Source of the DNA: Opitutaceae bacterium EW11
Lineage (GTDB): Bacteria > Verrucomicrobiota > Verrucomicrobiia > Opitutales > Opitutaceae
Assembly (NCBI GenBank): GCA_003054665.1
Contig: QAYY01000027.1
Location: 1-32,851, forward strand
DNA: 32,851 nt
Direction of reading: 5' to 3'
Shown: positions 1 to 32,851 of the stretch, piece after piece
Layout of the letters: each line of letters starts with the position of its first letter
Position numbering within the stretch: the first letter of the stretch is position 1
The notes under the pieces: model-generated
What the model was told of the DNA's origin: nothing
The model's database searches: none
Seen by the model: only the letters and a program-made list of their open reading frames with translations
Made by a program: the position numbers and the translations under genes

Positions 1-30
1 AATGGATGGGGTCCACCTCAGAATTCAGCG

Positions 31-714
31 TTGGAGAAGCCGACTTCTCCCGGTCGCAAGGCGGTGCTCGTGGAGGAAACCGAGCCGTTCGCGCTGCACA
101 CCGATCGCGAGTTGGTCGAGCTGGTCGAACGCATCGCGGCGTTTCTGCCGGGTACGTCCGGTGCTGGTTCACAAAACTGGAAAGTGGAAGGGAACGGCAA
201 CCACGTGAACTTCGCCGGCCGCGATTTGGTGGTCACAGAACGGCACATCCAGCGCAACGTGATCACACCTGACGATCGGCATCTGGCGCGGGAGCAACGG
301 AGCCAGCTCCTGCCGGCAATCCATGAATTGGCGGAGCGGCTCGCCGGACCGGATGGCAAGCCGAACCTCGGCGCCGTGCATCGCATGCTCCAGCGGCGTT
401 TCGACGTTCCTTCGTATCTGCTCATCCCCCGTGAGAAGTACGGCGACGCCCTCGCCTTCTTGCGGCAACAGCGCGCCATCCATCGTGGCACGCTTCGGCG
501 ACGCAACCCGTCAGCGTTCGCCCGGGATCGGTTCCGCGCGATTTTCTCGCGCGCCACGGAACTCGGCTGGACCCGCCAGCAGGTGTACAACTTCGCAGGC
601 GAACGCCTGAAGTTGAAACGGCCGCTGACGTCGTTGAAGCAGCTTAGTCTGGCTCAGCTCGAAGAACTGAGCGCGATGATGCGAGATGCCAGGCCGACGG
701 CCGTAGTGGCGTGA
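31..714 (+). CDS. ORF6C-like (phage antirepressor C-terminal-like) protein, 5' end uncertain
   Basis: About 227 codons from a TTG at 31. The frame stays open to the window edge, so the true start may lie upstream; a GTG at 64 is another option. The middle (residues about 75-145) has the sequence LGAVHRMLQRRFDVPSYLLIP followed by a charged helix. This resembles the ORF6C domain at the C-terminus of phage antirepressors and regulators, where a helical region precedes an RRF-V-SY--IP motif. The C-terminal 70 residues are basic and unassigned. The gene is followed at once by a hairpin terminator and then by the gap before the relaxase gene. It may be a regulator of the element. The domain assignment is by eye and only moderately sure. 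Confidence 0.55.
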   Translation: MEKPTSPGRKAVLVEETEPFALHTDRELVELVERIAAFLPGTSGAGSQNWKVEGNGNHVNFAGRDLVVTERHIQRNVITPDDRHLAREQRSQLLPAIHELAERLAGPDGKPNLGAVHRMLQRRFDVPSYLLIPREKYGDALAFLRQQRAIHRGTLRRRNPSAFARDRFRAIFSRATELGWTRQQVYNFAGERLKLKRPLTSLKQLSLAQLEELSAMMRDARPTAVVA

Positions 715-1124
715 ACAGGTTATCCAGGGCGGCGCGTCAGAAAACCGATGCTCGGTTTTTCGAATCGGGGCCGCCGCGTGGCGGCAACCGGCGGCCGGCG
801 CAAAGGCCCGGCGGCAGACAGGACGTGGCCAGCGGGGCCGGTGAAGACGGCCGGGCTTTCGCGCGCGTGCCGCATCGCTGCCGCGAGTCACGAGGGCCGG
901 CCGGAACAGCGAAGCGCGGCCGGTCTTCGTGAGCGTCGGCCACGCCGCTTTGCGGCCGACGATCGAGCGCGTTCCGCGCCGGTGGACGCGCGCCATCGTG
1001 CGACACATGTGTCGCATTTGCAGAATTTGAAACCTTACGCGCAGCCGTAAGGGGAAGGGCGTCTGTCTCAAACGAAACGCAGGTGCGTTTTCACAAGTGA
1101 AACTCCGCGAACTCGCGAATCTGA
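715..1124. other. Gene-free leader before the relaxase; candidate oriT region
   Basis: This 410-bp gap lies directly upstream of the MobF relaxase, where oriT is often found. The first part (780-960) is very G+C-rich. The second part holds symmetric elements: a perfect 18-bp palindrome TGCGACACATGTGTCGCA at 999-1016, the inverted repeat CCTTACG/CGTAAGG at 1033-1052, AAACGC/GCGTTT at 1075-1090 and TTCAC/GTGAA at 1090-1101. I cannot identify a nic site by homology. The region could equally be the relaxase promoter with repressor operators. Confidence 0.4.
741..760 (+). terminator. Hairpin terminator after the ORF6C-like gene
   Basis: A perfect 8-bp inverted repeat, AAAACCGA / TCGGTTTT, with a 3-nt loop (TGC) ends in a run of five T. 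It lies 27 bp after the stop codon of the upstream gene. The flanking A and T tracts could let it act on both strands. Confidence 0.6.
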
Positions 1125-3935
1125 ATGCTTTCTCCGAAAGTTCAGCTCAGCCTTAAGAATGCCAGGGAGTATTTTCGCGCGCATCTGTGTGTTGGCGACT
1201 ATTACGCGGAAGGCCAGAAGGTGGCGGGAAACTGGTTCGGATTAGGGGCCGAAAAATTGGGCTTGGCGGACCGGGTTTCCGAACAGGAATTCCTACGTTT
1301 ATGCCAAGGACTGCATCCTCTAATCGGTGACCGATTGACCGCACGTCGGAACACCACCCGGCGCGATAAGGGCGAATCGGTCGCGAATCGACGGGTATTC
1401 TACGACTTCACGTTCAGCCCGCCCAAAAGCGTTTCGGTGGTGGCCCTCATGAGTGATCAGCGCATTTGCACCATCCATGATCAGGCAGTCCGAACGGCTA
1501 TGGGAGAACTCGAACGCTACGCCGAGACACGCGTGCGGCGTCACGGCGAGGATAGTGAGCGGTCGACCGGCAACCTGATCGCTGCGCTGTTCCGTCATGA
1601 TACGAGCCGGGAATTGGACCCTCATCTCCACACCCACTGCGTCGTTTTCAACGCCACCTTCGATGCGGCCGAGGGGCGCTGGAAGGCGCTTCAAGCGGCC
1701 GGCATGTATCGGGCCCAAAAGCTCGCGGAGAACTGTTATTACCACGAACTATGCCGCGGCCTCCGAAGGCTCGGCTACGAGATCGAAGCCAATCGGCGCG
1801 ACTTCGAACTCAAGCATGTACCCGCATCGGTGATCACCCGGTTCTCGAAGCGGCACGACCAAATCGACCGCGAAACTGAGGCGCAGATGGCCCGCGGTCA
1901 AACGCGAGGCAACGTCAACGATCTGCGTGAGCGCGTCGCACGTGACTCGCGTAAGTGGAAAGCAAGAGCAACGAGTCCCAAGCGGCTTTTGGCCGACTGG
2001 GAGTCGCAGCTTTCCACTTCGGAACGAGAGGCATTGCGCTCGTGGCGTCCCGCGAGTCCGAAAGAACGCGGACCGGCGATGAGCGCAGACGATCTGGTGG
2101 CGTGGGCCGATGAACACGTGTTTGAACGCCGCGCAGTCGCGGGCGAATCTGAGATTCTCGCGAAGGCACTCGTGCGTGGTCGCGGCGGTGATGTGATGGT
2201 TGCAGCGCTTCGCGAAGCTTTGGCGGGACGTGGCTACATTCGCGAAACGGGGTCGACGAAGCTCACATCCCGGGAGGTGCTGCGCTCCGAACTGGCGGTC
2301 GTCTTCGCGGCCCGAGACGGGCGTGGCGCGCACGCTGCGCTGGCGCCCTCCTATGAACCCAGCAATAAACTATCGGCCGAACAGGGCGCCGCCGTGCGGC
2401 AAATCCTGGGGAGCCGCGATTTCGTTACGTTATTCCGCGGAGGCGCCGGCACAGGCAAGAGCTTCGCGCTGCGTGAGGTGAAGCGCGGGCTCCTTTCAGT
2501 TGGCCATGCGGTCGTCGTCGTGGCGCCACAGCGGCAGCAGGTGAGCGACCTCACGGCGGACGGACTCCCGGCCGAAACGGTGGCGCGGCTACTCACAACC
2601 AAGGAGCTGCCACGACGCGCGGTCGTGCTCGTCGATGAGGCGGGGCAGATCGGCGCCCGTCAGATGCATGATCTCATCCTCCTTGCAAAGAGGCACAATG
2701 CCCGACTGCTGCTCTCCGGCGATACTCGGCAGCACGGCGCGGTTGCCGCGTCCGACGCTCTACGTGCCATCGAAGCATACGGTGGAATCAAACCGGCAGA
2801 GATTCGGGAAATTCGTCGGCAGGACCCGCACCGCGGCGGCTCGACAGACGAGCGCGCCGCGATCGGTCGCTACCGGGCGGCAGTGAAGGCGGCGGCGAAC
2901 GGCGACGTTGCGCTCGCCTTCGACCGGCTCGATCGACTCGGCTGGATACGCGAACTTGACGATACGGAGCGGCGGAACGCACTGGCGGACGATTACGTGG
3001 CAGCGATTCGGCGGAAGGAATCCGCGCTGGTCGTCGGTCAGACTTGGGCCGAAGTGCGCGGTGTGAACGAGGCGATCCGCTCGGAGCTGCTGGCCGCCGG
3101 CCGGCTGAAACCCGGCATCACGGTCACGACGTTGCGCGCGACCGACGCGACGACGGCGGAGAAACGCAATCCGTCGTCTTACCAACCAGGACAAAGCGTG
3201 TTCTTTGTCCGACGCTATGGCCGCTTCGTGGCCGGCGATGTTGCCGAGGTCGTTGGGGTTTCCGAGCGCGGTCTCGCACTCGTGAAGAACAATCGGCGAT
3301 CGACCTTGAGCTTCCGTTACGCGGACCGAATCACCTTGGTTGATTCGGTGCCGCTCGAAATCTCACCTGGCGATCGGCTGCAGCTAAAGTTCAACGGGCG
3401 TTCCGTGGAAGGCCGGACATTGAACAATGGTGAGCTGGTAACAGTACGCGTCATCCGCAACGACGGTTCCATCGTGGTAGCGGATGTCGCAGGCAAGGTG
3501 AAGACGTTGAGTCCCTGCCAGCGTGTCTTCAATCGCGGCTACGCGGTCACGTCGTACGCGTCGCAAGGCAAGACGGTCGACACGGTCTTGCTCTCCGACG
3601 CCTCCAATCGGGCGGCGACAAATCGCAACCAGTGGTACGTCGCGATCTCTCGCGGGCGAAAGCGAGTGACCGTCTACACAGCCGACAAAGCCGAACTGCG
3701 CGCCAACATCGAGCGACTTGGTGATCGTGCCCTCGCCATCGAATTGAACGCCCCCGAATGCCAGGCCAGTCGAATTTCGGGGAAGAACCGTAAGGCGCCG
3801 CGGTGGGTACGGCGCGCGCAGGTAATCATCCAAAACCTCAATGCCGCGCGCTTTCTCGGTCAGCTCCGCGCAGCGAAGAGCCGGCGCGATTTCCGGCTCG
3901 GGGTACAAACTCACACCATCAGCCGCAAACTATGA
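1125..3935 (+). CDS. traI: MobF-family conjugative relaxase-helicase (TrwC/TraI type)
   Basis: A 936-residue protein with the two-part TrwC/TraI layout. The N-terminal relaxase nicks oriT and binds the 5' end covalently. Candidate catalytic tyrosines are Y16 and the Y26-Y27 pair, and the metal-binding histidine triad is DPHLHTH at 165-171. The C-terminal half is a RecD-like superfamily 1 helicase: Walker A GGAGTGKS around 439-446, Walker B LVDEAGQ, motif III SGDTRQ, then TSYASQGKTVDTV and a motif VI region WYVAISRGRKRVTVYT near the end. Length is close to TrwC and well short of F TraI. The ATG at 1125 follows the palindrome-rich gap. The stop overlaps the next ATG (ATGA), so the two genes are translationally coupled. 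Family call is firm; the substrate oriT is not known. Confidence 0.95.
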   Translation: MLSPKVQLSLKNAREYFRAHLCVGDYYAEGQKVAGNWFGLGAEKLGLADRVSEQEFLRLCQGLHPLIGDRLTARRNTTRRDKGESVANRRVFYDFTFSPPKSVSVVALMSDQRICTIHDQAVRTAMGELERYAETRVRRHGEDSERSTGNLIAALFRHDTSRELDPHLHTHCVVFNATFDAAEGRWKALQAAGMYRAQKLAENCYYHELCRGLRRLGYEIEANRRDFELKHVPASVITRFSKRHDQIDRETEAQMARGQTRGNVNDLRERVARDSRKWKARATSPKRLLADWESQLSTSEREALRSWRPASPKERGPAMSADDLVAWADEHVFERRAVAGESEILAKALVRGRGGDVMVAALREALAGRGYIRETGSTKLTSREVLRSELAVVFAARDGRGAHAALAPSYEPSNKLSAEQGAAVRQILGSRDFVTLFRGGAGTGKSFALREVKRGLLSVGHAVVVVAPQRQQVSDLTADGLPAETVARLLTTKELPRRAVVLVDEAGQIGARQMHDLILLAKRHNARLLLSGDTRQHGAVAASDALRAIEAYGGIKPAEIREIRRQDPHRGGSTDERAAIGRYRAAVKAAANGDVALAFDRLDRLGWIRELDDTERRNALADDYVAAIRRKESALVVGQTWAEVRGVNEAIRSELLAAGRLKPGITVTTLRATDATTAEKRNPSSYQPGQSVFFVRRYGRFVAGDVAEVVGVSERGLALVKNNRRSTLSFRYADRITLVDSVPLEISPGDRLQLKFNGRSVEGRTLNNGELVTVRVIRNDGSIVVADVAGKVKTLSPCQRVFNRGYAVTSYASQGKTVDTVLLSDASNRAATNRNQWYVAISRGRKRVTVYTADKAELRANIERLGDRALAIELNAPECQASRISGKNRKAPRWVRRAQVIIQNLNAARFLGQLRAAKSRRDFRLGVQTHTISRKL

Positions 3936-4330
3936 AGCTCCGTGACATCGTAGAACAACGTCGAGCAGAGCAGCCGCCCTCGATGCCCTCACTCGCGGCA
4001 CACGTCTGCTACGGGCTCAAACCAGGGGCCGCCGTGCTCGATGTGAGCGCATCGGACGGCGACGAGTGGCAGCTGCCCTGGCAACAGTTCACGTCCGCAC
4101 GCCACGGTAAGGAGGGTGAACAGGAGTGTTCCTGGCTCACGTTCGTTTCGCATGCGGTAAGCGTCCGCGGGCATCGCTTCGCCGCGTTGCGCGAGGCAAT
4201 TCGGGAATCATGTCTGGCCATGCTTCGAGTCGCGCCGACGAAGTATGAACGCGCAGCAAGCGAGGAACTCTTCATCAGCGCGCTCCACGTGCAACCCGTC
4301 GGCGAGTCGAACGCGAAGTCGGAATCGTAG
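3932..4330 (+). CDS. Small uncharacterised protein between relaxase and coupling protein
   Basis: 132 codons starting at the ATG that overlaps the relaxase stop by 4 nt. The frame is open further upstream, but that would need a long overlap with the relaxase. I recognise no family. The protein is soluble, with no signal peptide or membrane helix, a short N-terminal charged helix (KLRDIVEQRR), a hydrophobic beta-like middle (GAAVLDVSASD, WLTFVSHAVSVRGHRF) and a helical C-terminal half. Its place between relaxase and coupling ATPase suggests an accessory part of DNA processing, which is inference from position only. Confidence 0.65.
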   Translation: MKLRDIVEQRRAEQPPSMPSLAAHVCYGLKPGAAVLDVSASDGDEWQLPWQQFTSARHGKEGEQECSWLTFVSHAVSVRGHRFAALREAIRESCLAMLRVAPTKYERAASEELFISALHVQPVGESNAKSES

Positions 4331-4410
4331 GAACGTCATAGTATTTCGGCGGATTGTCGTAACGTCGCCTGAGCACGCGCAGACGCTCGGGGTTACCGTG
4401 AGGGCGTGCC

Positions 4411-5883
4411 ATGTGGATCAACCTTGGGCTTGCCATCGTCAGCGCACTGGGCGCGCTGATGTTGTTCTCGACGAAAACGACCGCCCCGACGATCATTCTC
4501 GGCTGCGGCCTCTTGTCCGCGTGGCAGCTTTACTCGGCGGTGACTGGCAAACGCCGGCGCTCGCTGGTCATCTTGCGACTCGGCGGCTTCAAGTGGACGG
4601 CCGAGGATTTCTGCCGCGGGTGGCTAATCACGGGTGAGACTGGCAGCGGCAAGACCCTCGGCGGCATCAACACGATGCTCTGGCAGGTGTCGAAGAACTG
4701 CCGTACATGGGGAGGCGTCTGCGTCGACGACAAGGGGCTCTACGCCCACACGCTCATGACGATGCTGGATCGGTTGGGCCGTCGTGACGATCTGCTCGTC
4801 CTCGAAGTGCGGCCGGAAGGGGCACCCGCGGAGTGGAAGCCAAAACACACGTACAACTTCCTCGAGGATCCGTACCTGCCCGCATCAGGTAAGGCCAAGA
4901 TCATCTGTGACGTGGCGGTCGCGATGGGACAGCGCGCGGATCAGTCGTTCTTCCGAACGCAGGCCCAGGTGCAGCTCGAATTCGCGTTTCGCCTGCTCGC
5001 GGCGGCGGAAGTGCCGGTGACTCTGGAGAAGGCTTACGAGCTATTGGTGTCAGACGAAGCGCTGAAAAGCGTTGTGCTGCTGGCGCTGGATGTCGCCCCG
5101 CCGGCCATCGCGGCGGAGCTATTCGATCATTACACCGAACACCTGCTCACCCAACCCGCCGAACAGCTCGGCGGTGTGAAGACGACGGTCGCCAACTACC
5201 TGAAGTTCTTCACGGAACCGGACATTGCCGCCGTGTTTTGCCCGCAGGAGAAGTCCACGGTGTCGCTGCATGACATCGATCGCGGGAAAATCATCTGCGT
5301 ATCCGTGCCCCAGCGATTCCCGGTGGAGCGGCGGTACATTCACACGCTCCTCAAGCTCGCCTTCTACACCCACGCGCTCCGGCGGTTCGATCGCCCTTCC
5401 GCCGAACGCGCGAATGATAACCTGATAATCTTCTGGGCCGGCGAAGCCCAGAAGGTTGTGACCGCGACAGAGGACGGACTTAGCGACTACAATCACGTCG
5501 ACATGATCCGGGAGGCACGTGCCACGTTCGTCGGCGATACCCAGGCGTACACATCGCTGCTTCCGCCAATGGGCGACGAGAACAAGGCGAAGGTGTTCAT
5601 CGCGAACATGTCGAATCGGATCACCTTCAAGGCCGCCGACGAGGAAAGCGCCCGGATCGCCGCCGACACGATTGGCAAGCGGACCATCCGCAAGCGCACG
5701 TACGGTCACTCTGCCGGCAACCGGACCAGCTCATGGACGGCGGAGGAGAAATACTACATCGAGCCGCACGAATTCCGGCAGCTCCGGAAGTTTCATGCGG
5801 TCGTCCAGCACTGCGAAAAAGGGTTTCGTCGCGTGACGCTGCCGCCGCGCGATCCAACCGGAAAGATCGCGTCATGGTACTAG
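4411..5883 (+). CDS. virD4: Type IV coupling protein (VirD4/TraG/TraD-like ATPase)
   Basis: 490 residues. The N-terminus has two hydrophobic stretches (about 3-20 and 28-45), as expected for the inner-membrane anchor. The Walker A motif GETGSGKT lies at 75-82. The C-terminal nucleotide-binding part includes IIFWAGEAQKVV (Walker B-like, with E in place of the usual D-E pair), then REARATFVGDTQAYTSLLP and a NKAKVFIANMSNRI segment like the conserved VirD4/TraG region that follows Walker B. Family proteins bring the relaxase-DNA complex to the secretion channel. It begins 80 bp after the small gene, with GAGGG upstream of the ATG. Its 3' end overlaps the AAA+ gene by 10 bp. No all-alpha insertion is obvious by eye. 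Confidence 0.9.
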   Translation: MWINLGLAIVSALGALMLFSTKTTAPTIILGCGLLSAWQLYSAVTGKRRRSLVILRLGGFKWTAEDFCRGWLITGETGSGKTLGGINTMLWQVSKNCRTWGGVCVDDKGLYAHTLMTMLDRLGRRDDLLVLEVRPEGAPAEWKPKHTYNFLEDPYLPASGKAKIICDVAVAMGQRADQSFFRTQAQVQLEFAFRLLAAAEVPVTLEKAYELLVSDEALKSVVLLALDVAPPAIAAELFDHYTEHLLTQPAEQLGGVKTTVANYLKFFTEPDIAAVFCPQEKSTVSLHDIDRGKIICVSVPQRFPVERRYIHTLLKLAFYTHALRRFDRPSAERANDNLIIFWAGEAQKVVTATEDGLSDYNHVDMIREARATFVGDTQAYTSLLPPMGDENKAKVFIANMSNRITFKAADEESARIAADTIGKRTIRKRTYGHSAGNRTSSWTAEEKYYIEPHEFRQLRKFHAVVQHCEKGFRRVTLPPRDPTGKIASWY

Positions 5884-6803
5884 CACCCGAAATCGAAACT
5901 CCGCCGGTCGAGCGACGCACGAACCTCCTCCGTGGCCTGCGTTCTCACCTTGACGCTCAGGTACGCGGACAGCCGGAAGCGCTCGACCTGGTTACGTCGG
6001 TCCTGACCCGCGGCGAACTCGGCTTCGCTCAACCGCGGCGACCGAAAGGTTCGTTCCTGTTCATCGGGCCGACCGGCGTCGGCAAAACGGAAACGGTGAA
6101 TGTCTTCACGCGGTACCTGTTCGACGGGCGGTTGCCGATCCGCTTCGACATGTCGGAATACCAGTTGCAGAAGTCCGTCGAGAAGTTGATCGGCGAGCAC
6201 CGCGGCGACCGCGGTTTGCTAGGCGCCGCCGTTCACGGACACAGTCGTGGGACGCTGCTTTTCGACGAACTCGAAAAGGCGCATGCGCTCGTTCTGGATC
6301 TCTTTCTGCAGGTGCTCGAAGACGGGCGCATCACACTGGCTACCGGCGAGACACTCGACCTCACCGGCTTCTACGTCGTGTTCACGAGCAACATCGGCTC
6401 GCGCGAAGTCATGGGCATGGCGTCGCCGCCGTTCTCGTCCGTGAAACGGACCGTCCTGACCCGCGCCGCTCAGCAACTACGACCGGAACTCTTCGGGCGT
6501 ATCTCCGAGAAGGTCGTCTTTGCGCGCCTCGACTACGAAACCCAGCGCTCGATCTGCAGCCGGATGATTGCCGCGGAGTGCGAGCGGCTTCGTCGGCTTG
6601 GCCATGACGTACAACCCGAACCCGAAGCCATCGAGTTCTTGGTGCGTGAAGGATACCACAAGACCCTCGGAGCACGCCCGATGCGCGGCGCGGTTGAGCG
6701 ATTCATCCAGGATGCGGTGGCTACCGAGGTGCTATTCGGGAGAACCGGAAGCGGCGCTTTGGTGGTCCATCCAGCGCGTGACCGCCTCACTTTCGCGTCG
6801 TGA
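5874..6803 (+). CDS. Stand-alone ClpB/ClpA D2-type AAA+ ATPase in the transfer operon
   Basis: 309 residues from the ATG at 5874, which overlaps the coupling-protein stop. The frame is open upstream but only as a shadow of that gene. It carries Walker A GPTGVGKT (65-72), Walker B LLFDELEK (D131, E132), sensor 1 VFTSNIGS, and a C-terminal small domain with the sensor 2 segment LGARPMRGAVERFIQD, as in the second AAA+ domain of ClpA/ClpB. There is no N domain, no first AAA+ domain and no ClpP-binding loop that I can see. Clp-type enzymes unfold proteins. Here the position next to VirD4 suggests unfolding or remodelling of a secreted relaxase, or a chaperone role in the channel. That role is inference. 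Confidence 0.85.
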   Translation: MVLAPEIETPPVERRTNLLRGLRSHLDAQVRGQPEALDLVTSVLTRGELGFAQPRRPKGSFLFIGPTGVGKTETVNVFTRYLFDGRLPIRFDMSEYQLQKSVEKLIGEHRGDRGLLGAAVHGHSRGTLLFDELEKAHALVLDLFLQVLEDGRITLATGETLDLTGFYVVFTSNIGSREVMGMASPPFSSVKRTVLTRAAQQLRPELFGRISEKVVFARLDYETQRSICSRMIAAECERLRRLGHDVQPEPEAIEFLVREGYHKTLGARPMRGAVERFIQDAVATEVLFGRTGSGALVVHPARDRLTFAS

Positions 6804-6814
6804 ACGAGCCCACC

Positions 6815-7045
6815 TCAGCCAAAGAAGGTCTGAACCGGGACCTTCAACGTCTTGGCAAAACCAGCCAGTTCGTAGTCGTACACCGGCCGCTCGCCGCGCT
6901 CGATCTTGGCGATCTGCGACTGATTGAGCTCGATGCCAAAACGCGCGAGTCGGCCCACCATATCCTCCTGCGTAATCTTCGGCGTTGCCGCCAGCCGCAG
7001 GCGGAGGATGTTTTGGCCGGTGACGTTGCGACGTTTGGATTTCAC
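6815..7045 (-). CDS. XRE-family HTH repressor (first of two)
   Basis: 76 residues from a GTG at 7045. The HTH covers most of the protein: ITQEDMVGRLARFGIELNQSQIAKIERGERPV, with the IAKIERGER recognition-helix signature of the Cro/CI (XRE) group, then a leucine-rich C-terminal helix. It is encoded divergently from a receiver-only response regulator. An inverted repeat (GGAGCGC/GCGCTCC) starts right behind its start codon, which suggests autoregulation. Its 3' end abuts the convergent AAA+ gene (11 bp apart). It probably controls this regulatory block and perhaps the secretion operon downstream; the target is inferred. Confidence 0.88.
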   Translation of the reverse strand: MKSKRRNVTGQNILRLRLAATPKITQEDMVGRLARFGIELNQSQIAKIERGERPVYDYELAGFAKTLKVPVQTFFG

Positions 7046-7126
7046 GGAGCGCTTGAAGGCGCTCCCATCCTAATTTTATTCTCGGCCGGAATTATTCTCT
7101 ACGGGACTAAAATAGCCGTTGCGCTC
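7046..7126. promoter_or_regulatory. Divergent control region between XRE repressor and response regulator
   Basis: GGAGCGC (7046-7052) and GCGCTCC (7059-7065) form a 7-bp inverted repeat with a 6-nt spacer, directly upstream of the XRE start codon: a likely operator. TTATTCTC occurs twice as a direct repeat (7076-7083, 7092-7099). TAAAAT at 7108-7113 could be a -10 box for the rightward gene. The region is clearly A+T-richer than its surroundings. No Shine-Dalgarno motif is visible before the GTG at 7127. Confidence 0.5.
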
Positions 7127-7516
7127 GTGAATCCCTCTGCTGATCAACCATTGACCATCCTGTGCGCGGATGATCACACGCTGGTCGGTGACGCGCTGAC
7201 GAAGGTATTCAGCACGGCCGGCTACTCGGTCGAGCGTGCCTCGGATGGCGAAGAGGCGTGGCAAAAGGTCGTATCGAATGACCGCCGCTTCGATGTCGTG
7301 ATCACGGATCATCAGATGCCCCGACTCGACGGCCTGCAACTGGTCGGTCGGCTTCGCGATGCCAAGTTCGCTGGCCGGATTATCGTGTACAGTTCCGGAC
7401 TCAGCATGGACGACCAAAGTCTGTACCGCGAGATGGCTGTCGACGCGATTGTGATCAAGGGACCCGACGCCGCCCGCCTCTTGGAAGTCGTCAAGGCCCT
7501 TCATGGGCAGGAATAA
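7127..7516 (+). CDS. Receiver-only response regulator (first of two)
   Basis: 129 residues from the GTG at 7127; an upstream-extended frame only runs across the XRE gene on the other strand. A single CheY-like receiver domain fills the protein: acidic pocket ADD near the N-terminus, phosphoacceptor D61 in VVITDHQMP, and the conserved lysine in VIKGPD. There is no output domain and no histidine kinase in the window. It is paralogous to the receiver at 22830-23210, and both stand divergent to an XRE gene. The stop codon is one base from the AraC gene start, so the two are probably co-transcribed. The signal and partner are unknown; it may act by binding the XRE protein (inference). Confidence 0.85.
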   Translation: MNPSADQPLTILCADDHTLVGDALTKVFSTAGYSVERASDGEEAWQKVVSNDRRFDVVITDHQMPRLDGLQLVGRLRDAKFAGRIIVYSSGLSMDDQSLYREMAVDAIVIKGPDAARLLEVVKALHGQE

Positions 7517-7517
7517 T

Positions 7518-8516
7518 ATGGTCTCGGGAAATATCCCGCGGGCGAATCTCCGGGAGGAGAATCAGGGGATACGGTTTCGCAAAAAATTGTCGCATTGCGC
7601 CGTTATGCGGCGGGCGGGGAGCAACCGAGATGGCGTCGAGCTGCCGCTGCACTTGTGCCCCGAAGTGCTGGCCTCGAATTCAGGTCTCATTCGAAGCGCG
7701 GAAATGAGCTTCTGCTGCTGTCGCCGATCGTCGAGCGACATGCCGACCCATGCACACCGACAAATGGAAATTGCGCTCTTGTTCGCGCCAGGAGCGTGCA
7801 CGGTGAGTTGGTTGAATGATGGCGGTTTGCGAGAGTCACGGTCGGTGAAGGCCCCGGCGGTCATTATGGTTGCACCCCAGCAATCGCACGCGTGCCGCTG
7901 GGAACAGGGCTCGGATGTCGTCTTGATGTACCTAGAGCCGAGGCTGCACCAGCGGCTGCTCCCGCAAGGGCTCCCGGCACCGGTCGTAGTCTCGCCGGTG
8001 GCCGCCCGCGATCTCCCGTTGTGGCAGCTCGCCAGTGTGGTTCAGAGTTTCGGGTTGGCCGTTGTAAAAGCCCAGGCGCGTGTCGTGCACCTGGTCGCCA
8101 CGGCCCTTTCAACGTATGCCGTCGAATTGCTGGGACGCACCGCTGTCCAGCCGGTGCGTTGTTTGGCGAACATCCTCGTTGAAAAAGTTGAAGCGTTCGT
8201 CGCGGCGCACCTGAGTGCGAATATCTGCACGGACGATATGGCGGCTCATGTCGAGTATTCCGTCCCGCACTTCAGCGCGCTGTTCAAAGCTGCCGTCGGG
8301 ATCACGCCGATCGAGTATCTCTTCCGCCAGCGAATGGAGAAGGCGCGGGAACTTCTGCGCACCGGCAATTACACGATTGGAGAGGTGGCAAAGAAAGTGA
8401 GCTACCTTGATCAGGCCAATTTCGCGAAGAAGTTTGCCGAGCATCACGGGGTCACACCAAAGCAGGTAATCGAGCAGGCGCGGTTGGATTCAGCGGCTCG
8501 TCCGAAAATATCGTAG
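7518..8516 (+). CDS. AraC-family transcriptional regulator
   Basis: 332 residues from the ATG at 7518, chosen because AGGA lies 5 nt upstream; an ATG at 7503 in the same frame would overlap the previous gene. The N-terminal half looks like a cupin-type sensing domain, with conserved-looking THAHRQMEIALLF and APQQSHACRWE segments. The C-terminal 100 residues are a typical double HTH: VEKVEAFVAAHLSANICTDD, YSVPHFSALFKAAVGITPIEY, RQRMEKARELLRTGNYTIGEVA and FAKKFAEHHGVTPKQ. It is followed by the secretion operon, so it could be the activator of transfer genes. The ligand is not known. Confidence 0.88.
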   Translation: MVSGNIPRANLREENQGIRFRKKLSHCAVMRRAGSNRDGVELPLHLCPEVLASNSGLIRSAEMSFCCCRRSSSDMPTHAHRQMEIALLFAPGACTVSWLNDGGLRESRSVKAPAVIMVAPQQSHACRWEQGSDVVLMYLEPRLHQRLLPQGLPAPVVVSPVAARDLPLWQLASVVQSFGLAVVKAQARVVHLVATALSTYAVELLGRTAVQPVRCLANILVEKVEAFVAAHLSANICTDDMAAHVEYSVPHFSALFKAAVGITPIEYLFRQRMEKARELLRTGNYTIGEVAKKVSYLDQANFAKKFAEHHGVTPKQVIEQARLDSAARPKIS

Positions 8517-8576
8517 GCCTGTCGGAACCGTCCCTTTGTCTTCGGGCCTCCGTTGCGGACTATATCGCACGCCACC

Positions 8577-8590
8577 GCCGCGATCGCGGC
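8577..8590. promoter_or_regulatory. Palindrome in the leader of the VirB operon
   Basis: GCCGCGATCGCGGC is a perfect 14-bp palindrome 18 bp ahead of the VirB2-like start codon, in the only gap (92 bp) between the AraC gene and the secretion operon. It could be an operator or a hairpin in the mRNA leader. Confidence 0.35.
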
Positions 8591-8608
8591 GCTGAAGCGA
8601 TAGTCAAA

Positions 8609-8944
8609 ATGAAGACACATAACGGGCGTTGGGTGAGCATCGCGATGATGATGCTCGGTGGAGCGCGGGAGACGAATGCGGCTGTGTTCGGATCGCCGTT
8701 TTTGGCCCAAGTGCCGGGAACGCTGCACAACGCGTTTGAATACGGGTTGGGCATTCTTTTCCTCGCGGGCTTTCTCTGGGGCGTCCTGAAGATTTGGGGA
8801 GGCGCCCACATGATGTCGAAAGGCGATGCCGATGGAAAGATGGGTATCGTGTCCGGCATCATCATCGCTGGCGCAGCGTCGATCATGGCCGCTCTCTTCG
8901 CGATCTTCGGCATGCAAGCCGGTGCATTGACGCCGCAGTTCTGA
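8609..8944 (+). CDS. virB2: VirB2-like (TrbC) conjugative pilin
   Basis: 111 residues with the VirB2/TrbC pilin plan: an N-terminal leader with a short hydrophobic stretch (VSIAMMMLGG), then two membrane helices, GLGILFLAGFLWGVLKIWGG (about 46-65) and IVSGIIIAGAASIMAALFAIFG, separated by a short polar loop with KGDADGK. The mature pilin would insert in the inner membrane before assembly. It is first in the transfer operon and 2 bp before the VirB3 gene. The leader cleavage site is not clear. Confidence 0.8.
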   Translation: MKTHNGRWVSIAMMMLGGARETNAAVFGSPFLAQVPGTLHNAFEYGLGILFLAGFLWGVLKIWGGAHMMSKGDADGKMGIVSGIIIAGAASIMAALFAIFGMQAGALTPQF

Positions 8945-8946
8945 CC

Positions 8947-9297
8947 ATGGCCGACCTTCGGATCACTGACACGAACAGCGCCAACGACAGTCGAGGGCGC
9001 GCGTTCGGACTCGAGGGCAATGATTTCATCTACGTCCTCGTCGCCCTGGTCGCCGCCATGGGTTTCCACCTCGTTTGTACGGCGGTCCTGCATTTCCACG
9101 TCTTCTCCGCGCTGGTACTCGCCATGCCGGTATTCGCAGTGCCCGCCGCTTGGGTCGTCCTTCTGCGGCACGGCAAACCCGCAGGCTATGCGGGCGACTG
9201 GTTCGAGAATCTCGTGAGCCGCGAGGGATGGTCGTTGGCGCATGGCGCACAACCTGAGCCATTCAGGGAGGGCCAAAATGAGCAGCCATCCACCTAA
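8947..9297 (+). CDS. virB3: VirB3-like inner-membrane protein
   Basis: 116 residues from the ATG at 8947, two bases after the pilin stop. The N-terminal 28 residues are polar. Two closely spaced hydrophobic segments follow (DFIYVLVALVAAMGFHLV and FSALVLAMPVFAVPAAWVVLL), then a cytoplasmic tail. Size, topology and the position between VirB2 and VirB4 match VirB3/TraL-type proteins, which support pilus assembly with VirB4. The 3' end overlaps the VirB4 gene by 20 bp. Confidence 0.78.
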   Translation: MADLRITDTNSANDSRGRAFGLEGNDFIYVLVALVAAMGFHLVCTAVLHFHVFSALVLAMPVFAVPAAWVVLLRHGKPAGYAGDWFENLVSREGWSLAHGAQPEPFREGQNEQPST

Positions 9298-11899
9298 CGG
9301 ATTCTTCGCCGAAGGGATGATCCTGTTCGGTGCGTTGCACAAGGGCGCTACCGCGGCGAAAGGGTTCATCCTGCAGCCCCCCGATTTGCGGGGTGCCAGC
9401 ATCGCTACGCTGAACGGGTATCAGGACAAGATTCGCAGTCTGCTCGCGAATCTCGGTGAACGCACGCGGGCGCAATTTCAATGGACCTGCAGTTCCGATT
9501 ATCGGCAGGAGCTCACGCGGTATTTTCGGGAAACGGAAAAGGTCGTACACCCGCAGATCAGAAAGGCGCGGATGGAGCGCTTCGAACGCTACTGGGGAAT
9601 GATGCAGCGGCGCGAGCTACGTCGGGAGAATCTGGTGCTCTTCCTCTCCACCGAAGTCGCGACCAGTGGCGTACCGCTAGGGACAACGGCCGCCATCGCT
9701 GCATTCTACGAGAAAGTCATCGGCCAGTTGAAGGCTCAATTCGACGAATTGGGCGGCACGCTGCGGACGATCTTCGGCGCGGACACGACGGTCACGCCGA
9801 TGGACGACCTCGACCACTTCACGTATTGCGCGAAGTTCCTCAATCCCTCGCTCGCGGAGCGGTTCGATCACGACTTCGCCGCCCAATTCAATCCCGAGCT
9901 GAGTCTCCAGGAGAACTGCTGGAACTCGGACGGCGTCGGCATCCAGAACGTCGGGTTCTACCTGGATAATCGGTACCACACGATCTTCACGATGAAACGG
10001 TGGCCCAGCCGGACTTATCCGGGAATCATTCACCGGCTCACCGGGCTTCCGTTCCTCGATTACCAGATAACGTGCAACGTTGAGCCGCTGCCGGCCAAGC
10101 GGGAGGTCGACCGGGAGGAAAAGGCGGTCGAGCGGCTCCGCAACGAATATCAGGGCAACGGCCGGCATTCGCTGCTGGTCGCCGTCGGCAAGAAAGAGCG
10201 AAAGATCGAATCGCTCTCCACCGGATTCATCCGGCCGTTCACCACTACGTTTATTATTCGCGTGTGGGATGAAACCGAGGTCGCGTTGTCGGCGAAGTGT
10301 GCGGCGATCAAAAACGCGATCAACAATCTCGGCGGGGCGCAGTACTATGAATGCGCGCTGCCCTCGACGGCGAAGAAACTCTTCTTCTCGTCCTGGCCGG
10401 GCTGGACCCACAGCGGCTATCAGCACCGTACGCTGTACGCCGAGGACAGCTATCTCGCCGACATGCTGCCGTTCTCGGCCACATTCACGGGCCACTTGGC
10501 GGAAGCCGAGGCGATCTACGACGGTGCGCAGAACAACCTGGTTGGCCTCCGAACGTTTCTCGGCATTCCGCCGTCGCCGCAGCACGCGGTGCTGCTTGGC
10601 GCTACCGGCGCAGGAAAGTCGGTCCACATGCGCGATTTTCTGGAGCAGACCGCGCCGTATTTCGACTACACCGTCGTGATCGAAGAGGGCCTGTCGTACG
10701 AGAGCTACACTCGTGCGATGGGTGAGCGGCCGATCATTCTTCACCCGGATGGCGATCTCACGATCAATTACTTTGATACCGGCGGCATGCCGCTCGCGCA
10801 GTTGCAGGTGGCAACGGCCGTGGCGCTGCTCTCGCGGATGATCGGCGAAGCGCCGGACGCCGAGACTCAGCAAGTCCGGCAGGCGATTCTCGCCCGCTAT
10901 ATTCATCAACTGTACGAAGACACATTCGAAGAGTGGTCGAAGCGAAACCGCGACAAACTACCGCGCATTCAGCGGCTAGCGTGCGCGGCGCATCGTTGGA
11001 AGCAGGAGCGGATGCCCGCGGGTTCGACGAAAGTGGAGGCGTATGCCGAGCTTCGTGACCTTCTTTCGGCGCAGGACGAGCAAGCGCTTGAGTTCGTTGC
11101 ACACATTACCGAAGAACAGATCACGGCGTTTCTGAAACATCCGCAAACCGAGCGGACGGTGATGCAGACAGCGCATGCGGAGTACAGCCCGGACGATTAC
11201 CCGGTGCACACGAGCCTGGTCGAGTTGATGCAGTTCGCCCGATTCGAAGAGCACCGGAAGGACGAGGTGGATCATCTGGCGACGCTGCTGTCAGCCTGGA
11301 CTGCCCACGGGCAGTACGGACGGCTATTCGATGGCCGCACCAATGTATCGCTCACCGGAAAGATCGCGCATTTCGAGTTGGGTTACATTCCGGAGCAGGC
11401 GAACGATCTGAAAACCGCTGCAGGCCTGCTGATCGCCGGCTTTACGCGCCAGCACATCATTTCGCTCCCGCGCCACCGCTGGAAGCGGATCCTGTACGAG
11501 GAGCTGGCGCGGTTCCTGGACGTCCCAGGCGGCGAGAAGATCGTCGCTGAGTCCTACGCGCAACTGCGCAAGTTCAACTGCTGGACCGCATCCATCGTGC
11601 AGCAGTACAGCAAATTCAAAGACACGCGGATTCGCCCGGCAGTGATCGGGAATTCGAAGCAGTTTTTCCTGATGCGCCAATTCGACCGCACTGACATCGA
11701 GGCAATTGCCGCTGACATCGGGCTGCCAGAGTCGATTGGCTCCGCGATCCAGAATTACCCCATGCCGGAGCAGCAGCCCGCCGGAAGGAAGTTTTCCAGT
11801 CTATGTTTCTACTCGCCGGTCATTGATCCGCCGCTGTGTGGGACCGTGCGCAACGTTCAGCCGAACAAAGAGGCAATCCATGAAGAAGCTGCGGTGTAG
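9278..11899 (+). CDS. virB4: VirB4-family secretion ATPase
   Basis: 873 residues from the ATG at 9278, preferred to an in-frame ATG at 9242 because GGGAGG stands 7 nt upstream. The N-terminal half matches the CagE/TrbE/VirB4 region. The C-terminal ATPase has Walker A GATGAGKS at 441-448, and ILYEELARFLDVPGGEK near residue 735 occupies the place of Walker B. KQFFLMRQFDRTDIEAIAADIGLPES near the end is typical of the family. VirB4 energises pilus biogenesis and substrate transfer at the inner membrane. The 3' end overlaps the next lipoprotein gene by 20 bp. Confidence 0.93.
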   Translation: MSSHPPNGFFAEGMILFGALHKGATAAKGFILQPPDLRGASIATLNGYQDKIRSLLANLGERTRAQFQWTCSSDYRQELTRYFRETEKVVHPQIRKARMERFERYWGMMQRRELRRENLVLFLSTEVATSGVPLGTTAAIAAFYEKVIGQLKAQFDELGGTLRTIFGADTTVTPMDDLDHFTYCAKFLNPSLAERFDHDFAAQFNPELSLQENCWNSDGVGIQNVGFYLDNRYHTIFTMKRWPSRTYPGIIHRLTGLPFLDYQITCNVEPLPAKREVDREEKAVERLRNEYQGNGRHSLLVAVGKKERKIESLSTGFIRPFTTTFIIRVWDETEVALSAKCAAIKNAINNLGGAQYYECALPSTAKKLFFSSWPGWTHSGYQHRTLYAEDSYLADMLPFSATFTGHLAEAEAIYDGAQNNLVGLRTFLGIPPSPQHAVLLGATGAGKSVHMRDFLEQTAPYFDYTVVIEEGLSYESYTRAMGERPIILHPDGDLTINYFDTGGMPLAQLQVATAVALLSRMIGEAPDAETQQVRQAILARYIHQLYEDTFEEWSKRNRDKLPRIQRLACAAHRWKQERMPAGSTKVEAYAELRDLLSAQDEQALEFVAHITEEQITAFLKHPQTERTVMQTAHAEYSPDDYPVHTSLVELMQFARFEEHRKDEVDHLATLLSAWTAHGQYGRLFDGRTNVSLTGKIAHFELGYIPEQANDLKTAAGLLIAGFTRQHIISLPRHRWKRILYEELARFLDVPGGEKIVAESYAQLRKFNCWTASIVQQYSKFKDTRIRPAVIGNSKQFFLMRQFDRTDIEAIAADIGLPESIGSAIQNYPMPEQQPAGRKFSSLCFYSPVIDPPLCGTVRNVQPNKEAIHEEAAV

Positions 11900-12305
11900 G
11901 GGTGTGGCCCCAATCCTCGTCGGTCTGTCGGTTTTGTTCTGTGCCGGATGCGCGGGCATGGGGCGCGGCATGTCGGAAATTGCGGGCACCGGAACAGGTG
12001 GCGCGGTCGGCTACGAGGTTTCGGACCACAAGATCGGCGGAGCTGCTGCCGGTGCCGCAGTTGGATTCCTCGCCACGAAAGTTGCGGAACGCGGCGTGCA
12101 GCACGCCGAAAACGACGCGGAAAAACGTGGCTATGACCGCGCAATGAATCAGGCGGTGAAGCAGCAGTACTGGATCATCCAGGAGCAACAGCGCGCCGCA
12201 AAAACCGAAACGCGTCCGACGATGATGCCGGTCGTCGTACCGGAATCCACGCAGGATGGTGTGATCCGGAAAGAATCAATCGCGTTTGTCCCCGTCGCAC
12301 CATGA
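11880..12305 (+). CDS. Glycine-zipper lipoprotein in the secretion operon
   Basis: 141 residues. A signal peptide ends in a lipobox-like LFCAGC (lipidated cysteine near residue 24). Glycine-rich segments follow (GTGTGGAVGYEVSD, IGGAAAGAAVGFLATKVAE), resembling glycine-zipper outer-membrane lipoproteins, then a Q/R-rich helix. It starts inside the VirB4 gene and overlaps the VirB5-like gene by 4 nt (ATGA). A role in the outer-membrane part of the channel is inferred. It is one of three lipoproteins in this operon, and which is the functional VirB7 cannot be told from sequence. Confidence 0.75.
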   Translation: MKKLRCRGVAPILVGLSVLFCAGCAGMGRGMSEIAGTGTGGAVGYEVSDHKIGGAAAGAAVGFLATKVAERGVQHAENDAEKRGYDRAMNQAVKQQYWIIQEQQRAAKTETRPTMMPVVVPESTQDGVIRKESIAFVPVAP

Positions 12306-13096
12306 AACCGATCCTTTGCGTCTTCGCTCTTCTCGTCGCCGCAGTTGCTCGCGGGCAAATTCCCGTCACAGATGCCGCGAGCATCGCGAACAACCGCATC
12401 ATCCAGGCGGAGAATCTCTCGAAGTGGGTCGACAGCATCAGTCACCTCCAGCAGCAGATCGATGCTCTCAATCGGCAGATCAACATCACCTCGGACATCC
12501 GGCGTTGGGGTGGTGACCCGAAGGCGGCCGGCGCCAATCTCATTCTGGAGGGACTCGGCGGGCCCGATCTCGTTCATGAGTACGGTCGAGCCCAGCGCGC
12601 CGTCGTCGGGGTCGTCGATAGCCTGTATTCGTTGAAACGCACCGCCAACGGCACATTCGACGCGATTGGGAGTGCCGACCTGGACGGGAACGAAATGAAA
12701 CGCGACCCGATGATCTATCGGCGGTATGCGGTCCTCGACGCGAAGCAGGATCTCTCGGCGCAGGTCACGGCAGAAACGGGTCAGCGTGAACAGCAACTGC
12801 AGAGTGAAATCGCTGCCACGCTCGAGGATTTGAAAGCGGCAGACACGGATGCCGAGGTGCAGAAGCAGTCGGCAAAGCTCAGTGCGCTGAACGGGCAACT
12901 CGCCCAGGTCGAAGCAGCACGTCGACGCGAAGTTGACGGCGTGATGCTGCAGAAAATCGCGAATGACAGCCGATCCGAGGAAGAACAACGCGCTGAGGCG
13001 GAACTAGAAGCGCGGAATGACTACTTAGCTAATCAGCGCATCTCCGCGTTCATGAAGACGGTGAAGGTGCGCCAAAACAATGATCCCACAGATTAA
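12302..13096 (+). CDS. virB5: VirB5/TrbJ-like minor pilus or periplasmic protein
   Basis: 264 residues with a clear N-terminal signal peptide (FALLVAAVARG, cleavage about residue 18). The mature part is almost wholly helical: an N-terminal heptad-like segment (NRIIQAENLSKWVDSISHLQ), a middle region, and a long charged coiled coil (LQSEIAATLEDLKAADTDAE to LNGQLAQVEAARRREVDG). This agrees with VirB5/TrbJ proteins, which sit at the pilus tip or in the periplasm. Position between VirB4 and VirB6 supports the call. It overlaps the next small lipoprotein gene by 17 bp. Confidence 0.7.
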   Translation: MKPILCVFALLVAAVARGQIPVTDAASIANNRIIQAENLSKWVDSISHLQQQIDALNRQINITSDIRRWGGDPKAAGANLILEGLGGPDLVHEYGRAQRAVVGVVDSLYSLKRTANGTFDAIGSADLDGNEMKRDPMIYRRYAVLDAKQDLSAQVTAETGQREQQLQSEIAATLEDLKAADTDAEVQKQSAKLSALNGQLAQVEAARRREVDGVMLQKIANDSRSEEEQRAEAELEARNDYLANQRISAFMKTVKVRQNNDPTD

Positions 13097-13355
13097 GCCC
13101 CACTCGGTTGCCGCGGTGTTCCTGGCCTGTTTGACCCTCGCCGGTTGCGGAAGATCGGAGCCCACCACGAAACAAAAGGAAACGACAGGTCTCACTCCCG
13201 AGCAAAAAGCAGCACGGGATCTGCAGAAGTCCAACGACGCAGTGACCGCAATTGACCAGAAGATCGGGCGAAAATTGGAGCCAATGGATATCGGCGTACC
13301 GAGCGACACGAAGCAGACCACGACAACGACGGTAGCGCCGCCAAAGAAGCAATAG
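13080..13355 (+). CDS. Small lipoprotein (entry-exclusion or VirB7-like)
   Basis: 91 residues. The signal peptide ends in LTLAGC, a clear lipobox (cysteine at residue 23). The mature part is short, polar and rich in K, T and Q, with a threonine run near the C-terminus. Small lipoproteins between VirB5 and VirB6 are often entry-exclusion proteins (Eex-like, as in R388-type systems) or VirB7. Nothing in the sequence decides between them. Confidence 0.72.
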   Translation: MIPQIKPHSVAAVFLACLTLAGCGRSEPTTKQKETTGLTPEQKAARDLQKSNDAVTAIDQKIGRKLEPMDIGVPSDTKQTTTTTVAPPKKQ

Positions 13356-13359
13356 GACT

Positions 13360-14304
13360 ATGGAAATTTACCTGCCCACTCTCGAACAGAAGATCGTCGA
13401 ACTCGTGACGGCCTTTCGGTTCATCGTGTTCGCGATCATGGTGGTGGGCCTGGTGGTCTACGCATCGCGTCCCGGCGGCCAAGGCGCCGACTTGTTCCGT
13501 GTACTGACGCGAGCAATCGTTTTGGTGGCCGCTATCGCGTACATGAATGTCTGGTTCCCGAAAGTGGAGCAGACATTCCTCCACATCGCAGAGTTCGTTG
13601 ACCCAGGTTACAACGAACATCCTGCCGCCGCAGCGGACGCGATCAGGCAATCGACTGCCGATAATCCCGAGGGGCAGACATGGTCTTGGCGGCATTTGAA
13701 CGAGTCCATCTACCAAGCCGTCTCAAGGGCTCTCGCAAACGTCTTCATCTACATTGGCACGCTTGTGACCGTGCCAATGCACATCCTGCAGTATGTGCTT
13801 CGGTGGCTCATTTACCTGATCATGCCGTTCATGTTGGCGCTGGTGATGGTGCCAGGGATGAGCGGGATCGCCGTACGATTCTTCCAGCAGATGCTTGCCG
13901 TGTTGGCATGGCCGATTGGCTTTGCCCTCACAAATCTGGTGGCGCTGTCGGTGTGGAACGATTTCCGCAGTGCTGTCGGTCCTAACCCGGCCACGGTCGG
14001 CGATGCGTTGTATTCGCCGCTTTTAACGATGATGGGCGGCATACTCGCCACCGTCATGATCCTCGTCGGCATGCTCGCGACCCCGGTCGTGATGCAGATG
14101 CTATTTGCGCAGGGGCACGCGTTCAGCGGGGCCTCTGCTAACGTCGCCCATTGGGTGCGTAGCGGTTCCAGCATGATCTACGGCGTCGGTGACCGCGTGT
14201 TCCCACGCGGTGCAACGACGCTCGCCCCGCAGGCGAGCGTGTCGGTTGCACCGCCGCGCCCACCGCCGCCTCCGTTGGGAATCGAAGCACGTCCCGGAAT
14301 CTAA
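13360..14304 (+). CDS. virB6: VirB6/TrbL-like polytopic membrane protein
   Basis: 314 residues with about six hydrophobic segments: near 18-36, 46-64, 126-142, 145-165 (LRWLIYLIMPFMLALVMVPG), 178-196 and 222-244 (ILATVMILVGMLATPVVMQML). A periplasmic loop lies between the second and third. The C-terminal tail is proline-rich (PPRPPPPP). This is the usual plan of VirB6/TrbL, the inner-membrane component through which DNA passes. AGGA precedes the ATG. The gene sits between VirB5 and VirB8, as in classic virB operons. Confidence 0.82.
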   Translation: MEIYLPTLEQKIVELVTAFRFIVFAIMVVGLVVYASRPGGQGADLFRVLTRAIVLVAAIAYMNVWFPKVEQTFLHIAEFVDPGYNEHPAAAADAIRQSTADNPEGQTWSWRHLNESIYQAVSRALANVFIYIGTLVTVPMHILQYVLRWLIYLIMPFMLALVMVPGMSGIAVRFFQQMLAVLAWPIGFALTNLVALSVWNDFRSAVGPNPATVGDALYSPLLTMMGGILATVMILVGMLATPVVMQMLFAQGHAFSGASANVAHWVRSGSSMIYGVGDRVFPRGATTLAPQASVSVAPPRPPPPPLGIEARPGI

Positions 14305-14316
14305 GGAGGACTCAAG

Positions 14317-15009
14317 ATGGTTTCGTCGGTCGCTGAAATACGCGAAAGGCCGGAGGCTTTGCGCGAAACAAGGGTCAAAAACGGGCATCCGCCATCGGCG
14401 CCGGCACGCGTGCGCGTATTCTCCCCGGCGAGACTGTTCGCCGATCACGCGTTCGCCGCCCGGGCGTGGTGCGTAATCGCGTGCGCTGCGGTCGCCCTGT
14501 GCATCATTCAACCGTACTTCATCGTCCGCGCGGCGAACTCGCGCGAACGCGTTGTCGTCCTCGATGGCGCCGGCACCTTCTCGATTTCGCCGGTCCTCGG
14601 TTTCGAGCAGGCGAAGGAACTGCACGAGGCGATGACGTTGTGGGCGACCCTGGCGCTGTTTCAGCGGAACCCGCAGGGATTCGATTATCCCGACGTACTC
14701 CAAAAACTCTTCCTCACCGATGCATACCAGAGGGCGCAGCATGATCGCGACGCCACCAAGAGCGAATTTGAGCTGAAGAACATCCATCAGAAACCGGAGG
14801 TGTTCAAAATGGACGTCCTCCGCACGAGAGAGGATCGCGTGCTCGTGAGGGTGGAAGGGCAGCTGATTCGAACCGGCGTCTTCGAAAACCAGGTATTCAC
14901 CGAGGCGCCGAAGTTCACGCTCAACCTCACTTTCGCCCGGAATCCGAACATGCTCGCGAACAAACGCTACCCCCTAGCGGTATGGACCTACGACTACAGC
15001 ATTCATTGA
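14317..15009 (+). CDS. virB8: VirB8-like assembly factor
   Basis: 230 residues. A cytoplasmic N-terminus of about 48 residues, one membrane helix (CVIACAAVALCIIQPYFIV), then a periplasmic domain. The order before VirB9 and VirB10 and the bitopic topology fit VirB8, which nucleates the inner-membrane complex. TAAGGAGG lies 7 nt before the ATG and is the strongest ribosome-binding site in the operon, which may boost this and the following genes. The 3' end overlaps VirB9 by 28 bp. Confidence 0.8.
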   Translation: MVSSVAEIRERPEALRETRVKNGHPPSAPARVRVFSPARLFADHAFAARAWCVIACAAVALCIIQPYFIVRAANSRERVVVLDGAGTFSISPVLGFEQAKELHEAMTLWATLALFQRNPQGFDYPDVLQKLFLTDAYQRAQHDRDATKSEFELKNIHQKPEVFKMDVLRTREDRVLVRVEGQLIRTGVFENQVFTEAPKFTLNLTFARNPNMLANKRYPLAVWTYDYSIH

Positions 15010-15854
15010 TCGTGGGCCTCGTCGCTTGCGGGTTGTGTGCGCGCGCCGACGTGCAATCGCTGCAGACCCAGGCAATCAAGCAATTCCCGTTGGATGAACG
15101 CACCGTTTACGAGGTGCCGATCAGCCGCGATGTGCCGACCACGTTGATGTTCCCGTCGGCGATCATGGGCCTGGAAGGAGCAAACGTGTCCGCAAGTCCA
15201 GATACTCCCGCGCCGGTGCTGCTGTCGTACACGCCTGGTCGGTATTTCTTCAGTGTCCGGGCGCTGGACCCGAATGCACACGCCGGCGTCAACGTCATCT
15301 GGAAGAACAAGACATACGTCATCCGCTTCACCGCTTCGGATCAGCCATATGGTTCCGTGACATTCTATGAGGACGAACTGACTGGTCGGAGCGCGAGTTT
15401 CCAGCGACGCGTCACGCCGGAGGTTCTGCTCGGACTGCTCGACCGAGCCAAGAGCTTCGACCTGCTGCAGAAGCAGTACCCTGAAGCCGTTCAGCAGATC
15501 GACCATGTGACGCCGGGCACCGTGAGCCCCTACCGCGACTTTCGGGTGATAGTGGAAGACGTGTTCCGCTTCGATCCGGAGGACACGTTGGTGTTTCGCC
15601 TGCGCTTCGAAAGCAGCGGCGACAAGGAAGTGATCTATCAGCCCCAGCGGCTGGCCGTGCGAGTCGGGCAGGACATCTACTACGCGTCGATTGTCGATGC
15701 GTCGGGCATCGTTCCGCCGAAGGCGACAACGGCCGCGTATTTCGCGATCACGGGCACGCCACGGGGCGGACGCGCGAACCTCAGCGTAAAGAACTCCTTC
15801 AGCGTCATCGTCGAGCGGGTCGAGCGGGACGCGAAATTGATCATCCCTCAATGA
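14982..15854 (+). CDS. virB9: VirB9-like outer-membrane core protein
   Basis: 290 residues with an N-terminal signal peptide (SLIVGLVACGLCARA). The N-terminal half is beta-rich (VYEVPISRDVPTTLMFPSAI, then GRYFFSVRALDP), which is the inner-layer fold of VirB9/TrbG/TraO proteins. The C-terminal domain (from about 190) is also beta-rich and contains DTLVFRLRFES and a YYASIVDASG segment. VirB9 binds VirB7 and VirB10 to form the core complex. The stop overlaps the VirB10 start by 4 nt. Confidence 0.82.
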   Translation: MDLRLQHSLIVGLVACGLCARADVQSLQTQAIKQFPLDERTVYEVPISRDVPTTLMFPSAIMGLEGANVSASPDTPAPVLLSYTPGRYFFSVRALDPNAHAGVNVIWKNKTYVIRFTASDQPYGSVTFYEDELTGRSASFQRRVTPEVLLGLLDRAKSFDLLQKQYPEAVQQIDHVTPGTVSPYRDFRVIVEDVFRFDPEDTLVFRLRFESSGDKEVIYQPQRLAVRVGQDIYYASIVDASGIVPPKATTAAYFAITGTPRGGRANLSVKNSFSVIVERVERDAKLIIPQ

Positions 15855-16900
15855 GCTTTCGCCTCCTGCCGTTTCTCAGATCCCCAACCGGGAACATCGT
15901 TGTCTTCGCGGCATTCGTCGTTTTCGGGGGTGTCACGATGCTGCGCAGCAATGCGCGGGAACGTGCGCGAACAGCGCAGATGACGAAGGTCGACACCGTG
16001 TCCGCCACTCCAGCAATCGAGACGATGACGCGTCCGACTCTTCCGTTTATGCCGGCGCTACTGGTCAAGAGCACGCGAGACCCGAAGCCGGCGATGTCAG
16101 CACCGGAAGAAGAACTCCCCGTTGAGCGCGGATTCCTCAGGCGGCAACCACCCAAGCCGCACGTACTGCCGATAAGCCTCGTCTCGACAGCGGCAGATCC
16201 AGCGCCGCAACTTTCGAAAACGTATGCGCCGTACGGCCGCCTCATTCCGTGCGAGACCGTCATCACGCTCGAGTCCTCGAAACTCGACACTCCGGTCATT
16301 GGATTGGTCACCGAAGATGTCTGGCACAATGGCGAGTTGATCATTCCCGCCGGAGCGGAGGTGCACGGTCGGGCTTCGCTGGATCGATCGCGCGAGCGCA
16401 TCGCAGCCTCCGGCAAATGGGTGGTGGTCTGGCGCGATAGCTCGCCCCTCAACGGGACCGAACTCGTGCTCAACGGCATTGCGCTGGACCGGGAGAAGGA
16501 TGACGCCAGCGGTGAGTTTGGACTCCGCGATGGCTCGGCCGGGTTGGTCGGCGACCTGATCAAGTCGGACGATTACCAGGAAGTGAAGATGTTCGCCTCG
16601 ACCTTCCTCGCTGGGGTGGCGAGCGGGCTCCAGCAGCTCCAGAATCAGGGCACCGCGTTCGGCGACATCGTGCAGGTGCCGAAGGTGTCGGGGCGCAATG
16701 CCGCCCTGCAAGGCACGGCGGACGTGCTGAACGCCTACGCGCACCAAATCCAGGAAGCGATCGCCCGCGATGGATTCTACGTCCGAGTGCCGGCGGGACA
16801 CCAATTCTACCTCTATGTGACCGAAACCATCGACCAGGCGAACGGCAGTCGCGGGAACAAGAAAAATGAAGAAGTTTGGAGGACGCAGAATGAAAAATAA
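15851..16900 (+). CDS. virB10: VirB10/TrbI-like core protein
   Basis: 349 residues. One N-terminal membrane helix (about 15-31, IVVFAAFVVFGGVTML), then a low-complexity proline-containing periplasmic stretch, then the VirB10/TrbI beta-barrel domain: LIPCETVITLESSKLDTPVI, a V-I-PAG-EVHG turn, and the C-terminal DGFYVRVPAGHQFYLYVT. VirB10 spans both membranes and senses ATP energy from VirD4/VirB4. It overlaps the following lipoprotein gene by 11 bp. Confidence 0.9.
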   Translation: MSFRLLPFLRSPTGNIVVFAAFVVFGGVTMLRSNARERARTAQMTKVDTVSATPAIETMTRPTLPFMPALLVKSTRDPKPAMSAPEEELPVERGFLRRQPPKPHVLPISLVSTAADPAPQLSKTYAPYGRLIPCETVITLESSKLDTPVIGLVTEDVWHNGELIIPAGAEVHGRASLDRSRERIAASGKWVVVWRDSSPLNGTELVLNGIALDREKDDASGEFGLRDGSAGLVGDLIKSDDYQEVKMFASTFLAGVASGLQQLQNQGTAFGDIVQVPKVSGRNAALQGTADVLNAYAHQIQEAIARDGFYVRVPAGHQFYLYVTETIDQANGSRGNKKNEEVWRTQNEK

Positions 16901-17426
16901 TGCATGGCTCATCGGCATCGCCGTCGCGGTGTGTGGCGGCTGCGCTAGCATGGAACAACCCGCTGCACACGCCGCCTCCCCCCCCGCGGTCGCCAAGTCA
17001 CAGCCGACACCGCCGCTGGCGCCGATCGCCGGAACCCAGTTGGATCAGAAGAACACGGAAGACGTCCGGTACTCGGATGCCCTGAAGGCTTATCCCGTCA
17101 ATCGGTACGTGGATCCCAACGATCCGAATGTCATGCACGAGGGCCACGTCGTGTACCGGCGCGAGAGCTCGGCAGCCTGGAACCTGAACCCCAACGCGCC
17201 GACGGTCGTTCCTCTTGGGCCAGCGCTGGCAGTTGCCGATCCCGCCAAGCAGCCGAATCCCTTGCCAGCGGAGCTGGAGCAGAAGATGGCCGAGCAGAAC
17301 CAGCTCATGGCGTCGCTGATCGAACAGAACGAGTCACTCGCGAAGCAGTTGGCGAAACTGAACGGCGAGATCGCGGAGATGCGTGCGAAACAGTCCAGCT
17401 TCGCCGCGACGGAGGAAAAGAAATGA
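16890..17426 (+). CDS. Lipoprotein with C-terminal coiled coil (VirB7/TraV-like position)
   Basis: 178 residues from the ATG at 16890, which has GGAGGA 7 nt upstream; an ATG at 16866 in frame is less likely. A signal peptide ends in VCGGC (lipobox). A proline-rich linker follows, then a conserved-looking middle (YVDPNDPNVMHEGHVVYRRES, typical of conjugative lipoproteins near VirB10), and a leucine/glutamine coiled coil at the end (LIEQNESLAKQLAKLNGEIA). Probably an outer-membrane part of the channel. Its 3' end overlaps the next gene by 4 nt. Confidence 0.75.
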   Translation: MKNNAWLIGIAVAVCGGCASMEQPAAHAASPPAVAKSQPTPPLAPIAGTQLDQKNTEDVRYSDALKAYPVNRYVDPNDPNVMHEGHVVYRRESSAAWNLNPNAPTVVPLGPALAVADPAKQPNPLPAELEQKMAEQNQLMASLIEQNESLAKQLAKLNGEIAEMRAKQSSFAATEEKK

Positions 17427-17698
17427 ATGAGCCAATTTCAGGTGCAGCGGCAGCGACGGCCGAGGCTGAGGGTCTGGCGATGGTGTTGCCGCCGCATCTC
17501 CTCGCGAATTTCGAGAAGGCCGACCGGCAGATTCTGGAGACGTACGGCGTCGCGCCGGGTGTACCGCTTTTAATCCGGCTATGGCTGGCCTGCGGACGGG
17601 CCTCGCATATCCGGCGGGAGTTTGAATTCGCCGCGTTAGGCAAGACCGGCCGCAACTGGGGTTTTCCAGACGATGAAATCGACGGAGATGAAATCTGA
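17423..17698 (+). CDS. Small uncharacterised protein in the transfer operon
   Basis: 91 residues, start overlapping the lipoprotein stop (ATGA). No family recognised. No signal peptide. The middle reads ADRQILETYGVAPGVPLLIRLWLACGR, a short helical region, and the C-terminus is acidic (DDEIDGDEI). Translational coupling to the operon is the only clue to function. Confidence 0.65.
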   Translation: MNEPISGAAAATAEAEGLAMVLPPHLLANFEKADRQILETYGVAPGVPLLIRLWLACGRASHIRREFEFAALGKTGRNWGFPDDEIDGDEI

Positions 17699-17700
17699 CT

Positions 17701-17719
17701 TTGGGCGCATCTCGCCCAA
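17701..17719 (+). other. Hairpin between two operon genes
   Basis: TTGGGCG / CGCCCAA, a perfect 7-bp inverted repeat with a 5-nt loop, begins 2 bp after a stop codon. No T-run follows, so it is more likely an mRNA-stabilising or processing structure than a terminator. Confidence 0.45.
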
Positions 17720-17785
17720 ACGAGGTCAAACGCCGCTGGCGACCAGCCGCCTCGAACCTGAATGGCTGGGGAAAGAAAGGGCACA

Positions 17786-18163
17786 ATGCCATCACTGAAA
17801 CAGATAGTCGCCGAAAAGAAGGCGCAGGGAGCCACGCTCCGGAGAAATCCGGAAATCGATGCCAAGTTGGATCAGTTCATCGCCGCGAATCCCGACCTGC
17901 GGGAGTACTACGAGCAGCTCTCGAAAGAGGAGCTGATCCGAAAGCTCATGCTCGGGAAAATGCAGCGGAGTGAATACGCGAACGGCCGCAACGCGGAGAT
18001 ACGCGCCTGGGTCGAGGAACATCCCGAGATCAAGGAGCGGATCGAAGCGAAGATTAAGAATGTACCGGAGCAGAACCGGGAACGGGCCTTCATCAACGCC
18101 GCGAAAACGGAAGCGATGAACCAGACGGTTCAGCGCCGGACCGGCAACGGCCTTCGCGCCTAA
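17786..18163 (+). CDS. Charged helical protein, last gene of the transfer operon
   Basis: 125 residues from the ATG at 17786; GAAAGGG lies upstream, while an in-frame ATG at 17762 lacks a ribosome-binding site. The protein is highly charged and predicted all-helical (SLKQIVAEKKAQGATLRRNP, REYYEQLSKEELIRKLMLG, EEHPEIKERIEAKIKNVP), with no signal or membrane segment. No family recognised. It is the last gene before the strong terminator. A DNA-binding accessory or secreted effector role is possible but unsupported. Confidence 0.65.
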   Translation: MPSLKQIVAEKKAQGATLRRNPEIDAKLDQFIAANPDLREYYEQLSKEELIRKLMLGKMQRSEYANGRNAEIRAWVEEHPEIKERIEAKIKNVPEQNRERAFINAAKTEAMNQTVQRRTGNGLRA

Positions 18164-18179
18164 GTAGGCGTGCTTCCTC

Positions 18180-18211
18180 GGCGGCGGGAGCTTCGCTCCC
18201 GCCGCCTTTTT
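18180..18211 (+). terminator. Strong rho-independent terminator of the transfer operon
   Basis: A perfect 12-bp stem, GGCGGCGGGAGC / GCTCCCGCCGCC, with loop TTC, is followed by TTTTT. It lies 16 bp after the last gene of the operon and marks the boundary with the A+T-richer cassette. Confidence 0.92.
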
Positions 18212-18390
18212 GCTTTGAAAGAAGGAGTACACTTCCGCGCAAGCGCTTACGCTGAATGCTGCACGCCCTTTATGTGCCACCTAGTGCAAGGCCTCTGCAC
18301 CTGAACTACGGACGTCCGCATTTACAAACGCTACTTTCCTATAACGGAAACAGTTGGACAGGAAGCGCTAGATCGGGAACATAGGCCTGC
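18212..18390 (+). promoter_or_regulatory. Probable promoter region of the ABC/editing-domain cassette
   Basis: This gap separates the terminator from the cassette. It holds a perfect 10-bp palindrome CGGACGTCCG (18309-18318), GTGCA/TGCAC arms around 18283-18300, and TATAAC (18340-18345), a possible -10 box flanked by TTTCC and GGAAA. TTTACA at 18321 is only 13 bp away and so is a poor -35 box. Assignment is tentative. Confidence 0.35.
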
Positions 18391-18930
18391 ATGAGGTGCC
18401 TTACGCTCCTCGCAAAGAACGTAAGAATGACCGACGCGCGTTCGTCCAGCGAAGCCGTCGCTCTCATTGGCACTACGTTAATCGCCCTCGTATGTGTTGA
18501 AGCGACGGACGGCGCTCGCGACGTTGGAGCTCTCGAACGAAGGCTGCGCTCGATGATCGGAAATGCACGGCCTGCCGATCTTCCGGTGCCGCTGAGCTGG
18601 CCCGTAGAGAAAGTGCTCCTGGTGCCGTTCGCCCATCTCAGCGAATTTGCCAGCACCAATCGTCGGCACGTTACCCATATACTGACAGAGTTACAGGAGG
18701 CGCTCAGTAAATCGGGCGGGGCCGTTTTCATGGTTGGTACCGATGCGACGAATGCTTTGTTCGCAGATCTCGCATTGTTCGACTCCATTATAAGTTCTAA
18801 ATGCAGTCTTACCCCGTCCTCGTTGGTGAGCGACTTTCGGGGGCTACTAAACGCTTTTGGCTACGATACAGTAAGCAGGGCTCTCGAAAAGGCGCGACAA
18901 AGACCTCACGATGAAAATGAAATCACGTAA
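18391..18930 (+). CDS. Archaeal-type threonyl-tRNA synthetase editing-domain homologue (stand-alone)
   Basis: 179 residues. From memory of the archaeal ThrRS N-terminal editing domain (Pyrococcus), the same order of elements is seen: MRCLTLLAKNV at the start, TLIALVCVEATD (archaeal VLVAFISVEKVD), and VLLVPFAHLSEFAS (archaeal VFVYPFAHLSSELA), followed by the helix ILTELQEALSKSG. In archaea this DTD-like domain removes wrongly attached serine from tRNA-Thr. The later motif with the catalytic lysine (PFGYYK) is not recognisable; the sequence there reads VGTDATNALFADLAL. So the active site is altered, or the protein binds rather than hydrolyses. It overlaps the next gene by 20 bp. The ATG at 18427 is an alternative start, but the homology begins at 18391. 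Confidence 0.72.
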   Translation: MRCLTLLAKNVRMTDARSSSEAVALIGTTLIALVCVEATDGARDVGALERRLRSMIGNARPADLPVPLSWPVEKVLLVPFAHLSEFASTNRRHVTHILTELQEALSKSGGAVFMVGTDATNALFADLALFDSIISSKCSLTPSSLVSDFRGLLNAFGYDTVSRALEKARQRPHDENEIT

Positions 18931-19903
18931 CTCCCTCCTGCATATCGGACTGGTGTTGCTCATGGCAACTGCATGTGCGTTCGTGAGCTGTGATCGTCCC
19001 CCAAAAACCGTCGCTAAAGTCCGAAAGATACAAATCCTGCAACTGGGGACATATCCGGTAATCGATTCTGTTGTTACTGGGTTCAAAGATCGTTCTGCGG
19101 AGCTCTTCGGGGGAACGGTTCAGCTAACAATCTTGAACGGGAACTTCGACTCGATGACGTTGAGCACGCTGGCGCGGCAAATGAGTAGCTCCGACGCAGA
19201 TTTGCTCGTCTCCGTCACGACTCCTGCCACCGGAACCGTAGTGGGAGCAAATCGAGGTTCGAAACCGCTAGTATTCACGTTCGTATCTAACCCGCCGTCG
19301 GTCGGGTTTAATGGTCCCGGCACTCTCCCTAATACCACAGGGCTAAGTGACGTTGTAGATTATGAAGGAACATTAAGAATGATACGGAATATTCTACCGC
19401 AGGCTACAACCATTGGTTATCTGCTCACGAGGAGCGAAGAGAATGCCCAAGTTGTGTACAATGGATTCCAAGAGAAGGCGCCCGGCTTTGGCTTTCGTTT
19501 GGTAGTTGCTGGAATTGGTGACGAACGAGACGTCCGGCCCGCTGCGGAGATGCTTGCCCCAAAGGTGGACCTATTTCTACTTGGTGGCGACAACACTGTT
19601 GCGAAGGCCATCGATACGCTTTTGATGTCGGCAAAGGCTCAGACCAAGCCCGTTCCGGTTTTTGCATGCGATATAGAGTCGGTGAAAAACGGGGCGATCG
19701 CGGCGTATTCTGTGGACTACAAGCAAATGGGACGTCGAACGGCTGAAATTTGCGGCCTCATTCTCGGCGGAGCCGATCCAAACCGAATGGACGTGGAACA
19801 TTTTCCTGCCACGGCGCTGGTGTTGAATGACACTTCAGCCAAAATATTCCACGTGAATATTCCGCCTGATCTTCGGCGGGAAGCGAAGCTCATCGTGCCT
19901 TAA
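18911..19903 (+). CDS. ABC importer substrate-binding lipoprotein (TrpX/PF04392-like)
   Basis: 330 residues. A signal peptide ends in AFVSC, with the likely lipidated cysteine at 27. The body follows the type I periplasmic-binding fold of the TrpX-like family: KIQILQLGTYPVIDSVVTGF, DADLLVSVTTPAT, KPLVFTFVSNPP, TTGLSDVVDYEGTLRMIRNI, FLLGGDNTVAKAIDTLLMSA and GAIAAYSVDYKQMGRRTAEI. Known members serve amino-acid import (TrpXYZ of streptococci), but ligand choice varies. It overlaps the editing-domain gene and is 4 bp before the permease, so all are in one operon. Base composition is visibly lower in G+C than the transfer genes. Confidence 0.9.
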   Translation: MKMKSRNSLLHIGLVLLMATACAFVSCDRPPKTVAKVRKIQILQLGTYPVIDSVVTGFKDRSAELFGGTVQLTILNGNFDSMTLSTLARQMSSSDADLLVSVTTPATGTVVGANRGSKPLVFTFVSNPPSVGFNGPGTLPNTTGLSDVVDYEGTLRMIRNILPQATTIGYLLTRSEENAQVVYNGFQEKAPGFGFRLVVAGIGDERDVRPAAEMLAPKVDLFLLGGDNTVAKAIDTLLMSAKAQTKPVPVFACDIESVKNGAIAAYSVDYKQMGRRTAEICGLILGGADPNRMDVEHFPATALVLNDTSAKIFHVNIPPDLRREAKLIVP

Positions 19904-19907
19904 CGTC

Positions 19908-20903
19908 ATGAATCTCTTATCCTCGTTCGTTGATCTTCCCTCTTATATGCTGATCGCGGCGGGTTTTTACGTTGCGTACCGCATACTCAACTTTCCCGAT
20001 TTGACAGTTGACGCGTCCTGGGTGGCGGGAACGGTCGGTGCTGCATGCGGCGCCCTATATTTTAAGTCCTCAGGATTAGGGATAGTGTTTGCTGTTCTGT
20101 TGAGTGGCCTAGCAGGGGTCGCGACTGCCCTCATTTACCTAGCCAACCCGCGGCCGGCTTACAAGCTGCTGGCGGGCGTTTTGGTCGTGCTGATATACTT
20201 CTCGTTGGATTTTCACCTTCTCGGTGAGAAACTTAACGTTCATTTTTCTCAACAGCCGACGTCAATTAAGGCCTTGCTCGATTTTCAAGACGAACACGGC
20301 TTGCACTCATCGCAGCCGTTCACGATCCTTCTGGGCCTTGCCTTGGTATCATTGCAGTTTGCTGGGTGTTATTGGCTTTTCCACACGCGCTTTGGTTTAA
20401 AGTTAAGGACAATTGGGACGCGTCCGCACATTATTGCTACGCGTTCGCGTGAACTCGCTCCAACCCTCATAGTCGGACTTGTTTTATCGAATGTGATCGT
20501 TGGCGTTGGTGGCTGGTTGTTTGCTGTATGCAACGGGTGGTCGGATATTACAATTTTTGGCATAATCATATCCGCATTAACCTCGGTCATCATTGGGGAG
20601 ATGATTCTCGCTTGTGTCCCGAAGCTAAAGGATAGCCGGATTTCACTAAAGGTCGTGCTAGCAACCCCATTAATTGGCGCGTGCGTCTACCACCTGCTGC
20701 GGCAGCTCATTAATTGGGCCATGATCGGATTGTCGCGCGATTCGGCATCGCAGGCCGTATCTGTCAATCACCAGGACCAAACGGCGCTTCTTGCGGGATT
20801 GCTAATTGCCATTGTTATGGCCGCGAAGCTGATTAACAGCAGCTTTAGGATCTCAATGGTTCCGGACCAGTCCACCATCGAACCCGATGAAGACGCCATT
20901 TAA
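19908..20903 (+). CDS. ABC importer permease (TrpY/BPD_transp_2-like)
   Basis: 331 residues and strongly hydrophobic, with about eight membrane segments. The early motif YRILNFPDLTVDASWVAGT is the signature of the permease that partners TrpX-type binding proteins within the branched-chain/sugar permease superfamily. Later segments include LAGVLVVLIYFSLDFHLL, IVGLVLSNVIVGVGGWLFA and IIISALTSVIIGEMIL, the last probably contacting the ATPase. The single permease gene implies a homodimeric channel. The 3' end overlaps the ATPase fusion gene by 17 bp. Confidence 0.9.
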   Translation: MNLLSSFVDLPSYMLIAAGFYVAYRILNFPDLTVDASWVAGTVGAACGALYFKSSGLGIVFAVLLSGLAGVATALIYLANPRPAYKLLAGVLVVLIYFSLDFHLLGEKLNVHFSQQPTSIKALLDFQDEHGLHSSQPFTILLGLALVSLQFAGCYWLFHTRFGLKLRTIGTRPHIIATRSRELAPTLIVGLVLSNVIVGVGGWLFAVCNGWSDITIFGIIISALTSVIIGEMILACVPKLKDSRISLKVVLATPLIGACVYHLLRQLINWAMIGLSRDSASQAVSVNHQDQTALLAGLLIAIVMAAKLINSSFRISMVPDQSTIEPDEDAI

Positions 20904-22473
20904 GGTATCGTTTGCCGATTACTCATGCGCCTATCATGTGAAGGGGTTCACACCCGTTCACGCACTTCGGGGGTTGACGATACCAGAGATCCAGAATGGA
21001 GAAATTGTGTTTGTAGTTGGTCCCAATGGTTCCGGGAAAACGACTTTTCTTGATGCCGTTTGTGGACGAATTCGTCCCGACCAGGGATGGATAAGGTGGG
21101 ACCCAGCATCATCTGGTAGTGCGGTGAATCTGCGGCTTTGTTACGTGCCGCAGATGCCTTCGAGTGGGATTGTGGGCGATCTGTCGATTTTGGAAAATTT
21201 GCTCCTGCGAGACAGTTTGGGGTCTGGCCCGCGGTTATCACGCGCAGTTACACAAGAGCGACGGCGGTCCGCGGAGTCATTTCTCAAGGAGTTCGGATGC
21301 GAATGGTTAATCAGCAGGTTTGATTTGCCTCCGGCGTGTTTGTCAGGCGGCCAGCAACAGATTCTCAACTTGGTTTCGGTACTGTTCGCTGACCCACCGA
21401 TCGCAATTCTAGACGAACCCACCAGCAAGCTTGATGAGGCACATAGGGTAATCCTCATGAACCTACTGGTGCGAGCGAGCAGAGAAAAAGGCACGGCCGT
21501 TCTATGTGCAACGCATGACGTGGACATGGTCACGCGCATTGCTGATCGCGTATTCCCGCTGAGAGATGGCCTTCCACAGGAGCCTGAGCGGCGCCGAGAC
21601 GTCGGTGATGTTCGCTCGCCCGGGGCGGTCAGAATCTCACAATCAGCCATCGACCTGCCTGTTGCTGTTCAAGGAGTCGAACCGGATTGGTGGGCTCCAG
21701 GCCCGAATAGATTGTTTGGGGAAGCGTACCAGCGCGGTGATGATAGCCACGAAGGCTATTTGGCCAGGCACGAGCTCAGCAGAGACGCGCGAACCCGACG
21801 TGAGATTGCTGGAATTCAACGTATCTTGGGCATAGTTGGAACTTCGCACCTGAACATTGCCGATGTACCGTGTGGATGGGGAAGGCACTCGCTGGCGCTC
21901 GCGAAGGAAGGATTCAATGTGACCGGTGTGGATGTGAACCCAACGTATGTTCAGCAGGCAAGCGATGAAGCGAAGCGGCTGAGCTTGCCCGCAAAATTTG
22001 TTGTTGCTGACATGCGCAACACAGGACTTCCGGCCGATTCGCAAGATGGCATTGTGAACATGTGGACGTCGTTCGGTTTCTTCGATCACGAAGAGAACAT
22101 GAATGTTTTGCGTGAGTTCAGCCGTGTTTTACGATCTGGAGGGAAGATATTGATTCATTCAGATCTTAATCCGAGGCGCGTTCACTATGGAATATTTGAC
22201 GAGCCGTCCGAACGGCACTTGAAGGATCACAAGACGCTAGCAGTGGTCGAACACTACTGCGACAGTGAACACGCGATCTACGGCTCTTGGGCTGTCGACG
22301 GGTTTCCTCCATTTCGGTACAGAATTGCCGTCTACCGCGAAGATCAATGGCGCATGATGGCTGGAAAGGTCGGACTTAGGGTCGATGCCTTTTACGGCAG
22401 CTTTGACGGAGATCTAGACTTATCCGTGCGGTCACAGGAATTCATCGTGGTGATGTCGAAACCAGTGCCATGA
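20887..22473 (+). CDS. ABC ATPase fused to a class I SAM-dependent methyltransferase
   Basis: 528 residues in one uninterrupted frame. Residues 1-240 are a complete ABC ATPase: Walker A GPNGSGKT (45-52), Q-loop YVPQMP, signature LSGGQQ (152-157), Walker B ILDEPT (D176, E177) and H-loop CATHD. After a linker of about 60 residues, residues 290-528 form a Rossmann methyltransferase: motif I IADVPCGWGRHS with D326, motif II VTGVDVNPTYVQQA, a VVADMRN segment and the post-I strand DGIVNMWTSFGFFDHEEN, then LRSGGKILIHSDL. Both halves keep their core motifs, so both look active. The ATPase must drive the permease just upstream. The methyl acceptor is unknown; it may be the imported compound or a product derived from it. 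Confidence 0.92.
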   Translation: MKTPFKVSFADYSCAYHVKGFTPVHALRGLTIPEIQNGEIVFVVGPNGSGKTTFLDAVCGRIRPDQGWIRWDPASSGSAVNLRLCYVPQMPSSGIVGDLSILENLLLRDSLGSGPRLSRAVTQERRRSAESFLKEFGCEWLISRFDLPPACLSGGQQQILNLVSVLFADPPIAILDEPTSKLDEAHRVILMNLLVRASREKGTAVLCATHDVDMVTRIADRVFPLRDGLPQEPERRRDVGDVRSPGAVRISQSAIDLPVAVQGVEPDWWAPGPNRLFGEAYQRGDDSHEGYLARHELSRDARTRREIAGIQRILGIVGTSHLNIADVPCGWGRHSLALAKEGFNVTGVDVNPTYVQQASDEAKRLSLPAKFVVADMRNTGLPADSQDGIVNMWTSFGFFDHEENMNVLREFSRVLRSGGKILIHSDLNPRRVHYGIFDEPSERHLKDHKTLAVVEHYCDSEHAIYGSWAVDGFPPFRYRIAVYREDQWRMMAGKVGLRVDAFYGSFDGDLDLSVRSQEFIVVMSKPVP

Positions 22474-22504
22474 TAGCCAACCATGTGGAGCGAAGAGAGG
22501 GAGG

Positions 22505-22732
22505 TTACACTCCGGCCTTCAGCAACAAGTCGCCGCCTTTCATTTTCAGCGCCGCACCGACCTTCGCGATAGTTTCGATCGATACGGCTTTCTCGCCCCG
22601 TTCGACCTCGCCCATGTAAACGCGATTTAGGCCGGCGCGGTGCGCAAGTTCATCCTGGGACCAGCCGAGCTTAGTGCGTTCGGCGCGAACCACCTCTCCG
22701 AAAAGACGTTGGGGTGATGGCGGTTTGGGCAT
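22505..22732 (-). CDS. XRE-family HTH repressor (second of two)
   Basis: 75 residues from the ATG at 22732. The HTH is textbook: LFGEVVRAERTKLGWSQDELAHRAGLNRVYMGEVERGEKAVSIETIAKVGAALK. It is divergent from a receiver-only regulator across a 97-bp gap holding three copies of a palindromic operator. It faces the ABC cassette convergently, 31 bp from its end. Autorepression and control of the receiver gene are likely. Confidence 0.92.
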   Translation of the reverse strand: MPKPPSPQRLFGEVVRAERTKLGWSQDELAHRAGLNRVYMGEVERGEKAVSIETIAKVGAALKMKGGDLLLKAGV

Positions 22733-22752
22733 TGGCCCGCCATCATAGGCCT

Positions 22753-22825
22753 GCCGTCGATAGGCGGCGACCGTCTAAAGACGGCAACTGACTTGACTCT
22801 TACCGCGCTGCCGTCGATAGACGGC
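22753..22825. promoter_or_regulatory. Three tandem palindromic operators between divergent XRE and receiver genes
   Basis: The motif CCGTC-N4-GACGG occurs three times: GCCGTC-GATA-GGCGGC at 22753-22768 (imperfect), ACCGTC-TAAA-GACGGC at 22770-22785, and GCCGTC-GATA-GACGGC at 22810-22825 (perfect). The last ends 4 bp before the receiver start codon, so bound repressor would block transcription or the translation start region. The likely binder is the divergent XRE protein. Confidence 0.8.
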
Positions 22826-22829
22826 GGCC

Positions 22830-23210
22830 ATGAAGAAGCGACTCCGGATTCTGTGCGCCGATGACAACCGGTTGTTGGGAGATGTGCTGGTCGCCCTGTT
22901 CACGAAGGCGGGGCATGTCGTAGAATTTTTCCAGAATGGAGGGTTAGCCTGGGAGCGACTTCGCGGTGATCTCGGGCATTTCGACGTCGTCGTTACCGAT
23001 CAGCAAATGCCCGGACTGACGGGATTGGAGCTGGTGGAACGGCTGCACACGTCCAAATACCGGGGACGCATTGTCGTCCATTGTTCAGTCGTCACCCCCG
23101 AGCAGCATGAACGCTATCACGCCTTGGGCACGGCAGCCATCGTCCTGAAATCTTCGCGAGCGGAACCGCTCCTTGCGGCTGTGGAAGGTGCGGCGGCGGA
23201 CAAGAGATAG
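22830..23210 (+). CDS. Receiver-only response regulator (second of two)
   Basis: 126 residues; a CheY-like receiver with ILCADDN at the N-terminus, phosphoacceptor D57 in VVVTDQQMP and the conserved lysine in IVLKSSR. No output domain. It shares ILCADD, L-GD-L and VV-TD-QMP with the receiver at 7127-7516, so the two are paralogues. No histidine kinase is present in the window. A canonical ribosome-binding site is missing; the operator occupies that space. It converges on the integrase gene, which ends 34 bp further on. Confidence 0.85.
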   Translation: MKKRLRILCADDNRLLGDVLVALFTKAGHVVEFFQNGGLAWERLRGDLGHFDVVVTDQQMPGLTGLELVERLHTSKYRGRIVVHCSVVTPEQHERYHALGTAAIVLKSSRAEPLLAAVEGAAADKR

Positions 23211-23244
23211 GTCGACCGCCACATTTCCCGTTTCTCGCGCAAGA

Positions 23245-24765
23245 TCAGTCGGCGAATGCTCGCGCTCCTGGCGTTCCGCGATTGGCCGGTACGATGCTGA
23301 AAAAGTCCTCAGCCTCCGCCTTGGACTTCGAGTCGAGGTAGTGGCGGCGGATGATGCTCTCGGAATTGCCTGATTGCAGGGCTGCTTCTCCCACCGAGCG
23401 AAACTTCGCGACAAACATCGAAATGAATGTGTGCCGGGTGACATCGTGGCTGAGGTGAAATCTCGCAGTGAGCTTCGTCCGTGCTTCCTGAAAATGATCG
23501 GGCACGATTGCAAAACGATCCAAGGGATACGCGCGAAGCCATGCGGCGAGGTTCGGCTGAATCACAATCTTTCGCGGTTCGCGCACTTTCGAGACTTCGG
23601 CGGAGATTTCGATCACGCCCTCGTCCAATTTCACGGCCGACGGCGTGAGCCGGGACATTTCTCCGTGCGGCACACCTGGCCGAATCCCTGCGAAGAAAGC
23701 CAGTGCGAAATACACCACAAACCGCCCGTCCGCGAAAGTCTCCAGGGCCTGCATGAACTCACGCGTCTGGGCGGCCGAAAAGGTCTTCGCCGCGCCCCGG
23801 GGACGCCGAACGCGGCGCGCCGGAATGCGCGCGAGCGGATTGCTTTCGATCCAGCCGTGCTGGAGGCAATAGTTCAGGAAAGCGGACACCACGCCACGGC
23901 GGTTGTTGAATGTCTTGGTCGATGGGTGCCGCAGTTCTAGAAACGTCACCACGTGCGGCCCAGTCAGTTCAGCGACCGCCAATTCAGGAGACTGCTTAGC
24001 CAGCTCCTGGAGCCCGCGCTCCAGGTTCTCAAGGTAGGGCGTTGAGAGCAGCTTCTCGTCGTGCTCGTGTCGCCGGGCCGCGAGATACTCGTTCACCGCC
24101 GCACCGAGCTTCTTGCATTCGTTGGGCTCGCGAAATCGCTCTAGCGCGTGCTCGACGTAGAACAGGAGCGAGTGCGGTCGATCCTTGATGCGTTGGTATG
24201 CGGTTTCCGTTTCGCTCAACTGCGTTGGCGTGAGCCGGGTCACCGCGGTCCGGAGTTCGGCATCCGCCTGCGTCGCCTGGACGGTGAGCAGCTGCAACTC
24301 GGCCTCGGCATCTGCCCGTGTCGCGAAGTTTCTTCGGATCCTCGTGCCGCGAAGCCAGCCGGAAACCCGATATGCGACCGATCCACTCGGGTTCGTGTAC
24401 TTCAAAATCCGAAAGCCCTCTGACCGACGGAACCGTAGCCGCGCCGGCAACCGCTCGTGGGGCTGGTCCGATTTCACGGGCTCGCGTTCGGTCTCCTCCG
24501 CACTCGGACCTGGCGCGGCAGGCGGCGCATCGCTCCTCGGCGGCACCGGTGGTTTCCGCTCCTCGCCGCGCGCGGGAATCCGGAGCTTCGTGCGGATGTG
24601 TGCGGCGACCTCCGCCGGATCGTAGAAGATGAAATGCCCCACGCGGTAGTGCGGGATTTTGCGCAGCTTGGTCCAGGTGCGCAGGGTGCGGATGGAAGGC
24701 TCGTGTCCCAGGGCGAAGATGCCGCTCTGCTGCAACGCGACGACATCGGTGAGTGAATCGGCCAT
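23245..24765 (-). CDS. int: Tyrosine recombinase/integrase with N-terminal excisionase-like HTH
   Basis: 506 residues. Residues about 5-62 form a winged-HTH/excisionase-like domain (RTLRTWTKLRKIPHYRVGHFIFYDPAEVAAHI), followed by a proline-rich linker. An arm-binding-like segment (about 115-160, YRVSGWLRGTRIRRNFATRADAEAEL) and a SAM-like core-binding domain (230-310) come next. The catalytic domain shows R362 (AGIRPG), H440-x3-R444-H445 (HDVTRH) and nucleophile Y476 (RHYLD); the usual LGH box reads SGN. It would integrate and excise the element at the tRNA-Ser 3' end, though the recognisable att fragment lies about 8 kb away. Fusion of an excisionase-like HTH to the integrase is unusual. Confidence 0.93.
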   Translation of the reverse strand: MADSLTDVVALQQSGIFALGHEPSIRTLRTWTKLRKIPHYRVGHFIFYDPAEVAAHIRTKLRIPARGEERKPPVPPRSDAPPAAPGPSAEETEREPVKSDQPHERLPARLRFRRSEGFRILKYTNPSGSVAYRVSGWLRGTRIRRNFATRADAEAELQLLTVQATQADAELRTAVTRLTPTQLSETETAYQRIKDRPHSLLFYVEHALERFREPNECKKLGAAVNEYLAARRHEHDEKLLSTPYLENLERGLQELAKQSPELAVAELTGPHVVTFLELRHPSTKTFNNRRGVVSAFLNYCLQHGWIESNPLARIPARRVRRPRGAAKTFSAAQTREFMQALETFADGRFVVYFALAFFAGIRPGVPHGEMSRLTPSAVKLDEGVIEISAEVSKVREPRKIVIQPNLAAWLRAYPLDRFAIVPDHFQEARTKLTARFHLSHDVTRHTFISMFVAKFRSVGEAALQSGNSESIIRRHYLDSKSKAEAEDFFSIVPANRGTPGARAFAD

Positions 24766-25019
24766 GACGCAATGGGAGAGCGCCGAAAACTCGCCCCGGC
24801 CATTTCAACCGCGCCCGACCGCCGGCCTCGCCCAGAGCCGAAGCAAAACCGAAACCGCCGCCGGTCAACTGGGGCCTTGGGGCTTGAACCAAGGTGCGCG
24901 GGTGGGCCGGTTACCCACCCTCGGGGATTGCCCCAAGGACCGGCCAGCAGGCTGATCGTGGGCCCAAGCCACCGGATGCTCGCCCTTCACCCGCGAAGCC
25001 GTTTCAGTGAGCTACAGCC
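24766..25019. other. Integrase upstream region with nested inverted repeats
   Basis: No gene is visible in this 254-bp gap. CCTTGGGG (24875-24882) pairs with CCCCAAGG (24931-24938), extended by CCGGTC/GACCGG (24861-24866, 24938-24943). Inside lies GGGTGGG/CCCACCC (24900-24906, 24914-24920), and CCTTGG/CCAAGG (24875-24880, 24889-24894) is an alternative small hairpin. The centre contains the T-arm-like motif GTGGG-N7-CCCACCCTC at 24902-24922. Likely the integrase control region. Confidence 0.55.
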
Positions 25020-25373
25020 GTGACCCCGCCACAAACTGTACGAGAAGTCATCATTCCACGTGGGATCACCGACCCGCGTGAATTGATGACCATCCTCGCC
25101 CGTGGCCTCCAGTTTCCCTCCTACTTCGGGTTCAACTGGGATGCCCTGTTCGACTGCCTGTGCGATCTGAGCTGGCTGGAGGCGGACACCCGAGTCGTCT
25201 TGCGCCACGAGGACACCCCGGCGCTGCCGGCCGGGAACACGCGGCATTACCTCAAGGTGCTGAGCGATGCGATCGATTCATGGCGCGGGTCACCCGGCCG
25301 GCACACGATCGAAGTGATTTTCCCTGACGCCGGAACGACGGCGCGGACCAACGGCACGAAACCGGTCACCTAA
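25020..25373 (+). CDS. Barstar-like RNase-inhibitor/immunity protein
   Basis: 117 residues from a GTG at 25020. The fold signature of barstar is visible: ELMTILARGLQFPSYFGFNWDALFDCLCDLSWL, where the FP-YFG-NWDAL motif contacts the nuclease in barstar. The C-terminal part is strand-helix-strand (ADTRVVLRHEDTP; IEVIFPD). Barstar homologues neutralise barnase-like RNases and are common immunity proteins. No barnase-like gene is in the window. The stop and the next start overlap (TAATG). Confidence 0.85.
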   Translation: MTPPQTVREVIIPRGITDPRELMTILARGLQFPSYFGFNWDALFDCLCDLSWLEADTRVVLRHEDTPALPAGNTRHYLKVLSDAIDSWRGSPGRHTIEVIFPDAGTTARTNGTKPVT

Positions 25374-25834
25374 TGGTAGTGAGTACCGCAGCCGAATTCC
25401 TCCTTTCCGATGACCGTCTTGGACCGCCGCTGTGGGGGAAGGGCATGCCCGCGCACACCACGACCGCCTCCATCGCTATCCTTAATCCGGTCGTGGAACA
25501 ACTTCGCGCCGGCGGCTTCGAAGTTGGACAGGTGAAAGGAGGTAAACCGTGGGGCAGCGGTTGCCCGGTCGGCTCTAGCCGGTGTCGGGTTTCCGTATTC
25601 TTCTATCCCGTACCGAACCAAGAAAAGAATCGCTGGGAAGGCAGCATTCACATCATTCCAGCACCGCCGCTTTGGCGGGCGCTCTTCGGCCTGCGGGACC
25701 GAACCGCAGAGGAACGGATGACCAACTTGGTCGCCGATAGCTTGAAGGAAATTCTGCCAAAGCACGCTCAATTCCTCGGCGTGCGCTGGATGCCATTGCA
25801 GGAGCTGTGTGCGTCAAAAGGGTACAAGGACTGA
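25373..25834 (+). CDS. Uncharacterised protein in the immunity-like array
   Basis: 153 residues, translationally coupled to the barstar-like gene. No family recognised and no signal peptide. It has alternating strands (CRVSVFFYPVPN, WEGSIHIIPAPP) and a C-terminal helix-strand (LVADSLKEILPKHAQFLGVRWMPL). The context suggests another immunity or nuclease-inhibitor protein, by association only. Confidence 0.6.
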   Translation: MVVSTAAEFLLSDDRLGPPLWGKGMPAHTTTASIAILNPVVEQLRAGGFEVGQVKGGKPWGSGCPVGSSRCRVSVFFYPVPNQEKNRWEGSIHIIPAPPLWRALFGLRDRTAEERMTNLVADSLKEILPKHAQFLGVRWMPLQELCASKGYKD

Positions 25835-25885
25835 TCCGCAACAGGTGATTGCCGCGGGCGACGAAACCACGAATAACAACATCCG

Positions 25886-26335
25886 ATGTTCGGCCGGAAG
25901 AAAGTGCCTGCACGCCTCACGCCCAATGAATATTGGGAGCGATATCGGCATTTGAGGAATCGATGGCCAGAGCCCTTTCTGGAACATGCTCCCTCGCTGC
26001 AGGCGCGCGTGATTATGGCGGTCGGCGTGCTGGACAAGCAATTCAACTACAATGGTGGCGTAAACTGGGACGAGGACGCCGACCGTGAATATCTCGACGA
26101 ACTGCGCGACCAACTGGCCTGCTACGAAGGCTTCACGACCGACGAAAAACAACGCATCGAATGGGCGTTGGACGAGATTCTGGAGTGCGGACGTGAGCTC
26201 CAGTCGAAGGGAGAATCATCGCGTCCGGCCAGCACGGCCATCGATATCCTGGTGTGCCGGTCGGTCGATTGGGTGCTTGCACATCCTGACGAGGTCAAGA
26301 CCGACGGCGACGGCGAGTACCTCGGACACGACTGA
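25886..26335 (+). CDS. Uncharacterised acidic helical protein in the immunity-like array
   Basis: 149 residues, rich in tryptophan and acidic residues (EYWERYRHLRNRWPEPF, GGVNWDEDADREYLDELRDQ, CYEGFTTDEKQRIEWALDEI). Helical and cytoplasmic. No family recognised. It starts 51 bp after the previous gene and ends 1 bp before the SUKH gene. Confidence 0.62.
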   Translation: MFGRKKVPARLTPNEYWERYRHLRNRWPEPFLEHAPSLQARVIMAVGVLDKQFNYNGGVNWDEDADREYLDELRDQLACYEGFTTDEKQRIEWALDEILECGRELQSKGESSRPASTAIDILVCRSVDWVLAHPDEVKTDGDGEYLGHD

Positions 26336-26336
26336 G

Positions 26337-26789
26337 ATGATGAGCAACGTTGCGGAAGAAGTTCGGGCGCAGTTCACGGGATTCGAGTTCGGACCACCAT
26401 GCGCGGAGGTCGAAGTGACGCGCGCTGAACATGCGCTGGGGCAGCAACTGCCGCTGGCAATTCGCAGCTTGTATCTCGCGTTCGATGGATTTCGGGGGCC
26501 GACGAACGCCCGGTTCATGTGGCCGCTGTTTGGGCGGGACGGCTTGGTCGAATTCAATGGATTCCTGCGCAGCGGGAGCGAATTTCCTAGGGCATTCGTG
26601 AGTTCATGCGTGTTCTATGGCGACGCCGGCATTGGCGAGGTGTGGGGAATCAAGCATGAGCTCCCGGGGCGTGTGATCCGGTGGAACGCATCGTGGGGTG
26701 AAGATTTCGAAGACGCCGGATCGGCGCCGCTCGAAGTCTGGTTGAAGGAGAAGGCTGCGTACGACGAACTCGCGAGGAAGACCAAATGA
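26337..26789 (+). CDS. SMI1/KNR4 (SUKH) family immunity-like protein
   Basis: 150 residues from the ATG at 26337; a longer frame open to 26085 lies inside the previous gene. SUKH features: N-terminal helix with VEVTRAEHALGQQLPLAIRSLYLAFDGFRGP (the LP-A-R-LY-AFDGF block), then RFMWPLFGRDGLVEFN, VFYGDAGIGEVWGI and VIRWNASWGEDFEDAG. SUKH proteins are the commonest immunity superfamily of polymorphic toxin systems. It overlaps the next gene by 4 nt. Confidence 0.85.
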   Translation: MMSNVAEEVRAQFTGFEFGPPCAEVEVTRAEHALGQQLPLAIRSLYLAFDGFRGPTNARFMWPLFGRDGLVEFNGFLRSGSEFPRAFVSSCVFYGDAGIGEVWGIKHELPGRVIRWNASWGEDFEDAGSAPLEVWLKEKAAYDELARKTK

Positions 26790-27082
26790 AGCCGTTCCGG
26801 TACATCGCGGTCGAGTGGCGCCATGAGCATCCTAACGAACCCATTCTGCTCCTCGCCGAAGTGGATGCCGCAGGCTGGGAACAACGAAAGGTTGAGGTCT
26901 TTCGCAACGGTGCGCGGGGATATGCGAATTCGAACGCTCACTCACTCAATACCCGGCTGGGTGAAGCGCCAGTTCCGACCGTGGCGGAAATTGCAGAGAA
27001 CCCCGAGTTTGTACCCCGTATCATTTCACGCGAGGAATTCGAACGCGCTTGGGAGGAGGCCAGGTCGGAAAATGCCTTTTGA
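26786..27082 (+). CDS. DUF6881-like protein
   Basis: 98 residues. The pattern YIAVEWRHEHPNEPILLLAE, then WEQRKVEVFRNGARGYAN, then TRLGEAPVPTVAEIAENPEF and a C-terminal ISREEFERAWEEA matches what I recall of DUF6881, a small family frequent in immunity gene clusters. Overlaps both neighbours by a few bases. Confidence 0.72.
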   Translation: MKPFRYIAVEWRHEHPNEPILLLAEVDAAGWEQRKVEVFRNGARGYANSNAHSLNTRLGEAPVPTVAEIAENPEFVPRIISREEFERAWEEARSENAF

Positions 27083-27386
27083 GCTGCCAACCGAATATTG
27101 GGATTTCTTGGAAAGCGATGCCGCAGTATCGGAAGGTGGCTGTGCGGGCTTTCCTGGCTACTTCGTTCTCTGGCACCCGGACGAGGTCGAAGAACAGAAT
27201 CGGATCTTGAACGTAGCTGAATTGGCACCGGGTTTCCTCGGTTTCGGCGGCGACGGCGGCGGCGAAATGCTTGCCTTCAATGCCGCGGGCGCGATCTACG
27301 CACTACCGCTGGTTGGCATGGCGCCACGCCATGCTCGCAAGGTGGCGAACTCGTGGTCGGAATTTCAGCAACGGATTCAAAGATGA
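27072..27386 (+). CDS. Short SMI1/KNR4 (SUKH) family protein
   Basis: 104 residues from the ATG at 27072, overlapping the DUF6881-like gene by 11 bp. It begins LPTEYWDFLESDAAVSEGG, continues FPGYFVLWHPDEVEEQNRIL and ends with GFLGFGGDGGGEMLAFNAAGAIYALPLVGM. The strand pair around G-GDGGGE--AF is characteristic of short SUKH proteins. Likely immunity function. Its stop overlaps the next start. Confidence 0.82.
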   Translation: MPFELPTEYWDFLESDAAVSEGGCAGFPGYFVLWHPDEVEEQNRILNVAELAPGFLGFGGDGGGEMLAFNAAGAIYALPLVGMAPRHARKVANSWSEFQQRIQR

Positions 27387-28093
27387 AGCGGATATTGTCG
27401 CTCGTGTTGGCCCTCGTTTCTCCGCTGTCGAAAGCCGCGGACGCGAAGCTCGGCTCCGACGCCGATCCTATTCGCCGGATGCTCTTCGCCTCGCAGTCAC
27501 TTCGGGAGCAGGCGGCGCAAATGCACCTGACCGGGCAACCCGGCACGTTCCAAGATATCGCCGATGCCGCCAAGCTCGCGCACGAAGGCCACCCCAAGGA
27601 AGCCATCCTCAAACTCCAGGGAGCACTGCAGCGTCCGGACAACGAGACTCGGGTCACCCTGTGGGTGTGGGAAGGGCTGCGCGAACTCGGGGTGCAGCCG
27701 GAGCCCAAACTCGCCGGCGAAGTGTTGGGGGCGATCATCGAAATGCCGTCCGGCGGTGGGTACGACACGCTCGCCGCCTATGCCGACGGCACCGCTCGAT
27801 ACCTGAACTTTTCGGGCAAAGCGATTTTCTGGGACCAGCCCGACGAGAAGGTACGGGCGCTGTGCAAGGGCCTGATCGACGCCACCATTCCGCCGAGCAG
27901 TTCGGCGCGACCCCGGACGACTCTGGCGCTACCCAAGTCCGATGCTCAAGTGACGCTCCTTACCCGCTCAGGGAACTATGTGATCGTTAACCCGCCGCAG
28001 CCGGTCATCAATGCCGGCGCCGCGTTGATGATCGAGTTAATGAATCGAGCGAAACAAGGTGCCGATCAACGGCACGGCTCGCAGAAGAAGTAA
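27383..28093 (+). CDS. Exported uncharacterised protein
   Basis: 236 residues from the ATG that overlaps the SUKH stop (ATGA). An N-terminal signal peptide is clear (KRILSLVLALVSPLSKAAD). The mature part has helical segments resembling repeat helices (FQDIADAAKLAHEGHPKEAILKLQGAL) and a beta-rich tail (AQVTLLTRSGNYVIVNPP). No family recognised. A periplasmic protein in an otherwise cytoplasmic array is odd; it could act on a toxin that enters the periplasm. Confidence 0.65.
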   Translation: MKRILSLVLALVSPLSKAADAKLGSDADPIRRMLFASQSLREQAAQMHLTGQPGTFQDIADAAKLAHEGHPKEAILKLQGALQRPDNETRVTLWVWEGLRELGVQPEPKLAGEVLGAIIEMPSGGGYDTLAAYADGTARYLNFSGKAIFWDQPDEKVRALCKGLIDATIPPSSSARPRTTLALPKSDAQVTLLTRSGNYVIVNPPQPVINAGAALMIELMNRAKQGADQRHGSQKK

Positions 28094-28098
28094 CGACG

Positions 28099-28821
28099 AT
28101 GGCTCCCGTCGACACATCGGGATTGAAGCTTTTGATTTCGGACAAGCCGGACGAAGAGCGTGACGCCCTGGCGGCTGCTTTCGAGGCCTGTGGCGGCGCG
28201 GTCCATCGGCTCGGTCGGTTCTGGGATCCGCCATCCTTCGACCCTGCCACCGTCCGGGTGTATGGGGCCGACTCATTCTGCCTCGTGCTTCAGCAGAAGC
28301 TTGGATTTTCGCTGTGTTCGCCCGATGACGAGCTGCTGCTGCGGGTTCCGGGGGCATTGCTCAAGCGCCGGCTCACCAGGCAGACGCTGGCGCAGGCTCA
28401 AAGCGGACCGCTGCCCATGTTCATCAAGCCAGTTGTCCCTAAACAATTTCGGGGGGCCGTGTACAGCACCGCGGACGAACTTGCCGAGGAATGCCGCGGC
28501 TTGGCTCCGGACACGGCCGTAATCGTATCCGAAATCGTGACGCTCACGGCCGAGGTGCGCTGCTTTGTGTTGAACAACTCAGTGCTCGACGCCGCGGTAT
28601 ACGAGGGGATGGCTGATCGGGCGGAAGCGATCGGGTTCGCCACCGAGGTGACACAGGCGCTCGCTCTGCCTCGTGCCGTCGTACTCGACATCGGCAACGT
28701 GCCCGGGAAGGGCTGGGCCGTAGTTGAATTCAATGCGGCATGGGGTGCTGGCCTGAACGGCTGCAACGCTGAAAGAGTACTGCCGGCCGTCCTGGCCGCA
28801 TCGGCGCCTCAGTCGTCCTGA
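28099..28821 (+). CDS. R2K-type ATP-grasp protein (DUF4343-like)
   Basis: 240 residues. The C-terminal ATP-grasp half carries the motifs of the R2K clade: PLPMFIKPVVPKQF (nucleotide lysine), VIVSEIVTLTAEVRCFVLNN (the E---RCF block) and GWAVVEFNAAWGAGLNG (metal-binding E-x-N). The N-terminus is a pre-ATP-grasp domain. R2K enzymes are predicted ligases that modify peptides or nucleic acids and occur in phage, immunity and conflict loci. Substrate unknown. It converges on the next gene. Confidence 0.82.
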   Translation: MAPVDTSGLKLLISDKPDEERDALAAAFEACGGAVHRLGRFWDPPSFDPATVRVYGADSFCLVLQQKLGFSLCSPDDELLLRVPGALLKRRLTRQTLAQAQSGPLPMFIKPVVPKQFRGAVYSTADELAEECRGLAPDTAVIVSEIVTLTAEVRCFVLNNSVLDAAVYEGMADRAEAIGFATEVTQALALPRAVVLDIGNVPGKGWAVVEFNAAWGAGLNGCNAERVLPAVLAASAPQSS

Positions 28822-28837
28822 AGTCCGCGGGCGAACC

Positions 28838-29461
28838 CTACCAGAACCGCCACCACGGTTTTGCTTTGGCGGGACGTGAAGAAGGAGTCGCATTCACGGC
28901 TTCCGCAGGCTTGTCCCAACTCGAGTAATCCGTCGGACAACGCACTTCACGGGAGTCCAGGTCGACGATGAACTCCTCTTCTTCGCCTTCGTAACCCGTG
29001 ACCGCGAGGCCACGGATCGTTTGTCCTTCTACCTTCAGGTTTCGAATCCCGTCCAAGGCAATCCTTGGGCTCATCCAAGTCACCTTTCCGGCTTCGACCA
29101 GGCGGATGCGAACGTAGTCGGCTACGACGAACGCATTTCTGGTCGGTTCAAAGGCGACATCCTGGGCGAACTGATCGTGGAACTCGTTCAACAGAATACG
29201 CCGCGTTGCGTCGACAAGGTACGCGTAGCCGCCGGCCGCAACGATAAAGCGATCCGGCGGAGCCGCCAGCGTCACGCGCATGGCTGAGGATGTGCCGCAG
29301 CCGAACTTGCCGATCCATTCGACGATCCCGTGCCGATCAGAAAACTTAACCCAAAGCGTATTCCCGCGGTCGGAGCCGAACAGGAGTTCGTCGCAGGTGC
29401 CGGAAGGCGGTCGCTCGTGGACAATTTCCGCCCGTTCGGTTCGTCCAGGTAGGTCTGTCAT
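28838..29461 (-). CDS. Uncharacterised beta-rich protein
   Basis: 207 residues. It is beta-rich with propeller-like repeats (RFIVAAGGYAYLVDATRRILLNE, NAFVVADYVRIRLVEAGKV, IRGLAVTGYEGEEEEFIVDLDS) and a basic tryptophan tail (KAKPWWRFW). No signal peptide. I do not recognise the family; similar proteins occur among immunity genes. The start overlaps the stop of the upstream minus-strand gene by 4 nt, so they form a pair. Confidence 0.62.
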   Translation of the reverse strand: MTDLPGRTERAEIVHERPPSGTCDELLFGSDRGNTLWVKFSDRHGIVEWIGKFGCGTSSAMRVTLAAPPDRFIVAAGGYAYLVDATRRILLNEFHDQFAQDVAFEPTRNAFVVADYVRIRLVEAGKVTWMSPRIALDGIRNLKVEGQTIRGLAVTGYEGEEEEFIVDLDSREVRCPTDYSSWDKPAEAVNATPSSRPAKAKPWWRFW

Positions 29462-30288
29462 TTCCGGACCGTGCCCACGTATTCGTCAACGGCCGCGGGA
29501 ACCGCGGCGATGATCGCGCGATATAGTTGCTCGGAGACGCGGTTGTACTCCTGGCCATCCGCGCCGTCGAATCCCATGTCGTTCCAAGAACCCATCCCGC
29601 CAAACACCCAGGCGTGTTGGCACGCAAAGAGCAGGTCGGAAACGTTCGCGAGTTCGTGCCCGGGATAGAGGTCGCGGTGGTATCCTTCGGCTCCTGGCTC
29701 ATGTGCCAGAGCCTTCAAACCCCGTTCAAAGCACTGGGTGAATCCTTCGCACTGGTATTTCGCTGAAAACGCGTGGATTTCAACCAGGGCCTTCTTGAGT
29801 TGCGCTTTCGCCTCGGTCGAGGAAATCGCCGGTGCTGGCGGTACTCTGTTCGCGAGGACACATCCGTAGGTGACACGCCAAATCTTCCGATCCTTGCGGT
29901 CCTTGTCGCCGACATCCCAGCGCGCCAGCCAGCGCTCGTAGCGCCCGCCGGCGAAGCGGATGACCAGCATCCATGTGCCGCCTCCGCCGACAAATCCCGC
30001 CAACATCCGGTCCGGCACCTCGGGATTTGTCCCGGTTTGCCAACGAACGGACACCTCTTCCGCGCGTTCTCCTTTCAGATATCCGAACCACGCGTCCGGT
30101 GTTTCGGCAACCTCCACCTCCTGCGACTTGCCCAACCCGAGCCAGCTCTTTTCAACCCGGACAAACCGGATCGATTCGCAGAATTGCGCCGTCGAATTGT
30201 GGTTTAGGAACTGACTGGACGCACCGCCCGACAGAACTGCGTTGCTATGCAAAGCAAGTGCCACGAGTTGGGCGATCGGGCCATTCAT
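29458..30288 (-). CDS. Uncharacterised protein, first gene of a minus-strand pair
   Basis: 276 residues from the ATG at 30288. The frame stays open far upstream through the toxin-antitoxin genes, but that part is a shadow. The sequence is rich in W, G and charged residues (RMLAGFVGGGGTWMLVIRFA, ERWLARWDVGDKDRKDRKIW) with a helical C-terminus (FACQHAWVFGGMGSWNDMGFDG). No family recognised. No clear ribosome-binding site, so the start is uncertain. It is coupled to the beta-rich gene downstream. Confidence 0.6.
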   Translation of the reverse strand: MNGPIAQLVALALHSNAVLSGGASSQFLNHNSTAQFCESIRFVRVEKSWLGLGKSQEVEVAETPDAWFGYLKGERAEEVSVRWQTGTNPEVPDRMLAGFVGGGGTWMLVIRFAGGRYERWLARWDVGDKDRKDRKIWRVTYGCVLANRVPPAPAISSTEAKAQLKKALVEIHAFSAKYQCEGFTQCFERGLKALAHEPGAEGYHRDLYPGHELANVSDLLFACQHAWVFGGMGSWNDMGFDGADGQEYNRVSEQLYRAIIAAVPAAVDEYVGTVRK

Positions 30289-30431
30289 ATGAAAGATATG
30301 GAGTCCGGGTGTTTGGCCGCCGGCAATTCTGGAGATGCGGTTCGCGGGGACCGCGTTGGTGCTTCCACCCGGCTGACGTGACCGCAGCCCGAAAGGATAA
30401 ACCGGAGCCGGCCAAGCGTGGAGACCCAGCC

Positions 30432-30719
30432 TCAACCGCGCTCGCCAAGTTTCCGCGGATCGCGCGCGACGTGATAAACCGCGAGCACCACGATGCGCTC
30501 CTGCTCGTCCAGAAAGTGAATCGTGTAGGGAAAGCGTTTGACCACGGCCCGCCGCACCTGGCCGCGCACGCGGCGAAACAGTGCAGGATGCTGGGTCACC
30601 AGTCCGAGCGTAGCGTCGACGGCGGACTGAAATTCTAGCCCGAGCCCAGATCGGCTCGCTTTCATACCACGCCACGACCTCGTCCCGGGCAATATGTCGG
30701 AACACGACCGACGGCTCAT
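30432..30719 (-). pseudogene. ParE/RelE-family toxin with a compensated double frameshift
   Basis: A 95-codon frame starts at the ATG overlapping the antitoxin stop. Residues from about 24 on are a good ParE: SGLGLEFQSAVDATLGLVTQHPALFRRV, then VKRFPYTIHFLDEQERIVVLAVYHVARDP. Residues 4-23 make no sense in this frame. The neighbouring frame, however, encodes VVFRHIARDEVVAWYES, the expected first strand and helix of ParE. A one-base loss near 30708-30716 and a one-base gain near 30650-30655 would explain it. The protein is therefore made with a scrambled N-terminal helix, or the assembly has two errors. Probably inactive as a toxin. Confidence 0.78.
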
Positions 30720-30946
30720 GGCTTGCGCGGATACTTCGATTCAGTCGCCGCCCTGATCTCATTCCACGGCACGAGGTCTTCGGGACGCGCATGATGATCC
30801 GCAAGACGCCGGTCGAGTTCAGCAGCCTGTTGCGGCGTGAGGTCCAGATCGCGGTCGGCGAACTCGTCCCAAATTTTCTCGACGATCTCCCGGCGCTCCG
30901 TGGCCGGCATGGCCCGAAGTTGCTCAAGGATTTCGACAGCGCTCAT
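30716..30946 (-). CDS. Antitoxin, addiction-module component family (PF09720-like)
   Basis: 76 residues. The pattern ILEQLRAMPATERREIVEKIWDEFADRD, followed by LTPQQAAELDRRLADHHARPEDLVPWNEIRA, is that of the small addiction-module antitoxins paired with RelE/ParE toxins: a short N-terminal helix pair and a C-terminal toxin-wrapping helix. It overlaps the toxin start by 4 nt. The antitoxin looks intact although the toxin is damaged. Confidence 0.88.
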   Translation of the reverse strand: MSAVEILEQLRAMPATERREIVEKIWDEFADRDLDLTPQQAAELDRRLADHHARPEDLVPWNEIRAATESKYPRKP

Positions 30947-31270
30947 TGTCCCGAAAGGGTGGTTGCGACTGCTGCTCGTGCAAGGGGTTTGTGCGCGCGC
31001 TGCCCTTCGAGATCAGCGCCATGCCGAGGCGTGCGAAGAATTCCTTAAAAGCGGCTCCGGCCGAACCTTCGCAGTGCGGCATTTCGTGTAGCCGCTCGGC
31101 GAGCGTTGGGGCGAACCCGCCACAATCCGTCGGGGAAGCCGGGGCTGCTGACGATCGAGATGATGATCTGTCCTGGCTGGAAGCGGACAGAAGCGCTTTC
31201 GGCGGTGGTCGAAGGAGGGGAATGAGCGATAAGTTGACGAGGCGAGAGTCCCGACGATAGTTGCTGGCCG
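30947..31270. other. Stretch without a convincing gene
   Basis: Frames are open on both strands here, but none has a start with a ribosome-binding site, a recognisable motif or a plausible composition; the readings are rich in S, R and A, as expected for out-of-frame G+C-rich DNA. It may be a decayed gene. I see no clear promoter or hairpin. Confidence 0.4.
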
Positions 31271-31480
31271 ATGGCAAAAGCCCGTCAGAAAACAAGCGCA
31301 CGCCGGGTGACCGGCTTATCCGCCGCCTACAAGGCGCGGAGCCGGGCTCGCATTGCCAAGATGGCGGACAAAGGTCGAGGCCGGCAGGCATTGAACGAAG
31401 TGGCCGGTCTCCTCGGCGTTGACCTCGCGCGCGGGGATGAACTGCGGCTTACGCGTGTGCGCAGCCTCCGGATTCGCTGA
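31271..31480 (+). CDS. Small basic protein preceding a nucleotidyltransferase-like gene
   Basis: 69 residues, very basic: KARQKTSARRVTGLSAAYKARSRARIAKMADKGR, then a possible helix (QALNEVAGLLGVDLA). No family recognised. It ends 1 bp before the probable TTG start of the next gene. The small-then-large order and coupling resemble a two-gene toxin-antitoxin pair. The basic N-terminus could bind DNA or RNA. Function not established. Confidence 0.55.
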   Translation: MAKARQKTSARRVTGLSAAYKARSRARIAKMADKGRGRQALNEVAGLLGVDLARGDELRLTRVRSLRIR

Positions 31481-31481
31481 G

Positions 31482-32270
31482 TTGCCCACGACCTATCCCC
31501 ACGATTATCGCGCTCTGTTTGCTGGCGCGGATGAGGAACGCCCAACGATCGTGGGCGGCCAGGCGGTCAATCTTTGGGCGATCACTTATCTCGACCGCGC
31601 CGATCCGGCGAGTGGAACATCGAAATACGGGAGCCACGACCTCGATGTCATTTCGACGGGTCGGGCGCTGGCTTTCCTGAAGAAGCTGCCCAATTGGCGG
31701 TTCGATCCGACGCCGATGAAACATTTCGGAGTGGGAATTACCGCACGGCTCCAGACCGTGACGAACGACGGTCGGTTGCTGCTTGTCGAAGTCTTGCACA
31801 GTGTCGCGGGGCTGGACGCCTCCGATCTTCGTCGGGTTAGCGAACTCACCGCCAGCGACGGTACGGTGTATCGGCTGCTCGATCCCATCGCGATGGTGAA
31901 GGCGAAGGCCTACAACGCCCGAAAGTTCAAGCAGGACGACAATCCGCCACGTCACGACCGCGAGCACCTCGAGTTAATCGCCAAGTGCCTCCCGGAATAC
32001 CTACGCGAGATCCACGCTACGGCGGTTCGGCTGAAGACCGCTAATCCCGCCGCGGCACAAGACGCGATCAAAGAGGCCGCAGATGCCGTGAGCGCGGCGT
32101 TTGTCACGCTCACACATCACGAAACCGCGGCGACCTTACGCGCTCAAGGGGTACCGCCCGAGTCTCTGATTCCGCCAGAGTTCAAAGAGTCGCCGATCGA
32201 GAAAGTGGCAAACGCCTGGAAGCACCAGCACCCGCGACTGGCTGCCGCTGGCACGCGAGCGAAAGGGTGA
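31482..32270 (+). CDS. Nucleotidyltransferase-fold protein (AbiEii/MNT-like)
   Basis: 262 codons if the TTG at 31482 is used; an in-frame ATG at 31437 would overlap the small gene. The N-terminal nucleotidyltransferase signature is present: IVGGQAVNLWA, then GSHDLDVIS (the GG and D-D active-site motif), then a strand LLLVEVLHSVAG carrying a possible third acidic residue. The C-terminal half is helical. Proteins of this superfamily include AbiEii and MNT components of toxin-antitoxin systems. The small upstream gene may be its partner, though it does not resemble AbiEi. It is the last gene before the attachment region. Confidence 0.68.
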   Translation: MPTTYPHDYRALFAGADEERPTIVGGQAVNLWAITYLDRADPASGTSKYGSHDLDVISTGRALAFLKKLPNWRFDPTPMKHFGVGITARLQTVTNDGRLLLVEVLHSVAGLDASDLRRVSELTASDGTVYRLLDPIAMVKAKAYNARKFKQDDNPPRHDREHLELIAKCLPEYLREIHATAVRLKTANPAAAQDAIKEAADAVSAAFVTLTHHETAATLRAQGVPPESLIPPEFKESPIEKVANAWKHQHPRLAAAGTRAKG

Positions 32271-32304
32271 GGGGCACAAGGCGTGCGTGCGACGAAGCGT
32301 TCCC

Positions 32305-32320
32305 CGACCGTCGACGGTCG
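32305..32320. repeat. Perfect 16-bp palindrome after the last cargo gene
   Basis: CGACCGTCGACGGTCG, 35 bp after the nucleotidyltransferase-like stop. No T-run follows, so a protein-binding site or a mild hairpin is more likely than a terminator. Confidence 0.5.
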
Positions 32321-32362
32321 CAGAAACGGGCGGGGTATTCCGAGAGTACGCCTCTTCGGAAC

Positions 32363-32637
32363 GTTGCCCAAAAATTGACCAACCCTCCGATAAGGCTCAA
32401 AGAACGCGCGCGAAAACTTAGCACGCGTGGGCGCAGATCCCACCCTCAATCGTTGACCAAAAGTTACCCGAAATCTGGCGAAAAGCCCCGAGGGTGGGAA
32501 CTGCACTCACCCTCAAATCCGTGCAAAACGCGGCGAGCGTGGGTGCAGTTCCCACCCTCAAGAAATGTCGGCGAATTCCGCGCAAAAATTCGGGGGACGA
32601 TGCCCAGAAACGCGTGCCCAAATGTTGCCCAAAAGTT
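32363..32637 (+). repeat. Three direct repeats GTTGMCCAAAARTT
   Basis: GTTGCCCAAAAATT at 32363-32376, GTTGACCAAAAGTT at 32452-32465 and GTTGCCCAAAAGTT at 32624-32637, all in the same orientation. Starts are 89 and 172 bp apart. Their position within 420 bp of the att fragment fits integrase arm-type sites, as in lambda-like recombinases; an origin iteron role is also possible. Confidence 0.6.
32427..32559. repeat. Three T-arm-like palindromes GTGGG-N7-CCCACCCTC
   Basis: Copies at 32427-32447 (spacer CGCAGAT), 32494-32514 (spacer AACTGCA; CTCAC in the right half) and 32539-32559 (spacer TGCAGTT). GAGGGTGGGAACTGCAC (32490-32506) is also an exact inverted copy of the 17 bases at 32543-32559. 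The half-sites equal those of the tRNA-Ser T-stem at the end of the element. Confidence 0.75.
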
Positions 32638-32715
32638 ATGTTTTTTGATGTTTTCTACTTCACGCCGCCGCATCGCGGTGTATATTGGTTCTCGTTCTGA
32701 AACAATAACCTTAAA

Positions 32716-32744
32716 CCTAAGTCCCTGTCTATTGGGCGACTTAG
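32716..32744. repeat. Inverted repeat next to the att site
   Basis: CTAAGTC and GACTTAG, 7-bp arms enclosing about 14 nt that contain CC and GGG. A hairpin just inside the end of the element; possible recombinase or accessory-factor site. Confidence 0.45.
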
Positions 32745-32761
32745 CATTCGGCGGAAAGTCC

Positions 32762-32786
32762 GGTTCGAATCCCACCCTCTCCGCCA
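32762..32786 (+). other. att site: 3' fragment of a tRNA-Ser gene (element end)
   Basis: The 25 bases are GG, then T-loop TTCGAAT (32764-32770), then T-stem 3' half CCCAC, then acceptor strand CCTCTCCG and CCA. This matches the 3' end of tRNA-Ser genes (compare E. coli tRNA-Ser GGTTCGAATCC...CACCGCCA). The 5' partner strands are absent: the bases before the loop are TCCGG, not GTGGG, and no GGAGAGG acceptor strand is upstream. So this is the att duplicate left by integration, with the crossover within or beside the T-loop. The intact tRNA gene should lie at the other end, left of the window and on this strand. Confidence 0.85.
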
Positions 32787-32851
32787 GTGCGCTTCGCTAA
32801 TGAAGAAGGCAGAATGAGGAATGCAGAATGGGGATCTACACCAAAGTTTGG
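32787..32851. other. Chromosomal flank with short imperfect repeats
   Basis: Beyond the att fragment there is no gene. GAAGGCAGAATGA and GGAATGCAGAATGG are near-repeats of one another, of the kind seen in non-coding chromosomal DNA. This stretch probably belongs to the host. Confidence 0.45.

Follow-up and report, generated by a model that had tools for sequence, protein, structure and literature searches.

Two ATPase domains power each ABC transporter, and extra domains on the ATPases of importers mostly sense or regulate. PTS group translocation and vectorial acylation alter a solute chemically while it enters or soon afterwards; the transporter class and the chemistry of these processes differ from those of the importer described here, and the likeness would lie in a solute being modified around its entry. 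Among the passages that we met in print, the nearest described case is Wzt, the ATPase of an O-antigen ABC exporter, which carries a C-terminal glycan-binding module (PMC11231755). As far as the passages on Wzt and WbdD go, that system also combines an ABC ATPase bearing an extra C-terminal domain with a methyltransferase that works together with the transporter. Unlike the present case, however, the transporter is an exporter, the added domain binds glycan and the methylating terminator WbdD is a separate chain.

The closest relatives of the transporter described here are the TrpXYZ and CD0873-type importers, which have the same kinds of substrate-binding protein (SBP), permease and ATPase, and whose SBPs bind Trp, Tyr or Phe. 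These importers carry no methyltransferase on the ATPase, whereas the present one does, and the present SBP lies far below the cut-off of the NCBIfam TrpX equivalog (168.1 vs 390 bits). The methyltransferase domain has its fold in common with CypM, NmbA, CcbJ, CgnL and the glycine/sarcosine N-methyltransferases, which are not known to have a substrate in common with it and are free enzymes in contrast to the transporter-fused domain. Our full-text search of open-licence papers yielded no description of an ATPase-methyltransferase fusion or of import-coupled methylation. The core parts all belong to known families, and the arrangement itself was not found in print in that literature.

The window that we analysed, a stretch of 32,851 nucleotides, is an entire contig of the genome of Opitutaceae bacterium EW11. 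It contains a run of genes encoding, in order, a tRNA-editing-like protein, a TrpX-type lipoprotein, a permease and, last, the fusion protein. The features of this cassette are as follows.

18180..18206, + strand: terminator-like stem-loop between the conjugation genes and the cassette (12-pair stem, then a T-run)
18391..18930, + strand: ThrRS-editing-like protein, first gene of the run (PF08915, E 1.5e-4)
18911..19903, + strand: TrpX-type SBP with a lipobox-like FVSC (PF04392, 144 bits)
19908..20903, + strand: importer permease, BPD_transp_2 / TrpY-type (PF02653, 47.2 bits)
20887..21570, + strand: ABC ATPase domain of the fusion, aa 1-228 (ABC_tran; motifs kept in the Chlorobaculum homologue)
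21571..21684, + strand: linker of the fusion, about aa 229-266 (8/38 positions identical to the Chlorobaculum homologue)
21685..22473, + strand: SAM methyltransferase domain of the fusion, about aa 267-528, with the stop codon (Methyltransf_25, AlphaFold2 model; 122/260 positions identical to the Chlorobaculum homologue)

The editing-like and SBP genes overlap by 20 bases, four bases separate the SBP and permease genes, and the permease and fusion genes overlap by 17 bases; all four appear to be transcribed as a unit. Terminator-like sites in the region numbered 6, compared with a mean of 8.2 in shuffles. Because this count is not above that of shuffled sequence, the evidence for a terminator at 18180..18206 is weak.

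A sequence-only reading of the window had claimed that the frame at 20887-22473 encodes an importer ATPase and a SAM methyltransferase in a single chain with all motifs of both enzymes intact. This claim held. The frame begins with ATG and runs for 528 codons on the + strand without an internal stop, and its product is one chain consisting of an intact ABC ATPase, a linker of about 38 aa and a class I SAM methyltransferase that is likewise intact. A Pfam search identified ABC_tran at aa 34-180 (81.1 bits vs a cut-off of 25) followed by Methyltransf_25 at aa 324-419 (65.8 bits vs a cut-off of 27), each above its Pfam cut-off. Inspection of the translation revealed the full set of residues expected of an ABC importer ATPase: Walker A (GPNGSGKTT, 45-53), the Q-loop (Q89), the signature (LSGGQQQ, 152-158), Walker B (ILDEP, with E177 as the catalytic Glu) and the H-loop (H210). 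The C-terminal part has the features of a class I SAM methyltransferase, namely motif I (D326-VPCGWGRHS, with G330/G332), an acidic residue after strand 2 (D349) and a Rossmann-like fold. Since no ATG, GTG or TTG was found in frame at aa 229-268, the methyltransferase has no separate start in the linker.

The importer context was also confirmed, as the genes adjoining the fusion encode a substrate-binding lipoprotein and a BPD_transp_2 permease whose PF04392 and PF02653 matches exceed their own Pfam cut-offs. These two families rule out an exporter.

Genome contigs were scanned with the window methyltransferase and one plasmid relative as queries and with two 8-residue patterns, giving at least 80 loci; with two such patterns, further fusions may be missed. 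One of the loci listed, in a Chlorobaculum sp. MAG (L029), has a second copy of the fusion, which brings the fused copies known from this analysis to two. The MAG is distant from the host of the window and probably belongs to another phylum. Its fusion gene (9194-10789) encodes a 531-aa protein in which the two domains recur, joined by a linker that matches in length, and is preceded by the same SBP (49% identity) and permease (42%) as judged by BLAST. The two fusion proteins are 44% identical overall, with 99/228 positions shared in the ATPase (43%), 122/260 in the methyltransferase (47%) and 8/38 in the linker (21%), and the key motif residues of both domains are conserved. The sequence-only reading had named an assembly error joining two genes as what would undo it. 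That the fusion is such an assembly or sequencing artefact can be dismissed as very improbable, because an independent assembly contains the same fusion, SBP and permease. In the Chlorobaculum linker there is an ATG in frame (codon 233, at the end of the ATPase, with GAGG upstream) as well as a TTG (codon 260), and an additional, separately started methyltransferase product is possible there.

Phylogenetic trees united the window and Chlorobaculum proteins in one clade for the methyltransferase (support 100/100), the permease (100/100; the Chlorobaculum permease was flagged as a long branch) and the ATPase (99/99; the Accumulibacter ATPase described below was flagged as a long branch). As the fused pair is united in all three trees, one fusion event followed by spread is likely. 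The Chlorobaculum cassette has a GC content of 0.36-0.38 within flanks of 0.52-0.68 and also looks acquired.

An unfused counterpart was identified in Candidatus Accumulibacter conexus (L033), in which the SBP, permease, ATPase and methyltransferase are encoded by four consecutive separate genes. The remaining 78 of the loci listed had no SBP or permease of the window kind by BLAST at 1e-4 in the DNA compared. The Accumulibacter importer groups with that of another locus (L017), apart from the fused pair, in the trees of the permease (98/98) and of the ATPase (97/96), and its methyltransferase falls in the subclade neighbouring that of the fused pair. Because this importer sits on a different branch from the fused pair, the coupling of methyltransferase and importer seems to have arisen more than once or to be old and mostly lost, and chance is an unlikely explanation. 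Directly upstream of the four genes (3793-5202), the Accumulibacter locus encodes a protein of 469 aa that weakly matches the EgtD/EasF type at aa 211-335 (Methyltransf_33, 34.9 bits vs a cut-off of 23; EasF model, 27.2 vs 205.55). Its first ~200 residues had no Pfam match, and a PDB search with this upstream methyltransferase returned nothing at 0.01.

Eight control TrpXYZ-type importers from the phylum of the window's host (L132-L139) all had an ordinary ATPase frame of 252-291 aa, and neither a methyltransferase nor an editing-like match was found at any of these 8 loci by BLAST at 1e-3, where some of the stretches end at contig ends. Two other gene arrangements were observed. On a Shinella plasmid (L024, 3954-7545), an importer operon that lies outside this importer family and is annotated for iron closes with a methyltransferase gene of its own, which follows the ATPase gene at a distance of three bases. 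In a Phycisphaerales MAG (L076, 8879-10618), an ABC ATPase-like gene directly precedes a separate relative of the methyltransferase; this locus had no permease or SBP match of the window kind.

The methyltransferase is sporadic among relatives of its host. With the host's own genome excluded, orthologues were found in 0 of 56 relatives at 1e-12 and in 0 of 361 genomes of the order at 1e-30. Matches in the phylum were confined to 4 of 386 genomes at 1e-15 (58-73 bits; own genome likewise excluded), in frames of 248-313 aa that are therefore not fusions. In the phylum of the Chlorobaculum MAG, 88 of 198 genomes including that MAG matched at 1e-30, the fusion scoring 357 bits and the next best match 143. 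For the Accumulibacter methyltransferase, a search at 1e-30 of 198 further genomes from that MAG's family gave no match. Scans of viral contigs gave no confirmed relative, phages did not match the methyltransferase protein or the cassette DNA, and plasmids did not match the cassette DNA or the editing-like protein. When plasmids were searched with the entire fusion protein of the window, at least 80% coverage was reached in 2 records among the best 5000. One is a 272-aa gene beyond which the match extends; the other, an ATPase of 556 aa preceded by two permeases, has the look of a tandem ATPase. With the Chlorobaculum fusion as query, 0 of 13 matching records reached 80% coverage.

The flanks of the cassette contain a TrwC relaxase, a TrwB-like coupling protein and TrbI, and an integrase-like gene whose recombinase matches fall below the cut-off; the conjugation genes and the integrase-like gene lie at 1125-16897 and 23248-24765. 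Judging by these genes, the contig most likely belongs to a conjugative element, with the importer cassette as its probable cargo. GC content is about 0.51-0.55 over 18.4-22.5 kb (0.549 in the editing-like gene) vs mostly 0.58-0.66 elsewhere in the window, and GC3 is 0.54-0.59 in the four cassette genes vs 0.67-0.80 in the remaining genes for which it was determined, a composition expected of acquired cargo. Close to the right end of the contig, at 32757-32786, there is a tRNA 3′-end-like stretch ending in CCGCCA that has its sole exact copy in the genome assembly here; it is a possible attachment site of the element, and ARAGORN detected no tRNA genes in the window. The window also encodes an R2K-clade ATP-grasp protein (28099-28818) near an SMI1/KNR4-family protein (26823-27383) and, amid the conjugation genes, an 885-aa protein (9242-11896) without a Pfam match at 1e-5.

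The SBP matched solved structures 3lkv, 6hni and 3lft in a PDB sequence search. According to the passages available of one account, the bound ligands are Phe in 3LKV, Tyr in 6HNI and Trp in 3LFT, and two specificity positions in 6HNI (CD0873) and its relatives are Glu-263/Ala/Ala and Tyr-279/Tyr/Gln (PMC6816091). In all three alignments (constant offsets of 21, 19 and 48) these positions correspond to Asp254 and Tyr270 of the window SBP. Thus the protein has the acidic residue (Asp, not Glu) and the Tyr of the CD0873 type, and Tyr270 replaces the Trp-specificity Gln (Gln-284 of SP1069), which makes Trp a less likely ligand than a Tyr-like or another polar aromatic one. The same pair is present in the Chlorobaculum, Accumulibacter and L017 proteins, and no methyltransferase match was found near the L017 importer; the pair is therefore a hint and not diagnostic. 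The part of a report on S. suis TrpX that we saw names T108, D152, N233, T129 and A127 as amino-acid-binding residues (PMC9382623). By our own mapping, the first three are kept as T104, D147 and N228 (3/5 named residues), while T129 corresponds to S126 and A127 to F124; the Accumulibacter protein has Ser at the N228 position. From these comparisons of residues, the ligand is inferred to be an aromatic or polar L-amino-acid-like solute, with a Tyr-like solute as the leading guess.

Nine aligned members of the methyltransferase subfamily share invariant WW...FG..Y..GD.S...G and H.D motifs. Members lie in a polyketide-type (PKS-type) cluster of Paenibacillus polymyxa and between large PKS-like frames, judged by eye, in a Chloroflexi MAG. 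Actinomycetes also have members, and so do small archaeal and CPR genomes, where no cluster is evident around them. An AlphaFold2 model of aa 241-528 built from an alignment of 20 sequences had a pLDDT of 90.9. Its nearest folds were CypM (VIA Z 24.6), NmbA (24.3; 22% identity), CgnL (23.9) and CcbJ (23.3), followed by the glycine or glycine/sarcosine N-methyltransferases GNMT (1kia, 21.9) and GSMT (5h02, 21.2), with rmsd values of 2.5-3.6 over 211-246 residues and about 15-22% identity from CypM to GSMT. The C-methyltransferases SeMT, SgMT and PsmD were within about 1.6 Z of the top, the O-methyltransferase UbiG was also near, and two uncharacterised methyltransferases tied with the top. The relevant passages of one paper state that NmbA N-methylates the cysteine amine of bacillithiol, not glycine (PMC12719100). 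The glycine/sarcosine N-methyltransferase equivalog NF051855 was not reached (38.1 vs 350 bits). Because the nearest folds are small-molecule methyltransferases, many of which act on amines, our best guess from the model is an amine acceptor.

The first gene of the run encodes a 179-aa protein whose PF08915 match covers residues 20-112, including PFAHLS, and fails the gathering score (22.3 vs 30.2 bits). Its single-sequence model had a pLDDT of 37.9, and a PDB sequence search gave chance-level matches only. Editing domains of this family are described, in the passages available, as fused to SepRS in some bacteria and as free-standing beside SepCysS genes in some archaea (PMC8762117). BLAST at 1e-4 detected no counterpart of the protein in the DNA of 80 related loci. 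There was likewise none in the Chlorobaculum and Accumulibacter loci or their genomes, the genome search lacking a positive control, and on this basis the protein is probably not part of the core importer-methyltransferase system. A PF08915 search of 387 genomes of the phylum gave no match and was uninformative, as it missed the window's own copy too.

The best explanation of the cassette is a horizontally moved ABC importer related to the TrpXYZ aromatic-amino-acid importers, whose fusion protein may chemically tag what the importer brings in. According to our model, the lipoprotein SBP would capture an aromatic or polar L-amino-acid-like solute, and the permease would hand it to the cytoplasm with power supplied by the ATPase domains. 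The methyltransferase domain on each ATPase would then methylate the arriving solute, most likely on nitrogen, so that it is trapped or converted. The simplest reading is that the imported solute itself becomes methylated. It agrees with the methyltransferase gene that lies beside the Accumulibacter importer, with an SBP of the amino-acid type and with a fold near those of small-molecule N-methyltransferases. We put at about even the chance that the importer takes up an amino-acid-like solute, aromatic or polar, and that the methyltransferase tethered to it methylates this solute on arrival, probably on nitrogen. Tethering may serve channelling, and a more demanding version, in which each ATPase passes the solute straight to its own methyltransferase and transport and modification form one group-translocation-like process, is tentative and somewhat doubtful. 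The editing-like protein may, speculatively, clear tRNA wrongly charged with the imported amino acid or its methylated form.

Other functions of the fusion were weighed against this model. The methyltransferase could be a small-molecule pathway enzyme tethered for dosage or localisation only, with an acceptor related but not identical to the transported solute, such as a later intermediate. Its subfamily relatives in biosynthetic clusters and the two methyltransferase genes accompanying the Accumulibacter importer are consistent with such an enzyme. However, the editing-like protein is the only gene product of the window cassette besides the importer and methyltransferase, no other biosynthetic gene being recognised there, and none was recognised beside the Chlorobaculum cassette, where frames were mostly judged by eye. 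We consider this explanation unlikely, though it deserves attention. A regulatory enzyme, whether it methylates a protein (the transporter, the SBP or a different one) or gates import by sensing the SAM level, would agree with the usual role of C-terminal domains on importer ATPases. Yet the domain retains motif I and the positions that do not vary across the nine aligned members of its subfamily, and its relatives are free enzymes of the small-molecule type; a regulatory role is thus improbable.

Slightly less probable again is that the cassette is detoxification or resistance cargo, by which a toxic amino-acid analogue from competitors would be imported and methylated into an inactive form, with the editing-like protein removing tRNA that had been mischarged. 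Its position on a probable conjugative element, its sporadic distribution and the editing-like gene would all fit. Conversely, importing a toxin would be an unusual defence, the PF08915 homology is under the cut-off and the Chlorobaculum locus has no BLAST match to the editing-like gene.

If methylation of the imported solute by the tethered domain is true, a conserved, mobile importer whose motor carries a catalytic domain would provide a compact test of ABC import tied to chemical modification, and the cassette would hint at an unrecognised bacterial route to acquire and modify amino-acid-like solutes.
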